From Goekera deserti (lineage in GTDB: Bacteria; Actinomycetota; Actinomycetes; Mycobacteriales; Geodermatophilaceae), in assembly GCF_010685995.1 (NCBI RefSeq), contig NZ_JAAGWK010000022.1, forward strand, positions 1 through 64,000: a stretch of 64,000 bases of DNA. The letters are read 5' to 3'. The first letter of the stretch is position 1. Every line of letters starts with the position of its first letter. The notes below the pieces were generated by a model. That model was not told where the DNA came from. It worked only from the letters and a program-made list of their open reading frames with translations, and searched no databases. Of the stretch, positions 1 to 64,000 are shown in pieces. Position numbers and translations under genes: made by a program.

Positions 1-1359
1 TTCGAGGACCTGTTGCTGCGCCCGTGGGACACCAGCCGACCGTCGGTCACCGCGCACCTGACGGTGCACGCCCCGCTGCCGAGCCTCACCGCAGCCGCAG
101 CCGCAGCCGCAGCCGCCGCCGGCGAGGCCGCCGCCGGCGAGGCCGCCGCCGGTGAGGCCGCCGCCGGCGCCGCGGACGGCGCCGCGGACGGCGCGACAGC
201 AGACGTAGCCGCCGACACAGACACTGCCGCAGACGCAGACGCAGACGCAGCCGCAGACACAGAGGCCGTCATGGTCGGCGCCGCAGCCGGGGCGGCAGCA
301 GCGGGAGCGGCAGAAGTCGGCGCGAGAGCAGCCGCAGGAGGCGGCACGACAGCAGCAGGCGGCACGACAGCAGTCGGCGCGACCGCCAGCGAAGCCGCCA
401 CCACAGCGGCGGCTGCTGGGGCAGCGGCTGGAGCTGGAGGGGACGCCGCGGGTGGCGGTGGGCTCGGTGGTACCGACCGTGCCGCGGGTGCATCAGCAGC
501 CGCGGCACGACCCGCGGGTTGCGGGGGTGGAGCGGGTCGGGTGATGCCGGGGGAGGTCGATGGTGCCCCGGTCACCGCAGCGCAGCTGCGGCTGTTGTTG
601 GAGCAGTTGGACGCTCTCTGCCCGGGCGGGCTGCAAGCCCCGGCTGGGGGCAGCCTGCAGATCGCGGTCACCGACCCCGTCACCGGTGCGCTGCTGGCCA
701 CGCTGACCCGCCCGGAGCTGCAACGCCTGGCCCACCGCGGCTGCCCCGATCACGACCCGCCACCCAGCCGGCGAGCATCCCAGCGGCGGCGACCATCGGA
801 TCGGCACCGACCGTCGGATCGGCACCGACCGTCGGATCGGCACCGACCACCCGCCGAGGTCGGCGACGAGGGTTGCGTGTGCGAGGACGGGAGTCCGCAG
901 CAGGGTGGCGCCTCCCCGTCGAGAGGGCAGGTCGGCGGCAACACCGTGGTGGGCGCGTGCGGTTGTCCGGTGGCCGGACTGCCACCGGCGGTCGACCGCT
1001 ACGAACCGACCCCTGCCCAGCGCCGTTACGTGACCACTCGCGACCGCACCTGCCGGCACCCCGGCTGCAGCAACAAGGCCGCCGCAGCCGACATCGATCA
1101 CGTCCACCCCTACGACCAGGGTGGTGCGACGGCCTGCACCAACCTCTGCTGCCTGTGCCGCCGGCACCACCGGCTCAAGACCCACGCCCCCGGCTGGCGG
1201 TTCACCATGACCCCCGACGGCACCCTCACCGTCACCACCCCCGGCGGCATCACCCGCAGCACCACACCAACGGGACTGCTCGACACACACGCGGCCGCGG
1301 GGCCGAGCCGATGGCCCGGCATCGCGATCGACCCGGCAGACGACCCGCCACCGTTCTGA
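1..1359 (+). CDS. HNH endonuclease domain protein (DUF222/HNH type), 5' partial
   Basis: The frame is open from the first base, so the true start and most of the DUF222 region lie outside the window. The visible part begins with a long low-complexity Ala/Gly/Glu/Asp stretch (repeats of GEAAA, then Asp-Ala runs). The C-terminal third carries an HNH nuclease module: a Cys pair (CRHPGC), the HNH core DIDHVHPYDQGG, then NLCCLCRRHHRLK. This layout (variable middle, C-terminal HNH) is typical of the large actinobacterial DUF222-HNH family, often multi-copy and of unknown role. The linker also contains a DRHRPS repeat encoded by an 18-bp tandem repeat. Family assignment is strong; cellular function is not known. 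Confidence 0.85.
   Translation, partial: FEDLLLRPWDTSRPSVTAHLTVHAPLPSLTAAAAAAAAAAGEAAAGEAAAGEAAAGAADGAADGATADVAADTDTAADADADAAADTEAVMVGAAAGAAAAGAAEVGARAAAGGGTTAAGGTTAVGATASEAATTAAAAGAAAGAGGDAAGGGGLGGTDRAAGASAAAARPAGCGGGAGRVMPGEVDGAPVTAAQLRLLLEQLDALCPGGLQAPAGGSLQIAVTDPVTGALLATLTRPELQRLAHRGCPDHDPPPSRRASQRRRPSDRHRPSDRHRPSDRHRPPAEVGDEGCVCEDGSPQQGGASPSRGQVGGNTVVGACGCPVAGLPPAVDRYEPTPAQRRYVTTRDRTCRHPGCSNKAAAADIDHVHPYDQGGATACTNLCCLCRRHHRLKTHAPGWRFTMTPDGTLTVTTPGGITRSTTPTGLLDTHAAAGPSRWPGIAIDPADDPPPF
791..844 (+). repeat. 18-bp tandem repeat inside the HNH gene
   Basis: Three consecutive 18-bp units (gaccgtcggatcggcacc, with one change in the first copy) encode repeated Asp-Arg-His-Arg-Pro-Ser in the linker before the HNH module. 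The unit length is a multiple of three, so copy-number change would keep the frame. Confidence 0.85.
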
Positions 1360-1393
1360 TGCTCCTGGCTCTCTTGACGCCGTACGGCCTGCT

Positions 1394-1444
1394 GACGCAC
1401 GTGGCCTTCGGACGCGCATGGCCTCCGGACGCGCATGACCTCCG
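1394..1444. repeat. 17-bp intergenic tandem repeat, three copies
   Basis: Three head-to-tail imperfect copies of a 17-bp unit close to gacgcgcatggcctccg lie between the HNH gene and the GNAT gene. A second, unrelated 17-bp array is at 17121-17205. There is no palindrome within a unit and no spacer structure, so this is not CRISPR. Confidence 0.7.
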
Positions 1445-1566
1445 GACGTGCTCGGGTCCCGCTCCCGAGAACGCCCTCGCTCGAGACGACGACTGACGAG
1501 CTCTCGGGCGCGTGCCGACGCCCCGGTGCCTCCCCGGGCCGCCGAAGCTCCGGCAGGATCGTCGGC

Positions 1567-2247
1567 ATGGGAACTCGACCGCTGGTGGCGGACGTCCGCA
1601 CCCTGCTGGCGACGGCGTACCTCACCGACCCGCTGATCCACTGGCTGTTCAGCGGCGTCGACGAGCCTCAGCACGCCACCGCTGCCTGGCTGAGCCTCTT
1701 CGTCGAGCGCTACCTCGCGCACGGAACGGTGGACCCGCTGTTCGTCGACGGTGACCTGGCCGCGGTCGCACTCTGGCGACTGCCCGACCCCGGGCCGGAG
1801 GACGCACCGGTGGCGGCCGGCTCGTCACCGGCAGCGCCGGTCCCGGGTGCTGTGGGTCTGCCCAGCGCCGCTGGCCTCTACACCGCGCTCGTCGGCCTCG
1901 AACGCGCCTCGTCCGCCGGGCGGGCGCTGCACGTGCTGGCCGACCTGGCACCCGTCACCCCGCATGCCTACCTGCACTTCTTCGTCGTCGCGCCGACCCA
2001 CCACCGGCGGGGCGTCGGCTCCCGCCTCCTCGTCACCGGACTGGACAGAGCAGACCGGCGCGGCCTCGACGCGCACCTGGAGACCACCAACCCCGCCGCC
2101 GTCCCGTTCTACGAGGCGCACGGCTTCACCGTCCACACCACCGTCACCCTCGACGCCGGCGGCCCGCCGCTGTGGGCGATGCGCCGACCAGCGCCCGCGC
2201 GCCGGCCGACGTCCAGCACCACGCTCAGGACGTCGTCGCCACCGTGA
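1567..2247 (+). CDS. GNAT family N-acetyltransferase
   Basis: A 226-residue acyl-CoA-dependent N-acetyltransferase of the GNAT fold. The acetyl-CoA loop is visible as LHFFVVAPTHHRRGVGSRLL (V-x-P-x-x-[Q/H]-R-x-G-x-G pattern), followed by the C-terminal AVPFYEAHGF signature (N-P-A-A-x-x-F-Y). The substrate cannot be told. I start at ATG 1567 because the upstream in-frame stretch is Arg/Ser-rich and not protein-like; the Shine-Dalgarno is weak (GGCAGG). The last 23 bases overlap the end of the convergent GH15 gene. Confidence 0.85.
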   Translation: MGTRPLVADVRTLLATAYLTDPLIHWLFSGVDEPQHATAAWLSLFVERYLAHGTVDPLFVDGDLAAVALWRLPDPGPEDAPVAAGSSPAAPVPGAVGLPSAAGLYTALVGLERASSAGRALHVLADLAPVTPHAYLHFFVVAPTHHRRGVGSRLLVTGLDRADRRGLDAHLETTNPAAVPFYEAHGFTVHTTVTLDAGGPPLWAMRRPAPARRPTSSTTLRTSSPP

Positions 2248-4057
2248 TCGCGGCGTTGACCAGCGCCAGGTGGCTCAATGCCTGCGGCAGGTTGCCCACC
2301 AGCGCCCCGGTGGCCGGGTCCAGCATCTCGGCCAGCAGACCCACGTCGTTCGGGGTGTCCTGCAGCGCGTCCATCAGCTCGCGCGCCTCCCGGGTCCGCC
2401 CGCACAGCTGCAGCGCCGACACCATCCAGTACGAGCACGGCAGGAACACGCCCTCCTCCTCGGCCATCCCGCTGTACCGGTACAGGTGCGGCCCGCAGCC
2501 GAGCTCCTCGCGCAGCGCGTCCAGCGTCCGGCTCATCCGCTCGCCCCGGTCGAAGCCGCTGATCGCGTGCAGCAGGATCGAGGCGTCCAGCCGGTCGGTG
2601 CCCGGGTACCAGACGTAGGCACCGCGCTCCTCCGACCAGCAGTGCTCCTCCACCCAGCTGCGGATCCGCTCCGCCTCGCTGCGCCACCGGCTCGGGTCGC
2701 CCGGGATGTGCCCGTCCTCAGCCAGCTCCACCGCGCGGGTCAGCGCCACCCAGCAGCCCAGCTTCGAGGTCGTGTGGTGCCGGGTCTCCGGCAGCTCCCA
2801 CATCCCGCTGTCCCTGCTCTGCCACCGGTCGCACGTCAGGTCCGCGACCGCGGCCAGCATCCGGCCGGTCTCGGCGTCCAGCACGTTCCCGTCGCCCACG
2901 TACAGCGCGACGATCGCGAACAGGTCGCCGTACACCCCCAGCTGCAGCTGCTCACCGGCCGGGTTGCCCGACACCACCGGCCCGATCCCGCGCCACCCCG
3001 GCACGTCGGCCTCCAGCGCCCCCCGCGGCAGCTCGCCGTCCAGCGTGTAGCAGACCCGCGGCTCCGGACCGTGCCGGCGGATCGAGCCGAGCATCCAGCT
3101 GATCGCGCCGTGCGTCTCCTCCCGCAGCCCGAACCGGAACAGCGCGGTCAGCGCGTACGCCGAGTCCCGCACCCAGGCGAGCCGGTAGTCCCACGTCTTC
3201 CCGCCGACCCCCTCCCGCGGTCGCAGGCTCTCCGGCAGGGACGTCGTCGCCGCGGCCACCATCGCCCCGCTCGGCGCGTGCAGCAGCAGCTTCAGCACCA
3301 GCGCGCTGCGCCGCACCGCGTCGCTCCACGGGCCCTCCCAGCTGAACGCCTCGCTCCACGCCGTCCACCGTGCGATCGTGCGGTCCACCCCGGCGTCGAG
3401 CTCCTCGGCCGGCGGCAGCACCAGCGGCTCGGCCTGCGTGCCCACCAGCCCGAGCAGCTGCCGTGACCCCGGCGAGCTGACGTACGTGACGTCGATCCGC
3501 CGGTCACCGGGCACCACGTCCTCGGCGCCCAGGGTCCGCACCGCCATCGTCATGTCCGCCAGCCGCAGCACCGGCCCGTGCGCCGTCTCGTGCACCCACG
3601 GCGACGCCTGGCCCAGGCAGGTCCCCGGCCGTACTGCGGCCCGCAGCTCCACCCGCCCCTCGAGCCCCTCGATCCGGCGGGCCAGCTCGGTCCACGGCAG
3701 CCGGCCGGAGATCCCGGTGTTCAGCGAGTCGGTCACCCGCACGCTGCCGCCCGCCGTGGTGAAGGTCGAGGCCAGCACGTTCGTCGGCCCGACGTACTCC
3801 CGCCGCACCGTGTACGGCTCCACCGGCGCCAGCTCCACGCAGCCGCCGTCCGCGGCGTCCAGGAGCGCGGCGAACACCGGGTGGCCGTCGGTCCCCGGCA
3901 GCGGCAGCCAGTCGACCCGCCCGTCGCGGGCGATCAGTGCCAGCGTGCGGCCGTCGCCGATCGCGGCGTAGCTGCGCAGGTCGGCGTAGCCGTCGTCGTC
4001 CCGCTCGGTGACGGCGCTGTCGGGGGTCCGGCCCCAGCGCAGGTCGCTGTCGGTCAC
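2225..4057 (-). CDS. Glycoside hydrolase family 15 protein (glucoamylase/trehalase type)
   Basis: A 610-residue soluble GH15 enzyme, the actinobacterial 'glucoamylase-like/trehalase' type that hydrolyses alpha-glucosidic bonds. The N-terminal beta-sandwich signature AAIGDGRTLALIARDGRVDW is present, and the (alpha/alpha)6 catalytic barrel carries KTWDYRLAWVRDSAYAL and RDSGMWELP, the usual GH15 barrel motifs. There is no signal peptide, so it probably acts on internal trehalose or maltodextrin. Length matches the family (about 600). A GTG at 4057 has GGCAGG upstream; a further GTG at 4087 would add ten residues. It stands alone; the substrate (trehalose versus glucan) cannot be decided from sequence. 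Confidence 0.9.
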   Translation of the reverse strand: MTDSDLRWGRTPDSAVTERDDDGYADLRSYAAIGDGRTLALIARDGRVDWLPLPGTDGHPVFAALLDAADGGCVELAPVEPYTVRREYVGPTNVLASTFTTAGGSVRVTDSLNTGISGRLPWTELARRIEGLEGRVELRAAVRPGTCLGQASPWVHETAHGPVLRLADMTMAVRTLGAEDVVPGDRRIDVTYVSSPGSRQLLGLVGTQAEPLVLPPAEELDAGVDRTIARWTAWSEAFSWEGPWSDAVRRSALVLKLLLHAPSGAMVAAATTSLPESLRPREGVGGKTWDYRLAWVRDSAYALTALFRFGLREETHGAISWMLGSIRRHGPEPRVCYTLDGELPRGALEADVPGWRGIGPVVSGNPAGEQLQLGVYGDLFAIVALYVGDGNVLDAETGRMLAAVADLTCDRWQSRDSGMWELPETRHHTTSKLGCWVALTRAVELAEDGHIPGDPSRWRSEAERIRSWVEEHCWSEERGAYVWYPGTDRLDASILLHAISGFDRGERMSRTLDALREELGCGPHLYRYSGMAEEEGVFLPCSYWMVSALQLCGRTREARELMDALQDTPNDVGLLAEMLDPATGALVGNLPQALSHLALVNAAITVATTS

Positions 4058-4132
4058 CAGCCCAGCCTGCCACCGCCGGCCGGGCACGACGCGCCGGAGC
4101 CGCAGCCCGCGACGCGCCGCACCCCGCGAGGG

Positions 4133-4525
4133 TCAGCCCTCGACGCTCGCCCCGTACGCCAGCTCGTAGCTCAGCCACCCGGCCGGCCCGTAGACGGTGA
4201 TCGGCTGCTTCTCCCCGGCGATGCGCACCGTGAGCACGCCGCCGTCGGTCACCGACGTGCCGTAGCGCAGCTTCTCGTGGTCGGCCTGCTTCGGCACGCA
4301 GAACACGTGCACGCTGTCCCGGGTGTCGACCGTCAGCACGGTCGTGGCGACCAGACCGTCGATGACCGGGGTCTTCTCCAGGTCGATCCCGGCCTCGGTG
4401 AGCATGAAGAAGAGGAACGGCCGGCCCCGCTTGCGGGCCTTCTTGATGTTCCGCTCCCACATGGCGATGGTCTCGGCCTCGAGTTCCTGCGAACCCTGCT
4501 CACCCGTGAGCTCCAGCTCAGTCAC
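4133..4525 (-). CDS. Conserved hypothetical protein, about 130 aa
   Basis: I do not recognise the family. The product begins VTELELTGEQG, has a charged helical segment (EAETIAMWERNIKKARKRGRP), then alternating hydrophobic strands (FLFFMLTEAG, TTVLTVDTRDSVHVFCVP) and ends in a Gly/Tyr-rich tail. No signal peptide or membrane segment is visible, so it is probably cytoplasmic. GTG 4525 is chosen because it has a strong GAGGGAG Shine-Dalgarno four bases away. The frame is open further upstream, but that extension is a piece of a TetR regulator (next entry), not part of this protein. Confidence 0.6.
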   Translation of the reverse strand: MTELELTGEQGSQELEAETIAMWERNIKKARKRGRPFLFFMLTEAGIDLEKTPVIDGLVATTVLTVDTRDSVHVFCVPKQADHEKLRYGTSVTDGGVLTVRIAGEKQPITVYGPAGWLSYELAYGASVEG

Positions 4526-4864
4526 GTCGCTCCCTCGTCGTCCACCCCGGACGTCTGCCCGGGTCACCAGCAGGACGCTACGGGGCACCGTGGTGCGCGC
4601 GGGGCCGGTGTGCGGCGTGTGTCGGATGGGACGCAGCAACGACGGCAGCACCGCCGCGACCGCTGTGCGGAGACCCTCCGCAGCCGTCTCGTCACCGGCC
4701 AGCCGGCGCAGCAGCGCCTGCAGGAACAGCCCGTCGAACACCGCGTACAGCGTGTCCGGGGGCAGCGCCGGCACCGAGTCGGTGAGCTCCCGCGTACCGG
4801 CTCACCACCCGCCGTCCCGGAAGCAGTGCTGCAGCACGCCGCCGGCTGAGCTGCGTCCGGTGTC
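4526..4864 (-). pseudogene. Remnant of a TetR-family regulator (C-terminal part)
   Basis: Translated on the minus strand this region reads like the ligand-binding end of a TetR regulator: RELTDSVPALPPDTLYAVF, then DGLFLQALLRRLAGD, then AAEGLRTAVAAVLPSLL. No helix-turn-helix is present anywhere upstream because the SfnB gene begins its 3' end at 4865. An in-frame TGA at about 4805-4803 interrupts the fragment. The 3' end runs without a stop into the downstream gene. It is most simply a truncated regulator left after deletion of its N-terminal half. Confidence 0.55.
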
Positions 4865-6055
4865 TCAGAGCTGGCCGTGCCGGGGCGGCGGGGTGCCGGA
4901 CAGCAGCCACCGCCCCACGTGCTGCACCTTCCACCGGGCGGGGTCGTGCAGCGTGTGCGTGCGGGCGTCCCGCCAGTGCCGGGACAGGTTGAGCCCGGCG
5001 GCCGCGGTGCGGGTGCCGCCCAGCTCGAACAGCACGGAGGCGGCGTCCACCGCGGCCCGGGCGGCCGCGACCTTCGCCACGGCCGTGGCGATCGACGCCC
5101 GGGCCGTGCTGTCGTCGGTGGGGTCGGACTCGGCGTCGTCCACGGCCCGGGCGGCCTCGCGCAGCAGTGCCTCCGCGCTGCGGACGGTGATCTCCGCCTC
5201 GCCGGCCTGCTGGACCACCAGCGGGTCACCGGCGGCGGTGGTCGCACCGCTCTCGAACCACGGCCGGGCCCGGGCGACCGCGGTGACCGCGGCGGTGAGC
5301 GCCCCCCGGGCCAGGCCGGCGTCGATCGCGGCGTGCAGCACCTGCGCCCGCGCGCCGTAGGTGGTCGGGCCGTCGAACAGGCCACCGAAGGGCACCACCG
5401 CGTCCCCGGTCACCCGGACGTCGTCCAGCCGCACCGTGCCGCTGGCCGTGGTGCGCTGCCCCATGCCGTCCCAGTCGTCCTGCACGGTGACCCCGGGGGT
5501 GCCGCGCTCCAGGTACACCAGCACCTTCGGGCGCGGCGCCGGCTCGTCGCCGAGGACCGCCCGCACCACCAGCCAGTCGGCGAACAGCGCGCCCGTGCAG
5601 TAGTACTTCTCCCCGCTGAGCACCCAGCCGCCGGCGCCGTCGGGCACCAGGGCCGTGCTGTCGTCGGTGACGGTGGCCCCGGACCGCTCGGTCTGCGCGT
5701 TGGCGAACCGCCGGCCGGCCAGGGCCTCGGCGAACCAGCGCGCGCACTGCGCCGGGGTGCCCTGCCGGCGCAGCGCGTCCAGGAACACGAAGTGGCTCTG
5801 CGGGATCTGCGCGACGCTGCCGTCGGCGGTGCCCAGCAGCCGCACCACCTCGGCGAGCGTCGCCACCGAGACCCCGGCCCCGCCGTGCTCGCGCGGCACC
5901 GTGATGCCCAGCAGCCCGGACGCCGACAGCCGGTCCAGCTCGTCGGCGGGCAGCCGGCGCAGGCGGTCGCGATCGTCGGCCTGGCCGGCCAGCACCGTCG
6001 CCATCTCCTGCGCGACCTGCAGCGCCTCGCCGTCCGAGGCGATCACGTGGGCCAT
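4865..6055 (-). CDS. sfnB: SfnB-family sulfur acquisition oxidoreductase (acyl-CoA dehydrogenase fold)
   Basis: A 396-residue flavin enzyme of the acyl-CoA dehydrogenase superfamily. The SfnB/DszC branch signature is the C-terminal RTHTLHDPARWKVQHVG, together with an N-terminal helical domain (DELDRLSASGLLGITVPREH) and the mid strand region GEKYYCTGALFADW. Relatives act in dimethylsulfone, sulfonate or dibenzothiophene desulfurisation, normally with FMNH2 from a partner reductase. Start ATG 6055 has a near-perfect GGAGG seven bases upstream; ATG 6085 in the same frame has none. No other sulfur genes adjoin it, so the substrate is open. The SfnB name follows the family and is not proven. Confidence 0.8.
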   Translation of the reverse strand: MAHVIASDGEALQVAQEMATVLAGQADDRDRLRRLPADELDRLSASGLLGITVPREHGGAGVSVATLAEVVRLLGTADGSVAQIPQSHFVFLDALRRQGTPAQCARWFAEALAGRRFANAQTERSGATVTDDSTALVPDGAGGWVLSGEKYYCTGALFADWLVVRAVLGDEPAPRPKVLVYLERGTPGVTVQDDWDGMGQRTTASGTVRLDDVRVTGDAVVPFGGLFDGPTTYGARAQVLHAAIDAGLARGALTAAVTAVARARPWFESGATTAAGDPLVVQQAGEAEITVRSAEALLREAARAVDDAESDPTDDSTARASIATAVAKVAAARAAVDAASVLFELGGTRTAAAGLNLSRHWRDARTHTLHDPARWKVQHVGRWLLSGTPPPRHGQL

Positions 6056-6124
6056 CGGGTCCTCCGGGTGGTCGGGGCTGCCCATGATGCCGATCGCGCG
6101 CCGTGTCCCCGTCGGCAGGGCAGG

Positions 6125-7030
6125 TCAGCCGGGCGGCACCAGGGCCGCGAAGACGACGACGTTGTCCCGGTAGTCGCCGGCGTCCTCGTCGAAGGCGCCG
6201 CCGCAGGTGATCAGCCGCAGGTCCGCACCGGCCGTGTCGCCGTACACCGCCTCGGTCGGGAACGCCGACTTCGGGTGTGTCTCGACCCGGTCCACCCGGA
6301 ACACCAGCTGGCTGCCGTCGGCCCGGTCCACCACCACCTCGTCCCCGGCGACGAGCTCGGCGAGCCCGGCGAACGCCCCGGGGTCGCCGGCCCAGTCGAC
6401 GTGCCCGGCCAGCACCGCGGGACCCTGCTCGCCCGGAGTCGGACCGCCCTCGAACCAGCCCACCGGGTCGCCGTCCGGGGGCAGCTGCATCGTGCCGTCG
6501 GCGGCCAGGCCGAGCCGGACGACGTCGGCCCGCAGGCCGAGCGCCGGCACCTGCACGCGCACCGGCACGCTGGCGGCCGGCCCGGCCGGTGGCGCGGGCG
6601 GCGGCGCGACGGCGTCGTCCGGGGTGACGGGCAGGTCCAGGGCCAGCTGCGGCACGTGCACCGCGGCGGTGGCCCCCGCCGGGGACACCGCCACCGGCCG
6701 GTCCAGCCGGGTGGGGTGGTCGGCCCCGGTGGGCAGCACCAGGGCGGTGGACCCGAGCACGGTGAGCAGCACCGACAGCCCGGCCCAGGCGCGGGCCGGG
6801 CTCGGGCGCACCGCCCGCGGCGCGCGGTGCCGGCTGCCCGGGGCGGTCGTGCCGCGGGCCGGGCCGGACGGGCGGCGCGGCGGCGGTGGCGGGTAGCTGC
6901 CCTCGATCCGGCGGGGCGGGCGCAGCTCGGCCACCGTCACCACCTCGGTGCGGTGCGCGTCGCGCTGGTGCAGTGCACGGCGGACCGGCCGGGCCGCGGC
7001 CCGGCCGGCGGTCGTCGAACCCCGTGGCAC
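6125..7030 (-). CDS. Class F sortase
   Basis: A membrane-anchored cysteine transpeptidase. After a Pro/Arg-rich cytoplasmic N-terminus there is one transmembrane segment (AWAGLSVLLTVLGSTALVL), a Pro/Ala-rich linker and the sortase beta-barrel. The active-site His lies in AVLAGHVDWAG, the Cys in LRLITCGG, and the Arg most likely in YRDNVVVFA. Length and single N-terminal anchor fit actinobacterial class F enzymes. It starts eight bases after the stop of the Excalibur gene, so the two are probably one operon. GTG 7030 has no clear Shine-Dalgarno; internal GTGs at 6943-6934 are alternatives. Confidence 0.9.
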   Translation of the reverse strand: MPRGSTTAGRAAARPVRRALHQRDAHRTEVVTVAELRPPRRIEGSYPPPPPRRPSGPARGTTAPGSRHRAPRAVRPSPARAWAGLSVLLTVLGSTALVLPTGADHPTRLDRPVAVSPAGATAAVHVPQLALDLPVTPDDAVAPPPAPPAGPAASVPVRVQVPALGLRADVVRLGLAADGTMQLPPDGDPVGWFEGGPTPGEQGPAVLAGHVDWAGDPGAFAGLAELVAGDEVVVDRADGSQLVFRVDRVETHPKSAFPTEAVYGDTAGADLRLITCGGAFDEDAGDYRDNVVVFAALVPPG

Positions 7031-7038
7031 GCCGGTGG

Positions 7039-7452
7039 TCAGGCCGGGCCGCGGCGGGCGGTGCGGGACGCCGCGACCGCGGCCGCGGCGGCACCGGTGA
7101 ACGCCACCCCGGCGACCAGGTGGGTCAGCGACCCGCCTCCGGCGGCGCTGCCGTCGCCGGCGGCCACGCCACCCACCGGGCGCACCGCCACCTGCGAGGT
7201 GCCCGGGACCGTCTGCGCGGTGCCCGGGACCGTCTGCGGGGTGCCCGGGTAGATCGCGTTCTCGCAGGCCACGCCGTTGTCGTTCGCGTCGAGCCGGTTC
7301 GGGTCGCTCGGGTCGGCGGCCAGCGCCGCCTGCGCTGCCGCCTGGGTCGGGAAGTCACCGCAGTCCAGCTCGGCGGCCGACGCGGAGCCCGCCAGGGGCA
7401 CCGACAGACCGGCCACCAGGACGACGACGGCAGCGGGCTTCCGCAGACGCAT
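7039..7452 (-). CDS. Excalibur calcium-binding domain surface protein
   Basis: A 137-residue exported protein. A signal peptide (VVVLVAGLSVPLAGSASA) is followed by an Excalibur domain with its two conserved Cys residues and Ca-loop, LDANDNGVACE. Then comes a repeated PGTxQTV stretch (encoded by near-identical 21-bp units about 7199-7249), a Gly/Ser linker and a C-terminal hydrophobic helix with a basic end (AARRGPA). This is the layout of a wall-attached protein, and the sortase gene follows eight bases downstream. I see no canonical LPXTG motif, so whether it is the substrate of the sortase is unproven. ATG 7452 has a good GGAGGAG ribosome site. Confidence 0.85.
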   Translation of the reverse strand: MRLRKPAAVVVLVAGLSVPLAGSASAAELDCGDFPTQAAAQAALAADPSDPNRLDANDNGVACENAIYPGTPQTVPGTAQTVPGTSQVAVRPVGGVAAGDGSAAGGGSLTHLVAGVAFTGAAAAAVAASRTARRGPA

Positions 7453-7654
7453 GGGTTCTCCTCCGGGGGACGTGGGACCAGCCCGGGGAACCTAGCCACG
7501 GACCGGGCAGCGGCGCACCGGGTCGGCGGCGAGTCGTGAGGTGCCTGTGACCTGGCCCCGGTGCGTCGCCCCGCGACACGCCCTGTCCGCGGACCGGTGA
7601 CGGTGGGACGCTGACCCGGTCACCGGCGCCCGGGCCGGACCAGGAGGTGGGTAC

Positions 7655-8254
7655 GTGGTGCGCGACGACGGCCGGCACGTGCCGGACCTCACCGGTCCTG
7701 CCGCGGAACTGGTGCGCCTGGTCGACGGCGTGCGGGACGAGCAGCTCGGCGCCCCCACGCCCTGCGCGGCCACGTCGGTGGCCGGGCTGCTGGACCACCT
7801 GCTCGGCCTGACCCACGCCTTCCGTCTCGCCGCCGCGGGGCAGCCCATGCCCGGGCCGGCGCACGGCTCCGCGGCGGCGCTGCCGGCGATCTGGCGGGCG
7901 CTGCTGCCGCACCAGCTGGACGTGCTGGCGCAGGCCTGGGCGGCGCCGGAGGCCTGGCTGGACAGCGGGCACCCCGGCCACGCGCCGCTGCCCGCCGGCG
8001 TGCTGGGGCTCATCGCGCTGGACGAGCTGGTGGTGCACGGCTGGGACCTGGCCGTGGCGACCGGGCAGGAGCACCGCCCGGACCCGGTCGCCACCCAGCT
8101 GTGCCTGGCGTTCCTGGTCGACTACGAGAGCGCGGCGCCCGACGCGTTCGCCGCGATGTTCGGCCCGCGGGTGCCGGTGCCCGGTGACGCGCCGGGGTTC
8201 CGCCGGCTGCTCGGCCAGACCGGTCGCGACCCGGACTGGTCACCACCGGGCTGA
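7655..8254 (+). CDS. TIGR03086-family protein (DinB / mycothiol-dependent maleylpyruvate isomerase-like)
   Basis: A 199-residue protein with the actinobacterial DinB-like four-helix fold. Signatures are the N-terminal TSVAGLLDHLLGL and the later LDELVVHGWDLAVATGQ, which carries the His that typically binds a metal together with the His of LLDHLL. Members are related to mycothiol-dependent maleylpyruvate isomerase, but the specific reaction of TIGR03086 proteins is generally unknown. GTG 7655 has GGAGGTGGGTAC upstream. It converges with the SDR gene, separated by only four bases. Confidence 0.85.
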   Translation: MVRDDGRHVPDLTGPAAELVRLVDGVRDEQLGAPTPCAATSVAGLLDHLLGLTHAFRLAAAGQPMPGPAHGSAAALPAIWRALLPHQLDVLAQAWAAPEAWLDSGHPGHAPLPAGVLGLIALDELVVHGWDLAVATGQEHRPDPVATQLCLAFLVDYESAAPDAFAAMFGPRVPVPGDAPGFRRLLGQTGRDPDWSPPG

Positions 8255-8258
8255 CCCG

Positions 8259-9146
8259 TCACGGGGTGGGCATGCCGCCGTTGACGTTGAGGGTCTCGCC
8301 GGTCACGTAGCTCGACTCGGGTGAGGCCAGGTAGACGTAGGCGCCGGCCAGCTCGGCGGGCTGCCCGGCCCGGCCGAGCGGGGTCTCCGCGCCGAACTCC
8401 GGCAGCTTCTCGGTGGGCTGCCCGCCGGAGGCCTGCAGCGGCGTCCAGAACGGCCCGGGGGCGACGACGTTGACCCGGATGCCCTTCGGGGCAAGCTGCT
8501 GGGCCAGTGCCTTGCTCATCGTGTTGATCGTGGCCTTGGTGCTGGCGTAGTCGACCAGGCCGGGGGAGGGCTGGTAGGCCTGGATCGAGCTGGTGTTGAC
8601 GATCGTGGCGCCGGCCGGCAGGTGCGGCAGCGCCTCCTGGACGATCCAGAACAGCGCGTACACGTTGGTCCGGAAGGTCCGGTCGAACTGCTCGGTGGTG
8701 ACGTCGGCCAGGTCCTCGACGTACTGCTGCTCGCCGGCGATGTTCGCCACCAGGTCCAGCCCGCCCAGCTCCTCGACGGCCCGGCGCACCAGGCCGCGTG
8801 CCTCCTCCTCCACGGAGATGTCGGCCGGGGCGAGCACCGCCTTCCGGCCGGCCTGCTCGACGAGGCGGGCCACCTCCTCGGCGTCGGACTGCTCGCTGGG
8901 CAGGTAGTTCAGGACGACGTCGGCGCCCTCGCGGGCGTAGGCGATCGCGGTGGCCCGGCCGATGCCGGAGTCGGCGCCGGTGACCAGTGCCTTGCGCCCG
9001 GTCAGCTTGCCGGTGCCGCGGTAGCTGTCCTCGCCGTGGTCGGCGCCCGGCCGCAGCTCGCTCTCCAGGCCGGGGGCGTCCTGGCTCTGCTCGGGGTAGC
9101 CGCCGCCCGGGTACCGGGTGACGGGGTCGGTGAGCTGGTCGGTCAC
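8259..9146 (-). CDS. SDR family NAD(P)-dependent oxidoreductase (YhdF/general-stress type)
   Basis: A 295-residue short-chain dehydrogenase. The Rossmann glycine motif is [10 protein letters not shown], the structural motif is NIAG, and the catalytic residues are Ser in [10 protein letters not shown] and YASTK. The N-terminal 45-residue extension ([17 protein letters not shown]) is typical of the stress-induced YhdF/YhxC/GsiB-associated SDR group. The end [12 protein letters not shown] also fits. The start is GTG 9146 with GGGAGC upstream; the longer frame to 9389 is arginine/proline noise. The substrate is unknown. Confidence 0.9.
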
Positions 9147-9340
9147 GGTGTGCTCCCTGGGGGCTCGTCGGTGGGGGCGCCGCCCGCTGCCCGGGCACGC
9201 CGGTCCCTGCGGTGCCCGCTCGGGCGGCGGCCCACGCACGGGCCCGCCCGGTTCGCAGGCCGCGCCCGCGCACGACGGGCCGGGATGGACGAGGATCACC
9301 AGGGAACGCACAGCCTGGTGCGCGACGAGGAGGACCCCCT

Positions 9341-10288
9341 GTGGCCGGTGGACTGGTAGCCCTGTTCGACGACATCGCGGTGATCGCACGCGCCGCGGCG
9401 GCCTCGGTCGACGACATCGGGGCAGCGGCCGGGCGGGCCAGCGCCAAGGCCGCCGGGGTCGTGGTCGACGACGCCGCGGTCACCCCGCAGTACGTGCGCG
9501 GCCTGGCCGCCGAGCGCGAGCTGCCGATCATCCGGCGCATCGCGCTGGGCTCGCTGCGCAACAAGCTGCTGATCATCCTGCCCGCGGTGCTGCTGCTCAG
9601 CCAGTTCGTACCGGTCCTGCTGACCCCGATCCTGATGCTCGGCGGCACCTACCTCTGCTACGAGGGTGCGGAGAAGGTGTGGGCGAAGATCAGCGGCCAC
9701 GACCACGGCCACGGCGCGGGCGAGGAGGAGATGCCCGACGAGGACACCGTGGTGTCCGGGGCGGTGCGCACCGACTTCATCCTGTCCGCCGAGATCATGG
9801 TCATCTCGCTGAACGAGGTGGTCGACCAGCCGTTCGTCTCCCGCGCGGTGATCCTGGCCGTCGTCGCGGTGGCGATCACCGTGCTGGTCTACGGCTTCGT
9901 CGGCCTCATCGTGAAGATGGACGACGTCGGCCTGAAGCTGGCCGAGCGCCCGGGCAAGGCCGTGGCGGGACTGGGCCGCGGGCTGGTCAAGGCGATGCCC
10001 CGGCTGCTGGCCGTGCTCACCGTGGTCGGCACCGCCGCGATGCTCTGGGTCGGCGGCCACATCCTGCTGGTCGGCTCGGACGAGCTGGGGCTGCACGTGC
10101 TCTACGACGTCGTGCACCACCTGGAGGACGCCGCGGGCGAGGCCGCCGGCGCGATCGGCGGCGTGGTGACCTGGCTGGTCAACACGTTCGCCAGTGCGCT
10201 GCTCGGGCTCGTCGTCGGCGCCCTGGTCGTGGCGGTGGTGACCGCGGTGTCCCGCGCCCGGTCGACGGGCGAGCCCGCCGCGCACTGA
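9341..10288 (+). CDS. DUF808 family inner-membrane protein (YedI-like)
   Basis: A 315-residue protein of the DUF808/YedI family, function unknown. The N-terminus [20 protein letters not shown] and the following [21 protein letters not shown] are the family hallmark. Four or more transmembrane helices follow ([59 protein letters not shown] and a C-terminal helix), with a His-rich loop HDHGHG between them. GTG 9341 has a GGAGGA ribosome site eight bases upstream. It is divergent from the SDR gene. Confidence 0.9.
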
Positions 10289-10400
10289 CCGGCGCCGCCG
10301 GTGATCGGCGGCGTGCGCTCAACATGTGGCTGCTGTGGCCGAAGACGACTGCAGAGCCCACGGCGTCGCGTGGGTCGGGCGGAGCGCGGAGGTGCTGGGC

Positions 10401-11279
10401 GTGCAACTGGTCCTGGACGTCGACACCGCCCTCTGGCCCGACCGCTGCCTCACCGACGGCCGGCTGGTGGTGCTGCGGCAGCCCGAGCCGGCCGGCCCGG
10501 AGCCGACCTGGCTGCAGCGCCGCGGACGCACCTGGCGCCGGCTGCAGCGCAACGAGCAGTGGGCGGTCGCGATGGTCAGCGCCACGGTGGCGACCTCGCC
10601 GCTGTCCACGGTGTCCGACGACGCGCAGGCACTGGGCGTGCTGGGCGTGCTCGCCGCCGGCGTGGTGCTGCTCTGGCGGTCCCGGGAGCCCGGCCGTCCC
10701 GCCGTGCGGGCGCAGTCGGCGGAGGCGCGGCTCGCCGCCTCAGGCACCCCGGAGGCACGGGTGGCCGCGGCGGCGACCCGCGCCTGGGGCGAGACCATCC
10801 GGGAGCACTCCTGGCGCTCGCCGGTCCTCGCCGCCACCCGGGGCTCCTTCGACGGCCGCGCCGAGGTCGACCAGGTCGTGGAGCTGGCGTTGCGGGTGCA
10901 CGCGGCCCGGCTCGCCCTGGGCCGGCGGCCCACCGGCCCGGCCGGGCAGGTCCACGACGAGCAGGTGGCCGCGCTGGACCGGGCCGCCGGCCGGCTCGGT
11001 GCCCGCGCCGACGCGCTGATCCGTTACCGCGACCAGGCGGCGGCGCTCTCGGTCGAGCTGCGCCACCTGCGCGACCTGGAGCGGATGGAGCGCACCGCCC
11101 TCGTCGTCGACGGGTTGACCATCGAGACGGCGTCCGGCGCCGGTCGCCCCGACCCCGGCGTCGTCCGGGTCACCGCGGAGATCGAGGGCGTGCGCAGCGC
11201 GATGGCCGAGCTGGTCGCCGACATGAGCCGCACCCGCGAGCCCCTGCTGCACGACCCGACCCGCTGGACCGCGCCCTGA
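10401..11279 (+). CDS. Hypothetical membrane-associated protein
   Basis: I do not recognise the family. The protein has a basic N-terminal half (WLQRRGRTWRRLQRNEQW), a single hydrophobic segment (ALGVLGVLAAGVVLLW) and a long C-terminal region rich in Ala/Leu/Arg/Glu that is likely helical or coiled (ALSVELRHLRDLERMERTAL). One membrane anchor with a cytoplasmic helical domain is the likely topology. GTG 10401 follows an ideal GGAGGT at seven bases; GTG 10392 and GTG 10326 in the same frame are alternatives. It follows the DUF808 gene by about 110 bases. Confidence 0.6.
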   Translation: MQLVLDVDTALWPDRCLTDGRLVVLRQPEPAGPEPTWLQRRGRTWRRLQRNEQWAVAMVSATVATSPLSTVSDDAQALGVLGVLAAGVVLLWRSREPGRPAVRAQSAEARLAASGTPEARVAAAATRAWGETIREHSWRSPVLAATRGSFDGRAEVDQVVELALRVHAARLALGRRPTGPAGQVHDEQVAALDRAAGRLGARADALIRYRDQAAALSVELRHLRDLERMERTALVVDGLTIETASGAGRPDPGVVRVTAEIEGVRSAMAELVADMSRTREPLLHDPTRWTAP

Positions 11280-11370
11280 GGGTGTGATCCCGGAGAGGAC
11301 GCCCCCGCGTCGCCCCCGAGACGCACGCCGTTCACCTGCGCGTCCGCTGGACCGGTGAGGGTCCACCCCC

Positions 11371-13692
11371 GTGCCCCTGACCGCGTCGCGCCGTCCCACG
11401 TCCGTCTGCCTGGCCCTCGCCGCCGCCCTGGTCGGCGGGGGGTTGATCGGTGCACCAGCCGCCACGGCGAAGCCGGCGCCCGCCCCGGCCCCCGGCGCCG
11501 CGGACGCGGTGTTCTCCCGCGCCGCCACCTACCCGGTGTTCCAGAACTCCGGGCTCGGGCCGGACGCCGAGGCGGTCGCCGAGATCTCCGCGGCCACCCC
11601 GGACGGCAGGACCGTCGTCTACACCGACGCCGCCAACGGCCTGGTCGGGTTCCTGGACATCACCGACCCGTCCGCCCCGGTCGGCCGCGGGGTGCTGGAC
11701 GTGGGCGGCGAGCCGACGTCGGTGGCGATCCGCGGCGGACAGCTGCTCGTGCTGGTCGACGACTCCGACGGTGAGTTCGACGCGCCGTCGGGCCGGCTGG
11801 TCGTGGTCGACCTGGCCACCCGCGCGGTGCAGCGCACCATCGCCCTCGGCGGCCAGCCGGACTCGGTGACGCTGACGCGCGACGGCTCGCTGGCCGCGAT
11901 CGTGATCGAGAACCAGCGCGACGAGGAGGTCACCGTCGACGGCGTCGAGGGCGGGCTGCCGCAGACCCCGCCCGGCACGCTGGTGCTCGTCGACCTCACC
12001 GGCCCGGTCGCGCAGTGGGCTCCCGCCGTCGTGGACCTGGTGCCCGCGCTCACCGCGATCGGCGCCTACGGCGCCACCGACCCCGAGCCCGAGTACGTCG
12101 CCTTCGGCCCCGACGGCCGGCTCGCGCTCACGCTGCAGGAGAACAACGCCGTCGCCCTCGTCGACGTCGACCGCTCGGCGCTGGCCGCCAGCCGGGTCAC
12201 CGCGTTCAGCGCGGGCACCTCGACCGTCCAGGGCGTCGACGTGGTCGAGGACGGCACGATCGACCCGACCGGCTCGACCGGTGAGCTGCCCCGCGAGCCC
12301 GACTCGATCGCCTGGGTGGGCGAGGGCCTGGTGGCCACCGCGAACGAGGGCGACCTGTTCGGCGGCACCCGCGGCTGGACGGTGTTCTCCACCGAGCCCG
12401 GCAGCGTCGGCGACGTCGTCTACGACTCGGGCAACTCCCTGGAGCAGCTCGCCGTCGAGCTGGGGCTGTACCCGGAGAGCCGGTCGGAGAACAAGGGCGT
12501 GGAGCCCGAGGGGCTGACCTTCGGCACCTACGACGGCGTGCCGTACGCGTTCGTGGGCAGCGAGCGCGGGAACTTCGTGGCCGTCTACGACATGACCGAC
12601 CCGACCGAACCGGCGTACGTGCAGACGCTGCCCACCACCAACGGCCCGGAGGGTCTGCTGCCCATCCCGTCCCGCGGGCTGTTCGTCGTCTCCAGCGAGA
12701 CCGACGTGCCCGAGGACGACGTCCGGGCCACCGTGGGCGTCTACTCCACCGCGCCCGGCCCGGTGTTCCCGACCATCGCCTCGGTCGAGCAGGACGGCAC
12801 GCCGATCGCGTGGGGCGCACTGTCCGGGCTGTCCGCCGACCCGAAGGCACCCGGCCTGCTGTACGCGGTGAGCGACAGCTACTACTCCCCGGCCGAGATC
12901 CAGACCATCGACACCACCACGACGCCGGCCACCGTGGTCGACGCCCTCGAGGTCACCGACACCGCGCCGTACGACCTGGACCTGGAGGGCATCGCCGCGC
13001 GGCGGGCCGGTGGCTGGTGGGTGGTGTCCGAGGGTGACGGCGAGGAGCGTCCGAACGAGCTGCTCCGGCTGGACCGGTCCGGTGCCGTGGTCGAGCGGGT
13101 GGCCCTGCCGGCCGAGATCGCCGCGGGCGTGGCCGCCAACGGCCTGGAGGGCGTGGCGATCGACGCCGGGCCGGGCCGGGAGACCGTGTGGGTCGCGCTG
13201 CAGGTGCCGGTGACCGGCGACCCGTCCGGCGTCACCCGGTTCGGCCGGTACGACACCGTGAAGGGCACCTGGACCTGGGTCGGCTACCGGCTGGAGCCGA
13301 CGCCGGCCGGGGCGCGCGAGTTCGTCTCCGAACTGGTCGCGGTGGACGCCGACACCCTCGCCGTCGTCGAGCGGGACAACCGGCCCGGTGTGTTCGCCGA
13401 GGTCAAGCGGGTCTACACCGTCGAGCTGGCCGGGGTGACCCCGGTGCCCACCGGCGCGCCGCTGCCGATCGCGCCCAAGACGCTGGCCGTCGACCTGCTG
13501 CCGCTGCTGCAGGCCGGCAACGGCTGGGTGCAGGAGAAGGTGGAGGGCCTCACCGTCGGCGGCGACGGCCGGGTGTACGCGGTCACCGACAACGACGGCG
13601 TGGAGGACGCGACCGGGGAGACGGTGTTCCTGCGGCTGGGTGCTGCCCGCGACGTCTTCCCCGGCACCGGGAAGCCCGGGGGGAAGCGCTGA
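11371..13692 (+). CDS. Secreted esterase-like/phytase-like domain protein
   Basis: A 773-residue exported protein. A signal peptide (SVCLALAAALVGGGLIGAPA, Ala-Thr-Ala cleavage region) precedes a beta-propeller-like half with repeated strand motifs (DAANGLVGFLDITDP, LVVVDLATRAVQ, NNAVALVDVDRS). The second half (from about residue 460) matches the 'esterase-like activity of phytase' domain, with GALSGLSADPKAPGLLYAVS, DLDLEGIAARRAGGWWVVSE, ANGLEGVAI and VEGLTVGGDGRVYAVTDNDG. Substrates are probably phosphorylated compounds outside the cell; actual phytase activity is not assured. It is transcribed alone and converges with the response regulator gene. Confidence 0.85.
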   Translation: MPLTASRRPTSVCLALAAALVGGGLIGAPAATAKPAPAPAPGAADAVFSRAATYPVFQNSGLGPDAEAVAEISAATPDGRTVVYTDAANGLVGFLDITDPSAPVGRGVLDVGGEPTSVAIRGGQLLVLVDDSDGEFDAPSGRLVVVDLATRAVQRTIALGGQPDSVTLTRDGSLAAIVIENQRDEEVTVDGVEGGLPQTPPGTLVLVDLTGPVAQWAPAVVDLVPALTAIGAYGATDPEPEYVAFGPDGRLALTLQENNAVALVDVDRSALAASRVTAFSAGTSTVQGVDVVEDGTIDPTGSTGELPREPDSIAWVGEGLVATANEGDLFGGTRGWTVFSTEPGSVGDVVYDSGNSLEQLAVELGLYPESRSENKGVEPEGLTFGTYDGVPYAFVGSERGNFVAVYDMTDPTEPAYVQTLPTTNGPEGLLPIPSRGLFVVSSETDVPEDDVRATVGVYSTAPGPVFPTIASVEQDGTPIAWGALSGLSADPKAPGLLYAVSDSYYSPAEIQTIDTTTTPATVVDALEVTDTAPYDLDLEGIAARRAGGWWVVSEGDGEERPNELLRLDRSGAVVERVALPAEIAAGVAANGLEGVAIDAGPGRETVWVALQVPVTGDPSGVTRFGRYDTVKGTWTWVGYRLEPTPAGAREFVSELVAVDADTLAVVERDNRPGVFAEVKRVYTVELAGVTPVPTGAPLPIAPKTLAVDLLPLLQAGNGWVQEKVEGLTVGGDGRVYAVTDNDGVEDATGETVFLRLGAARDVFPGTGKPGGKR

Positions 13693-13701
13693 CCGGGCGG
13701 G

Positions 13702-14331
13702 TCAGCCCCGGCCCAGCCCGGCGTCGCGGGCGGTGACGATCGCCTGACCGCGGTCGGTCACGCCCAGCTTGGCGAAGACCGAGGTGAGGTAGTTGGCCAC
13801 CGTCTTGGGCGACAGGTGCAGGCGCTCGGCGATCACGGGGTTGCCGAGACCGGCCGCGACCAGGTCGAGGATCTCCCGCTCCCGGGCGGCCAGCTGCGGG
13901 AACGGGGCCGCGACGGGGGTCAGTGCCCGGGGGCGCACCGTGCGGCCGAGGACCAGCTGGCCGTCGTGCACCGACCGCACCGCGCGGGTGATCTCGTCCT
14001 GGCCGGCGCCCTTCACCAGGTAGCCGTCCACGCCGCCGGCCACGGCCTGGGCGACGGTCTCGGCGTCGTCGTCCATGGTGAGCAGCAGGACCCGGGTCTC
14101 CGGGCCGGCCGCGCGCAGCCGGGGCAGCGCGGCCAGGCCGGTGCCGCCGGGCATGTGCACGTCCAGCAGCAGCACGTCGGGGCGCAGCAGGGTGACCTCC
14201 CGCAGGGCGCCCTCGGCGTCGGCGGCCTCCCCGACGACGTCGATGTCGGCCACCGTGCCGAACAGCGCGCGCAGCCCGTCCCGGACGATCGGGTGGTCGT
14301 CGACCACGACCACGCGGATCGGCGGGCTCAC
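13702..14331 (-). CDS. LuxR/NarL-family response regulator
   Basis: A 209-residue two-component output regulator. The receiver domain (1-120) has the acidic pair DD at 11-12, the phospho-acceptor Asp in VLLLDVHMPGG and the Lys in YLVKGAG. The C-terminal LuxR-type helix-turn-helix runs through LAAREREILDLVAAGLGNPV and IAERLHLSPKTVANYLTSVF. GTG 14331 overlaps the kinase stop by four bases (GTGA), so the pair is translationally coupled. Confidence 0.93.
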   Translation of the reverse strand: MSPPIRVVVVDDHPIVRDGLRALFGTVADIDVVGEAADAEGALREVTLLRPDVLLLDVHMPGGTGLAALPRLRAAGPETRVLLLTMDDDAETVAQAVAGGVDGYLVKGAGQDEITRAVRSVHDGQLVLGRTVRPRALTPVAAPFPQLAAREREILDLVAAGLGNPVIAERLHLSPKTVANYLTSVFAKLGVTDRGQAIVTARDAGLGRG

Positions 14332-16361
14332 CGCAGCGCCAGCGGCAGCCAGGCGGTGACCACGCCGCCGGAGGGCGACGCGGCGGCCGAGAACCCGCCG
14401 CCGAGCTGCTCGGTGCGCTCCCGCATCGACACCAGCCCCACGCCGGGCACCCACGCCGGGCCGGCCGGGCCGTCGTCGCACACCTCCAGGTGCAGCGAGT
14501 CGTCCTCCACCCACAGCCGGGCGCGGGCGGTGCCGGCGCCGCTGTGCCGCAGCACGTTGGCCAGCGCCTCGGTGACGATCCGGTAGGCGGCGACCTCGAC
14601 CGGGGCGGGCAGCCGCGGCAGGTCGGCGGGCAGCTCCAGGGCCAGCCGCGGCCCGTCCGGCCGGGCGGCGAGCCGGTCCACGTGGCCCTCCAGCGCTGGC
14701 CGCAGGCCGAGCCGGTCCAGCGCCGGTGGCCGCAGCCCGTAGACCAGCCGCCGGACGTCGTCCACCGCGGTGCGGGTCTGGCTGCTGACGTCGGCCATCA
14801 GCACGGCGGCCCGGGCGGGCTCGGTGCCCACCAGGTTGCCGGCCGCCTCCGCCTTGAGCACCACCCCGGTGAGCGCGGGGCCCAGGCCGTCGTGCAGGTC
14901 GCGGTGGATGCGGGTGCGCTCCTCCTCCAGTGCGGTGATGGTGCGTTCCCGCGAGCTCTGCAGCTCCTCGGTGAGCACCACGGCGTGCACCGCGGGGCCG
15001 GCCTGCCGCACCAGGTCGGCGAGCAGCTCGTGCCGGGGCCCGCCCAGCCCGCGCGGCCGGGCGTCCGCGGCGACCACCAGGGCACCCACGACGGCACCGG
15101 AGTCGGTCAGCGGGTACTCCGCCGTGGGCCCGGTGGGCGTGCCCAGCTCCACGGTGCGCAGCGGCTGGTCGCCGGGGCGCCCGGCCCGCACCTGCACGTA
15201 GGGCAGCTTGAGGGCGTCGGCGACCGTGGTGGCGATCGCGGGCAGCACCTGCTCCGGCGACAGCGACGACTGCAGCCGGCGGCCCAGGTCGGACAGCGCG
15301 CCGTACGGGTCGGCGCCGGAGCCGAACAGCCACCGGTCCACCGCCCGCTGCAGCACCGCCCGCACCGGGGCGAACCCGACCGCGACCACGGCGGTGGCCA
15401 GCACCTGGGCGGCCCCGGCGCTGCCGAGCACTCCGGCCATTCCCTGCACGACGGCCAGGTGGGTGAGCAGCAGCGTGGCGGTGAGCGCCAGGTACACCAG
15501 CGTGCGGTTGACCACCACGGTGATGCCGTACAGCCGGTGCCGCAGCACGGCGGCGGTCATGGCCAGCGGCACGAGCGGGACGACCAGCGGCACCAGCGGC
15601 GGGGGCACGTCCGCGGCCGAGCTGGGCACCGCGACGACCAGGGCGACCACCACCGCCCAGACCAGCCACAGCACCTGCAGCCGCTCCTCGCCGGGCCGGC
15701 GCACCAGCCGCACCACCGGCGCCAGCAGCGACGCCAGGATGCTGGCGCCGGCCAGCGAGGCGATCGACACCGCGGTGCGCACCCAGCGGGGCACGTCGTC
15801 CACCAGCGGGCCGTCGTCGGCCAGGCCGAGGCCGGTCATCAGCACCGGGTCCAGCGCCCAGCCGACGCTGAAGCCGACGCCGGCGACGACGGTCAGCACC
15901 GCGACCGGCGTCCAGGCGCGGTTCAGCGGGCGGCCGGTCGGGAACAGCTGCACGGCCAGCGGCACCAGCAGCGCGATCGCCGGCATCCACACCACCAGGT
16001 GGACGGCGGCCAGCGCGCGGGTGCCCGCGCCGTCCAGGCCGGCGTCCAGCCGCTGGTACAGCCAGGTGCCGGTCGCGGTGGCGACCAGGTACAGGGTGCC
16101 GGCGCCGAGCATCAGCCAGCCGACGACGCTGCGCCGCACCCGCAGGGTGATCAGCGCCCCACCGACGGCGAAGCCGGTGCCGATCGCGGCGTTGCCGATC
16201 AGGTAGTCCTCGGTCAGCCGCGCCAGCGGCACCTGCCGCACCAGCCAGGTGCCCACCGAGCCCAGCAGCAGGACGACGTCGAGCCCGGCCACCGCGGCGG
16301 CGGCCACCGGCGCGCGCCGGTGCGCTCGCGTGTCGTCGTCATCGGGGGTCGGGTGGGGCAC
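14328..16361 (-). CDS. NarL-type sensor histidine kinase (HisKA_3) with multi-TM sensor
   Basis: About 677 residues. The N-terminal half has roughly eight to ten transmembrane helices (VAAAAVAGLDVVLLLGSVGT, then GVGFSVGWAL, LWLVWAVVVALVVAVP, LALTATLLLTHLAVVQG). A GAF-like linker follows. The dimerisation/phospho-acceptor motif is EEERTRIHRDLHDGLGPALT, and the ATPase domain shows the N-box TEALANVLRHSGA and G-box CDDGPAG / GVGLVSMRERTEQLGG. The signal is unknown. The start is uncertain: GTG 16361 gives a reasonable N-terminus before the first helix, but no clear ribosome site is seen. It is divergent from the membrane protein gene at 16526. Confidence 0.9.
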   Translation of the reverse strand: MPHPTPDDDDTRAHRRAPVAAAAVAGLDVVLLLGSVGTWLVRQVPLARLTEDYLIGNAAIGTGFAVGGALITLRVRRSVVGWLMLGAGTLYLVATATGTWLYQRLDAGLDGAGTRALAAVHLVVWMPAIALLVPLAVQLFPTGRPLNRAWTPVAVLTVVAGVGFSVGWALDPVLMTGLGLADDGPLVDDVPRWVRTAVSIASLAGASILASLLAPVVRLVRRPGEERLQVLWLVWAVVVALVVAVPSSAADVPPPLVPLVVPLVPLAMTAAVLRHRLYGITVVVNRTLVYLALTATLLLTHLAVVQGMAGVLGSAGAAQVLATAVVAVGFAPVRAVLQRAVDRWLFGSGADPYGALSDLGRRLQSSLSPEQVLPAIATTVADALKLPYVQVRAGRPGDQPLRTVELGTPTGPTAEYPLTDSGAVVGALVVAADARPRGLGGPRHELLADLVRQAGPAVHAVVLTEELQSSRERTITALEEERTRIHRDLHDGLGPALTGVVLKAEAAGNLVGTEPARAAVLMADVSSQTRTAVDDVRRLVYGLRPPALDRLGLRPALEGHVDRLAARPDGPRLALELPADLPRLPAPVEVAAYRIVTEALANVLRHSGAGTARARLWVEDDSLHLEVCDDGPAGPAWVPGVGLVSMRERTEQLGGGFSAAASPSGGVVTAWLPLALR

Positions 16362-16525
16362 GCCGTCATCGTGGCCGACCGCGACCGCCCGTGGCAGGGA
16401 TCTGTTCCCGGTCCGGCGGGAAGACCCTCCCGTCGGGCCGGGAGCGCGGTCCCTGCCGGTGGCGCCGCCGGCTGTCCAGGCTCGGCGGTGTCGGCACGAG
16501 GCCGGCACCGCCCGAGGAGGACGCC

Positions 16526-17119
16526 ATGACCGACCCCCACACCGCCCGACCGGCCCTCGACCCCGGGTGGGTCGGGGTGGGGGCCGGGCTGCTCTACGCG
16601 GCGATGGTCTGCTGGGAGCGGATCGGGGACTTCCGGCTCGGCGACCCCGGTGCGCACGTGGCCGTGGAGCAGACGCTGATCGTGCTGGCGATGCTCGGGC
16701 ACGCGGTGCTCGCGGTCGGCCTGTACCGCGACCGCCCGGGGGGCGACGGCCCGGTCGCCCGGGTGTGGCCGCTGTTCCTCGCCGCCGGCTGGGTGCTGCT
16801 GGCCGCGGCGGTGCCGGTGGAGGCGCTCACGTCGGTGGCCGCGGAGGAGAACCCGCTGAACCCGGCCGGTGGGCTGGCCCAGCAGCTGGGCCTGCTCGGC
16901 CTGGGTGTCACGGTGCTGACCGCCCGCCGGTGGACCGGCTGGCGTCGCTGGTTCCCGCTGCCGTTCGCACTGGCGACGGTGCTGGTCGTGGTGGTCGCGG
17001 TGGTCACGGACGCCTGGCCGGCCGCGGTGCTGGAGGTGGCCGCGGCGCTGGGGTACAGCGTGCTGGGCTGGGCGCTGGTCACCGGCCGGCGCAGCCGCAC
17101 CGCCGTCCCGGTGGGCTGA
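16526..17119 (+). CDS. Hypothetical integral membrane protein
   Basis: A 197-residue protein that is mostly hydrophobic, with about five to six transmembrane helices (LIVLAMLGHAVLAVGLY, LFLAAGWVLLAAAVPVEAL, ALATVLVVVVAVVTDAW, AAVLEVAAALGYSVLGWALV). The N-terminus MTDPHTARPALDPGW is cytoplasmic-like. No family is recognised. ATG 16526 has a strong GAGGAGG site. Its position divergent from the sensor kinase could mean it is regulated by that two-component system; this is inference only. Confidence 0.65.
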   Translation: MTDPHTARPALDPGWVGVGAGLLYAAMVCWERIGDFRLGDPGAHVAVEQTLIVLAMLGHAVLAVGLYRDRPGGDGPVARVWPLFLAAGWVLLAAAVPVEALTSVAAEENPLNPAGGLAQQLGLLGLGVTVLTARRWTGWRRWFPLPFALATVLVVVVAVVTDAWPAAVLEVAAALGYSVLGWALVTGRRSRTAVPVG

Positions 17120-17120
17120 G

Positions 17121-17205
17121 CCGGACCCGGCACGGAGCCGGACCCGGCACGGAGCCGGACCCGGCACGGAGCGGGACCCGGCACGGAGCCCGACCCGGCG
17201 CGGAG
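17121..17205. repeat. 17-bp tandem repeat, five copies
   Basis: Five head-to-tail copies of ccggacccggcacggag; the first three are identical, and the fourth and fifth carry one and two or three changes. It starts directly after the stop codon of the preceding gene and is followed by Gly/Cys-rich simple sequence to about 17240. There is no spacer structure. It has the same period as the array at 1394-1444. Confidence 0.9.
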
Positions 17206-17249
17206 CTGGGGTCGGCCGGGGCTGGGGCCGGCCGGGGTGGGTGGTCCGG

Positions 17250-17462
17250 TCAGGCGCTGAGCCGGCCGGGCAGGCTGCCGCCGGGGCCGAACCAGATCTC
17301 ACCGGTCGCGGTGCCGCAGCAGACCGCGCAGTCGTGCTCCGGGGCGTCGTGCTCGGCGGGCGGGGAGCCGTCCGGGTCGGCGGTGCCGAGGTCGCGGATC
17401 CAGCTCTCCAGGGCGTCGTCGGCGGCGGGGTCGTCCCCGTGCGAGCCGAATCGGGTTCTCAC
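17250..17462 (-). CDS. Small hypothetical protein with CxxCC motif
   Basis: A 70-residue acidic protein: VRTRFGSHGDDPAADDALES, then a Pro/Asp/Glu-rich middle, then HDCAVCCGTATGEIWFGPGG. The CAVCC cluster with a nearby His could bind a metal. The start GTG 17462 has a strong GAGGAGG site at suitable spacing, which is the main evidence that it is real. No family is recognised. Confidence 0.5.
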   Translation of the reverse strand: MRTRFGSHGDDPAADDALESWIRDLGTADPDGSPPAEHDAPEHDCAVCCGTATGEIWFGPGGSLPGRLSA

Positions 17463-17619
17463 GCACGTCCTCCTCGGCAGTCACCGGCCCGGTCGTGACC
17501 GAGCCGGGACACCGGTTCTCGGTGCTGGCCCCGAGGTCCGGTAGGTGGCTGCGCCGATGGCAGCGCCGGCGCGGCGGAGCAGCGTTCGGACCACCCCACC
17601 ACCTCGTCTGGAGGCACCC

Positions 17620-18219
17620 GTGATCGCCGTCGTCCCCGGTCTGCTGCTGGGGCTGTCGCTCATCGTGGCGATCGGCGCGCAGAACCTGTTCGTGCTGCGG
17701 CAGGGGCTGCGGCGCGAGCACGTGGGCGCCGTCGTCGTGCTGTGTTCGGTGTCGGACCTCGCGCTGATCTCCGCCGGGGTGGTGGGGTCCGGCACGGTGA
17801 TCGCAGGCGCGCCGTGGCTGGTCACCGTGCTGCGGGTGGGCGGGGCCTGCTTCCTGTTCGGGTGCGCGGTGCTGGCGCTGCGGCGGGTGGCCCGGCCGGT
17901 GCCGGTGGCGTCGGTGGCGGCGGGCGGGGGCGCGAGCCGGTGGTCGGTGCTCGGCACCGGCCTGGCGGTGACGTGGCTGAACCCGCACGCCTACCTGGAC
18001 ACCGTGCTGGTGCTGGGCGGCGTGGCCGTGGCGCACGGTGAGCAGCGCTGGCCCTTCGCAGCGGGCGCGGTGCTGGCCAGCGTCGTCTGGTTCACCGCGC
18101 TGGGCTTCGGAGCGCGGGTGCTGCTGCCGCTGTTCAGCCGCCCGGCGGCCTGGCGCGTGCTGGACCTGGTGACGGCGGTGCTGCTGACCGGGATCGCGGC
18201 CTCGCTGCTGGTCGGCTGA
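17620..18219 (+). CDS. LysE/ArgO family amino-acid exporter
   Basis: A 199-residue inner-membrane exporter of the LysE superfamily, which expels basic or other amino acids. The N-terminal hallmark GLSLIVAIGAQNLFVLRQGL and the mid-protein TWLNPHAYLDTVL (the conserved Asn-Pro-x-x-x-x-Asp) are both present. About six transmembrane helices. GTG 17620 has a GGAGG site six bases upstream; the upstream extension of the frame is not protein-like. The usual divergent LysG-type regulator is not next to it. Confidence 0.92.
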   Translation: MIAVVPGLLLGLSLIVAIGAQNLFVLRQGLRREHVGAVVVLCSVSDLALISAGVVGSGTVIAGAPWLVTVLRVGGACFLFGCAVLALRRVARPVPVASVAAGGGASRWSVLGTGLAVTWLNPHAYLDTVLVLGGVAVAHGEQRWPFAAGAVLASVVWFTALGFGARVLLPLFSRPAAWRVLDLVTAVLLTGIAASLLVG

Positions 18220-18262
18220 CCCGGCGGACCGCCGGCGTCGCGGCGTCGGATAGACAGTGCAC

Positions 18263-18796
18263 ATGACGGAGCTGACGACGGCATCGGGCACCTCATGGCT
18301 CTCCCGGGAGGAGATGGACTCCGCCCGCGAGCGCCTGCCCATCCTCTACGTGGACGCGGTGCCGGTGCGGGTCGACGACCACGGCACGGTGTCGGCGATC
18401 GGGCTGCTGCTGCGGGTCGGCGGGGACGGGCAGATCAAGCGGTCGCTGGTCAGCGGGCGGGTGCTCTACCACGAGCGGGTGCGGGCGGCGCTGCTGCGGC
18501 ACCTGGAGAAGGACCTCGGCCCGCTGGCGCTGCCCCGGGTGCCGCCGGCGCCGCAGCCGTTCACCATCGCCGAGTACTTCCCGACCCCGGGCGTCACGCC
18601 GTTCCACGACCCGCGCCAGCACGCGGTGTCGCTGGCCTACGTCGTGCCGGTGGAGGGCGACTGCGCACCGCAGCAGGACGCGCTGGAGCTCACCTGGTTC
18701 TCCCCGCTGGAGGTGCGCGAGCCCACGGTGCTCGCCGAGCTGGCCAACGGGCAGAGCCACCTGCTGCTGCAGGCCCTGGCCCACCTGGGGGTCTGA
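18263..18796 (+). CDS. DUF4916 NUDIX-like hydrolase family protein
   Basis: A 177-residue protein. It begins MTELTTASGTSWLSREEMDS and has the family's ILYVDAVPVRVDDHG and AIGLLLRVGGDG strands. The NUDIX-box position reads GRVLYHERVRAALLRHLEKD; the usual REUXEE core is degenerate (RHLEKD), so diphosphohydrolase activity is uncertain. The end DALELTWFSPLEV also fits NUDIX architecture. ATG 18263 is preceded two codons earlier by an alternative GTG 18257. Confidence 0.75.
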   Translation: MTELTTASGTSWLSREEMDSARERLPILYVDAVPVRVDDHGTVSAIGLLLRVGGDGQIKRSLVSGRVLYHERVRAALLRHLEKDLGPLALPRVPPAPQPFTIAEYFPTPGVTPFHDPRQHAVSLAYVVPVEGDCAPQQDALELTWFSPLEVREPTVLAELANGQSHLLLQALAHLGV

Positions 18797-18821
18797 GCCG
18801 ACCCGGTGGCCGGGGCCCTGC

Positions 18822-18970
18822 TCAGCGGACGACGCGGAACCACATCGCGGTGGAGTGGGTCAGCTCGGTGAGCCGGGTCCGCTCGAGCTGCACCTGCTGG
18901 CCCCCGGGGTGGCTGAACAGCCGGGTGCCGTCGCCGAGCAGCACCGGCAGCACGAACAGTCGAACCGGCA
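18822..18970 (-). pseudogene. 3' remnant of a dihydrofolate reductase family (RibD C-terminal-like) gene
   Basis: Only the last 45 or so residues remain: RLFVLPVLLGDGTRLFSHPG, then ERTRLTELTHSTAMWFRVV and a stop. 'PVLLGDGTRLF' is the conserved final block of DHFR/RibD-domain family proteins. The N-terminal nucleotide-binding part is missing. The remnant joins, in a different frame, the 3' end of the truncated hepT gene near 18,965-18,975. Confidence 0.75.
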
Positions 18971-19215
18971 AGACGTACGACCTCGCGGTACGTGTCCGGC
19001 ACGATCGCTGCGGTGCTCGCGGCGATGTGGCCGCAGACCGAGACGACCAGGTCGACCGCGGCGGTGAGTGCACGCTCGGTGGCCAGGCGGACGACGACGT
19101 CGGCGCGCAGCCGGTGGCCGTCGACATCTGCGATCACCTGCAGGGCGTCGACCAGCTCCTGCAGTGCAGCCAGCCGGGCGTGCACCACACCGGTGTCCAG
19201 CCTGCGCGGCGTCAC
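18966..19215 (-). pseudogene. hepT: hepT-like toxin gene, truncated at the 3' end
   Basis: The product starts VTPRRLDTGVVHARLAALQE and continues through RLATERALTAAVDLVVSVCG and HIAASTAAIVPDTYREV, the N-terminal helices of the HepT (DUF86) HEPN toxin family, which is normally about 135-140 residues. The C-terminal half with the catalytic RNxLVHxY (R-X4-6-H) motif is absent: after about 80 residues the sequence changes into a fragment of an unrelated gene, and the frame then runs on into meaningless codons. GTG 19215 overlaps the mntA stop by four bases (GTGA), the usual MntA-HepT arrangement. Confidence 0.75.
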
Positions 19216-19619
19216 AGACCAGCCATCCGGCGAAGGTCCAGGTCGCGAAGCCATGCCGTCTCGTAGAACTCGAGCGCCGCGGCCATCTGCGTCGTCGCGA
19301 ACAAGCCGGGTCGCGCCTCGTACAGCGGTTGGGCCCCGACGAGGCCCGCGAAGCGTGCGGTGGGACCCGCGCCGTCCAGGACGAGCACGTCGACGGCATC
19401 GCTGCCGGTGAGGTCGGCGAGTGCTCCGTGCAGCGCGAGCAGGGTCCTACTGCCGTGGGGCAACGAGACGGCGACGTCGATGTCCCTGGCTAGCACGGCG
19501 TCCCGCAAGGCGCTGCCGAAGACGGTGACGAGCTCGGCTCGGCAGTCCCGTGCCAGGTCGGCCAGGCTGCCGTCATCCGCCGCAGCCGTCAGCCGGGCGA
19601 GGGCCACCGCTACGGACAC
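19212..19619 (-). CDS. mntA: MntA-type nucleotidyltransferase antitoxin
   Basis: A 135-residue minimal nucleotidyltransferase. The motif is VFGSALRDAVLARDIDVAV: the Gly-Ser followed by Asp-x-Asp, with nine rather than the usual ten residues between, and the third acidic residue in DAVDVLVLDG. In known MntA-HepT systems MntA polyAMPylates the HepT RNase and neutralises it. Here HepT is truncated, so the antitoxin is effectively an orphan. GTG 19619 start. Confidence 0.8.
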   Translation of the reverse strand: MSVAVALARLTAAADDGSLADLARDCRAELVTVFGSALRDAVLARDIDVAVSLPHGSRTLLALHGALADLTGSDAVDVLVLDGAGPTARFAGLVGAQPLYEARPGLFATTQMAAALEFYETAWLRDLDLRRMAGL

Positions 19620-19667
19620 GGACCGCAGCCTACGGTCGCCCGGCCCTCGGTGGTCGTCGCCTCGCTG

Positions 19668-20585
19668 TCAGTCGTAGGGGTCGGTGAGGACGGCTCGGGC
19701 TTGCAGGACGGTGAAGGTGGTCGGTGGTCCGTCGGTGGTGGTGGTGCCGGGGACGTCGGCGGGGGCGCCGGCGTCGACGGTGTAGGTGCCGCCCCAGGTG
19801 GTGGTGAGGGAGGCGGTGTAGGTGCCGGCGCGGTAGTCGTGGGTGACGGTCTGGTCGGGGTAGGGCGCGCCGGGGTCGGTGCTGGTGAGGTCGGTGCCGT
19901 CGCCGGTGTGCCAGGTGTAGGTGCGGGCGGTGGCGAGGATGGTGACGGTGAAGCCGCGGATGTCCACGGTGTAGGTCTGGGTGGCGGGGTCGGTGGTGTA
20001 GAAGATGACCGGGAGTCCGACGAGGGCGTTGCCGGGTGGCTGCTGCTGGGCGGTGAGCTCCGGTAGGGGGAGTTCCTGGAAGTAGCGGAACACCTCGTCG
20101 GGGGACGGTGGTGGGTTGAGGTCGGTGACGTCGATACAGCCTTGGCCGTCGCCGATCCAAGGGCCGTACGGCGTACCGGGGGCTCCGCCGTCGGGTGGCA
20201 GGGTGCCGTCGACGGGTGTGCCGTCGGCCTGGGCCAGTCGCTGGCGCTGCACGACGTAGTAGACGACGACGCGGTCGGGGACGTCCGGGCAGTCGACGAA
20301 GTCCGCCGGCGTGCACGCGCCCACCGTCTCGTCGCGGATCTGGCAGGGCGACGCCAACCGCCAGCGGTAGAGGGCCGGGCCAGGAGAGCGACTGTTGCTG
20401 GCACGGCGCATGCCGTCGCTGGCGGGCGTGACGTCTTCCGCTGAGAGGTAGATGCTGCCGCCCGTGACCCGCTTCTTGAGGCAGTCGAAATTGGGACATG
20501 GCAACTGTGGAACCGCCTGCGCCGTCGCGGGATCCGATGCTGCAAGAGCAAGCATCAACGTGGCAACGACAAGCAGCCGCCTCAT
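19668..20585 (-). CDS. Secreted PKD-like domain protein
   Basis: A 305-residue exported protein of unknown role. A signal peptide (LLVVATLMLALAASDPATAQ) precedes a Cys-containing region (LPCPNFDCLKK, CQIRDETVGACTPADFVDCP), and a C-terminal PKD-like beta-sandwich (RTYTWHTGDGTDLTSTDPG, VTHDYRAGTYTASLTTTWGG). ATG 20585 overlaps the stop of the upstream lipoprotein gene by four bases (ATGA), so the two are co-translated and probably work together at the cell surface. Confidence 0.75.
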   Translation of the reverse strand: MRRLLVVATLMLALAASDPATAQAVPQLPCPNFDCLKKRVTGGSIYLSAEDVTPASDGMRRASNSRSPGPALYRWRLASPCQIRDETVGACTPADFVDCPDVPDRVVVYYVVQRQRLAQADGTPVDGTLPPDGGAPGTPYGPWIGDGQGCIDVTDLNPPPSPDEVFRYFQELPLPELTAQQQPPGNALVGLPVIFYTTDPATQTYTVDIRGFTVTILATARTYTWHTGDGTDLTSTDPGAPYPDQTVTHDYRAGTYTASLTTTWGGTYTVDAGAPADVPGTTTTDGPPTTFTVLQARAVLTDPYD

Positions 20586-21160
20586 CCGATGTCCAGCTGC
20601 TGCATGATCCAGGTGGATCGGGCAGAGTCCCACGCGAGGATGGCGCCGCTGCTCGGGTTGTTGGAGCCTGCGTACGACATTCCGTCGATCACGTTCCCGG
20701 CGGAATCGACGATGTCCAGAGGCGCCTGGTCCACTGAGAACGCAACATCGGCAGTGGCGCCATTCACCGCCGGATCGGACATCGCGATGACCTCGGTCTC
20801 ACCGCCTCGAAGGCTCTGGCCCTGAGCCACTGCGCCGTCCATGAAGCTCATCAGTTGGTCACACGAGGTACAGCCTGCGCTGAGCGCCCGCATGTACTGC
20901 GTGTCCAACGTCTGCTGCGTGCGGCTGTAGAGCTCGATGTAGTACGTGGTGAAGGCCGCCGCGCCCTCCGGGGTCTGCTCCCGCGCTTCGGCCGGCATCG
21001 GGAAGTCGGGTGGTCCGAGGGCGGTGAGCGTGGGTGTCGCCTCGGCGGTGGTCGGTTCCGGCAGGGTCTGGCTGGCCTGCTGCTCGGTGGAGCACCCCGC
21101 CAGCAGTGCGATGCCGAGGAGCAGGGTCGCCGCTGCCCGTGCCGTGCCGCGCTGCGTCAT
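20582..21160 (-). CDS. DUF6318 family lipoprotein
   Basis: A 192-residue lipoprotein. The type II signal peptide ends in the lipobox LLAGC, so the mature N-terminal Cys is lipidated and membrane-anchored. The mature domain has the DUF6318 pattern: EGAAAFTTYYIELYSRTQQT, LSAGCTSCDQLMSFMDG and ILAWDSARSTWIMQQLDIG. Function is unknown. ATG 21160 is chosen over the longer frame because it starts the signal peptide and has a GGGAGAG site. Confidence 0.8.
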   Translation of the reverse strand: MTQRGTARAAATLLLGIALLAGCSTEQQASQTLPEPTTAEATPTLTALGPPDFPMPAEAREQTPEGAAAFTTYYIELYSRTQQTLDTQYMRALSAGCTSCDQLMSFMDGAVAQGQSLRGGETEVIAMSDPAVNGATADVAFSVDQAPLDIVDSAGNVIDGMSYAGSNNPSSGAILAWDSARSTWIMQQLDIG

Positions 21161-21325
21161 CAGGTGCTCTCCCGGTGCTCGGTCTCCGGCCAGTCCTCCG
21201 GGCAGGTTACGGACGCCGGCGCTCGGTCCGGGCCGTTCACCTGCAGGCTGTGGACTCACGCCGCCAGGTTCACCCGATCGGGCGCCCTGCCCGCACCCAC
21301 TCAGCGGAGGGCGGCGTCCGGCCGG

Positions 21326-21760
21326 TCACGGCCAGTCCGCACGGCCGAGCACGGCGACCGCGGTCCGGCCGTTCCCGACGTGCAGGCTGCAGTCGATACC
21401 GACCCCGCCCCGCAGCACCGCCTCGACCGCCGAGGACCAGGCGTGGTCGTCGGGGGAGGGACCGGCCGGACCACGCCGCTCCAGGCACATCGCCAGGTGC
21501 AGCTCGTCCGGGTCGACGTCCTCGGACTCGGCGATCATCGTGTGGAGTTCGACGAGGTGCGCGAGCGCGGCCCGGTCCGGCTCGACGGGCAGGTCCTCGA
21601 GCGGGATCAGCAGGGGTACGGCGGTGCCGTCGGCGCGCAGCCAGCTGAGGAACAGCGTGCGCCCGGACGGCGGACCGTCCAGCTGCAGCAGCCCCTTTCA
21701 GCGCGCGGCGAGCTCGGCGTCGGAGGTGACGGGGGTGGTGGGGTGCGGGAGCGTGGTCAT
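21326..21760 (-). pseudogene. Conserved actinobacterial protein interrupted by an in-frame TGA
   Basis: ATG 21760 begins MTTLPHPTTPVTSDAELAAR, then an in-frame TGA at 21700-21698, then the same frame continues KGLLQLDGPPSGRTLFLSWL, RADGTAVPLLIPLEDLPVEP and on to HVGNGRTAVAVLGRADWP and a stop at 21326. The reading is protein-like on both sides of the stop. The expected residue is probably Trp (AAR-W-x-GLL), so a TGG to TGA change is the simplest explanation. The family name is not known to me. A downstream restart at 21538 is possible. Confidence 0.65.
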
Positions 21761-21940
21761 GGTCGAGCACTCTGGCCGAGGAGGCCCGGTCCCCGCTCCG
21801 GTTGTCCACAGGCCCGGATCGACCCTCGCGCAGCTCCGGGCCGAGACGACTGTCGCCCTCGTCGAGCTGATCCGGTCTGTGGCGCGGCACCGGGCACGTT
21901 CCCGCGGGAACGTCGACGCCACGGTCGCCCGTGCCGCGGG

Positions 21941-22936
21941 TCAGCCCGTCGTCCGGCGCCCGGCCCGCGCGGCGAAGGCGTCCAGGGCGTCCAGCACCTC
22001 ACAGGACTGCCACCTGCGGTCCCGCCGTCGGCCGGTGAACTCGGTCAGCACCCCGGCCGTCACGAGCGGCTCGATCACCCGGACGGCGTTCTGCGCGGGG
22101 ATGCCCACCTCCCGGGCGATCGTGGCGGCGCCCAGCACGGGCTGCCGCACGAGCAGGTCGGCCACCCGCCAGGCGCCGGCACCGGAGCGGGCGCGCACGG
22201 CGGCGTCCCAGCCGGCCCGGATCGTGCGCAGCTCCTCGACGAGGCGCGCCGCGTTCGTGATGGCCGTGAGCGTCCCCTGCGTGAAACTGTCCACGATCGG
22301 TGTCAGGTCGCCGGCGCGGTAGGCGGTGAGGGCGGCGAAGTCCCCGTCGACGTCGGCGAGCAGGCCGGCGGAGACGGGCACGGTGACCGACCGGGTGACC
22401 CCGTGATGGCGGAGCAGGGCGTGTGCCAGTGCTCGGCCGGTGCGCCAGCGCCGGCGATGGCCGGCTCCACCTCGCGCAGCAGGGCGTCGTGCATCGCGAG
22501 GACGGAGTCGGCGGTCGGGGCGTCGGACAGCGCGAGCGCGGCCTGCATGGCGCGCACGTTCCCGACGACCGACCCGGCGTTCCGGGTGGACGGCGCGCCC
22601 AGCTCGGCGACGGCGATGGCCTTGGCGCCCGAGGTCAGCCGCTCGATCCGGGACGACGACGCGGACTCCGTGCGCAGCAGGATGGACCCGAAAGCGGCGA
22701 GGTCCGTGCCGATCCGGCTGTCGAAGCGGGCGATCTCGGCGACGGCCTCGTCCGCGGCCCGGGCGGTCGCGAGGTCCAGGGCGGGTGCAGCCGCGAGACA
22801 TCCGGGACGACGGCAGCCCGGTAGGGCCCACGTGCCGCAGCCGGACGGCGCATGGCACGACGTCGTCGGGCAGGCTGGGGCGCCAGGGCACGCCGCGGCC
22901 ACCGATCGACGGCCACACCGCGCCTTCTGCGATCAC
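21941..22936 (-). pseudogene. Fic family gene, inactivated by frameshifts and loss of the active site
   Basis: Pieces of one Fic protein are spread over three frames: VPWRPSLPDDVV (frame of 22936), then GPYRAAVVPDVSRLHP, then ALDLATARAADEAVAEIARF through LAMHDALLREVEPAIAG, then GRALAHALLRHHGVTRSVTV to the winged-helix end RVIEPLVTAGVLTEFTG. Each of the first two joins is explained by a single missing base. At the last join (about 22,440) the reading jumps from the 'AIAGxWR' region straight to 'TGRALxHALL', so the catalytic HPFxDGNGR motif and about 60 residues are gone. It cannot be an active AMP-transferase. Confidence 0.85.
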
Positions 22937-23269
22937 CGGACGAGCTCATCCGCACTTGTCCGGTGATGTGCGAAGTACGGCCGCCGGTGTCCGCACATCG
23001 GGTGGGCAGCGTGGTGCCGTGACGATCGACGGCAGCCGGACCAGGCCGCGATCCAGGCGTCGTCGACGTCGACCCGCCGCCCGGCCGGCGCCCGATGCAC
23101 TCTCAGCTCAGCGGGTCGTCACGTGCAGTCCTGTGCGAGGCGCGTCGGCCCGGCGGCACCAGCTCGGCCACCGCCGCGCACCCAGGGAGCGGTGTCAGCG
23201 GTGTGCGCATCGCACGGTCGGCGGGCCGGTCCCGTGCTCCGGGCCTGTCCGACGACGACCCGGCAGCGG
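22937..23269. other. Intergenic region between the Fic remnant and jetD
   Basis: No protein-like frame with a start signal is seen on either strand. The only structure noted is an inverted repeat with arms gatgtgcg (22965-22972) and cgcacatc (22992-22999), 19 bases apart, just upstream of the Fic remnant. It could have been that gene's operator. Confidence 0.4.
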
Positions 23270-24490
23270 TCAGGCGAGGTCCTCGAGCAGCGTCGTCAGC
23301 ACCGCCTCCTCGTGCACCGCCACACCTCGCTCGGCCATCGCCGCCTGCAGCCCGGGATCCCAGGGCGTGGCGACGGCGCTGCCGGTCAGTGTCACGCCGA
23401 CGCCGCGGTCGGGCAGGGCAGCCAGGTAGTCGGCCCGGCCGAGTCGCCACGGTGCCGCGCCGCGGGCCAGCACCCGGGCAGCGATGGCCAGTCCCGGCCA
23501 GTCGAAGTCACCGTGGTAGCGGACCCGGGCTCCCGCTGCCAGCAGGCCGTCCAGCAGCAGCGCGCCGGCGGTCGACGGGTTGCCCTGCAGGCACACCAGC
23601 GGGCCGGGTGCCCCCCGGTCGGCTGCGGCCTGCACCACCTGCGGGTTCTCGCAGACGTGCACGACGTCGTCGGCGCCGGCCCACGGGGTGGGCGCGGCAC
23701 ACAGCTCCCGCAGCGTCACGTGGGTCGGCAGCCCGAGGTCCGCCCGATCGCGCATCATGCCTGCCCACCGGTCCGCCCCGGGCGGTTGCCACCCCAGGAC
23801 GAGGACCGTCCCGGACACGTCGTCGGTGCGCACCCCGGCCAGCGACCACGACCGGGTCCGCTCGCCCGCGGTGGTGGGGGCCGGCTCGCCACGCGCCGCC
23901 GCCAGTCCCCGCAGGGCGATCACCCCGGCCCGCCGGCCGGGGTCCAGGCCGTGCGCGTCGCCGGCGACGAGGGCAGCCAGCTCCCCGAGGGTCCGTGGGG
24001 ACGGGTCCGCGAGCACCAGCGCCACGGCGCCTACCGCGATCCGAGCTGCCTCCTGGGACGACGGACCGACCAGCCCGGCTGCGCGCAGCCCCGCCGTCCA
24101 CTCCGGTGCCCACGGCTCCTCGCTCAGCCCGGCCGCCGCCAGCATCGCCGCCCAGCCGTGCTCGGCTCCCCGCCGCGCGTCGGTGGAGACCTGACGCTCG
24201 GCGACCCGGTCGCGCAGCGGACCGAGCAGCCGGGCGGTGACCTCCACCAGCCCGACCGCGGCCGGCGATGCGCGCAGTGCCGCGTCGAGGTCGGCGAGCA
24301 CCACCTGCCGCCGGCCGGGCAGCACCCGCCGGCCGAGCAGCCCGCCGAGCAGGTCCGCGGCGGTGTCGTCGAGCGCGACGGTGACCGTGCCGACCGGACG
24401 CAGCCCGGTGGCCTCCACCCGGCGCCGGACGGCGGACCACACCGGGCCCAGCGCCGGATCGGCCAGCTCCGCCCACAGTGGCTCGCTCAC
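23270..24490 (-). CDS. jetD: JetD, Wadjet type II topoisomerase-like nuclease subunit (TIGR02679)
   Basis: A 406-residue TIGR02679 protein. The N-terminal part (DUF3323 type) includes the clamp-like LGGLLGRRVLPGRRQVVLAD. The C-terminal DUF2399/Toprim domain has the acidic Toprim residues in VVHVCENPQVVQAA (Glu) and VRYHGDFDWPGLAIAARVL (Asp-x-Asp). In characterised Wadjet systems JetD cuts circular plasmid DNA after JetABC loop extrusion. GTG 24490 overlaps the jetC stop by four bases. It is the last gene of the operon; nothing co-directional follows closely. Confidence 0.92.
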   Translation of the reverse strand: MSEPLWAELADPALGPVWSAVRRRVEATGLRPVGTVTVALDDTAADLLGGLLGRRVLPGRRQVVLADLDAALRASPAAVGLVEVTARLLGPLRDRVAERQVSTDARRGAEHGWAAMLAAAGLSEEPWAPEWTAGLRAAGLVGPSSQEAARIAVGAVALVLADPSPRTLGELAALVAGDAHGLDPGRRAGVIALRGLAAARGEPAPTTAGERTRSWSLAGVRTDDVSGTVLVLGWQPPGADRWAGMMRDRADLGLPTHVTLRELCAAPTPWAGADDVVHVCENPQVVQAAADRGAPGPLVCLQGNPSTAGALLLDGLLAAGARVRYHGDFDWPGLAIAARVLARGAAPWRLGRADYLAALPDRGVGVTLTGSAVATPWDPGLQAAMAERGVAVHEEAVLTTLLEDLA

Positions 24491-27400
24491 GTGAACACGT
24501 GCCGGGTGGTGCCGTCCCAGTGCACCCGGGTGGTGATCGCCGACGTGCCCTCGGCCCGGCGCACCTCGTAGACGTCCAGCGACGGAACGCCGGGCCCGAA
24601 GCCCCACAGGGCGTGACCGGTCATCACGAAGTCCAAGTCCAGGCGCACCAGCTGGGTCATCAGCTCACCGATCGTGCGCTCGTCGACCTTCGCGAAGGCG
24701 TCGTCGAGCAGGATGAGCCGCAGCGCGCCGTCGTCGGGCAGCCCGGTGAAGAACGCGTCGGCCGCGGCGAACAGGGCCAGGTAGCTGACCACCCGGGTCT
24801 CGCCCTGGGACAGGCGGGCACGGCGGCTGATCCGACGCCGTTCCCCGGCACCGGGCCCGAGGATGAACACGTCGACGGTGTGCCAGGACCGGTGGTCCAG
24901 CGCCGCGCGCAGCGCGGTGGCGTAGCCCTGCGCGGGGTCGGTGCGCAGCTGTTCCTCCACCCGCGCCCGAAGCAGGTCGGTGAGCTCGGCGTTGGCGTCG
25001 GCCGACCGGGCCGAGGCCCGGGTCAGCACCAGCTGCTCGATCCGGGCCGCCGTCCCACCCGCGTCGTCGGCCAGCGGCCAGCGGATCTCCACCCCGATGC
25101 CGTGGCTGGTCCGGATGCCCGCCAGCCGCTCGTTCATCAGCTCCACCTGCCGGGTCGACCACAGCAGCTGCTGGCGCAGCTCGTCGGCCACCGAGCCGAG
25201 CACGAAGGTGGTGAACACCCGTTGCTCCCGCTCGGTCAGCGCGATCCGACCCAGGTCCCGCCGCCGGACGAGCTCGGCCACGGCAGCCGGGAGGGTGCGC
25301 CGTCCGGTGGCCTCGGCGATGGCGACCAGGTTGACCCCGTCGACCACCGACGTCAGCAGGTCGTAGTCGGCGGGGTCGCGCCGCTTGTCCAGCTCGCGCA
25401 GCGCCCGCTGGTAGCCGTCGAGGTCCGGCTCGGGCAGTGGATCGGGCAGCCCGGCGAGCAGCACGTCGACGAGCGGGCCGTCGACGGGCACGCTGCCCAG
25501 GCCCGCGCTCTCGGCCAACCCGGGCAGGCCCGCGAGGGAGCGCAGCGACTGCTCCGCGGTGTCGGCGGCCGCGCGGGCCGCCGAGGCGGCGTCCTCGGCG
25601 GTGCGCGCCTGCGCCTGGGCCTCGATCTGGGTCCGGTAGGTCGCCAGCCGCTGCGCCTCGGCGCCGCGCACGGCCTCGTCGGCCGCGGTGACCGCCTGCT
25701 CGGCGGCCCGCAGCTCCGCGCGTGCGGTGTCCGCGTCCAGCCCGGCGGCCAGCTCCGCGGCCGCCAGCGCGGTCGCCGCCTCGTGCCAGACGGCGCGCTC
25801 CCGCTCGGCCCCGGCCTCGGCGTTCCTCCGCTCGGCGGCGGCGGCGTCCGCGCGGGCGCCGGCAGCCGCAACACGGCCCAGGGCGCGCATCAGCTCGGCG
25901 AGGCCCGCCCCCGCAGCGGTGGCCGCGGCGACGGCCTGCCCGGCACCGTCCCGGGCCGCGGTGAGCACCGGTTCGTCGGCGGTCAGCCCGAGCCGTGCGC
26001 AGGCGTCGACGTGCCGCTGCTGGTCGGCGTCCCAGGCCACGCGCACCTCGGCCGCGGCCCGCTCGAGGCGGGAAGCGGCGTCGGACTCCCGGTCCAGTTC
26101 CCGCTCCGTGCTGCGTCGGTGGGCGAGGGCGTCGCGCACGTCCCCGCTGCGCGGCGCGGTGGCCACCAGCCGGTCGAGCCCGGCCAGGTCGTCGGCCAGG
26201 GCGGTGAGCAGGTCGTCGACCCCGGCGACGGACTCGGCGACCTCCCGCAGCTCCCGCTCGAGGGCGGCCAGCTGCTCGCTGCGGTGCCGTGCCCGAGCGG
26301 TGGAGCCGATGTGCCGGGCGTGTGGGACCGCATGCCGGCCGGTGAGCACGCCCAGCCGGAAACTGCCGTCGGGGTGCAGCCAGCAGGTGCCGGACCGGTC
26401 GTCCCAGGCGACCCGGGACAGCACCGCGGTCACCTGCTCGACGGTCACACCACTGCCCGGGTCGGGGACGAGCACCTCGGTCAGTGGGCGCCCGGCGAGA
26501 GGTCCGGCGGCGTCCACCAGCAGGTCACCCGTCCCGGCGCTGGCCGCACCGTCGGGCGTGAGGACGGCGGTCAGCAGCCCTGATCCGATCAGCGCCGCCT
26601 CCACGCCGGCCTGGTCGTCCGGCCCGGTTCCGGCCGCGAAGTCGACGACCCGCCACAGCGCGACCCCGTTCGGTGCGCCGACCCACCCGGGCCGGTCGGG
26701 CTCGGGGTCCTTCTCGGCCAGCAGGTCCGCTCGCCGGAGGGCCAGCTCGTCGGCGCGGCGCTCCAGCCCGGCGCGCTGCTGGCGCAGCTCGGTGCGCGTG
26801 GTGAGCAGGCGCTCGGTGGCACCGCGCGCTGCGTCCGCGGCTGCCCGGTCCAGACCGTCGAGGGCGGAACCGTCCACTTCCTCGTCGGGTGCGGGCTGGG
26901 CGAGCCAGCTGCCGACGGCGGTCGCGTCCCAGTCGACGCCGTCGAGGTGCAGCGTCGTCTCCGGCGTCTGGACCCACCCGAGCCAGCGGGCACGGAGATC
27001 GTCGGCCGCCGACCGGACGGTCTCCCGGGCCGCTCCGCGTCGAGCGGTGGCGTCCCGGACCCGGGCCTGCGCCTCGTCCCGCCGCTGCTCGGCGGCCCGC
27101 ACCTCGACGAGCTGCCGGGACAGCCGACGGGTCTCCGTCACCCGCAGGTCGAGCAGCTGGCGGCGCTCCGCGGCGGCCTGCCGCACGGCGCTGGCGCCGG
27201 CCTGAACCGCGACCGGGTCGACGTCGCCGAGGTCGAGGCCGGCGCGTGTGGGGCGGCGGAACGACTCAGGGTCGGCGTCCAGACGGAGGCGTACCGCGTC
27301 ACCGGCCCCAGGGACGTCGACCACCCGCGCGGGCAGCCCGGTCGGCAGCGCATCGGGCAGGCCCGCGGCCGCGCACTGCTCGGCGAGCGTGGTCAGCTGG

Positions 27401-28557
27401 CCCGAGGCGCGGGCGGCGGCCTCGGCGGCATCGCGGGTCTCGCCCACCACGGCCGCCGCGGCGGTGTCCTCGGCGGCCCGGGCGGAGACGGCCCGTCCGG
27501 CTGCCCCTTCCGCGGTCCGGCGGAGCGCGGCCACGGTGCGCGCCCGCTCGAGCAGGTCACGGTGCTCGGCGGACTCGGACAGTCCGCGCAGGGTGGCCTC
27601 GACCTCGGTGAGGTGCTCGGTGGCCGCGCCGAGGGCGCTGGCGGCGCCGGCCGCGTCCGCCTCGGCCTGCACCCGGGCCTCCTCGGCGGTGCGGGCGGCA
27701 CGCTCGGCGCGGACGCGCTCGCGGGTCGCGGTGCGGGCACGGGCGGTCGCCGCCCCCAGCTCGCCCTGGGCGTAGCGGCGGTAGGCGGCCAGGAACCGTT
27801 CCAGGTCGGTGACGCCGCGTTCGAGCCGGTCCTGCAGGGCGCGCGTCTCGGAGATCTCGTCGAGCTTGGCGCCGGCGGCGTCCAGCGTGGCCTGCGACAG
27901 CGGCGGCAGCGCGTCCGAGAGCAGGGCGGGCAGCCGGCCCTCGTCGATCCGGTTGCCGACGTCGGGGGAGCGCAGCGTGTGCAGCAGCTGGGTCAGGCCG
28001 TCGAAGCGTTCCTCGGCCCTGGCGTCGGTGAGCCCGAACACCTGCTGGCGCACCCGCTCCCGATGCGTGTCGGCGGAGTCGGTCACCTGGTCCGGGCCGA
28101 TGAGGCGGGCGAGGTCGTCGCGGGGCAGGGCGTGCCGGTCGGCGTCGAGCAGCGGGAGGTCGTGCCCGACGCGGCGCTCGGTGGTGAACCAGTGCACCTT
28201 CACGGTGCCCGCGCCGGACGACCAGCGCAGGTGCGCGCCGAGGGTGAGGAAACCGGTGGGCTCGGCGCGGCCGTCGGTGCGCGCCAGCTCCAGCCACAGG
28301 TAGCCGACCCGGTTGCCGGACTCCGGCCCACCCACCCGCATCAGCCGGTCGAGGGCGACCTGGCCCGAGCCGCTGGAGTCCATCCGGCGCCGGTCGGCGT
28401 CGAGCAGGAAGGGGAGCAGCAGCTCCAGGGCCCGAGACTTGCCGGACCCGTTCGTGCCGCGCAGCACCATGCGGCCACCGGTGAGCACGAACTCGGTGTC
28501 CCAGTAGTGCCACACGTTCTGGATGCCCGCCCGGTGCAGCCGCCACCGCGCGGTCAT
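24487..28557 (-). CDS. jetC: JetC, Wadjet type II SMC-like ATPase (TIGR02680)
   Basis: A 1356-residue MukB/SMC-like motor. Walker A (VLRGTNGSGKSRALELLLPF) is near the N-terminus. A very long Ala/Arg/Glu-rich coiled-coil middle (with a globular hinge-like part around residues 600-770) follows. The C-terminal head has the ABC signature RRARLSQGETRVVSYLALFA and Walker B LRLILLDDAFAKVDERT. It forms, with JetA and JetB, the loop-extruding complex that recognises small circular DNA. ATG 28557 overlaps the jetB stop (ATGA). The frame runs a further 92 codons upstream but that is antisense noise over jetB. Confidence 0.94.
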   Translation of the reverse strand: MTARWRLHRAGIQNVWHYWDTEFVLTGGRMVLRGTNGSGKSRALELLLPFLLDADRRRMDSSGSGQVALDRLMRVGGPESGNRVGYLWLELARTDGRAEPTGFLTLGAHLRWSSGAGTVKVHWFTTERRVGHDLPLLDADRHALPRDDLARLIGPDQVTDSADTHRERVRQQVFGLTDARAEERFDGLTQLLHTLRSPDVGNRIDEGRLPALLSDALPPLSQATLDAAGAKLDEISETRALQDRLERGVTDLERFLAAYRRYAQGELGAATARARTATRERVRAERAARTAEEARVQAEADAAGAASALGAATEHLTEVEATLRGLSESAEHRDLLERARTVAALRRTAEGAAGRAVSARAAEDTAAAAVVGETRDAAEAAARASGQLTTLAEQCAAAGLPDALPTGLPARVVDVPGAGDAVRLRLDADPESFRRPTRAGLDLGDVDPVAVQAGASAVRQAAAERRQLLDLRVTETRRLSRQLVEVRAAEQRRDEAQARVRDATARRGAARETVRSAADDLRARWLGWVQTPETTLHLDGVDWDATAVGSWLAQPAPDEEVDGSALDGLDRAAADAARGATERLLTTRTELRQQRAGLERRADELALRRADLLAEKDPEPDRPGWVGAPNGVALWRVVDFAAGTGPDDQAGVEAALIGSGLLTAVLTPDGAASAGTGDLLVDAAGPLAGRPLTEVLVPDPGSGVTVEQVTAVLSRVAWDDRSGTCWLHPDGSFRLGVLTGRHAVPHARHIGSTARARHRSEQLAALERELREVAESVAGVDDLLTALADDLAGLDRLVATAPRSGDVRDALAHRRSTERELDRESDAASRLERAAAEVRVAWDADQQRHVDACARLGLTADEPVLTAARDGAGQAVAAATAAGAGLAELMRALGRVAAAGARADAAAAERRNAEAGAERERAVWHEAATALAAAELAAGLDADTARAELRAAEQAVTAADEAVRGAEAQRLATYRTQIEAQAQARTAEDAASAARAAADTAEQSLRSLAGLPGLAESAGLGSVPVDGPLVDVLLAGLPDPLPEPDLDGYQRALRELDKRRDPADYDLLTSVVDGVNLVAIAEATGRRTLPAAVAELVRRRDLGRIALTEREQRVFTTFVLGSVADELRQQLLWSTRQVELMNERLAGIRTSHGIGVEIRWPLADDAGGTAARIEQLVLTRASARSADANAELTDLLRARVEEQLRTDPAQGYATALRAALDHRSWHTVDVFILGPGAGERRRISRRARLSQGETRVVSYLALFAAADAFFTGLPDDGALRLILLDDAFAKVDERTIGELMTQLVRLDLDFVMTGHALWGFGPGVPSLDVYEVRRAEGTSAITTRVHWDGTTRHVFT

Positions 28558-29786
28558 GCCGACCCCTCCGGGTCGAGGTCGAACAGGCCCGGCTCGTCGA
28601 CCGGTGGCGGCTCGGGTCGCGCCGCGGCGCGGTGGTGGGTGACCTCGGTCCGGTAGCGCGCCGCGACGGCGTGCAGCAGGACGCCGTCGCCGGTGACGCT
28701 GGTCAGCGACAGGGACGTGAGCAGGTCCAGCACCGCGGCGCGCAGCGCGGGTGGGTCCTCCCGCAGCCGCCGCTCCCACCCGCGGCCGTAGCGGGCGAGC
28801 AGGTGCGCCAGCCCGGCGTCGACCGCCGCCCACGGCACGGCCACCGACGCCGGGTGCGCACCGGTGGCGTCGCGGGCATCGGGGTCGGGCAGGTGCTCGA
28901 TCACCAGGTGCTCGACCAGCAGCAGGGCGGCCTGCGGCACCGTGCCCGTGCCGGGGAAGGTCAGGTCGCTCAGGGAGGCCTCCGGGTCGTGGGCGAGCAC
29001 GCCCTCGGCGCGCGTCTCGAGCACCAGGCCGAAGGCCTCGTCGAGCTGACGGGCCAGCTCGCGGCGCTCCCGGGACAGCACGTCGGCCGTCTCGGGGTCC
29101 AGGGTCTCCCGCGGGACGACGGGGTGCTCGGCGAGCACCCGACGCAGCCGCCGGCGCGGCGGGTCGTCCGCCGTCCCGGCGAGCAGGGTCGGCGCGTCCA
29201 GCTGAGCGGGCAGCGGGCCGGTGAGCAGGTGGGGCAGCAGCGGGCGGTGCACGGTGAGCAGGGCCTCGTCCTTGCGTTCGGCCCAGTTGCTCGTGCTGCC
29301 GTCGGTCTCGGTGAGCACGCCCCAGCGGACCAGCAGGTCCAGGGCGGCCACCAGTGACCGGCGCTCCGCGAGCGTGTCGGGGATGTCCAGGCCCAGGCCG
29401 GCGGCGTCGGCGCGCACCTGCTCGATCAGCGAGCTCAGCAGCACCTGCTCACCGGAGGACGGCGCCAGCAGCGCAGCCCCGACCAGGCACAGGTGCACGT
29501 AGCTGCGGGTGGTGAACGGGGTCCGGTCGGCGCGCCGGGCGGGGGCGGCGGGGAACCCGGGTGCGGGCGGGGTCTTCAGCAGGCGGGCGAACGTCGACTC
29601 GACGACCAGCTGGTAGCCCAGCTGGGTGGCGAACAGCACCCTCAGCCCGGTTGCGTGCCGGCGGACCAGTCGCATCGTCTCCGGGTGCCGCGCGGTGGTG
29701 AGCACGGGGGTCGCCAGCAGCGCCCGGGCGGCCGTCCGGCGCTCGGCGGCGTCGTGGTCGGAGGTGGTGACGGCGGACCGGCTCAC
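28554..29786 (-). CDS. jetB: JetB, Wadjet type II kite-like subunit (TIGR02678)
   Basis: A 410-residue TIGR02678 (DUF2398) protein that corresponds to the MukE/kite winged-helix subunit. Visible family parts are ERRTAARALLATPVLTTARH near the start, TTRSYVHLCLVGAALLAPS, SLVAALDLLVRWGVLTETDG (winged-helix region) and a C-terminal PEPPPVDEPGLFDLDPEG tail. GTG 29786 overlaps the jetA stop by four bases, which decides the start; the open frame continues to 30188 only as shadow of jetA. Confidence 0.92.
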   Translation of the reverse strand: MSRSAVTTSDHDAAERRTAARALLATPVLTTARHPETMRLVRRHATGLRVLFATQLGYQLVVESTFARLLKTPPAPGFPAAPARRADRTPFTTRSYVHLCLVGAALLAPSSGEQVLLSSLIEQVRADAAGLGLDIPDTLAERRSLVAALDLLVRWGVLTETDGSTSNWAERKDEALLTVHRPLLPHLLTGPLPAQLDAPTLLAGTADDPPRRRLRRVLAEHPVVPRETLDPETADVLSRERRELARQLDEAFGLVLETRAEGVLAHDPEASLSDLTFPGTGTVPQAALLLVEHLVIEHLPDPDARDATGAHPASVAVPWAAVDAGLAHLLARYGRGWERRLREDPPALRAAVLDLLTSLSLTSVTGDGVLLHAVAARYRTEVTHHRAAARPEPPPVDEPGLFDLDPEGSA

Positions 29787-31243
29787 GTGCCCACCGTGAT
29801 CGACAGGGAGAGCCCGTGCACGGTCGTCCGGCCGTCGCTGGAGTCGACCACGGTGTCCGGGCCGGGCTCGACGTGCAGCGTGAGCCCCAGGTCGGCGTCC
29901 GAGCGCCGGGAGGGACCGGTCAGCAGCTGGTCGACGGCGACGACCGCGGCGAGCTGGTCCAGCAGCAGGTCGCGGGCGGCGGGGGAGAGCCGGGCGCCGT
30001 GCAGCCTCCCGGCGGCGGTGAGCTCGGCCGCTGCGGCGCGCCGGGCGGCGGCCTCGGCCTCCGCCTCGGCGAGCAGCCGGGCCCGGTCCAGGCCCGGGTC
30101 GGGCACCCGGCCCGAGCGACCCCGGGCGGTCCGATCGCCCTGCTCCCGCACGGTCACCGGGACGTCGACCGGCGGGGCGTCCCACCACGACGTCGACGGC
30201 GGGATGTGCCCGTCATCGTCCTCGATGCCCAGGGACAGGTGCCGGGCGGGGGCGGCACCGAACGTCGAGGCCCACAGCCGGTGGCTGGTCTCGTCGTCGC
30301 AGGCGCTGAAGGCCGACGCCAGCCGCAGCAGGTCGTCGCGCCGGGAGAGCCCGGTGCCGGCGGAGGAGACCATGCGCTTGGCGTTGGTCAGCAGCTGGCC
30401 GAGGGCCTGCTCGGCGGCCGAGCGAAGCCGCTCGGGCCCGGACCGGCCGTGCCCGTCGGTGAACCAGGAGCCGAACTCGGCCCAGTCGCGTCCGGTGCGG
30501 CCCGGCAGCCGCTCGACGGCGGTGCCGCCGGCCAGGCCGGGCAGGGTGGCCAGCCGGGCCAGGACGGCGGGCAGGTGCGGCTGCAGCTCGGCGAGGGCGT
30601 CGACGACCAGCGGGGCGTGCCGGCCGACGTCGGAGCCGAGCAGGTCGACGTAGTCCAGCAGCACGCCCTTGAAGGTGGCGTACTCCTCGCCGGCCAGGTC
30701 GTAGCGGCTGAGCACGGTGGCCAGGTAAGCGTAGAAGTCGGCCAGGCTGTCCAGGAACGTGCGCTGGTTGCCGAACAGGGTGGTGACCTCGGCGGCCAGC
30801 TTCTCCGGGTCGGCCGGCTCGGCGGTGGCCAGCCGGCGGATGAGGACCAGCCGGTCGGCCGTGCCGGCCAGCAGCTCGCGGGCCACCTCGCGGGCGCCCT
30901 CGGTGGTGGCCAGCAGCTCCTCGACCTGGCGGTGGACCCGGCCCCCGAGCTTGGAGATCTGGTAGCGGGTGCGGGCGCGCTGCCAGTCGGCGATGGTGCG
31001 CACCCGGGCGTCCCGGACCGAGCGCACCAGGTTGCCCCAGCGGACCAGCTGGTCGCAGCGGTCCTCGACGGTGTCGACGTCGAGCTGCCCGCCGAGCCGG
31101 TCGGTGATCTCGGTGGCGGACAGGTCGATGAGCAGGCCGGAGCTGAACAGCCTCATGACCGCCAGGTACTCGACGGTCTGCTCGGCGCCGCTGACGTACC
31201 GGTACAACGTGAGGCGGGTCGTGGCGTCGTCGGGTGCTGTCAT
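29783..31243 (-). CDS. jetA: JetA, Wadjet type II kleisin-like subunit (TIGR02677)
   Basis: A 486-residue TIGR02677 (DUF2397) protein, the kleisin that bridges the JetC heads. It starts MTAPDDATTRLTLYRYVSGA, with the family segments DQLVRWGNLVRSVRDARVRT, RYQISKLGGRVHRQVEELLA and FGNQRTFLDSLADFYAYLAT, and an acidic/Gly-rich linker. ATG 31243 overlaps the vapC stop by four bases (ATGA), so its translation is coupled to the toxin gene upstream. Confidence 0.92.
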   Translation of the reverse strand: MTAPDDATTRLTLYRYVSGAEQTVEYLAVMRLFSSGLLIDLSATEITDRLGGQLDVDTVEDRCDQLVRWGNLVRSVRDARVRTIADWQRARTRYQISKLGGRVHRQVEELLATTEGAREVARELLAGTADRLVLIRRLATAEPADPEKLAAEVTTLFGNQRTFLDSLADFYAYLATVLSRYDLAGEEYATFKGVLLDYVDLLGSDVGRHAPLVVDALAELQPHLPAVLARLATLPGLAGGTAVERLPGRTGRDWAEFGSWFTDGHGRSGPERLRSAAEQALGQLLTNAKRMVSSAGTGLSRRDDLLRLASAFSACDDETSHRLWASTFGAAPARHLSLGIEDDDGHIPPSTSWWDAPPVDVPVTVREQGDRTARGRSGRVPDPGLDRARLLAEAEAEAAARRAAAAELTAAGRLHGARLSPAARDLLLDQLAAVVAVDQLLTGPSRRSDADLGLTLHVEPGPDTVVDSSDGRTTVHGLSLSITVGT

Positions 31244-31665
31244 GCGTTCGTGTCCACGACGGTCAGGCCGTTCGTCTCCCATGCATCGAGCAGTGCCCTG
31301 TCCCCACTGACGGCGACGATGCCGGCATCGGCATGGGAGAGAGCCATCGCGCAGTGCACGGCGTCGTAGCCGCGCAGCCCGTGCTCGACCGCCAGCCCAG
31401 CGGCGGCACGGACGAGCGGCATGTCGACGGGCAGAGCCACCATCTGGTCCCACCTCTCGTCCAGTCCGCGCAGCGTCGATGTGCGCTCGGCTGTGGACAG
31501 CCTGCCCAGCCGGTGGGCCTGAGCAAGGGCAGCCGCCGCCTCGACGAAGCCGAGCTCGGAGCAGACGACCGTCTCGGCCGCGTCCCAGATCCGGCGGCAG
31601 CCGGCGCTCGCCGGCTCGGCGACGAGCAGGGGGATGAGGGCAGACGTGTCCAGGTAGACGATCAC
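31240..31665 (-). CDS. vapC: VapC-type PIN-domain RNase toxin
   Basis: A 141-residue PIN-domain ribonuclease. The acidic active-site positions are seen in VIVYLDTSALIPLL (Asp), GFVEAAAALA (Glu), LRGYDAVHCAMAL (Asp) and VSGDRALLDAW (Asp), so the nuclease centre looks intact. The start GTG 31665 overlaps the vapB stop (GTGA) and the stop overlaps the jetA start (ATGA). It therefore sits physically and translationally between its antitoxin and the Wadjet genes. Confidence 0.9.
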   Translation of the reverse strand: MIVYLDTSALIPLLVAEPASAGCRRIWDAAETVVCSELGFVEAAAALAQAHRLGRLSTAERTSTLRGLDERWDQMVALPVDMPLVRAAAGLAVEHGLRGYDAVHCAMALSHADAGIVAVSGDRALLDAWETNGLTVVDTNA

Positions 31666-31919
31666 CTGCGCTGTTCGGCGACCAGGTCCGACAGGGAGAC
31701 GCCGACGTCCAGTGGCTCGGGTGCCGGGCGCTTCGGGGTGCGTGGCGGTCGGACGACGCCCTCGGCGATCAGCCGCTCGAGCGTCGTCGGCTGGTCGATC
31801 GGGACGATCCGCGCGACGGGGCGGCCGTGGTCGGTGATGGTGACCGTGTGCCCGGCCCGGACAGCGGCCAGGTGCCGGCTCAGCCCGTCGCGGAGCTCCT
31901 TGATGCCCACCGATGTCAT
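31662..31919 (-). CDS. vapB: VapB-type antitoxin (Phd/YefM-like)
   Basis: An 85-residue antitoxin. The N-terminal Phd/YefM-type DNA-binding fold is MTSVGIKELRDGLSRHLAAV, followed by AGHTVTITDHGRPVARIVPI; the C-terminal tail (LDVGVSLSDLVAEQRR) would thread into the toxin. ATG 31919 has a perfect AGGAGG ribosome site, the strongest in the six-gene operon. The stretch upstream (31920-31985) contains TACTTT and GATCTA -10-like boxes, and a promoter here would drive vapBC and jetABCD together. Autoregulation by VapBC would then also set Wadjet expression (inference). Confidence 0.9.
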   Translation of the reverse strand: MTSVGIKELRDGLSRHLAAVRAGHTVTITDHGRPVARIVPIDQPTTLERLIAEGVVRPPRTPKRPAPEPLDVGVSLSDLVAEQRR

Positions 31920-31941
31920 CCCGCCTCCTGGTGGCTAGATC

Positions 31942-32151
31942 GTGAACCTGAAAGTAGCCACGTCGAGCAGTGATGTCCATGGGAGAACACCCGGGTCTGT
32001 GCCTGCCAGGGCGTGGTCCCGGCTGTCCGACCTGGAGCCTGCGGACTACGGAGCCCAGTTGGCAGGCATCCCGAGAATGTCAGCCCGTGCTCGTAGCTTC
32101 TGCGAGCAGTTGTTGGCGATCAACCGGAGGAAGGTGCTTGATGTCTGTTGA
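31942..32151 (+). CDS. Possible small protein upstream of the HIRAN gene
   Basis: A 69-codon frame whose second half looks protein-like (RLSDLEPADYGAQLAGIPRM, then SARARSFCEQLLAINRRKVL). It overlaps the HIRAN gene start by 11 bases. The start is unclear and no convincing ribosome site is seen. It may be a leader, a small partner or the tail of a lost gene. The family is not recognised. Confidence 0.3.
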   Translation: MNLKVATSSSDVHGRTPGSVPARAWSRLSDLEPADYGAQLAGIPRMSARARSFCEQLLAINRRKVLDVC

Positions 32152-32902
32152 GGACGTCGCTGCGGCCCGCCCCTCCGCCGAAGTCACTCACCGTCGACTT
32201 CTGGTGACCGAGAAGGATGCTGCCGGCTTCTATCGGCCGGTGGGCTTTCTCGGGGCCTCCGTGCAGGACGCCACGGTCGAGTACACCTTCCAGTACCTGC
32301 GATCGGCGGTGGAGCGAGACGGATTCCGCGCCTTCCTCGGGTTGTCCGACAGCGGGCGCGTCTACCGGTCGGAGGGCCTCTTCCCGCTGTTCGCCGAACG
32401 CATCATGGATCCGCGGCGGCCTGAGCACCCGATGTTCCTGGCGGCCCTGGACCTCTCCGACGAGGTGACCCCGTTGGAGGTCCTGGCCCGATCGGGAGGT
32501 CAGCGGGCCGGCGACGGCATCATGCTGTTGCCCGTCCCGGAGGTCGCCTCCGACGGGTACACGCACTGCACATTCCTCGTGCACGGGATGCGCTTCGTGC
32601 CGGGCGCCGATGAGCGGGCCGGGAGGCTGTCCACGGGCGAGGTGCTCGGTATCCGGCTCGAGCCCGGGAACGCCAGCAACCCGCACGCCCTGCTGATCGT
32701 CGACGGCGGAGGTCAGCCCCTCGGGTACGTCCCGGACGCGTTGCTGGACTACGTCCATGCTGTCGAGGGCGCTCGGGTGATGGTGCTGCGCGTCAACGGG
32801 CCCGAGGTCGGCGCCCGTCTGCGCTTGCTGGTCCGGCTGGAGGGTCGATCGGATCCCGGTGCCCCGCCGTTCACCGGCTCCGACTGGGCGACCACCGGCT
32901 GA
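32141..32902 (+). CDS. HIRAN-domain protein
   Basis: A 253-residue protein. The C-terminal 100 residues match the HIRAN fold: THCTFLVHGMRFVP, GEVLGIRLEPGNASNPHALL and DGGGQPLGYVPDALLDYVHA, the usual 'EPxNxxNPxAxxV..GxxxGYVP' layout. The N-terminal 130 residues (VTEKDAAGFYRPVGFLGASV, YRSEGLFPLFAERIMDP) resemble the short beta-rich start of HipA-like proteins; I would not assign it further. HIRAN domains bind DNA ends or stalled forks in helicases. ATG 32141 has a GGAGGAAGG site. It is divergent from vapB and next to Wadjet, which suggests a DNA-sensing or regulatory role. Confidence 0.65.
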   Translation: MSVEDVAAARPSAEVTHRRLLVTEKDAAGFYRPVGFLGASVQDATVEYTFQYLRSAVERDGFRAFLGLSDSGRVYRSEGLFPLFAERIMDPRRPEHPMFLAALDLSDEVTPLEVLARSGGQRAGDGIMLLPVPEVASDGYTHCTFLVHGMRFVPGADERAGRLSTGEVLGIRLEPGNASNPHALLIVDGGGQPLGYVPDALLDYVHAVEGARVMVLRVNGPEVGARLRLLVRLEGRSDPGAPPFTGSDWATTG

Positions 32903-32933
32903 CCGTCGTCAGCGGGCGTCCTGCCGCCGGCGC

Positions 32934-33830
32934 TCAGCAGTCGGTCGCGGCCAGGGCCTGGGCCAGGTCGTCGGCGAAACGCTGCACCACCGGGGGCAGC
33001 TGCCGGCCGGCCTGCGCCTGCACCTGCAGCGAGCGGCGGGAGAGCTCCGCGCCGTCCAGCGGCACGGCTACCAGCCCGTCCGCCGCGCTCGACAGCGACA
33101 CCCGGCCGAGCACGGCGACCCCGCCGGCGTCGCGCACGAAGCGGAGTGCGGCGGTGGAGGTGTCGCACACGAAGGCGGGTTCCAGCACGCAGCCGGCACT
33201 GGCACCGGCCAGGTCGACCAGGGCCCGGTTGGTGGTCGAGGTCGGCGGCAGCACCAGCGGGTGGCCGGCCAGCTCGGTCAGCGCCACGGAGGCGCGCCCG
33301 GCCAGCGGGGAGTCCGCGCGCACGACGGCGACCAGCGGTGCCGGCTGGGCGTGCAGCACCCGCACATCGGGGTCGGCGGCGAGGGTGAAGGTGACCCCGA
33401 GGTCGCAGGCGCCGTCGCGCACGCGCTGGGTGACCGCCCCGGGCGCGGTGAGGGTGAGCGCGAACCGCACGGCGGGGGAGCGCTGCCGCGTGGCGGCGAC
33501 GACGCGGGGCACCAGGTCGTGGCCCGGCCCGTCGCTGGCGGCCAGCCGCACCACCGGTCCGGTCGAGCGGCGCTGCTGCACCTCCTCGACCACGGCGGAG
33601 GCCTCGGCGACCGCGCGCCGGGCGTAGCCGGCGAAGGCGTGCCCGGCCGCGGTGGGCACCACGCCGGTGGCCTGCCGTTCGAACAGCGGCGCGCCCACCT
33701 CGCGTTCCAGCCGGGCGAGCTGGCGGCTGACCGCCGACGCCGCGACGAACAACCGGCGGGCGGCCTCGTTGACCGACGACGTGCCGTAGACGGCGAGGAA
33801 GTAGCTGAGCGCCGGGTCGACGAGGGGCAC
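32934..33830 (-). CDS. LysR family transcriptional regulator
   Basis: A 298-residue LTTR. The N-terminal winged helix (FLAVYGTSSVNEAARRLFVA, SAVSRQLARLEREVGAPLFE) is standard; the rest is the periplasmic-binding-like effector domain (VVRLAASDGPGHDLVPRVVA). It is divergent from the M20 peptidase/MFS transporter pair, which it most likely controls. Palindromic sites lie in the shared 110-bp promoter region. Confidence 0.92.
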   Translation of the reverse strand: MPLVDPALSYFLAVYGTSSVNEAARRLFVAASAVSRQLARLEREVGAPLFERQATGVVPTAAGHAFAGYARRAVAEASAVVEEVQQRRSTGPVVRLAASDGPGHDLVPRVVAATRQRSPAVRFALTLTAPGAVTQRVRDGACDLGVTFTLAADPDVRVLHAQPAPLVAVVRADSPLAGRASVALTELAGHPLVLPPTSTTNRALVDLAGASAGCVLEPAFVCDTSTAALRFVRDAGGVAVLGRVSLSSAADGLVAVPLDGAELSRRSLQVQAQAGRQLPPVVQRFADDLAQALAATDC

Positions 33831-33854
33831 CGGCTCACCCTACTGAGCTGCGGC

Positions 33855-33882
33855 GTTGCCGCGCCGGCAACGGTTGCACAAC
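33855..33882. promoter_or_regulatory. Palindromic LysR-type operator candidate
   Basis: A perfect 17-bp palindrome gttgccg-cgc-cggcaac (33855-33871) is followed at once by gttgcacaac (33873-33882), another GTTG-N2-CAAC inverted repeat. Both lie between the lysR start (33830) and the peptidase start (33941), where an LTTR normally binds as a tetramer. Confidence 0.6.
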
Positions 33883-33940
33883 GCATCGGCAGGGGGCGGG
33901 GTCTTGCCCGGCGCGGGAGGACGCCGCAGGGTCGTCGGGC

Positions 33941-35359
33941 ATGACCCGTGGTGCAGCCCTGGACGGCGCCGTGGCCACCTTCGACTCCGGGCAGTTCCTG
34001 GAGCAGCTGCGCCGGCGGGTGGCTCACCCGACCGAGAGCGCCGTACCGGAGCGGGCCGGTGCGCTCCGGGCCTACCTGGCGCAGGAGATCGTGCCGGCGG
34101 TCGAGGCGATGGGCTTCACGGCGACGGTGCTGGAGAACCCGCTGTCCCCAGGGCACCCGTTCCTGGTGGCCACCCGGGTGGAGGACCCCGGCCTGCCCAC
34201 GGTGCTCACCTATGGCCACGGCGACGTGCAGCCCGCGCACCCGCAGCAGTGGCGGGCCGGGCTGGACCCCTGGCAGGTGACCGTCGAGGACGGCCGCTGG
34301 TACGGCCGGGGCGTGGCGGACAACAAGGGCCAGCACACGGTGAACCTGCTGGCCCTGGAGCAGGTGCTCGCCGCCCGCGGAGGCCGGCTGGGCTACAACG
34401 TGACGCTGCTGCTGGACATGGGGGAGGAGTCCGGCTCCCCGGGTCTGGCCGAGCTGTGCGCCGCCGAGCGCGAGCTGCTGGCCGCCGACCTGCTGATCGG
34501 CTCGGACGGCCCACGGGTGGCCGCCGACCGGCCGACGGTGTTCCTGGGCACCCGCGGCTCGGTGAACCTGACCCTGCGGGTGCAGCCGCGGGCGCAGGCG
34601 CACCACTCGGGCAACTGGGGTGGGGTGCTGGTCAACCCGGCGCTGCGGCTGGCGCACGCACTGGCGAGCCTGGTCGACGCCCGCGGCGCGCTGCGGGTGC
34701 CGGCGCTGCGTCCGCCCACACTGCCCGACGCGGTGCGTGCCGCGCTGGCCGACGTCCCGGTCGACCAGGGCCCGGACAGCCCCGCGCTGGACCCCGACTG
34801 GGGCGAGCCGGGGCTCACGCCGAGCGAGCGGCTGTTCGGCTGGAACACCCTGGAGGTGCTGGCGATGACCGCCGGTGACCCCGACGCCCCGGTCAACGCG
34901 ATCCCGCCGTCAGCGAGGGCGCACTGTCAGCTGCGCTGCGTCGTCGGCACCGACGTGGCCGGGGTGGGCGGCGCCGTGCGCGCGCACCTGGACGCCGAGG
35001 GCTTCGGTGACGTCGTCGTCGAGGTGGAGCACACGATGGCCCCGACCCGGCTCGACCCGGACGACCCGTGGGTGGCGTGGACGCTGGCCAGCCTGCGGCG
35101 CAGCACCGGGACGGCGCCCGCGCTGCTGCCCAACCTGGGCGGGTCGCTGCCGAACAACCCGTTCGTCGAGGTGCTCGGGCTGCCGACGGTGTGGGTGCCG
35201 CACTCCTACCCCGGGTGCGCTCAGCACGCGCCGGACGAGCACCTGCCCGCGGCGCTGGTGCGGGAGTCGCTGCTGGTCATGGCCGGGCTGTGGTGGGACC
35301 TAGGGGAGCTGCCGACCTGGCCGCCGTCCCCGCTCGACGACCAGGAGGACACGCGATGA
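33941..35359 (+). CDS. M20 family metallopeptidase (dipeptidase/deacylase type)
   Basis: A 472-residue di-zinc hydrolase. Metal ligands are seen in TYGHGDVQP (His-x-Asp), GVADNKGQH (Asp), DMGEESGSPG (Glu-Glu, catalytic base and ligand) and LIGSDGPR (Asp), with the last His probably in VPHSYPGCAQH. The dimerisation domain contains RAQAHHSGNWGG. Family members remove peptide or N-acyl bonds; the substrate here is unknown. The stop overlaps the transporter start (ATGA), so hydrolase and importer are coupled: uptake of a conjugate and its cleavage is the likely scheme. Confidence 0.9.
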   Translation: MTRGAALDGAVATFDSGQFLEQLRRRVAHPTESAVPERAGALRAYLAQEIVPAVEAMGFTATVLENPLSPGHPFLVATRVEDPGLPTVLTYGHGDVQPAHPQQWRAGLDPWQVTVEDGRWYGRGVADNKGQHTVNLLALEQVLAARGGRLGYNVTLLLDMGEESGSPGLAELCAAERELLAADLLIGSDGPRVAADRPTVFLGTRGSVNLTLRVQPRAQAHHSGNWGGVLVNPALRLAHALASLVDARGALRVPALRPPTLPDAVRAALADVPVDQGPDSPALDPDWGEPGLTPSERLFGWNTLEVLAMTAGDPDAPVNAIPPSARAHCQLRCVVGTDVAGVGGAVRAHLDAEGFGDVVVEVEHTMAPTRLDPDDPWVAWTLASLRRSTGTAPALLPNLGGSLPNNPFVEVLGLPTVWVPHSYPGCAQHAPDEHLPAALVRESLLVMAGLWWDLGELPTWPPSPLDDQEDTR

Positions 35360-36633
35360 GCGACGTGCGGACGCGACCGGCACCGAGCCCGACGCGGGTG
35401 ATCGCCGCGGCCTGCGTGGGCAACGCGCTGGAGTGGTACGACATCGCGGTCTACGCGTTCTTCGCGGTGTACGTGTCGCGGGCGTTCTTCGACGACAGCG
35501 ACCCGGCGGTGGGACTGCTGCTCGCGCTGGGCACGTTCGCGGTGTCGTTCCTGATCCGCCCGGTGGGGGCACTGGTACTCGGCGGGTACGCCGACCGGGT
35601 GGGGCGCACCCCGGCGCTGTCGCTCTCGCTGGCGCTGATGGTGCTCGGCACGCTGATGATCGTGGTGATGCCGACGTACGCCTCGATCGGGGTGTGGGCC
35701 TCGATCGGCATCCTGGTGGCGCGGCTGGTGCAGGGCTTCGCCGCGGGCGGGGAGTTCGGCAGCGCCACGGCGATGATGGTCGAGCACCTGCCGCACCGGC
35801 GCGGGTTCGCGGCCAGCTGGCAGTTCACCAGCCAGGCCGTCAGCTCGCTGCTCGCCGCCGTGATCGGCACGCTGCTCACCACGCTGATGAGCGACGACGC
35901 GCTGCAGTCGTGGGGCTTCCGCATCCCATTCGCGGTGGGCCTGCTGGTGGGGCCGGTGGGCATTTACATCCGCCGGCGGGTGCCCGAGGCCGAGCCGACC
36001 GCCGCGGCGCAGGCCGACACCGAGCCGCGCACCCCGGTGCGGGAGGTGCTGGCCGCGCACAAGGTGGCGGTGCTGCTGACCATCGGCGCGCTGGCGGTGA
36101 CCACCTGCCTGAACTACATGATCAGCTACATCCCGACGTACGCGATCAACACCCTGGGCCTGGCCGACTCCGCCGGGTTCGTGGCCACGCTGGTGGGCGG
36201 GCTGGTGCTGCTGGTGGTGTCACCGCTGTCGGGTCACCTGTCGGACCGGTCGGGCCCGACGCGGATCATGCTGCCCGGCGCGGCGGCGACGCTGCTGCTC
36301 ATCTACCCGCTGTTCGCGCTGATGGTCTCCACGCCCGGGCTGGGCGTGCTGGTGGTCGTGGTCGGGCTGATGGCGCTGCTCAAGGGCGCCTACTACGGGC
36401 CGCTGGGCATGCTGATGGCCGACCTGTTCCCGACGCGGGTGCGTGCCACCGGGATGGCGGTGGGTTACAACATCGGTGTCGCCGTGTTCGGCGGGGCGAC
36501 GCCGCTGGTGGCGCAGTTCCTGCTCGGCGCCACCGGGACGGCCGCGGCGCCGGCGTTCTGGGTCATGGTCGCGGCCGTGGCGAGCCTGGCCGCGGTGTGG
36601 GCCTGCCGCAACCGCCAGCCGCAGCGCGACTGA
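35356..36633 (+). CDS. MFS transporter, metabolite:H+ symporter (MHS) type
   Basis: A 425-residue permease with 12 predicted transmembrane helices. MHS-family hallmarks are CVGNALEWYDIAVYAFFAVY at helix 1, the loop GGYADRVGRTPALSLSLALM, LVQGFAAGGEFGSATAMMVE and the ADLFPTRVRATGMAVGYNIG segment late in the protein. Substrates of this family are carboxylates, amino-acid derivatives or osmolytes. ATG 35356 is fixed by the 4-bp overlap with the peptidase gene and the GGAGGAC site. Confidence 0.92.
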   Translation: MSDVRTRPAPSPTRVIAAACVGNALEWYDIAVYAFFAVYVSRAFFDDSDPAVGLLLALGTFAVSFLIRPVGALVLGGYADRVGRTPALSLSLALMVLGTLMIVVMPTYASIGVWASIGILVARLVQGFAAGGEFGSATAMMVEHLPHRRGFAASWQFTSQAVSSLLAAVIGTLLTTLMSDDALQSWGFRIPFAVGLLVGPVGIYIRRRVPEAEPTAAAQADTEPRTPVREVLAAHKVAVLLTIGALAVTTCLNYMISYIPTYAINTLGLADSAGFVATLVGGLVLLVVSPLSGHLSDRSGPTRIMLPGAAATLLLIYPLFALMVSTPGLGVLVVVVGLMALLKGAYYGPLGMLMADLFPTRVRATGMAVGYNIGVAVFGGATPLVAQFLLGATGTAAAPAFWVMVAAVASLAAVWACRNRQPQRD

Positions 36634-36673
36634 CGGTCGGGGACGGTGGCCGGGCGGGCGCCGGCTGCGGCGA

Positions 36674-37309
36674 TCAGGGGCAGGGCTCCTCGCGCTTCAC
36701 GACGCCGAGGTCGATGGTGCCCTCGACCTCGCCGGTGACCCGCTCGCCCGCGGCGATGTTCTGGTCGCAGACCATCCAGTTGGAGTCGAGCAGCTGCGCC
36801 CGCGACCCGAGCAGGTCGTGCGACAGCGACAGGAACACGCCGTTGGTCTGGATCACGTTCTGCGCGGTCTGGAGGTCCAGGCCCACCAGGTCGGGCATGA
36901 GGAAGTCGACGACGGGTGCCGCGACGGTGGTCGGTGCGGGCACGACGGTCGGCGGCGCGACGGCCACCGGGCTGGTCGGCGCGGGCGGCAGGGGAGCGGG
37001 CGTGCTGGGAGCAGGTGCACTGGTCGACGCGACCGTGCTGGTCGGCGCCGGCGCGGTGGCCGTGCTCGCGTCGTCCTTGCCGGCGTTGCCCGCCGCACCG
37101 ATGGCGACGACGATCGCGACCACCGCCCAGAAGCCGGGTCGCTTCACCAGAGACTTCTTCGGCGGGGTGGGTGCCGGCCACTGGCCGTGCCCGGGGTGGG
37201 GTTGGCCGCCGGGCGGCGGTGCCCAGGACGGCTGGGCCATCGGCGCCGTGGGCGGGCTCCAGGCCGGCGGCGCGTCCCAAGGCTGCGGCTGGCTGGGTGG
37301 TGTGGTCAT
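36674..37309 (-). CDS. PASTA-like domain membrane protein
   Basis: A 211-residue protein: a Pro/Gln/Trp-rich cytoplasmic start (TTPPSQPQPWDAPPAWSPP), one transmembrane helix (PGFWAVVAIVVAIGAAGNAG), a Ser/Thr/Pro/Ala-rich linker and a C-terminal PASTA-like module (MPDLVGLDLQTAQNVIQTNG, then WMVCDQNIAAGERVTGEVEG). Such modules bind peptidoglycan stem peptides. Without a kinase domain, it is a surface sensor or structural protein. ATG 37309 is chosen because the upstream frame is not protein-like. Confidence 0.75.
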   Translation of the reverse strand: MTTPPSQPQPWDAPPAWSPPTAPMAQPSWAPPPGGQPHPGHGQWPAPTPPKKSLVKRPGFWAVVAIVVAIGAAGNAGKDDASTATAPAPTSTVASTSAPAPSTPAPLPPAPTSPVAVAPPTVVPAPTTVAAPVVDFLMPDLVGLDLQTAQNVIQTNGVFLSLSHDLLGSRAQLLDSNWMVCDQNIAAGERVTGEVEGTIDLGVVKREEPCP

Positions 37310-37636
37310 GTCGTCCCCCGTGGTACGTGGATGCGGTGCGATGCGGTCTCGTACCGCTCTATCGGCGTCCGCCGCGGGAGGACGGCGCACCTGACTCATC
37401 CGGGATGCCCGATGACTCGTTCGACGCAGGCCGTGCTGCTCCACCGGTTGGCGCACCTGGCCGGCGGGGCACCCGCGGGTCATGACCGATCCGGCTTGGG
37501 GCCGCGTCCCCGAGACGACGACGCTGACCGGTCACGAGCAGATCGCCGGGGCCCGGGTGCGTGCTCCACAGGAGCGGACGTCTCGTCGCCGACCCCGACG
37601 TCGCGGTGTCATGGCTGATACCGTCCAAGGGTGCCG
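37310..37636. other. Intergenic region between the PASTA gene and the RHH-Doc pair
   Basis: About 330 bases with no convincing gene. Short frames on both strands lack start signals and have Arg/Pro/Gly-biased composition. The last 20 bases hold AAGGGTGCCG, the ribosome site of the RHH gene. I see no clear promoter boxes. Confidence 0.4.
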
Positions 37637-37834
37637 ATGACCCTGCGCCTGACCGACGAGGAAGCAGACGCCCTGCGTCGACAAGCCCAGCTGGAGGACC
37701 GTTCCATGCAGGACGTGGCCCGCCAGGCGATCCGCGAGTACGTCGAGGTGCACAGTCGTGCTGAGCTGTTGGACCGCGTTCTGGACAGCGAGTTACCTCG
37801 CTATGCCGAGGCGCTGGAGCGGCTCGGCCAGTGA
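37637..37834 (+). CDS. RHH-type antitoxin (CopG-like)
   Basis: A 65-residue ribbon-helix-helix protein: strand MTLRLTDEEADALRRQAQLE, then DRSMQDVARQAIREYVE. The C-terminal tail (LDRVLDSELPRYAEALERLG) would cover the toxin. ATG 37637 has AAGGGTG upstream. The stop overlaps the doc start by four bases (GTGA). It is the antitoxin and autorepressor of the following Doc toxin. Confidence 0.85.
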   Translation: MTLRLTDEEADALRRQAQLEDRSMQDVARQAIREYVEVHSRAELLDRVLDSELPRYAEALERLGQ

Positions 37835-38217
37835 TCTACCTGACCGTCGCGGAGCTGCGGCTGGTCGCTGATCGGGCCACGGGCATGCACGTGCAACTGC
37901 GGGACGCGGGCCTGCTGGCCGCTGCTGCCGCCCGCCCACGCGCCACGGCATTCGGCGCCGACGCGTATGCCACGCTGGAGGCGAAGGCAGGCGCGCTGGT
38001 GCACTCCCTCGCCCGCAACCACGCCCTGGTCGACGGGAACAAACGCCTGGCGCTCGGTGGGCTGATCGCGTTCCTGGGGGTCAACGGCCGGCGGCTGACG
38101 CTCACCAACGATGAGGCCTACGACCTCATCATCGACATCGCGACCGGCCGACTCGACGACGTCGGGCAGATCGCGGCCCGCATCCGAGAGGGCTCCGCGG
38201 AGCTGCGCCAGAGCTGA
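37831..38217 (+). CDS. doc: Doc-type toxin (Fic/DOC family)
   Basis: A 128-residue Doc protein. The short Fic core HALVDGNKR is of the Doc kind (H-x-[F/L]-x-x-G-N-K-R): relatives phosphorylate EF-Tu with inverted ATP orientation and stop translation. The preceding helix EAKAGALVHSLARN and the following LALGGLIAFLGVNG fit. The length is normal (about 125) and the active site is intact, unlike the dead Fic gene at 21.9 kb. It is co-translated with its RHH antitoxin. Confidence 0.9.
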   Translation: MIYLTVAELRLVADRATGMHVQLRDAGLLAAAAARPRATAFGADAYATLEAKAGALVHSLARNHALVDGNKRLALGGLIAFLGVNGRRLTLTNDEAYDLIIDIATGRLDDVGQIAARIREGSAELRQS

Positions 38218-38328
38218 CGCCGGCCAGCAGCGGCCACTCCTGGGCGTCAGCGGACACGAAGAGCTGTACTCGCGCCTGCGCCGAGGACGGCGGGTGCAGC
38301 CGACCGCGAGCGTTCTTCGGGTGGGGGA

Positions 38329-39096
38329 TCAGACCGCGGCCGGCACCGTGTGCACCAGCTCGGCGATCTCCCGCTTGACCGCGTTGAAGGCCGGTGAGGT
38401 CACGTCCCGGTCGGCGAGGTCGACGGTCACCACCCGGCTGATGTGGCCGGGCACGCCGTGCGAGGCGCCGCCGGTCATGACCACGACGCGGTCGGCGAGG
38501 TAGACGGACTCCTCGATGGAGTGCGTCACGAACACCACCGTCGTCCGGGTTTCGATGTGGATGCGGCGCAGCTCGGTCTGGAGGTCGCCCCGGGTGAGGG
38601 CGTCCAGGGCGCCGAACGGCTCGTCCATGAGCAGCAGCGAGGGGTCGTTGGCCAGCACCCGGGCGATGGCCACCCGCTGCTGCATGCCGCCGGAGAGCTG
38701 GCCGGGGTAGCGGTCGGCGAACCGGGTCAGGCCGACGGCGGCGATGAACCGGTCGGCGACCTCGCGCACCTGAGCCTTGGGCAGCTTCTTGCGGGCCGGG
38801 CCGTAGGCGACGTTCTCCCGCACCGACAGCCACGGGAACAGCCCGTAGTCCTGGAAGACGACGCCGCGGTCGGGGCCGGGCCCGGTGACCGGCACCCCGC
38901 CCACCTCGACGACGCCCTCGGTGGCGCGCTCGAAGCCGGCGAGGATGCGCAGCAGCGTGCTCTTGCCGCAGCCGCTGGCACCCACGACGGCGACGAACTC
39001 ACCGGAGGGGATGGTCAGCGACACGTCGGCCATCGCGACGACGTCGCCGTAGCGCTTGGTCAGGTGCTCGACGCGGACGTCGGCGGTGCGGCCCAT
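38329..39096 (-). CDS. ABC transporter ATP-binding protein (nitrate/sulfonate/taurine type)
   Basis: A 255-residue ATPase of the SsuB/TauB/NrtD group. Walker [13 protein letters not shown]-loop [20 protein letters not shown], signature [20 protein letters not shown], Walker [14 protein letters not shown] and H-loop VFVTHS are all intact. Its permease gene lies just upstream in the same operon but is cut at its 5' end, and no substrate-binding protein gene is left in the window, so the transporter is probably not functional. Confidence 0.9.
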
Positions 39097-39109
39097 GGCT
39101 CGTCGTCCT

Positions 39110-39598
39110 CTACTTGATCAGCGGGCGGTCGCGGAACACGAGGCGGAACAGCAGCGTCAGCAGCCGGTCGGAGAGGAACCCCGCGACGGCGATGCAGATC
39201 ATCCCGACGACGATCTGGTCGGTCTGCACGACGTCGCGGGCCAGGAAGATCGTCGAGCCCAGGCCGGTCGGGACGCCGGTGGTCTCGCTGAGCACGAGGA
39301 TCACCCAGGCCAGCCCGAGCCCCACCCGCATGCCGTTGACGATCGCCGGGGCGGCGGCCGGCAGCACCACGCGCATCAGCACCCCGACGCCGGACGTGCC
39401 GAGCATGCGGGCGGCCTCGATCAGCCGCTCGGGCACCTGCCGGGCGCCGCTGATCGTGCCGAGCACGATGGGGAAGAACGCCGACAGCGTGATGAGGAAG
39501 ATCGAGGCCTGGTCGCCGTAGCCGATGAGCAGCGCGACCAGCGGCACCCAGGCGGTCGCCGGCACCGGCCAGAACAGGTTGATCATCGGGTCGAACCC
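39110..39598 (-). pseudogene. ABC transporter permease, N-terminally truncated
   Basis: Only the C-terminal 160 residues of a BPD-type permease remain: INLFWPVPATAWVPLVALLI, the EAA-like loop GARQVPERLIEAARMLGTSG, and GMRVGLGLAWVILVLSETTG. Family members have about 250-280 residues, so about 100 residues with the first two or three helices are missing. Upstream of about 39,598 the minus-strand frame loses all similarity because the DNA there belongs to another gene on the plus strand. A start at ATG 39586 would give a 158-residue fragment. Confidence 0.85.
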
Positions 39599-39827
39599 CC
39601 GCCCGGTGCTCGTGCCGGAGGACGAGGCGCACCTGTCGGAGTGGATGAACGGGACACTGCGGTTGACGTGGGCGGAGCACCCGGAGCCGTGGACGGTGGA
39701 GGCCGCGGTGATCGACGAGCTCCAGCCTCCGCTGAACCAGGCGGACAACACGGCGCACCCGGCGTACGAGTACGTGCGGCAGGCCCGGCGACGCTGGCGC
39801 GAGGCAGCGAAGGGGACGCAACGCTGA
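39596..39827 (+). pseudogene. 3' remnant of a GIY-YIG-type nuclease family gene
   Basis: The plus-strand frame from about 39,596 reads RPVLVPEDEAHLSEWMNGTL, RLTWAEHPEPWTVEAAVIDE, LQPPLNQADNTAHPAYEYVR and a stop at 39827. 'EDEAxLSxWM...EPWxVExxVIxxLxPPLN...HPxYxxVRxAR' is the C-terminal pattern of a GIY-YIG-associated protein family. The N-terminal GIY-YIG part is missing: it ends exactly where the truncated permease begins on the other strand. Confidence 0.7.
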
Positions 39828-39864
39828 GGCCGCTGCCGCCCCGCGCGCCCCCGGCCGGTTCTCG

Positions 39865-41730
39865 TCAGGTGACGAGCGACTCGAGCTTCTGCTGGGTCTC
39901 GGCGTCGGTGGAGTGCAGGTAGACGCCGCGCAGACCGCGGGTGAGGAGCACCTTGTAGACGTTGCGCACGAGCAGGTCGAAGTCGGCGTCGCTGACCTTG
40001 GTCACGCTGCGGAAGTCGGGATCCCGATTGGCCGACCGGACGGCGATCCAGCGGTCGGTGCGCCACACCAGGTCAGGGCCCATGAGCACGCCGTTCCACT
40101 CGTACTCGAATCCCTGGGCGGTGTAGACACACCCGACCTGCCCGAAGCCCCGCTCGTCGCTGGCCCACAGGGCGGCCGGCGGGGCATCTCCCACCGAGCG
40201 GTCGCCCTTGAGGTTCCACGGCCGGGACCAGTCCCCGATACGGACGTCAGGTACCAGGCTGCCGTCCTTCTGCGGGTCACTCCACGGCCAGCAGTAGCCG
40301 GCCGCGATACGCGCGTTCTCCTTCGCTGCGAGCTTCTCGGCCAGGGCCTGTTCGATGGCCGACGGCGACGGGGCGGTCCGGACGTCGAAGCGCTCGTCGC
40401 CCGTCCACGCGACCGGGCCCCCGGCCTGCAGCCCGAGCAGCTTCTCGACCCAGTCGATGTACTGGGCGCTGCCGCCGGAGCGGTACTGGGTCGACAGGTC
40501 GATGTGGTGGACGTCGAGCCCCTTCTCGCGGGCGTGCTTCTCGATGTCCTCGATGGTGCCCATCTCCCCGGGCCGCACGACCTGGTTCTGGTCGAGCAGG
40601 AACACCGGCACGCGTGCGGCGTCGATCAGCTCGTCGATCTGGCGTCGGTCGCTGCGCAGCTCGGCCTTGGTCCACCGGTTGGCCGACGTCTCGCGGATGC
40701 GGTGTGCCTCGTCGGCGATGAGGACGTCGAGGCCGTTCCGGTCGGCTTCCATGAACTGGTTGAAGTACCGGAACAGGGCAGCGGTGCGCGGAGCGCGGTG
40801 GCCGGCGACCTTGCGCAGCGTCTGGGTGAACGAGCGCGAACCGGTGGCGTGCGCAGCGCTGATCCCCCGGCGGCCGAGCTCACCGAGCAGGGAGAGTGCG
40901 ATGACGCTCTTCCCGCTGCCCGGGCCTCCGGCCACGATGACGACGCTCTTGTGGTCGCCGCGGCGCGCCTTCTCCACCTCGTGGAGCACCAGGTCGAAGG
41001 CGACTCGCTGCTCGTCCAGCAGGACGAACTGCTCGCGCGTGCGCATCTCCTCGGCGGCCACCCGCAGCAACTGCTTGCTGGGCGCGTGCGGGGAGCGCAA
41101 CAGCCGGTCGGCGTGCACGGCGGCGTTCACCGGTGACAGACGCGACTGCAGGTAGGTCAGGAAGTCGCCACGGTCCCGACCGGTGAACAGTCGCCCGAGC
41201 TCGTCCTGCGGGTAGCTGCGCAGGACGTCGACCCGCTCGTCCGTGGCGTTGTGCAGGTAGGCGGCGCCGGACAGCACGTCGGTGGTCCCGTGCAGCACGG
41301 TGACGAAGTCCAGCAGGTACTCGCCGTAGGCGCGGACCTGAGCGACGGGGTGCAGTACCGGTCGCGGGCCGTAGCTGGGCTGGAGGATCAGCTCGGGATC
41401 ACCCTCGAACAGGGTCGCTGCCGTCCACTGCTTGAGCTCGACGACCACGTACGACGGGCCACCGGTGCGGGGGTGCTGGCCGGCGAGCACGACGTCGATC
41501 CGCTTGCTGGACAACGGGAGCTGGTACTCGAGCAGGACCTCGACGCCCTGGAGGTCGGCCTGAGCGAGGTCGGCGGCCAGCGCGCCGAGGCTGGCGTCCC
41601 ACGAGCGCACCTCGGACGCCGACGGGCTGCGGCTCATCCGATGACGCATCTGATCGGCCAGCGTCGACCCGAGGCGACCGGACGCCGCAAGGGTCGCCAG
41701 GCCGGCGGCAGACGTACGGAGCAGTGACAA
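39865..41730 (-). CDS. DUF2075 helicase-like protein with N-terminal nuclease-like domain
   Basis: A 621-residue protein. Residues about 60-110 hold a PD-(D/E)XK-like pattern (LSSKRIDVVLAG, then SYVVVELKQW). From about 270 a P-loop NTPase of the DUF2075 / Schlafen-type helicase group follows: Walker A VAGGPGSGKSVIALSLL, DVLIADEAHRI (Walker B), VFLLDQNQVVRPGE and the C-terminal GCVYTAQGFEYEWNGVLMG. It is a likely DNA or RNA nuclease-translocase. The start is TTG 41730 with GGGGAC upstream. It lies 110 bases after the PLD-helicase on the same strand, so the two may act together in defence. Confidence 0.85.
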   Translation of the reverse strand: MSLLRTSAAGLATLAASGRLGSTLADQMRHRMSRSPSASEVRSWDASLGALAADLAQADLQGVEVLLEYQLPLSSKRIDVVLAGQHPRTGGPSYVVVELKQWTAATLFEGDPELILQPSYGPRPVLHPVAQVRAYGEYLLDFVTVLHGTTDVLSGAAYLHNATDERVDVLRSYPQDELGRLFTGRDRGDFLTYLQSRLSPVNAAVHADRLLRSPHAPSKQLLRVAAEEMRTREQFVLLDEQRVAFDLVLHEVEKARRGDHKSVVIVAGGPGSGKSVIALSLLGELGRRGISAAHATGSRSFTQTLRKVAGHRAPRTAALFRYFNQFMEADRNGLDVLIADEAHRIRETSANRWTKAELRSDRRQIDELIDAARVPVFLLDQNQVVRPGEMGTIEDIEKHAREKGLDVHHIDLSTQYRSGGSAQYIDWVEKLLGLQAGGPVAWTGDERFDVRTAPSPSAIEQALAEKLAAKENARIAAGYCWPWSDPQKDGSLVPDVRIGDWSRPWNLKGDRSVGDAPPAALWASDERGFGQVGCVYTAQGFEYEWNGVLMGPDLVWRTDRWIAVRSANRDPDFRSVTKVSDADFDLLVRNVYKVLLTRGLRGVYLHSTDAETQQKLESLVT

Positions 41731-41840
41731 GGACAGTCCCCAGGCAGCACGAAGTCATCGTGCGGAGGGGGCATGTCCATGGTTCGGAAGCCTGTCGTAC
41801 CGCGTTCGCCGGTCACCCTAGACGGCGTCGAGGTGGGTGC

Positions 41841-44800
41841 TCAGGCGACTCGCGCGGCGTGGAAGACGTCGGCCGGCAGCTCGTGGTCGAGCTGCCACAC
41901 GATGCGCATCGGTCGGTTGCCGGTGTGCGACTGATAGCTCATCGGGCCGGCGTAGAGGTAAGGCGGCACCCCCAGTGCGCCGTCTTGTGTCTTGGTCTCG
42001 CGGACGAACAGGTGCACTGAGCTGCCCTGTTCCCGGTGTCGCATGTACCGCTGGCCCACCGGCGACGTCTCCGTGGTGGTGTTCTGTGACTCCCACTGGA
42101 ACAGCGTCGGCGTGATGGCGTGGTCGGCGTACATGGTCGTGGGGGAGAAGTGGCCCTCGGTCTTGGTCAGGGTCACGAAGAACAGGTCGGCCCGCTCGTC
42201 GGGCACCCAGCGGACGCCCGACCCGAAGGTGCCCGCCAGGTTCGTCATGCCGAACGCCGCGAGTGCCTCCTCTCGGCTGTAGCGAGCGTGTACGTGCAGC
42301 GGTCGGGCGCCGGGCGTCGTCGGCGCCACGCGGTGGATGCGTGTCCGCATGAGCTCGGCGAGCTCGCGCAGTTCGGATGCACGGACACGGTCGGCGAGCA
42401 GTCGCTCCAGAGTCGAGTTCGTGGACTGGAACGCCTCACCGGAGCCCCAGAGACCGAAGTGGAGCATCGCGGCCAGGCGGCGGCTGCGCTCGTCCTCGGG
42501 CATCCGTCCCGTGGTGAGCGCCAGCACCAGCTGGTCCAGTCGCTCTAGATCATCGAGGTGCAACATCCGCGCGAAAGCGCTGCGCAGCCGGTCGTCGTCG
42601 GGTCCGGGCGGGCTGATTTCCACACCAGAGCTGCGACGCAGATCGACCCAGCTGCGTCTCTGCCCGCGGTACAGGTCCTCGAGCTCCAGCCCGGTCTCGT
42701 CGAGGAAACCAGCCAGCCCGGTGTCGGGCACAGAGGACAGCTCGCGCGCCAGCTCGGGCCAGGGCAAGCGCAGGGACTGGCGGATGTTGTCCAGCACCAC
42801 CTGTTGCGCCACCCGGTCGAGCTGGACAGAGCAGCCGGCGGGCAGGGTGGGGAACCCGAGCTCGACCTCACGCTCCAGCCCCCGGCGCGACGCCCCGGTC
42901 AGGGCGCGGAAGCGACGGTCGAACCGGAAGTCGCGGTGCTGGGCACCGATGAAGTCGAGCACCGTCAGGCAAGCCTTACCCGGCGACAGTCGCAGCCCCC
43001 GTCCGAGCTGCTGGAGGAACACCGTCGCGCTCTCCGTGGGGCGCAGGAACAGAACCGTGTCGATCTCGGGCAGGTCGAAGCCCTCGTTGAACAGGTCGAC
43101 GCTGAAGAGCACGTTGACGCTCCCGTCGCGCAACGCTCTCAGCGCCGCGGCACGCGCGTCGGAGTTGTCGCGCGAGGTGACGGCGAGGCTGCGGATGCCG
43201 GCGGCCGAGAACCGCTCGGCCATGAACGAAGCGTGCTCGATGCTGACGCAGAAGCCCAAAGCCTTCATGGCTTGCGGGGCGCTGACGGTGTCCAGGACCG
43301 CCTGCAGAATCAGTCGGGCCCGAGCGTCGCTGCCGGTGTACAGGTTGGTCAGCTCGCCGACGTCGTAGCCCTTGCCCCGGCGCCAGGTGACGCTGTCCAG
43401 GGGGACGTCGTCGTGCCGGCCGAAGTACTGGAACGGTGAGAGGAGCCCCTGCTCCAGTGCTTCCCACAGTCGCAGTTCGACGGCGATCCGCCCGTCGAAC
43501 CAGCGCCGGACGTCGGTGCCGTCTGTGCGTTCGGGGGTCGCCGTCAACCCGACGAGCACCTTCGGCTGCAGGTGCTCCAGCAGTCGTCGGTAGGTGGCCG
43601 CCTCCGCGTGGTGGAACTCGTCGACGACGACCAGGTCGAACAGGTCCGGCCGCATCGTCGAGAGGTCCAGCTGCGCGAGTGACTGCACCGAGGCGAAGAC
43701 GTGCTGCCACTGCGTGGGCTTGTGGCCGTCGACGAGCAGCTCACCGAAGTCACCGCGCCGCAGCACCTGCCGGAAGGTGGAGCGGCTCTGGGTCAGGATC
43801 TCCTTGCGGTGAGCCACGAACAGCACCGTCTCGGCGTGACCGGCAGCGCGCAGCGCCCTGTAATCCAACGCGGACACGACCGTCTTGCCCGTCCCGGTCG
43901 CCATCACGACGAGGTTCTTCCACCGATCGTGCACCAGACGCTCGGCGTCCAGTGCCTCCAGAATCTCCTGCTGGTAGCCGAACGGTCGGACGTCGAGCGA
44001 CGTCAGCTCGGTCGGCTGGTCGCCGCGGCCACTGCGCTCGACGGCGAGGGCCCGGTCGAACTCGTCGCCGTCGTACGGCTTGAACGACGCGTCGTGCCAG
44101 TAGGTCTCGAAGGTGTCGGCGAACGTCTCGAGCAGGTGTGACTGCTCGACGGCGGACAACCGGACGTTCCACTCCAGGCCGTCGATGAGCGCAGTCCGCG
44201 ACAGGTTGGACGAGCCGACGTAGCCGGTGGAGAAGCCGCTCTTCCGGTGGAAGAGCCAGGCCTTGGCGTGCAGGCGCGTCGTCCGGGTCTCGTAGGAGAT
44301 CCGGACCTCGGCTCCGGCAGCGACCAGGCGATCCACGGCACGTCGTTCCGTTGCGCCCATGTAGGTGGTGGTGATGACGCGCAGTCGGACTCCGCGGCGT
44401 TGTGCCTCGTCGAGTGCCTGCTCCAACACGCGGACGCCGTGCCAGGTGATGAACGCGCACAACAGGTCCACCGAGTCGGCTGACGCCAGCTCCCGCTCGA
44501 CCTCATAGCCGATGCGGGGCTGTCCGCGGCCGTTGATCAGCAACGCACTGGTGCTGAGCGGCACTTTCGGGCGCACCGGGAAGACTGCCGGGGCCGGGGT
44601 CGTCCGCGGCGTCGCCACCGCTAGAAGCTGCTCGCCGGGCGCTCTGACGTCGTCATCTTGGGGGATGAGCTCGGGACCTGAGGCCTGTCGCACTGCGTCG
44701 GCGATGCGGTTGGTGAGTTCGACCTGGGCCCTGATGCCCTGCCCGGATACGGACCGGAGTGCGCGCGCGACGAGGCCGGACAGGTGACGCGTGAGCGCGA

Positions 44801-44921
44801 CGTGGGAGTCCGCGGCATCCAGTTCCCCACGGTCGACGAGTTCGCCGTCCACCGCCTCCAGTCGACGGGCGAGCCCCCGCGTCATCAGGTGCTCGTAGAT
44901 GCCCGGCTCTACGTCCGACAT
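41841..44921 (-). CDS. DEAD/DEAH helicase with N-terminal PLD nuclease domain and DUF3427
   Basis: A 1026-residue protein. A phospholipase-D-like nuclease domain (about 130-330) contains one HxK...GSxN half-site, RLHAKAWLF and GYVGSSNLSRTAL. A superfamily 2 helicase follows: Walker A MATGTGKTVVSA, DEFHHAEA (DEAH variant), LTATPERTDGTD and motif VI QLGRGLRLSPGK. The C-terminal part (about 750-1026, with WVPDERADLFFVTLTKTEGH) is DUF3427. Proteins of this architecture occur in phage-defence islands. ATG 44921 has GGGGGAT upstream. It is divergent from the NERD gene across 143 bases. Confidence 0.92.
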   Translation of the reverse strand: MSDVEPGIYEHLMTRGLARRLEAVDGELVDRGELDAADSHVALTRHLSGLVARALRSVSGQGIRAQVELTNRIADAVRQASGPELIPQDDDVRAPGEQLLAVATPRTTPAPAVFPVRPKVPLSTSALLINGRGQPRIGYEVERELASADSVDLLCAFITWHGVRVLEQALDEAQRRGVRLRVITTTYMGATERRAVDRLVAAGAEVRISYETRTTRLHAKAWLFHRKSGFSTGYVGSSNLSRTALIDGLEWNVRLSAVEQSHLLETFADTFETYWHDASFKPYDGDEFDRALAVERSGRGDQPTELTSLDVRPFGYQQEILEALDAERLVHDRWKNLVVMATGTGKTVVSALDYRALRAAGHAETVLFVAHRKEILTQSRSTFRQVLRRGDFGELLVDGHKPTQWQHVFASVQSLAQLDLSTMRPDLFDLVVVDEFHHAEAATYRRLLEHLQPKVLVGLTATPERTDGTDVRRWFDGRIAVELRLWEALEQGLLSPFQYFGRHDDVPLDSVTWRRGKGYDVGELTNLYTGSDARARLILQAVLDTVSAPQAMKALGFCVSIEHASFMAERFSAAGIRSLAVTSRDNSDARAAALRALRDGSVNVLFSVDLFNEGFDLPEIDTVLFLRPTESATVFLQQLGRGLRLSPGKACLTVLDFIGAQHRDFRFDRRFRALTGASRRGLEREVELGFPTLPAGCSVQLDRVAQQVVLDNIRQSLRLPWPELARELSSVPDTGLAGFLDETGLELEDLYRGQRRSWVDLRRSSGVEISPPGPDDDRLRSAFARMLHLDDLERLDQLVLALTTGRMPEDERSRRLAAMLHFGLWGSGEAFQSTNSTLERLLADRVRASELRELAELMRTRIHRVAPTTPGARPLHVHARYSREEALAAFGMTNLAGTFGSGVRWVPDERADLFFVTLTKTEGHFSPTTMYADHAITPTLFQWESQNTTTETSPVGQRYMRHREQGSSVHLFVRETKTQDGALGVPPYLYAGPMSYQSHTGNRPMRIVWQLDHELPADVFHAARVA

Positions 44922-45064
44922 GTGATCCCCCGATTGCCCGAGCCGCCGCCCCCGGCGGCGGCCAGGGCCGATTTCGCGCTCCAAGTAATGGCACTGATAC
45001 GAACCGTCAGCATCTCATCCGGCGTGGTGATGACCACCGTCCGGTCCACCAGTTCACTCAGTGC

Positions 45065-45748
45065 GTGCTCGACACGACTCAGATCGACCCCGGGACACCC
45101 GGCGGTTCCCTTCTCCGCACCTATGAGGCCCGTCGTCTTGCGCGGGAGGAAGCGGTCCGCTGCAGGCACCCCCGAATCGGCGGCCTGATGTTGGCGCTTC
45201 AACGAGAGCCGGGCACCATCTCGGCTTTCCGGAGCGGTGCGGAAGGCGAGGCCCTGGTCGCCGAGCGGCTTAGACGCGCGTGTGGGCCCGACGTGCAGTT
45301 GCTCTTCAACCGCAGCTTGGGGGCAGGTCGTCGGGACGGAGACATCGACGTGCTCGCCGTGACCCCGACCGGTGTGCATGTCATCGACGTGAAGAAGTAC
45401 GCAAGAGCAACCGTGCGGGTGCGGCGCACGGGTGGCCTGATCAGCTTTGTCACCGAGCAGCTGATGGTCAACGGTCGAGACCAGACTCGGCTTCTCGCCT
45501 CAGTCAAGCGCCAAGAGGACGCAGTCCGGGATGCCCTGTCCACCCTTCCGTGGTCCGACGTGGTGCCTCTGCACCTCGCGCTCTGCTTCGTAGGTTCAGA
45601 TCTGCCCCTTTTCGCGAAACAAGTGCAAGGGGTCGCGGTACTCGGGGCCAAGGGGCTCGCTAAGCGGCTCAACTCGGTTGGCTCGCTGGGACCTACACTC
45701 CGCGCGTCTATGACCCGACATCTTGCAGTGCAGTTGCCGGTCGCCTGA
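45065..45748 (+). CDS. NERD domain protein (nuclease-related)
   Basis: A 227-residue protein. The NERD domain runs from FRSGAEGEALVAERLRRACG through LLFNRSLGAGRRDGDIDVLA and VTPTGVHVIDVKKYARATVR: the E...D-I-D...D-V-K pattern is a PD-(D/E)XK-type centre. The next segment VNGRDQTRLLASVKRQEDAV is also family-like. A paralogue of the same length lies at 56201-56866 and aligns from SLLRTYEARRLAREE onward, which supports the GTG 45065 start. It is divergent from the PLD-helicase. Confidence 0.85.
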   Translation: MLDTTQIDPGTPGGSLLRTYEARRLAREEAVRCRHPRIGGLMLALQREPGTISAFRSGAEGEALVAERLRRACGPDVQLLFNRSLGAGRRDGDIDVLAVTPTGVHVIDVKKYARATVRVRRTGGLISFVTEQLMVNGRDQTRLLASVKRQEDAVRDALSTLPWSDVVPLHLALCFVGSDLPLFAKQVQGVAVLGAKGLAKRLNSVGSLGPTLRASMTRHLAVQLPVA

Positions 45749-45940
45749 GGCCACAGGGGAATCGATAGGGCCCCTTGAGACGCTGTTGGGGCACTCCAAG
45801 GCCGTGCTTCGTTCGGCGACGCGCAGCAAGTGTTGATCGTCGACCAACTGACGCGCCTGAGCGTGCATGATCAGGAGATCAATGCAGGAGGCGCTAAAGA
45901 GTTATTCGAGATCGAGCACGCTTCTACTCGACGGGTTTTG

Positions 45941-46029
45941 GGTTCAAGTCCTATCGAGGGAGCTCTGACCAGGGCATATAGCTCTGGAGCTTCGAACCAG
46001 GCGTCATCAACTCATCGGAAACCGATGAG
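45941..46029. other. Candidate attachment-site remnant: T-arm-like box and hairpin beside the integrase
   Basis: ggttcaagtcc (45941-45951) matches the consensus of a tRNA T-arm (B box), but no foldable tRNA body surrounds it. Sixty bases on, ctcatcgg-aaa-ccgatgag (46011-46029) is a perfect 8-bp hairpin just before the integrase start. Phage-type integrases often sit beside a tRNA-derived att site, so this may be a degenerate one. There is no gene in 45749-46041 otherwise. Confidence 0.3.
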
Positions 46030-46041
46030 GGCAGGTGCCGC

Positions 46042-47264
46042 ATGGGACGACCACCGCTGCCGGTGGGCACGTTCGGCAAGATCGGCTTCCTGCTCTTGCC
46101 CAGCGGTGAGATTCAGGCCCGCGCCCGCTTCCGGGACTTCGACGGCCGCACCCGGCTGGTCTCCAAGACCGGTGTCAGCCGCGCTGCCGCTGAGCGGGCG
46201 CTGAAGACCGAGTTGCCCGCCCGCCGCGGGCCCGGGGGAGCCGGGGTCATCACCGCGAGCTCCCGGGTGTCCGCACTCGTCGAGGCATGGCTGGCGCACC
46301 ACGGCTGGTCCACCGGCACCGAACGCACCTACCGCTCGGTGATCCGCACCTCGGTGCTCCCCGCCTTCGGCCAGCTGACGCTGTAGGAGGCCACCCACGG
46401 CCGGGTCGGCCGCGCGCTCACCGCGATCGCCAAGGCCAGCGGGCCGGTGCGGCCAAAACCGCCCGCGCCTGCCTGTCCGGCATGTTCTCCCAGGCCACCG
46501 ACGACGGCGCCGTCGGTGCCAAACCCGTGCGCGACGCCACCGTCCGGATCGACACCACCGCCACGAAGGCACCCCGGGCGCTGATCGTCGAGCAGACTAC
46601 CCGGCTGGTCGAGCTGTTCCGGGGGAGTGCCCGGGCTAACGAGCTGGACGTCGTCGACATCGTCGACTGGATGCTCGCGACCGGTGCGCGGATCGGTGAG
46701 GCGGTGTCGCTGCGGACGGCGGAGACCGCCGGTTGACCGCTGCTGGACCTGGACGCCGGCACCTGGGAGGTCATCGCGACCGCGGTGCGGGTGCCCAAGC
46801 AGGGGATGGTCGTCCAGCCGCGGACCAAGACCGCCGCCGGCTGGCGGATCATTGCGGTGCCGGAGTTTGCGATCGAGATGGTGCGCCGCCGGCTCGCGTC
46901 ACCCCACCGGCCGGACACCGAGCTGGTCTTCCCGGCGCCGTTCGCCGGGACGCTGCGCGACCCGAACAGCGTCTCCGGTGACCTGCGCCAGCTGCTGGAC
47001 TCCTTCTTGTGCGAGGTATTCGACGGAACCGGCTTCCTGCCGGCGACGAGCACGTCGCCGGCGGGCCGCCGGGTGCGCTGCACTAAGGGGCCCTGGTCCT
47101 GGGTCACCCCGCACACCTTCCGCAAGACGGTGGCCACCCGGCTCGACGAGGCTGGGATCACCCCCGCGGCAGGTCGCCGATCAGCTCGGTCACGCCAACC
47201 CGTCGATGACCCTGAACGTCTACTTCGGCCGTCAGGTCGTCAGCTCCAGCCGCTCGTCCACCTC
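46042..47264 (+). pseudogene. Tyrosine recombinase/phage-type integrase, multiply disrupted
   Basis: The protein can be followed through several frames: MGRPPLPVGTFGKIGFLLLP and the SAM-like core-binding domain (EAWLAHHGWSTGTERTYRSV), a TAG stop at 46384-46386, EATHGRVGRALTAIAKASGP, a frameshift, ARACLSGMFSQATDDGAVGA, the catalytic Arg region ATGARIGEAVSLR, a TGA at 46734-46736, PLLDLDAGTWEVIATAVRVP, TPHTFRKTVATRLDEAGITP, an extra C, then QVADQLGHANPSMTLNVYFG. All catalytic residues (R, H-x-x-R, H, Y) are present, so it was a real integrase, now dead by two stops and two frameshifts. Confidence 0.88.
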
Positions 47265-47364
47265 AGCTGGCGCCTGCGGAGCACGTTCAGGGAGGAGTCA
47301 GATAGCGCGCCGAGCCTCCTGTACAACGCCATCGCAGCTAAGTTTCGCTGCAGTCGGGGCGCCG

Positions 47365-47934
47365 ATGTCCATCGCGTCGCTCTTCCCGACGGACGCCTTC
47401 ATCCACCGCCTTGGAGGCGTCGCGCCACAGCTGCAGATCAACTCGCCCGGGCAGGCGCAGGAGTTCGATCGACTCAACTCCGAGAGCGAGTTTCGGCGCG
47501 GCGTGTCAGCCCCGTTGGCGGGGCTGCTCGGCCAACTTAGTTGGGACGTCGCGCCCTGGCTGCTGCCTGTGGCGCTCGCGTTACCGGTCGTGCTGCTCGG
47601 CCAGTCGTTCCGCCGTCAACGCGGGGCGATCAATGTCCTGGCCAACAGCGTCTACCTAGACCAGATGAAGCTCCCCGCCTTCGAGCGGTGCGTCCAGGTG
47701 CTCGGTGACGCACATCCACCGGCCGGGGCACCGTTCGGGGCGTGAGTTGCGGCCACGTCCATCGCGTGGCAAAGCACGGAGGAATACTGGCTCTCGCATG
47801 GGATCGCAACCCAGTTCTACGAGAGGTACGAATCTGACGCAGCGGAAGTCGATGCCTTCCGCCAGTACGTCCTAGCGCATGCGCCCGGCCACCAAGACCT
47901 GCTTGTGTACTGGGGTCACCCGCTGGCTTCGTGA
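47365..47934 (+). pseudogene. Unknown single-TM protein split by an in-frame TGA
   Basis: ATG 47365 opens MSIASLFPTDAFIHRLGGVA, then a hydrophobic helix (DVAPWLLPVALALPVVLLGQ), ending at TGA 47743-47745. The same frame continues with protein-like sequence SIAWQSTEEYWLSHGIATQF, YERYESDAAEVDAFRQYVLA, HAPGHQDLLVYWGHPLAS to a stop at 47934. Together this is about 189 codons, a one-helix membrane protein with a cytoplasmic C-terminal domain. No family is recognised. It could be a cargo gene of the dead element. Confidence 0.55.
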
Positions 47935-48652
47935 ACCGGCGCACCAACGTCAATCCCGCGCTGGCCTAGCCAACCCGGGGGGAATCAGCTCAGCACACGC
48001 GCATATCTACGTCCTGGCCCCCTGAGTGGCAGACGACACTCGACGTTTCCCGCGGCGCAACAGCATGGATGACACCCTGCTGTGCTTGGGCAGCTGCCGA
48101 ATACGAGGCCCTGGGTCGCCGACCTAAGGGAAACCGGGTGGAAGTGCGGCAGCCAAGCTGACAGTGCCCTCCGCAGGCAGTGACGTGCCGATGGCGGCTC
48201 GATCGGCTCAGCGAGTGCCGTGCGGCGACGCCGCGCCCTTGGTCTCCCACCACCGGTCGCACTGACCTCCTCGCAGAGCACGCGGCGGCCCACCTTGACC
48301 CCCGCCGGTCCGATCTCGGCGTGACGCCAGTACCAGGCCGTGGCCGGGCTTGTTTGAATTTACGCGGCGGCGTCCTCAGTCGTGAGAAGTCGAGATGACA
48401 TCGCGTCCCTTCAGGATCTTATGGTCGTTGGTCACCTCGAAAGGCGTTGGACGTTCCGTGCGGCTGCCGACCACCGCAAGGGACCTCGCGGCGCGCGATG
48501 GCAGGACGCGACTCCTCCAGGTCATCCCGGGCGCCGCCCGCCGCTTCACGGCGCGTCACCACCGGCTCAGGCGTTCCTGGCCGGCGCGTGGCTGTCGGTT
48601 CCTCCGCAACGCCGAGGTCGAAACTGTCGGACCCTCTTGCGAGTCTCGGCGC
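47935..48652. other. Long intergenic stretch before the orphan nuclease-like gene
   Basis: About 720 bases without a convincing gene. Frames on both strands (for example 47990-48262 minus, 48180-48398 plus) are short, Arg/Cys-rich and lack ribosome sites. An AT-richer patch at 48350-48365 (ttgtttgaatttacg) is the best promoter candidate for the next gene. Composition is less GC-rich than the chromosome average around it. Confidence 0.4.
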
Positions 48653-51073
48653 ATGAGCCGGGAGAACCACCGTATCGAGCTCGTCGGACCGGGTCTGGTC
48701 ACTAGGACGGCGCGCGCGCTGGACGAGCTGCAGGGCCTGGCGGATGGGGCGTCCGACGTGCAGACCGTTCTCGCCAACATCGAACGCGAGATTGAAACGA
48801 GTCGACACGCACTGGAGGTTCTCCTGCGCGGGCGGGACTCCTTCGACACGCTTGCATTCATCCGCCATGCCGTCAGCCCTTGGGAGCTCAGTCAGTCGCA
48901 TGAATCAGAAACCACTGTGGAAACTTCCCAAGCCGCCCAGGATGTCATTGCACTTGTCCTCCTTGGAATGGGACTGCCGAGAACGCCTTTAACGGGACAG
49001 AATTCTGGCCAACCTGACTGCGCAGAGGCGATGCGTCTAGCCGGCAGAATTGTCGACTGCTGTCGGACCCTCGCCGTCTTCCGAGGTCGCCTGTCGAAGC
49101 TGCCTCTCGCATCGCTCGCCGGCGAGTTCCTGGGGTACGAACTCTCCGTGAGGGGCCGTCAGTACCAGTCCGTTGCCGAAGAGCTGAACTCCGGACTGCT
49201 CAAAGACCCCACAGTAAGCAAGATCATGGCTGACGTGCTTGGCTTCACGGTTGATGTGATGCGATTAACCCGAACAGCTTCCCTTCAGCTATTCAATCAA
49301 CGCTTCTTCGGTGCGCGTGACCGAATCGGCGACCTAGTCCAGTCTGGCGTCAACCCGACCGAGCTCGAGGCGGAAGCGGCTCGACGAGATTACAATCTGA
49401 TGTTGAACGAGTGTCGACTCTTCGGCGCGGTATCGTCGGCCGATGTGTCAGCTCTCGCCGGTATTGAGCAGGACTCGGCTCGACGCATTCTCGAATTCTT
49501 TGCAACTGCTCGACCCGAGACGACCGAACCCGGTATGGTCGACCGATATCGTCTCGGGAGGACCACCGGTCCGGGCGGGAGCATTCGCGACGGTGACGAA
49601 TACCTGATCCTCAATGGCTTCATGGCTGAGGACGAACTGCGCCGCAACCTCGAGAGGGGCTTTCTCGCTGCGGCAGCCGCGGGCGGGAGAGCTGCGCCGG
49701 CCTGGGACAAATACGTGCGTCGACGGGCGGCCTTCTCCGAAACCATGACCGGATCGACGATCGGCCGGCTGTTAGGCGGAGCTCAGCCGCGCTGGACTGG
49801 GCAGCATTACCTCGGCCCCGTCGACCCCGCAGACCACGCCGAGTTCGCTAGTGGGCGCACGCCGGTCGCGGGTGAAGGACGCACCTTCGAGTCCGATCTC
49901 CTCTTCATCGTAGACGGCGTGGCCCTGTGCGTCGAGGTGAAGGCGGGATCGATTACCGAGAAAGCGCGCAGTGGCAACGCGCAACGTCTGGCCGCGGACC
50001 TGCAGAAGACGCTGTCGGAAGCCAACACGCAGGCGAACCGCCTGGCGACGCTCGTCAAGTCCAACAATGGCGTGTGGGCGAGCGACGGCAGTTGGCTCGA
50101 TCTGTCCGCCGTTCAGGAGATCCACTCAGTCGTCGTAATGCTCGACGACATGGGGCCACTGTCGCTCGCCATGAACGAACTGGCCCAGCAGGGGGTCATT
50201 GCAACGACCGACGTGCCGTGGATCGTAAGTCTTCACGATCTGATCGTCTTCAGTCGCACCATTGACCATCCCGCTCAATTCCTCGAGTACGTGCGACGAC
50301 GGCGGGGCCGTAAGCTCGCTACCATGGTCGTCGGCGCCGACGAGTTGGACATGCTGATGTGGTTCATGACCGGTGGAATGTTCTTCGAGCCGGATCCGGA
50401 CGAGGTTAGTGCGCAGGTCCCCGTTCTGCGGCGGGTGCGACCGTCTGAGATCAGACGGTTTGAAGATGAGGGGCGGGTCCACCTCGGAACCCTGACCGAT
50501 CCGCTCGACGCGTGGATCTACTCGACAGAAGGCACTTCCCACCGGGCCGCTCCGAAGCCGACGCGCCGAGAAGAACCGTGGGTCGAGGCTTATCTCGCGG
50601 CGAGCGAATCAGCGCAGTGGCCTGGATGGCTACGAACGGGTGCTGATCTGGTGAGCCTCAGTCGCAGCTCGCAACGCCACATCGGCAAGTCGCTGAAAAC
50701 GGTTCGACGACTGGCGCGAACCGCTGACCGAGAACGAAGCCTCACAACCCACGGGACAACCCCCTACGGATCATGGTTGCTGACACTGGCCGTTGCTAGA
50801 GCGGGCGTGCCGGTAGGTCACCTCGTCGACTACATCGAAGCGAAGCAGTACCAGACCGCATCCAACCGGGCACTGCTCCTCATCTACCGACCGGATGGCT
50901 CGATCGCGACGTCCCAGTATCGCGGCGAACCCCAACCGCGATCGCCGGAGCGGGACATCGAGATCGCGACGTCCCCACTCCTCAGTCTCGACGAGACGTT
51001 CGCGAAAGCACCGCCACGCGGGCAGCGGGGCCCCGCCTCGAAGCGACGAAAGCGACCGAAGCGACGACGGTGA
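48653..51073 (+). CDS. Large orphan protein with PD-(D/E)XK nuclease-like motif
   Basis: An 806-residue protein that I cannot place in a named family. The N-terminal 380 residues are mostly helical (LANIEREIETSRHALEVLLR; NQRFFGARDRIGDLVQSGVN). At about 411-430 there is a clear nuclease-like core, TFESDLLFIVDGVALCVEVK, with a Gln-containing helix after it (QRLAADLQKTLSEANTQANR): the E/D...E-x-K pattern and spacing fit a PD-(D/E)XK fold. The end is very basic (KRRKRPKRRR). There is no signal peptide or membrane helix. Codon use is less GC-biased than its neighbours. ATG 48653 is chosen as the first start with protein-like sequence; ATG 48395 is possible. Confidence 0.7.
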   Translation: MSRENHRIELVGPGLVTRTARALDELQGLADGASDVQTVLANIEREIETSRHALEVLLRGRDSFDTLAFIRHAVSPWELSQSHESETTVETSQAAQDVIALVLLGMGLPRTPLTGQNSGQPDCAEAMRLAGRIVDCCRTLAVFRGRLSKLPLASLAGEFLGYELSVRGRQYQSVAEELNSGLLKDPTVSKIMADVLGFTVDVMRLTRTASLQLFNQRFFGARDRIGDLVQSGVNPTELEAEAARRDYNLMLNECRLFGAVSSADVSALAGIEQDSARRILEFFATARPETTEPGMVDRYRLGRTTGPGGSIRDGDEYLILNGFMAEDELRRNLERGFLAAAAAGGRAAPAWDKYVRRRAAFSETMTGSTIGRLLGGAQPRWTGQHYLGPVDPADHAEFASGRTPVAGEGRTFESDLLFIVDGVALCVEVKAGSITEKARSGNAQRLAADLQKTLSEANTQANRLATLVKSNNGVWASDGSWLDLSAVQEIHSVVVMLDDMGPLSLAMNELAQQGVIATTDVPWIVSLHDLIVFSRTIDHPAQFLEYVRRRRGRKLATMVVGADELDMLMWFMTGGMFFEPDPDEVSAQVPVLRRVRPSEIRRFEDEGRVHLGTLTDPLDAWIYSTEGTSHRAAPKPTRREEPWVEAYLAASESAQWPGWLRTGADLVSLSRSSQRHIGKSLKTVRRLARTADRERSLTTHGTTPYGSWLLTLAVARAGVPVGHLVDYIEAKQYQTASNRALLLIYRPDGSIATSQYRGEPQPRSPERDIEIATSPLLSLDETFAKAPPRGQRGPASKRRKRPKRRR

Positions 51074-51342
51074 CCAAGAGATGACCTTTTATCTGGCAGC
51101 GTGGCATCGGTGAGCGCAGGTCCGGTCGCGACGCCTGATGGACTTGCGGGACGTCGGACGGCTCCTCAGGTGTACTGCCTCCCTTGTGCCCACAGATGGG
51201 TGGGCAGAGCCGACAACCGAGTCGCAATCGGCACGTGGCCCGATGGTTCGCCCATCGACGAGTACTGCCGGGCGGCACCAGCAACGCCGCCGTCTCCCGA
51301 TTCACGCGCGCCGACAAGTGTCACCCCCCCGCGACGCGAGAA

Positions 51343-51690
51343 TCAGTCGCGCGGCCTCGTCATGGAGGTCCACTGCAGCCCGTCGAACCAGCGCAGGAGC
51401 GAAGCATCTCCCTGCGGGTCCGAGTAGAAGCCCGCGGGCGGAGCGACGACCGGAACGGGCGCCGGGGCGCCCAGCTCGCCGCGCATGTCCCGCACTGCCT
51501 CGCGCACGTTGGCGTGATCGTTCTGGTTGATCATCTGTCGCTGGTTCTCGATCATGACGCCGGTCTGCACGACCTGGACTCGCGCAGCGTTGCGCGTCTG
51601 CTTGGCGTACTTCACGGCACGCTCGCCCTTGCTGCGGTAGCCGATCATGCCCGCAGTGCTGATCGACATGGTCTTGCGCAGGATGCCCAT
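51343..51690 (-). CDS. DUF2510 domain protein
   Basis: A 115-residue protein. The C-terminal DUF2510 module is AGFYSDPQGDASLLRWFDGL followed by QWTSMTRPRD (the W/F-D-G-x-x-W pattern). The N-terminal part is basic and helical (YRSKGERAVKYAKQTRNAAR, then VQVVQTGVMIENQRQMINQN). DUF2510 is a small actinobacterial domain of unknown function, usually on membrane proteins; no membrane helix is seen here. Confidence 0.8.
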   Translation of the reverse strand: MGILRKTMSISTAGMIGYRSKGERAVKYAKQTRNAARVQVVQTGVMIENQRQMINQNDHANVREAVRDMRGELGAPAPVPVVAPPAGFYSDPQGDASLLRWFDGLQWTSMTRPRD

Positions 51691-51889
51691 CGTGTCCTCT
51701 CGTTCCTACGTGTGAGACGACATGGTGCTGCTTCCTCCAGATGTGCTAGCCCACTGGACACGCTCAAGTGACCCGAGTTGGTGACCTGGGGACCGGGTCC
51801 GCTGGGGCCATGGGAGCCGCAGCTCAGAGGGCTCGCGGGCCGCGTCACCCTTCGCCAGCCTGCGGTTCGCCGACTGTGGCGAGCTGCTC

Positions 51890-52105
51890 GTGCACTCCAG
51901 CAATCAGTGGCAAGCCCACCAGTCCGACCGCTACGGCGAGCGCTCGGCGCCCGGCCTCATTGTCCGGACTGAACTGCGCGGGGCGCACGTCAGCGACCCC
52001 GGCGAGCTCATGTACCCGGAGCAGTCCGCCGTCCACGACTTCGCCGCCGGGGACCTCGCGGGCCTGGCGCAGCTCGGCGCGGGAGCGTGCGAGCCCGCGC
52101 TCTGA
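51890..52105 (+). CDS. Short conserved-looking frame, possible gene fragment
   Basis: The plus-strand frame, open from 51785, reads SPFASLRFADCGELLVHSSN, QWQAHQSDRYGERSAPGLIV, RTELRGAHVSDPGELMYPEQ and ends at 52105. Amino-acid composition is protein-like, but there is no good start or ribosome site; GTG 51890 is simply the first start codon. It may be the tail of a deleted gene. The rest of 51691-52126 holds nothing I recognise. Confidence 0.3.
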   Translation: MHSSNQWQAHQSDRYGERSAPGLIVRTELRGAHVSDPGELMYPEQSAVHDFAAGDLAGLAQLGAGACEPAL

Positions 52106-52126
52106 CCGCTCCCGACGCCACGTCGG

Positions 52127-52816
52127 TCAGGCGCCGCGCTCCGCGGACTGCTTCCGCTGGTCCTGCGCCCGCCGCCGCCTCACCTCGGCCCGCGCCACCA
52201 CGAACGCCACCAGCACCGGGGCCACGTACGTCGCCTTGTCCAGCAGTTCCCGCACCCACGCGGGCAGCTCGGGCAGGTCCCAGTCGGGCAGCGGGATCGT
52301 CGGCAGGTCCCAGTCCGGCCACGGGATGGACGGCAAGTCCCAGTCCGGCCACGGGATCGCCGGCAGCGACACCTGGGCCAGCAGCCACAGCACCACCAAC
52401 GGCAGCACGACGCCGAGGACGGCGCCTCCGGCGTGCCGGGCGGCGTGCAGGTTGGGGTGGGCGCGGATCCACGCCTCCCGAGCGGCCGCCTTCGACCCCG
52501 GCTCGGGGTCCAGGTCGGTGCCGCCGAGACCGGTGTGCGCAGCGGCCACGGCGCCGGGCCTCGTGTCGGGCGACCACCAGGTGATGCGCCGGGCGGGACC
52601 GGTGAAGCGCGGCAGCCTGACCCCGACCGCACCGTGCTCGCCGCCGTTGAGGACGACGTGCTCGTCGCTGGTCGTGGTCGCCGCGACCTCGGTGCCGTCG
52701 ACCAGCCAGCCGACCCGGCGGCGCAGGCGGACCTCGGTGATCTCGACCCGGTGCTCGCGGCCGTCGCAGGTCAGCAGCCACCGCTCGGGTGCCTTCCGTG
52801 AGCGCAGCGACGTCAC
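52127..52816 (-). CDS. Membrane protein with WPDWD repeats
   Basis: A 229-residue protein of unknown family. An N-terminal beta-rich domain (RWLLTCDGREHRVEITEVRL) is followed by a transmembrane helix (GAVLGVVLPLVVLWLLAQVS), a striking run of 10-residue repeats LP[A/S/T]IP[W/L]PDWD (three copies, encoded by 30-bp repeats about 52271-52363), a second hydrophobic helix (YVAPVLVAFVVARA) and a basic tail. GTG 52816 has a TATCAT hexamer seven bases upstream and no ribosome site, which suggests a leaderless message. It is divergent from the TetR gene. Confidence 0.7.
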   Translation of the reverse strand: MTSLRSRKAPERWLLTCDGREHRVEITEVRLRRRVGWLVDGTEVAATTTSDEHVVLNGGEHGAVGVRLPRFTGPARRITWWSPDTRPGAVAAAHTGLGGTDLDPEPGSKAAAREAWIRAHPNLHAARHAGGAVLGVVLPLVVLWLLAQVSLPAIPWPDWDLPSIPWPDWDLPTIPLPDWDLPELPAWVRELLDKATYVAPVLVAFVVARAEVRRRRAQDQRKQSAERGA

Positions 52817-52855
52817 GCGTGGATGATAGAGCGACCACTCCAGGAAAGGCGAGCC

Positions 52856-53455
52856 GTGGCACGCACGATCGACCCGGTCCGGTACGCCGCGCGGCGGCTC
52901 GCCATCGTCGACGCGGCACTGACCCGCTTCGCCGAGGACGGTTTCGACCGCGCCACCACCGCGGCCATCTGCCGCACCGCCGGCATCGGCTCCGGCACCT
53001 TCTTCCACTACTTCCCGGCCAAGCTCGACGTGCTGCTGGCCATCCTCGAGCTGAGCACGGCCGAGACCGTGGCCTGGTTCGCCGCCCAGCAGCACCGCAC
53101 CGACGCCGCCGTGCTCGACGACTACGTCATCCACGCGGCGGCCGGGTACGCCGACCCGCGGGTGGCCGGATTCGTCAAGGCCGTCGGCGCGGTGATGAAC
53201 GACGAGCAGGTGGCCGCCGCGCTGGCGCGGGACGAGGCCGCCGTCGCCGACGGGCTGCTGCCGTGGGTCCAGGCGGCGCAGTCCACGGGGCAGGTCCGGG
53301 TCGACGTCCCGGCTGCCCGGCTGTGCGCCTGGGTGCTGGTCGTGCTCGACGGGTTCCTCGGCCGGCTGGCCACCGACACCGGCTTCCTCGCCGCCGCCGA
53401 GCAGGACATGCTGCTGGACACCGTCCGGCGGGTGCTCGCCCCGGCGCACCGCTGA
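52856..53455 (+). CDS. TetR family transcriptional regulator
   Basis: A 199-residue repressor. The helix-turn-helix is AIVDAALTRFAEDGFDRATT, AAICRTAGIGSGTFFHYFPA; the C-terminal ligand domain is of the TetR_C kind with LCAWVLVVLDGFLGRLATDT. GTG 52856 has GGAAAGG upstream; an alternative start is ATG 52823. It is divergent from the WPDWD-repeat gene, a likely target. Confidence 0.9.
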   Translation: MARTIDPVRYAARRLAIVDAALTRFAEDGFDRATTAAICRTAGIGSGTFFHYFPAKLDVLLAILELSTAETVAWFAAQQHRTDAAVLDDYVIHAAAGYADPRVAGFVKAVGAVMNDEQVAAALARDEAAVADGLLPWVQAAQSTGQVRVDVPAARLCAWVLVVLDGFLGRLATDTGFLAAAEQDMLLDTVRRVLAPAHR

Positions 53456-53531
53456 CCACGGTGCGCCGGGACGACGTACGGCGTCGGCCCGCGGGGCAGC
53501 CCCGCCACGTGCTCGACGAGGCGGGGCGGTG

Positions 53532-53672
53532 TCACCGCCGCGGCGGCCGGGCGGCCGGCCGCCGCTTCAGGCCGGCGGCGTACCGCCAGCACAGCGGCGA
53601 GCAGTAGACGGCGCCACCGACGACGGTGCGGTGCGAACGGATGGGTGTGCTGCAGTCACAGCAGAGATCCAC
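53532..53672 (-). CDS. Tiny zinc-ribbon-like protein
   Basis: A 46-residue basic protein: VDLCCDCSTPIRSHRTVVGG, then AVYCSPLCWRYAAGLKRRPA and a Pro/Arg tail. The two Cys pairs (C-x-x-C and C-x-x-x-C, 18 residues apart) form a treble-clef/zinc-ribbon pattern. It is too short to be found by simple ORF cut-offs. The GTG 53672 start has no strong ribosome site. Function is unknown, possibly nucleic-acid binding. Confidence 0.45.
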   Translation of the reverse strand: MDLCCDCSTPIRSHRTVVGGAVYCSPLCWRYAAGLKRRPAARPPRR

Positions 53673-54341
53673 AGTGGACGGCGTGAGGTGCCGTGGCCCG
53701 TGTCGCGTCCTCGGACGCAGTGGGGCCGCCCGTCCGGGCGGTGACCACCACTGTCCGCCGGTCGGCGCCCGAACTCAACCCTGATCCCGCCCGTTCATCC
53801 TCGTCCGGCCGTAGCCCAGCGCGGTGCCACCGGCGTCCGGGACGTGGTCCAGCCGGGCGGCCGCATCGGCAGGACCTCCCGGGTGAGCTCGCGCAGCACG
53901 GGGTCGGACAATGGAGGGCCTGCCGCCGCGGTACGTCGGCCGCAGCCCGGCGTGCGCGCCGGCCGGCACGTCACCCACCTGCACCGTCGTGGTCACGACC
54001 ACCGGCCACGTGCGATCGGCGTGCGACGGACCCGGCTGAGGAACGCGGCCAGCGAGGAGGAGCCCATGGACACCCTGATCGGACGGGACACCGGCGCATG
54101 ACCCGCGTCACATGGTGGGTAGGTCGGCGGGGGGCGCCGACCGGCGCCCATGGGGGAGCGGACATGGCGACGTCCTCGACAGAGATCGGTCCACCGTCGA
54201 CACGTCCGCCGGTCGTCGACACCACCGAGCCCGGCCGACCGGCCGCGCTCCCGGGCGCCTCCCTCACCCGCAGTGGGTGACGCATCCGGCCGTTTCCGCC
54301 GAACGGTCAAGAAGCTCGGCACGGGCGTCGATCCCTCCTCG
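53673..54341. other. Intergenic region before the GGDEF-EAL gene
   Basis: About 670 bases without a secure gene. There is a short minus-strand frame at 53911-53795 (DPVLRELTREVLPMRPPGW). On the plus strand an 11-codon mini-ORF at 54066-54101 has a strong GAGGAGGAG site; a second frame, 54164-54280, also has a Shine-Dalgarno. These could be leader peptides or decayed small genes. The GGDEF start itself is uncertain (GTG 54273 is an in-frame alternative to 54342). Confidence 0.35.
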
Positions 54342-56099
54342 GTGAGCCGACGACGAGCCCCCGACGTGGCGACGCCACGCGTGATGGCGCGCACGCTGAG
54401 CGTGTTCTTCCTCTTCGGTGGCGTCACCGGCTCGCTCGTGGCGCTGGGTGCCGGCTCGGCCGGGTACGGGCGCGAGGTCCTCGCGGGCCTCTCGCTGTGC
54501 GCGGTGCTCGCCGCCGCGGTCGCGCACCGCTGGGGGCTGCGCTGGCGTCGGAACGTCTTCCACCTGCCCCTGGCCGGCGGAGGCGGACTCATCCTCGCCG
54601 CTGTCTCGGTGAGCCCCGACCCGGCCAGCGCGGTCGTCTGCGCGGCGATCATGTCCTTCGTCATCATCGACGTGTACTTCTTCTTCAGCTTCCTCGTCGC
54701 CTCCACGCACCTCGCCGTCTGGCTGCCTGCGGTGACCGCGGCGCTGCTCGCCCACGGCACGGTGTCCTGGGGTACCACCTTGGCCCTCGACGTGATCATG
54801 ATCGCGCTGGGTGTTGTCACCCGTGAGCTGGTCGTCCGCGCCTCCGGCGCCAGCCGGGACCCGCTCACCGACCTGCGCAACCGCCGCGGCCTGGACGACG
54901 CCCTGCGCGAGCTGATGGTCACCGTGCCGCGCACCGGTGAGCGGCTGTCCGCAGCCCTGCTCGACCTGGACAACTTCAAGACCATCAACGACACGCAGGG
55001 CCACGACGCCGGGGACGCGGTGCTGCGCGAGGTCGCCGACGTCTGGCGCCGCGCACTGCCGCCCTCGGCCGTGCTCGCCCGGCACGGCGGCGACGAGTTC
55101 GCCCTGCTGCTGCCCGGCGTCCCCGGGCCCGCCGCCCTGGAGCTGGTGCGCCGGCTGTGCGCGCTGCACCCCGACATCCGGCTGTCCTGCGGGGTGGCCG
55201 AGTACGTGGTCGGCGACAGCGCCGCGCAGCTGATGCGCCGCGCCGACCAGGCGCTGTACGCCGCCAAGGCCGCCGGTCGCGGCCGCTGCGAACTGGACGG
55301 CGGCGAGGTGTCCGACCTGGCCCGCGACCTGGCCGTCGCGCTGACCCACGGCGACGTCGCCGTGCACTTCCAGCCGATCCTTCAGGTGGCCACCGACGAC
55401 GTCGTCGGCGTGGAGGCCCTCGCCCGCTGGACCCACCCGGAGCGCGGGCCGGTGTCACCGTCGGAGTTCGTCGCCGTCGCCGAGCAGCACGGCCTGATCA
55501 CCGCCCTCGGCGAGCACGTGCTTCGCCAGACCTGCACCCAGCTGGCCGCGCTGCACGCCGCCACCGGACGCCGGCTGCGCGTCGGGGTCAACGTGTCCGG
55601 CATCGAGTTGTCCGACCCCACCTACCCCGACCGGGTGCGCGCCGTCTTCGCCGACACCGGCTGGCCCGCCGAGGAGGTGGTGCTCGAGGTGACCGAGAGC
55701 CTGCTCGACGCCGAGTCCGCGACCTCCGTGGCCACCCTGCACGCGCTGCGCGACCTGGGCCTGAAGGTGGCCATCGACGACTTCGGCACCGGCTACTCCT
55801 CGCTGAGCCGGCTGGACACCCTCCCGATCGACGTGCTCAAGGTCGACCACTCGTTCATCGCCGCCATCACCACCTCCCCGCGCCGGACCCAGATGCTCCG
55901 CAGCATCGTGGCCCTCGCCGGGGCGCTCGGCATGGACGTCGTCGCCGAGGGCGTGGAGACGCCGGAGCAGGACCTGCTGCTGCGCAGCGTGGGCTGCACC
56001 TTCGAGCAGGGCTGGCTGCACGGGCGCCCCATGCCGGTGGCCGAGCTGCAGGCCACCCTGGAGCGCCGGGACGGCGAGCTGACCCGGGCCACCGGCTGA
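54342..56099 (+). CDS. GGDEF-EAL cyclic-di-GMP protein with N-terminal membrane domain
   Basis: A 585-residue protein that makes and/or breaks cyclic di-GMP. N-terminally, five to six transmembrane helices (LSVFFLFGGVTGSLVALGAG; AAIMSFVIIDVYFFFSFLVA). The GGDEF domain has an intact core ARHGGDEFALLLPG and DLDNFKTINDTQGHDAGD, but no RxxD inhibitory site just before it. The EAL domain has VEALARWTHPERGPV, VNVSGIELSD, VTESLLDAESATS and KVAIDDFGTGYSSL, so both activities look possible. The sensory input is unknown. The start is uncertain. Confidence 0.9.
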   Translation: MSRRRAPDVATPRVMARTLSVFFLFGGVTGSLVALGAGSAGYGREVLAGLSLCAVLAAAVAHRWGLRWRRNVFHLPLAGGGGLILAAVSVSPDPASAVVCAAIMSFVIIDVYFFFSFLVASTHLAVWLPAVTAALLAHGTVSWGTTLALDVIMIALGVVTRELVVRASGASRDPLTDLRNRRGLDDALRELMVTVPRTGERLSAALLDLDNFKTINDTQGHDAGDAVLREVADVWRRALPPSAVLARHGGDEFALLLPGVPGPAALELVRRLCALHPDIRLSCGVAEYVVGDSAAQLMRRADQALYAAKAAGRGRCELDGGEVSDLARDLAVALTHGDVAVHFQPILQVATDDVVGVEALARWTHPERGPVSPSEFVAVAEQHGLITALGEHVLRQTCTQLAALHAATGRRLRVGVNVSGIELSDPTYPDRVRAVFADTGWPAEEVVLEVTESLLDAESATSVATLHALRDLGLKVAIDDFGTGYSSLSRLDTLPIDVLKVDHSFIAAITTSPRRTQMLRSIVALAGALGMDVVAEGVETPEQDLLLRSVGCTFEQGWLHGRPMPVAELQATLERRDGELTRATG

Positions 56100-56200
56100 C
56101 CCGTCGTCCGCAGATCCGCGAGCCGGCTCCACCGAACGGATGCGTCCACTCCTCCTACCGGGTGGAGACGCCGCCTGCACACAGGCGCTTCACTGGTCCG

Positions 56201-56866
56201 GTGATCGAGAACGGCCCGAGCGCCGCGACCCCCGCCGCCTCCCTGCACCGCGTCTCCGAGCAGCGCAGGCGGGCCCGCGAGGAGCGGGCGCAGCGCCGGC
56301 GCGCCCGCCGCGGCGACCTGCTGCTGGTGCCCGAGGCCGAGCCCGCGACGACGGCGGTCTTCCGTCCCGGCGCCGACACCGAGCGGGCCGCCGCGGAGAC
56401 CCTGACCCGCCGGTGCGGCCCCGACGTCCGGCTGATGTTCCGGCGCAGCCTGGGCGCCGGGCGGGAGGGCGTCGTCGACGTCCTCGCGGTCACGCCGAGC
56501 GGGGTGCACGTCGTCGACGTGCGGCAGTACACCGGCTCGCCCGTGCGGGTGCGGCGCTCCACCGGGCTGGGCGAGCACCTGGTGGTCGGCGGCCGCGACC
56601 GCTCCGCGCTGCTCACCGCGCTGCAGCGGCAGGCCGAGGCGCTGCGGCTGGTGGCGGCCGAAGTGCCCACCGAGACCGACGTGCCGGTGTACCCGGCGTT
56701 CTGTTTCGACGTGGCCGACCTGCCGTGGGCGACCCAGTGGATCGCCGGCGTCCCGGTGCTGGGGCCGCGCGGCGTGGCCCGCCGGCTGAACGTGGGCGGC
56801 CCGCTGACGCCGGAGGCCGTGGCCCTGCTCGCCGCCCACCTCGCCGACCGGCTGCCGCCGGCCTGA
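56201..56866 (+). CDS. NERD domain protein (second copy)
   Basis: A 221-residue paralogue of the 45-kb NERD gene. The two align over their length: SLHRVSEQRRRAREE / FRPGADTERAAAETLTRRCG / LMFRRSLGAGREGVVDVLA / VTPSGVHVVDVRQYTGSPVR. Here the catalytic positions differ: D-I-D is V-V-D and D-V-K-K is D-V-R-Q, so the nuclease centre may be weakened. GTG 56201 has no clear ribosome site. It is followed by a strong terminator. Confidence 0.8.
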   Translation: MIENGPSAATPAASLHRVSEQRRRAREERAQRRRARRGDLLLVPEAEPATTAVFRPGADTERAAAETLTRRCGPDVRLMFRRSLGAGREGVVDVLAVTPSGVHVVDVRQYTGSPVRVRRSTGLGEHLVVGGRDRSALLTALQRQAEALRLVAAEVPTETDVPVYPAFCFDVADLPWATQWIAGVPVLGPRGVARRLNVGGPLTPEAVALLAAHLADRLPPA

Positions 56867-56901
56867 CCCCGCGGGGCCGCCGCACGGCGCCCCGGACGGC
56901 A

Positions 56902-56935
56902 GCGGGGCCGGACACCCGTCGGTGTCCGGCCCCGC
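56902..56935. terminator. Bidirectional Rho-independent-type hairpin
   Basis: A perfect 14-bp stem gcggggccggacac / gtgtccggccccgc with a 6-base loop (ccgtcg) lies between the convergent NERD and M28 genes. There is no U-tract, as is common in high-GC actinobacteria. Confidence 0.85.
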
Positions 56936-56954
56936 CGTCAGCTCGCCCCGACCG

Positions 56955-58451
56955 TCACTCGACGGCGAGGTGGCCCTGGTACCGGCCGGCGGAGTTCCCG
57001 TGGCCGGCGGCGTGGCTCGTGCCCTTGACCTCGTCGCCGACTACCAGCGGGGTCGGGTCGTCGGCCAGGGTCAGCGTGGCGAAGGCGATCGCCTTGCTGT
57101 TGATCCCCAGCGCCTCGGTGCTCACGTTGGCGATCGTGTCACCGGGGGAGTGGTAGTTCGGGTCGTAGGCGACCCCCGCCGTCCCACCGAACAGGGCGGC
57201 CTCCTCCGGCGTCTTCAGCTGCTCGGCGCCGGTGAACAGCCCGGTCGCCGGGATGCCGGCCTCGATGAAGCCCTGGTAGTCCGAGCGGCCGGAGAACTCC
57301 GTGTCCACCCACGGCTGGCCCTTGCGGTCGAAGTAGTCGGTGAACACCTGCTCCAGCGACTCCGAGCCCGCCGGCACGGCGACCGGCGCCGGGTACGTCG
57401 ACTGGTTCGAGTCGTACACGCCGATCACGTAGTTCGGCGAGCCCACCATGTCGAAGTTCAGGTACCCGGTGATCTGGGCGCGCTCGGCCTCGGTCAGCGA
57501 GTCCACGTAGGTGCTCGACCCGATCAGCCCGGACTCCTCCGCGCCCCACCACGCGAACCGGACGGCGTTCCGGGTCGGCGCCACCTGGGCGAGCTCCAGG
57601 GCGGTCTGCAGGATCGCCGCCGAGCCGGTGCCGTTGTCGTTGATCCCCGGGCCCTCGTCGACCGAGTCCAGGTGCGCGCCCATCATGATCACGTTGTCGG
57701 CGTCGCCGTACGGCGTCTGGGCCACGATGTTGAACGTCGAGGTGGTGGTCGTCCGGATGTCGATCGCCAGCGTCGTCGGCGCGCCGGCCTGCCCGAGCAG
57801 CGCCTGGCCGGCTGCCTGCGTGATGCCGCCGGCGGGCGCGCCGGTCGCCGGGGTCGCGCCGAGCGTGCCGTTCAGCGGCCCCTCGGTGTTGTTGTAGACC
57901 ACGACCCCGACGGCACCGGCCGCGCTGGCCAGCTGCTGCTTCACCGCGAACGCGCACCCGCCGCGGGACACCAGCACCACGGAGCCCGCGGTGCCGGTGC
58001 CGTAGTCGGTGGCCTCGCAGCCCGGGGTCGCGTCGCCGGCGGCGAGCACCGACAGCGGGCCCTGCACGGTGCCCGACGGCGAGGACGTCATCGCGATGAC
58101 GTCGACCGCCTGACCGCCGACGGTGAGGGTCTGGGTCAGCGTGCGGGAGGAGGTGAACTCGAAGGGCTGGCGCTCGACCTGGTAGCCGGCGTCCTCCAGC
58201 AGGCCCTGCACGTAGTCGCCGGACGCGTCGTAGCCGGGCGTGCCGCTGGCGCGGTTGCCACCGTTGGCGTCGGCGATGCCCTGCAGTGCGCGCAGGTGCC
58301 CGAGCACCTCCTCGGTGGAGACGCGGTTGGCGAACCCGTTCGGGTTCGGGTGGGGGGCGGCCACGGCGGGAGCCGCGACCAGCAGGGAGCTCGCCAGGGC
58401 GGCCGTCGCGGTGGCGAGGGTCAGCCCGGTACGGCGGGGACGGAGCGACAT
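56955..58451 (-). CDS. Secreted M28 family metallopeptidase with PA domain
   Basis: A 498-residue exported aminopeptidase of the Streptomyces/Y-type M28 group. A signal peptide (LATATAALASSLLVAAPAVA) precedes a PA insert (GTAGSVVLVSRGGCAFAVKQ) and the di-zinc catalytic domain with ligands in MMGAHLDSVDEGPGINDNGT (His, Asp), WWGAEESGLIGS (catalytic Glu and ligand), YLNFDMVGSPN (Asp) and DPNYHSPGD (His). ATG 58451 has GAGAGGA upstream. It releases amino acids from extracellular peptides. Confidence 0.93.
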   Translation of the reverse strand: MSLRPRRTGLTLATATAALASSLLVAAPAVAAPHPNPNGFANRVSTEEVLGHLRALQGIADANGGNRASGTPGYDASGDYVQGLLEDAGYQVERQPFEFTSSRTLTQTLTVGGQAVDVIAMTSSPSGTVQGPLSVLAAGDATPGCEATDYGTGTAGSVVLVSRGGCAFAVKQQLASAAGAVGVVVYNNTEGPLNGTLGATPATGAPAGGITQAAGQALLGQAGAPTTLAIDIRTTTTSTFNIVAQTPYGDADNVIMMGAHLDSVDEGPGINDNGTGSAAILQTALELAQVAPTRNAVRFAWWGAEESGLIGSSTYVDSLTEAERAQITGYLNFDMVGSPNYVIGVYDSNQSTYPAPVAVPAGSESLEQVFTDYFDRKGQPWVDTEFSGRSDYQGFIEAGIPATGLFTGAEQLKTPEEAALFGGTAGVAYDPNYHSPGDTIANVSTEALGINSKAIAFATLTLADDPTPLVVGDEVKGTSHAAGHGNSAGRYQGHLAVE

Positions 58452-58671
58452 CGGTGTCCTCTCGGTGCGGACCGCGGGGGACCACCCGCGGTCGGTGCCG
58501 AGGAACGCAGCCATGCTCATGAGTTGGCGTCAACACCTCACTGATCCGGCGTGGACTCCCGTCGTCCGACGGCGGGGGGTGAAGCCACTGGTCGCTGCCG
58601 ACGCACAGCTGTCGCACAGCTCGGACACGCCGACGGGCGACGCGCCGGAGCGCGTCCCGCGTGTCGACCGG

Positions 58672-59259
58672 TCAGCCGGCGGCGTGTCGCCGGGCGCCCC
58701 GGCCGGCCACGGACTCGTGCACGGCCTCGAGCCCGTCGATCAGCGCGTCCAGGGCGAAGGTGAAGCCGGACCGGTCGGGTGACTCCCCGTCCGGCCCGTC
58801 ACCCCCGGCGGTGGTGGCGGCGCCCAGCACCAGGAACCGGGCGGCCGCGGCGACCATGGTGGCGTGCCGGGCGGGCCAGCCGTAGCCGAGCAGCGCCTCG
58901 TGCACCTGGTCGGCCTTCACCAGGTGGTCGGTGCGCCCGGGGCTGCCGCCGGCCACCACCGGCGCCGCGTTCGGGTGCCAGTGCACCGCGGCGTGGAACG
59001 AGGTGGCCCAGGTGCGCAGCCCGGCCTGCCAGCTCGCGCCGAAGTCCGACGGGTCGATCCGCCTGGCCAGCCGGTCGGCGATCGCCTCGAGCACGGCGTC
59101 CTTGTTGGGGAAGTGGGTGTAGAGCGAGGCCGCCTGCACGCCCAGCCGGGTGGCCAGCCTGCGCATCGTGAGCGCGTCCAGCCCGTCCTCGTCGATGATC
59201 GCCAGCGCCTGGTCGCGGATCAGGCTCTGGCTGAGGATCGCCTCCTTGGGGCGTGCCAT
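58672..59259 (-). CDS. TetR family transcriptional regulator
   Basis: A 195-residue repressor of the classical TetR/TetR_C type: LIRDQALAIIDEDGLDALTM, RRLATRLGVQAASLYTHFPN, then ADRLARRIDPSDFG. It follows the NTF2-like gene by 28 bases on the same strand. Together they diverge from the hydrolase/oxidoreductase operon at 60117. A doubled AACGCTGTT site in the shared control region is the likely operator. Confidence 0.9.
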   Translation of the reverse strand: MARPKEAILSQSLIRDQALAIIDEDGLDALTMRRLATRLGVQAASLYTHFPNKDAVLEAIADRLARRIDPSDFGASWQAGLRTWATSFHAAVHWHPNAAPVVAGGSPGRTDHLVKADQVHEALLGYGWPARHATMVAAAARFLVLGAATTAGGDGPDGESPDRSGFTFALDALIDGLEAVHESVAGRGARRHAAG

Positions 59260-59287
59260 CGTGGTCCTCTCGTCGGTGTCCGGCCGC

Positions 59288-59872
59288 TCAGCCGGTGGTG
59301 ACCGGGCTCCGGTCGGCCCGCAGCCGGGTGACCCGGCTGGCGCCGCCGCCCAGATCGTCCCGGATGCCGCGCACCGGCGTGCCGGCGGCCGCCGGGTGTG
59401 CCCGGCGGTGCGCGATCTGGTCGAAACGCCGCGGCACCTCGCACGCGGTGGTGTGGTTGATCCCGGCCACGCGCAGGTGCCGGTGCCGGAACAGCCAGCG
59501 GCGGCCGTCCTTGACCAGCTGGTCCTCGAAGGTGCCCCAGATGTGCAGCACCCGGTCGACGTCGGCGGCCTCGTGGAAGCCGATCAGGTGCGTTGTCGTC
59601 GAGGCCGTCCGGCCGTCGTAGCGCACCAGCCGCACGTCGGAGCAGTGGAAGCTGATCGCCGAGTACAGCGTGAACCTGTCCTCGAACAGGTCCCGCAGCT
59701 CCAGCTGCCCGCGGTGCACCGCGCCGCCACCGAGGTCGACGGCGCCGTCGTCGGTGAACAGTGCCAGCGCGGCCTCGACGTCGGCACTGTCGCAGTGATC
59801 GCAGTAGGCCTGCACGGCGTCGGAGATGCGGGCGCGGTCGATGAGCTCCTGGACGTCGTCGTCTCGGGACAT
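59288..59872 (-). CDS. NTF2-like (SnoaL-type) protein
   Basis: A 194-residue nuclear-transport-factor-2 fold protein: ISDAVQAYCDHCDSADVEAA, LALFTDDGAVDLGGGAVHRG and a cone-shaped sheet (HLIGFHEAADVDRVLHIWGT). This fold is used by small isomerases, dehydratases and dioxygenase small subunits; conserved His/Asp residues are present but do not fix a reaction. Its position beside a degradative operon suggests an auxiliary catabolic enzyme. ATG 59872 has AGGAGCC upstream. Confidence 0.8.
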   Translation of the reverse strand: MSRDDDVQELIDRARISDAVQAYCDHCDSADVEAALALFTDDGAVDLGGGAVHRGQLELRDLFEDRFTLYSAISFHCSDVRLVRYDGRTASTTTHLIGFHEAADVDRVLHIWGTFEDQLVKDGRRWLFRHRHLRVAGINHTTACEVPRRFDQIAHRRAHPAAAGTPVRGIRDDLGGGASRVTRLRADRSPVTTG

Positions 59873-59959
59873 GGCTCCTCGTGGGGTGCAGCTGCCGGAG
59901 CGGTCGGCATGGTGGTCGGGATCACATCGAGGGCAGACTAGCGGTCGGCGCAGCGTCTT

Positions 59960-60008
59960 CCTAACGCTGTTCGTCCGATCGAGGGGACTAGCTGAACCTA
60001 ACGCTGTT
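59960..60008. promoter_or_regulatory. Direct-repeat operator candidate in the divergent promoter
   Basis: cctaacgctgtt occurs twice on the same strand, at 59960-59971 and 59997-60008 (37 bp, about 3.5 helical turns apart). Each contains AAC-GCT-GTT, a short inverted repeat. The pair lies midway between the NTF2/TetR genes and the hydrolase operon, as expected for the TetR at 58672. Confidence 0.6.
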
Positions 60009-60116
60009 TGGTAACTTCTCGATCAGGCGAGCCGGTCACCCGAGCGCGCGCACCGCCGACGACGAGGACGGCGGACGACGGGCGTCACGGCGCCCCGACC
60101 GGCGAGAGGAGGAGCG

Positions 60117-60965
60117 ATGAGCGTCGTCGACCTGGGGGAGGTGCAGCTGTTCGTCACCGACACCGGACCGCTGTCCGGTGTGGGCGCCCCGCCGGTGCTG
60201 CTGGTGCACGGCTGGACCTGCGACTCCCACGACTGGTCCGACCAGCTGGACTCGCTGGCCACCCGGCACCGGGTGATCGCCCCGGACCTGCGCGGTCACG
60301 GCCGGTCCTCGACCCCCGCCGCGGGCTACACCGCCCAGCACCACGCCGCCGACCTCGTGGCCCTGCTCGACCGGCTCGACGTCGGCCCGGTCGTCGTCAT
60401 CGGCCACTCGCTGGGCGCCGTGGTGGCCGCGGCACTGGCCGTCGAGCACCCGGAGCGGGTGCTGGCCACTGTCGTCGTCGAGCCGGCCTACGGCCAGCCC
60501 CCGCCCGCGCTGGAGTGGCTGGTGGGCGTGGCCGACCAGTTCGGCACCCAGGACGGCAACGCGCTGGCCGCCGACCTGCAGGCCGCCACCGAGCCGACCG
60601 CGCCGGCCCGGCAGCGCGCCTGGCACCGCCGCCGCACGCTCGGCATGGCGCCGGCGCTGCTCGCCCGGACCTTCCGCGACATGTACGTCGTCCCGGAGCA
60701 GGTGTCCGGGCAGCCGGCCACCGACCGCTACCTGGCCGGGCGCCGCTGCCCGACCCTGGCCTTCCACCGGCTGCCGGACATGGCCGACTGGGAGCGCGGC
60801 GTGCTCACCCACCCGGCCAGCCGGGCGGTCAGCTGGGAGGGCTCCGGGCACTGGCTGCACCAGGAGCGCCCGGTGGAGTTCAACCGGCTGGTGCTCGACT
60901 GGCTCGCCGACCTGCCGGTAGCCGGGCACCCGGCAGACCGGCCCGCCCTGCAGGGCACCGCGTGA
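60117..60965 (+). CDS. Alpha/beta hydrolase
   Basis: A 282-residue serine hydrolase. The oxyanion/His-Gly motif VLLVHGWTCDSHDW, the nucleophile elbow VVIGHSLGAVVAAAL and the final His in WEGSGHWLHQERPVEF are present; the acidic residue is less certain. ATG 60117 has GAGGAGG. It is the first gene of a four-gene operon (hydrolase, Old Yellow Enzyme, acyl-CoA dehydrogenase, DUF3237) and probably cleaves an ester or lactone intermediate. Confidence 0.9.
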   Translation: MSVVDLGEVQLFVTDTGPLSGVGAPPVLLVHGWTCDSHDWSDQLDSLATRHRVIAPDLRGHGRSSTPAAGYTAQHHAADLVALLDRLDVGPVVVIGHSLGAVVAAALAVEHPERVLATVVVEPAYGQPPPALEWLVGVADQFGTQDGNALAADLQAATEPTAPARQRAWHRRRTLGMAPALLARTFRDMYVVPEQVSGQPATDRYLAGRRCPTLAFHRLPDMADWERGVLTHPASRAVSWEGSGHWLHQERPVEFNRLVLDWLADLPVAGHPADRPALQGTA

Positions 60966-62068
60966 GCGGCAGCCGCCTGTTCGACCCGGTGCAGCTCGGG
61001 CCGCTGCGGCTGCGCAACCGCGTGGTCATGGCCCCGATGACCCGGCAGTTCTCCCCGGGCGGGGTGCCCACCGCCGAGGTCGGCGACTACTACGTGCGGC
61101 GGGCCGAGGGCGGGGTCGGCCTGATCATCAGCGAGGGCCTGGAGATCGCCCACCCGGCCTCGGTGCACTCCGCCGCCATCCCCGACCTGCACAGCGAGGC
61201 CGCGCTGGCCGCCTGGGCCGGCATCGCCGCCCGCGTCCAGGCCGCCGGTGCGGCCTTCGTGCCGCAGCTGTGGCACGTCGGCGGCTACCGCGCGCTCGTC
61301 GCCGACCGGCCGCGGCCCGACGTCCCGGCGCTCTCGCCGTCGGGGCTGTACCGCCCGGGCGAGCGGATCGGCGCGCCGGCCGGGGACGGGGACATCGCCG
61401 CGGTCGTCGAGGCCTATGCCCGCGCCGCGGCCGCCGCCCAGGCGATCGGCTGCGACGGCGTAGAGCTGCACGGCGCGCACGGCTACCTCATCGACCAGTT
61501 CCTGTGGGCGGCCACCAACCGGCGCACCGACGGCTACAACGGCGACGTCGAGGCCCGGTCCCGCTTCGCCGCCGAGGTGGTCGCCGCCTGCCGCGCCGCG
61601 ACCAGCCCGGACTTCCCGCTGTTCCTGCGGTTCTCCCAGTGGAAGACCCAGGACTACGGCGCCCGGCTTTTCAGCACCCCGGACGAGCTCGGCCGGTTCC
61701 TCGCCGTCATGGCCGAGGCCGGCGTGGACGTCTTCGACTGCTCCACCCGCCGGTTCTGGACGCCGGAGTTCGACGGCTCGGACCGCACGCTGGCCGGCTG
61801 GACGCGCCGGCTGTCCGGCCGGCCCACCATGACCGTCGGCTCGGTGGGCCTGGACAGCGACGTCGTCGCCTCGCTGCACGGGCGGGAGCAGCACTCCGGC
61901 GTCGGCCGGCTCGACGAGCTGGACCGGATGCTGGCCCGCGGCGAGTTCGACCTGGTCGGCGTCGGCCGGGCGCTGCTGGCCGACCCGGCGTGGGTGCACA
62001 AGGTCCGGCGCGGCGCGCTGGAGGAGCTGATCGGCTTCGACCGCGCCCAGCTCGAGGTGCTCACCTGA
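60962..62068 (+). CDS. NADH:flavin oxidoreductase (Old Yellow Enzyme family)
   Basis: A 368-residue FMN ene-reductase. The start LFDPVQLGPLRLRNRVVMAP, the phosphate/nicotinamide regions GVELHGAHGYLIDQFLWAAT, NRRTDGYNGDVEARSRFAAE and FDLVGVGRALLADPAWVHKV are all typical. It reduces activated C=C bonds. GTG 60962 overlaps the hydrolase stop (GTGA). Confidence 0.92.
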   Translation: MSGSRLFDPVQLGPLRLRNRVVMAPMTRQFSPGGVPTAEVGDYYVRRAEGGVGLIISEGLEIAHPASVHSAAIPDLHSEAALAAWAGIAARVQAAGAAFVPQLWHVGGYRALVADRPRPDVPALSPSGLYRPGERIGAPAGDGDIAAVVEAYARAAAAAQAIGCDGVELHGAHGYLIDQFLWAATNRRTDGYNGDVEARSRFAAEVVAACRAATSPDFPLFLRFSQWKTQDYGARLFSTPDELGRFLAVMAEAGVDVFDCSTRRFWTPEFDGSDRTLAGWTRRLSGRPTMTVGSVGLDSDVVASLHGREQHSGVGRLDELDRMLARGEFDLVGVGRALLADPAWVHKVRRGALEELIGFDRAQLEVLT

Positions 62069-62114
62069 CCGCCCGCCGACAGTCACCCCGCCGTGCCGCC
62101 CCCGAGAGGAACCG

Positions 62115-63755
62115 ATGACCACCACCCACGAGGTGTTCAACCAGGCCGAGGCGCTGGCCGACTCCGACCCCTCCGCCGACGAGGCCCTGCTGGACGCGCT
62201 GCACCGGGAGGGCGCCGGCTGGGCGGAGAAGGACGTGCGCGCCGCCGGTGAGCTGGCCGGCTCCGCGCACACCCTCGAGCTCGCCCGGCTGGCCAACACC
62301 CACCACCCGGTGCTGCACACCCACGACCGGGTGGGCCGCCGGGTCGACGAGGTCGAGTTCCACCCGGCCTGGCACGCGCTGATGGCCACCGCCGTCGGTC
62401 TCGGCCTGACCGGCGCCGCGTGGCGGGACGAGCGGCCCGGCGCGCACGTCGCCCGGGCGGCGACCGGCTTCGTGTGGGGCCAGGCCGAGGCCGGCCACAT
62501 GTGCCCGATCGAGATGACCTACGCCGTCGTCCCGGCGCTGCGGCACGCCCCGGAGCTCGCCGCGGCCTACGAGCCGCTGCTCGCCTCCACCGAGTACGAC
62601 CCCACCGCCGCCGCCCCGCTGACCAAGCGCGGGCTGCTCGCCGGGATGTCGATGACCGAGAAGCAGGGCGGCTCGGACGTGCGGGCCAACACCTCGCGCG
62701 CGGAGCCGGCCGGCGACGGCAGCTACGCGATCACCGGGCACAAGTGGTTCACCTCCGCACCGACCTGCGACCTGTTCCTGGTGCTCGCGTACGCCCCCGG
62801 CGGGCTGTCCTGCTTCCTGCTGCCCCGGGTCCTGCCCGACGGCAGCCGCAACGCCATGCGGCTGATGCGGCTCAAGGACAAGCTCGGCAACCGCTCCAAC
62901 GCCTCCTCCGAGCTGGAGTACGAGCGGGCCACCGGCTTCCTGGTGGGGGAGGAGGGCCGCGGCGTGCGCACCATCATCGAGATGGTCAACGGCACCCGGT
63001 TGGACGTCGCCCTGGCCGGTGCGGCCGGGATGCGCGCGGCCCTGCTCGCCGCCGTGCACCAGACCACGCAGCGGCACGCCTTCGGCCGCGCGCTGGTCGA
63101 CCAGCCGGCCATGACCGCGGTGCTGGCGGACATGACGCTGGAGAGCGAGGCCGCCACCCTGCTCACCATGCGGGTCGCCGGTGCCGCCGACCGCGCCGTC
63201 CGCGGCGACGCCACCGAGAGCGCCTTCCGCCGGGTCGCCGTCGCCCTGGCCAAGTACTGGGTGTGCAAGCGGGCGCCGGTGCTGGCGGCCGAGGCGCTGG
63301 AGTGCTTCGGCGGCAACGGCTACATCGAGGACTCGGTCATGCCGCGGCTCTACCGGGAGGCGCCGTTGGGCTCGATCTGGGAGGGCTCGGGGAACGTCGT
63401 CGCCCTGGACGTGCTGCGCGCGCTCAGCCGGGAGCCGGCCACCCTGCCGGCGTTCCTGGCCGAGCTGGACCTCGCCGCCGGCGCCGACCGGCACCTGGAC
63501 GCCGCCCGCACCCGGCTGGCCGAGGAGCTGCACGCCCCCGAGCGGCCCGAGGCGGGCGCCCGGCGCACCGTCGAGCTGATGGCGCTGACCCTGCAGGCCT
63601 CGCTGCTGGTGCGGCACAGCCCGCCGTCGGTCGCCGACGCGTTCTGCGCCTCCCGGCTCGGCGGTGACTGGGGCAGCTCCTTCGGCACGCTGTCGCCGTC
63701 GGTCGACGCCCGGGCGATCGTGGCCCGTGCGACCCCGGTGCTGGTGCCCCGGTGA
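62115..63755 (+). CDS. AidB-like acyl-CoA dehydrogenase
   Basis: A 546-residue member of the AidB/isovaleryl-type branch, longer than classical acyl-CoA dehydrogenases. Signatures: N-terminal HEVFNQAEALADSDPSADEA, the flavin region GMSMTEKQGGSDVRANTSRA, HKWFTSAPTCDLFLVLAYAP and the C-terminal LECFGGNGYIEDSVMPRLYR with EAPLGSIWEGSGNVVALDVL. The substrate is unknown, and AidB itself is a DNA-alkylation response protein without clear dehydrogenase substrate. It belongs to the operon of the hydrolase and OYE genes. Confidence 0.9.
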   Translation: MTTTHEVFNQAEALADSDPSADEALLDALHREGAGWAEKDVRAAGELAGSAHTLELARLANTHHPVLHTHDRVGRRVDEVEFHPAWHALMATAVGLGLTGAAWRDERPGAHVARAATGFVWGQAEAGHMCPIEMTYAVVPALRHAPELAAAYEPLLASTEYDPTAAAPLTKRGLLAGMSMTEKQGGSDVRANTSRAEPAGDGSYAITGHKWFTSAPTCDLFLVLAYAPGGLSCFLLPRVLPDGSRNAMRLMRLKDKLGNRSNASSELEYERATGFLVGEEGRGVRTIIEMVNGTRLDVALAGAAGMRAALLAAVHQTTQRHAFGRALVDQPAMTAVLADMTLESEAATLLTMRVAGAADRAVRGDATESAFRRVAVALAKYWVCKRAPVLAAEALECFGGNGYIEDSVMPRLYREAPLGSIWEGSGNVVALDVLRALSREPATLPAFLAELDLAAGADRHLDAARTRLAEELHAPERPEAGARRTVELMALTLQASLLVRHSPPSVADAFCASRLGGDWGSSFGTLSPSVDARAIVARATPVLVPR

Positions 63756-64000
63756 TCGGCGAGCTGCGCCACGAGCCGCTGTTCCTGATGGAGTTACAGG
63801 TGGGCTACGACCGGGCGCAGCCGATCGGCGCCACCGCCGCCGGGTGGCGCGGGGTCTACCCGGTGGACGGCGGCACCGTCACCGGCGAGCGGGTGAACGG
63901 CACCGTGCAGCCTGGCGGCGCCGACTGGGTGACCCAGCGCAGCGACGGCGTCATGGTGATCGACGTGCGGCTCACGCTGGCCACCGACGACGGCGCGGTG
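63752..64000 (+). CDS. DUF3237 family protein, 3' partial
   Basis: GTG 63752 overlaps the acyl-CoA dehydrogenase stop by four bases. The visible 83 residues begin VIGELRHEPLFLMELQVGYD, then ATAAGWRGVYPVDGGTVTGE and ADWVTQRSDGVMVIDVRLTL, the pattern of DUF3237 (small beta-barrel proteins of aromatic or steroid catabolic operons). The rest lies outside the window. Confidence 0.8.
   Translation, partial: MIGELRHEPLFLMELQVGYDRAQPIGATAAGWRGVYPVDGGTVTGERVNGTVQPGGADWVTQRSDGVMVIDVRLTLATDDGAV

Follow-up and report, generated by a model that had tools for sequence, protein, structure and literature searches.

Introduction

In E. coli Shedu, as described in an excerpt of a report on that system (PMC12904381), an N-terminal clamp binds DNA ends and the PD-(D/E)XK domain nicks at a fixed distance. 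Klebsiella GAPS1 blocks many phages, according to an excerpt of a conference report (PMC12908700); the phage-defence role that we ascribe to GapS1 comes from that excerpt and from the name of the NCBIfam model NF047931. Here we examine an 806-residue protein encoded in a window of 64,000 nucleotides (the whole stretch of Goekera deserti DNA that was analysed) and propose, from sequence comparison and a structure model, that it is probably an antiviral nuclease that works as a single protein and is a distant relative of GapS1. It shares with Shedu the single-protein form and the presence of additional parts flanking a PD-(D/E)XK nuclease, and the Shedu nuclease SduA is the top Foldseek match of its core. 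Unlike Shedu, however, it has no match to PF14082 (SduA_C) at E ≤ 10, and the source genome has no PF14082 match either; since the likeness is one of fold only, we do not regard the protein as a member of Shedu. With GapS1 it also shares the single-protein form, at a length of 806 residues as against 502-519 for the proteins used here on the GapS1 side. What is new is the combination of a GapS1-type core with added domains, for which no catalogue name was found; the GapS1 core itself is already known.

The gene and its product

48653..51073, + strand: gene of the 806-residue PD-(D/E)XK protein, an intact reading frame with homologues along its full length

The reading frame reported in the initial annotation is present and unbroken, with 806 codons plus a stop. 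An in-frame start further upstream, at 48395, would give a protein of 892 residues; we prefer the shorter form because, among the five nearest homologues (46-58% identity, from four orders), four align from residue 1-8 of the 806-residue protein and the fifth from residue 39. Two compositional features that had been noticed from the letters alone are borne out by counting: the GC content of the gene is 62.6%, compared with 73.5% for the whole window, and the last 30 residues of the protein comprise 12 K/R and 2 D/E, making a very basic tail.

No Pfam or NCBIfam model scored above its cut-off against the protein and none of the 5027 PADLOC models matched at E ≤ 1, in keeping with the early statement that it fits no known defence family. 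A match to a housekeeping family, which had been named as an argument against a defence role, was likewise found nowhere above cut-off in Pfam or NCBIfam. Searches of an open-access library gave no description of the family. The nuclease core has a weak match to NERD (PF08378; E 0.033, 15.1 bits, gathering score 22.1), but NERD membership is rejected because this match lies below threshold and because comparison by hhalign of the family with NERD proteins of related genomes, an alignment that mixes architectures, gave a probability of only 0.3%. Residues 661-725 also matched glycosyltransferase-4 models under their cut-off (E 0.011 and 0.15), which we attribute to chance.

Active site and fold

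48653..49561, + strand: mostly helical N-terminal region, residues 1-303 (AlphaFold2 model), unaligned to GapS1; candidate sensor or regulatory part
49562..50320, + strand: GapS1-related core with PD-(D/E)XK nuclease fold, residues 304-556 (hhalign and fold comparison; the GapS1-like alignment spans 303-539)
49739..49942, + strand: span of the predicted catalytic residues (from alignment column counts; catalytic role by analogy with the superfamily)
49739-49741, + strand: codon of E363, predicted catalytic
49895-49897, + strand: codon of D415, predicted catalytic
49934-49936, + strand: codon of E428, predicted catalytic
49940-49942, + strand: codon of K430, predicted catalytic
50321..51070, + strand: C-terminal alpha/beta part and basic tail, residues 557-806, with conserved Y727, K731, Q734 and R739; no GapS1 counterpart aligned

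The PD-(D/E)XK centre proposed from the sequence (ESDLLF...VEVKAG) is real. In an alignment of 69 family members, from which 12 of the 80 loci are missing because their genes are short, split or over-long, E413 and D415 are each kept in 68 (with one gap), E428 in 68 (one D) and K430 in 68 (one N). Moreover, three residues outside the centre and absent from the initial annotation are kept in all 69, namely E363 upstream of it and Q460 and R463 downstream. The protein thus has the conserved D and ExK, and also the alpha/beta core fold, by which the PD-(D/E)XK superfamily is recognised. AlphaFold2 modelled the full 806-residue protein with a pLDDT of 90.1 and a pTM of 0.91. The long helical flanks that had been predicted are found on one side only: residues 15-282 are nearly all helix in the model, whereas the C-terminal flank is mixed alpha/beta.

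A structure-based search, as proposed in the initial annotation, was run with Foldseek. The full-length model had no match at E ≤ 0.001 in the PDB or in the viral library, whereas the core modelled alone (residues 304-556, pLDDT 85.4) resembles PD-(D/E)XK nucleases. Its best Foldseek match is SduA (8ps5; E 8.1e-4, prob 0.92), in an alignment that is weak in shape (TM 0.29, rmsd 23.5). In VIA comparisons the core matched N.BspD6I (Z 9.1, rmsd 4.3 over 161), FokI (Z 8.9), Cdn1 (Z 8.6), XisH-like proteins (Z 8.2-8.3), McrC (7.2), Can2/Card1 (about 7) and NucC (6.3), all of which we take to be PD-(D/E)XK enzymes; EndoMS and RecBCD chains resembled the core weakly (Foldseek and VIA). Z values of 8-9 are modest. 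The stronger argument for a nuclease fold is that successive matches name nucleases of one superfamily and that the conserved motif is in place. The top VIA row for the whole model was Upx (9wuf; Z 10.0, rmsd 6.0 over 405), a protein with no sequence match at E ≤ 10. We did not accept this match, because the core-only model aligned with Upx residues 1097-1272 (Z 8.2, 133 aligned, 19% identity), and the two alignments, which assign the nuclease to different stretches of Upx, cannot both be right.

Relation to GapS1

Scanned against NCBIfam, 11 of 58 family members matched NF047931 (GapS1) at E ≤ 0.1, and seven other models were each matched by one member. The 806-residue protein is not among the 11, its source genome has no NF047931 match even at E ≤ 10, and none of the genomes or records that carry family members (0 of 15 and 0 of 39) has a match above the curated cut-off of 320 bits. 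For profile comparison, a GapS1-side alignment was made of six proteins: four GapS1-like ones from actinobacteria, which score 37.7-61.1 bits, and two from the class of genome G478, one above the cut-off (429.5 bits) and one below it (166.9 bits). The family aligned with these six over residues 303-539 of the 806-residue protein (hhalign, 97.3%, E 2.5e-11), and the family core alone did so at 97.9% (E 5.5e-13); NERD proteins, compared as a control, reached 0.3%. Against the two higher-scoring proteins alone the match was weak (11.3% and 1.1% with two family alignments), whereas the four actinobacterial intermediates alone matched both the family (96.1%) and the two higher-scoring proteins (96.7% over 349 columns). 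Judged from these profiles, the core is remotely homologous to GapS1, chiefly by way of the four intermediates, which is not the same as membership of GapS1. The shared features are an NPLxxxPL-type segment (degenerate in the 806-residue protein), a helix with the conserved E, the D...ExK motif and the Q that follows it. In contrast, the N-terminal region of the 806-residue protein is unaligned, and 267 residues lie beyond the aligned core, compared with 64 in one of the GapS1-side proteins (L126).

Distribution of the family

The initial annotation had called the gene an orphan, a description that does not hold, given dozens of homologues and the remote link to GapS1. A single-sequence search of genome contigs gave no relatives; tblastn against plasmids gave 15 records with relatives, and a search with an alignment built from these records and genome matches found 83 relatives, of which 80 loci were kept. 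By record titles all but one are from Actinomycetota, the exception (L100) being a 7.3-kb contig of a Salinicola bin; this make-up is partly built in, since the scan patterns were taken from an actinobacterial alignment. More distant relatives are found on plasmids of Salimicrobium and haloarchaea. No relative was found among phage records at E ≤ 1e-5, nor among viral contigs, which were scanned by two peptide patterns only.

Among 394 genomes of the class, 10 have a match, which in three of them is only in pieces; of 34 other genomes of the same family, one carries a match, a distant one, and among 59 relatives' genomes a match was present in the source genome and in one other. On a tree of the 69 members, 28 changes of order are required, against a minimum of 11 and a mean of 42.8 after shuffling, which suggests that the family has spread between orders while retaining a degree of vertical signal; part of this pattern could come from paralogy and binning errors. 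The idea of a horizontally acquired island gene gains from this patchy occurrence across orders and from the integrases found with relatives (see below). Four copies (L053, L099, L101, L109) lie in more than one reading frame and are either decayed or misassembled.

Gene neighbourhoods

Integrase (tyrosine recombinase) genes were detected in 19 of 80 family loci and in one of 34 control stretches (Fisher p 0.0065). The profile used was derived from family loci, the window among them, and thus favours such loci; the control stretches were drawn from fewer genomes. Of 87 upstream neighbours 7 lie on the same strand at less than 50 bp, and of 84 downstream neighbours none does (the gaps at L104, -628, and L050, -107, are probably due to start codons placed too far upstream), so the family is mostly monocistronic, as the single-gene arrangement first suggested would have it. 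Clustering of 1188 neighbour proteins of at least 70 residues, from 90 loci including the window (four loci, second copies of the same genomes, having been dropped), revealed no conserved partner gene; the largest clusters were integrases, in 18 loci, and ABC ATPases, in 11. Conservation at one syntenic core locus, which had been named as evidence against the defence reading, is therefore not seen, no neighbour family occurring in more than 18 of the 90 loci. In unannotated loci these genes come from a crude caller, which in the window missed the full length of the family gene and a NERD gene. The upstream neighbours of two loci (L063 and L109) have identical coordinates, so the two may share one island.

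Three relatives are found at defence genes. On the Gordonia plasmid pGKT2 (L005, 6096-18271) the family gene lies between HmaA (E 0) and HmaB (E 2.4e-300), followed by HmaC (E 2e-259). In Arthrobacter hankyongi (L041) it directly follows a type IIG-like restriction-modification gene (E 0), with a 4-bp overlap for its longest reading only (start 9983) or a 167-bp gap (start 10154), and in Mycetocola a brxA gene (E 1.1e-71) follows it at a distance of 500 bp. The check for defence-island enrichment, another of the early proposals, came out negative by a crude count: at E ≤ 1e-25, the 146 nearest neighbours matched 23 PADLOC models and the 146 control proteins 24, which gives no support for enrichment. 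The neighbours were 146 of 147 eligible proteins of 100-1500 residues from 80 loci and include one piece of the family gene (L094, 5545-5889); the controls, 146 of the 202 proteins that were eligible, come from other genomes of the family and order to which the window belongs. The two sets matched models of different names: AbiU, Drt3a, BrxA, PifA and GajB among the neighbours, and PD-T4-6, SspA/DndA, mad3 and IetA, which we read as housekeeping look-alikes, among the controls.

The genomic island

39597..52855, no strand: island, with its left edge inside an ABC permease gene and its end at the base before the next called gene
39865..41637, - strand: Schlafen group 3 DNA/RNA helicase-domain protein (domain E 3.2e-82)
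41841..44921, - strand: PLDc-ResIII-DUF3427 restriction helicase (Pfam domains; PADLOC type IV mREase)
45065..45748, + strand: NERD-domain protein (36.3 bits, above cut-off; match 45233-45538)
46042..47232, + strand: broken tyrosine recombinase (integrase), pieces in two frames

DNA homology with a genome of the same family (G016) runs from 38329 to 39596, taking in an ABC ATPase gene (38329-39096, 87% identity), ends inside the adjoining ABC permease gene and resumes in a colinear match at 54828-56048 (69%), within the gene 54273-56099. The two matches are 15.2 kb apart here and 5.6 kb apart in G016. The right edge of the island lies somewhere between the 806-codon gene and 54828, and 52855 is not a mapped boundary. 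In 1-kb steps, GC is 62-70% for most of the stretch from 40 to 52 kb, with 72% at 46-47 kb and 75% at 52-53 kb. The permease gene (39110-39751) is shortened at the island edge, the N-terminal part of its G016 counterpart being unmatched here.

The helicase and nuclease neighbours named in the initial annotation are confirmed by domain matches at 39865-41637 and 41841-44921, and its dead integrase by recombinase pieces at 46042-46389, 46449-47156 and 47155-47232. The restriction helicase, about 4 kb from the 806-codon gene, matches PADLOC mREase_IV (E 5.1e-282) in a longer reading of 1047 residues (41841-44984). It lies next to the Schlafen group 3 helicase gene on the same strand, neither gene having an interrupting stop, and the two may form one defence unit. 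Past the broken integrase is a coding-like stretch with one internal stop (47365-47934), and to the right of the 806-codon gene are a DUF2510 gene and a TetR regulator. A second NERD gene (PF08378) above the gathering score lies outside the island, at 56201-56866.

Function and alternative explanations

As judged from the comparisons above, defence is the likeliest function of the protein. Conservation of the active site, the nuclease fold, the GapS1 link, mobility, the mostly single-gene form, the three relatives at defence genes and, in the window, the nearby type IV-like restriction gene weigh for an antiviral reading. Against it weigh the PADLOC count, which does not separate neighbours from control, the TM of 0.29 with SduA, the modest Z of about 9, the weak match to the two higher-scoring GapS1-side proteins alone, the lack of an NF047931 match for the 806-residue protein itself and the relatives on 15 plasmid records, together with the fact that repair and plasmid functions, too, make use of PD-(D/E)XK enzymes.

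Some of these same observations could be accommodated by an abortive-infection nuclease, in which triggered cutting of host DNA or RNA would halt the infected cell. The core is like the signal-activated Can2/Card1, Cdn1 and NucC (Z 6.6-8.6 by VIA for the CRISPR ancillary nucleases Card1, Can2 and Cdn1), the modelled flanks are large and look regulatory, and PADLOC CARF_PDDEXK is matched by one of 58 family members (2.2e-5) and Card1_endonuc by one of eight (0.018). However, a shared fold is uninformative on the target, and unlike the CRISPR enzymes the 806-residue protein has no CARF-type domain found by Pfam, nor any other signal-binding domain recognised by Pfam or PADLOC; we consider this explanation rather unlikely. 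It is more improbable still that the protein guards its carrier island or plasmid against competing plasmids or conjugative elements, instead of phages, as a maintenance or exclusion nuclease. The plasmid copies, one of them 778 bp after a relaxase gene, the closeness of some copies to integrase, transposase and TniB-type genes and the lack of relatives in phage records (E ≤ 1e-5) would suit such a role, to which the relatives at Hma, BREX-type and restriction genes, and neighbour clusters devoid of a conserved transfer or partition partner, are opposed.

A housekeeping nuclease of DNA repair or recombination is very improbable, since the gene is patchy across orders and is matched in so few genomes of the class and family, even though repair enzymes often have a PD-(D/E)XK core, the core of this protein weakly resembles EndoMS and RecBCD chains and the basic tail could bind DNA. 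To a SecA-type translocase we give virtually no credence: the product name 'preprotein translocase subunit SecA' stands on four of five Streptomyces plasmid records with relatives, and homologues so named are L004, L006 and the plasmid hits H4 and H5, but no SecA or SEC-C Pfam model matches at E ≤ 10 and the core folds as a nuclease, so the label, which some public records attach to members of the family, is rejected.

Returning to the antiviral nuclease, its fold, active site, patchy spread and single-gene form follow directly from sequence and model, and its mechanism can be sketched by analogy with Shedu, the nearest worked example. The nuclease would be kept inactive by the C-terminal domain and the helical N-terminal part, and these would recognise a cue of infection, possibly phage DNA ends, an intermediate of phage DNA replication or a phage protein; the core would then cut DNA, presumably that of the phage first. 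The initial annotation had pictured a single-gene nuclease with a helical sensor half, of which the nuclease core, the helical half and the mostly single gene are found, the role as sensor being a conjecture. The few relatives inside or beside Hma, type IIG-like restriction or BREX operons could act as an extra cutter. Tentatively, it is possible that these proteins make up an undescribed defence family, for the most part actinobacterial, in which two large domains have been added to a GapS1-type core and determine its target; most genomes would use such a protein by itself, whereas in others it would have been recruited to Hma, BREX or type IIG-like restriction operons as an additional cutter. 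If protection against phages were confirmed, this would be a new, mainly actinobacterial defence family, unnamed in Pfam, NCBIfam and PADLOC, and would connect the GapS1 core with a wider set of nucleases whose flanking parts are exchangeable. The four actinobacterial GapS1-like proteins (L118, L119, L120 and L121), of about 500 residues and far under the GapS1 cut-off, are perhaps a second uncatalogued group.
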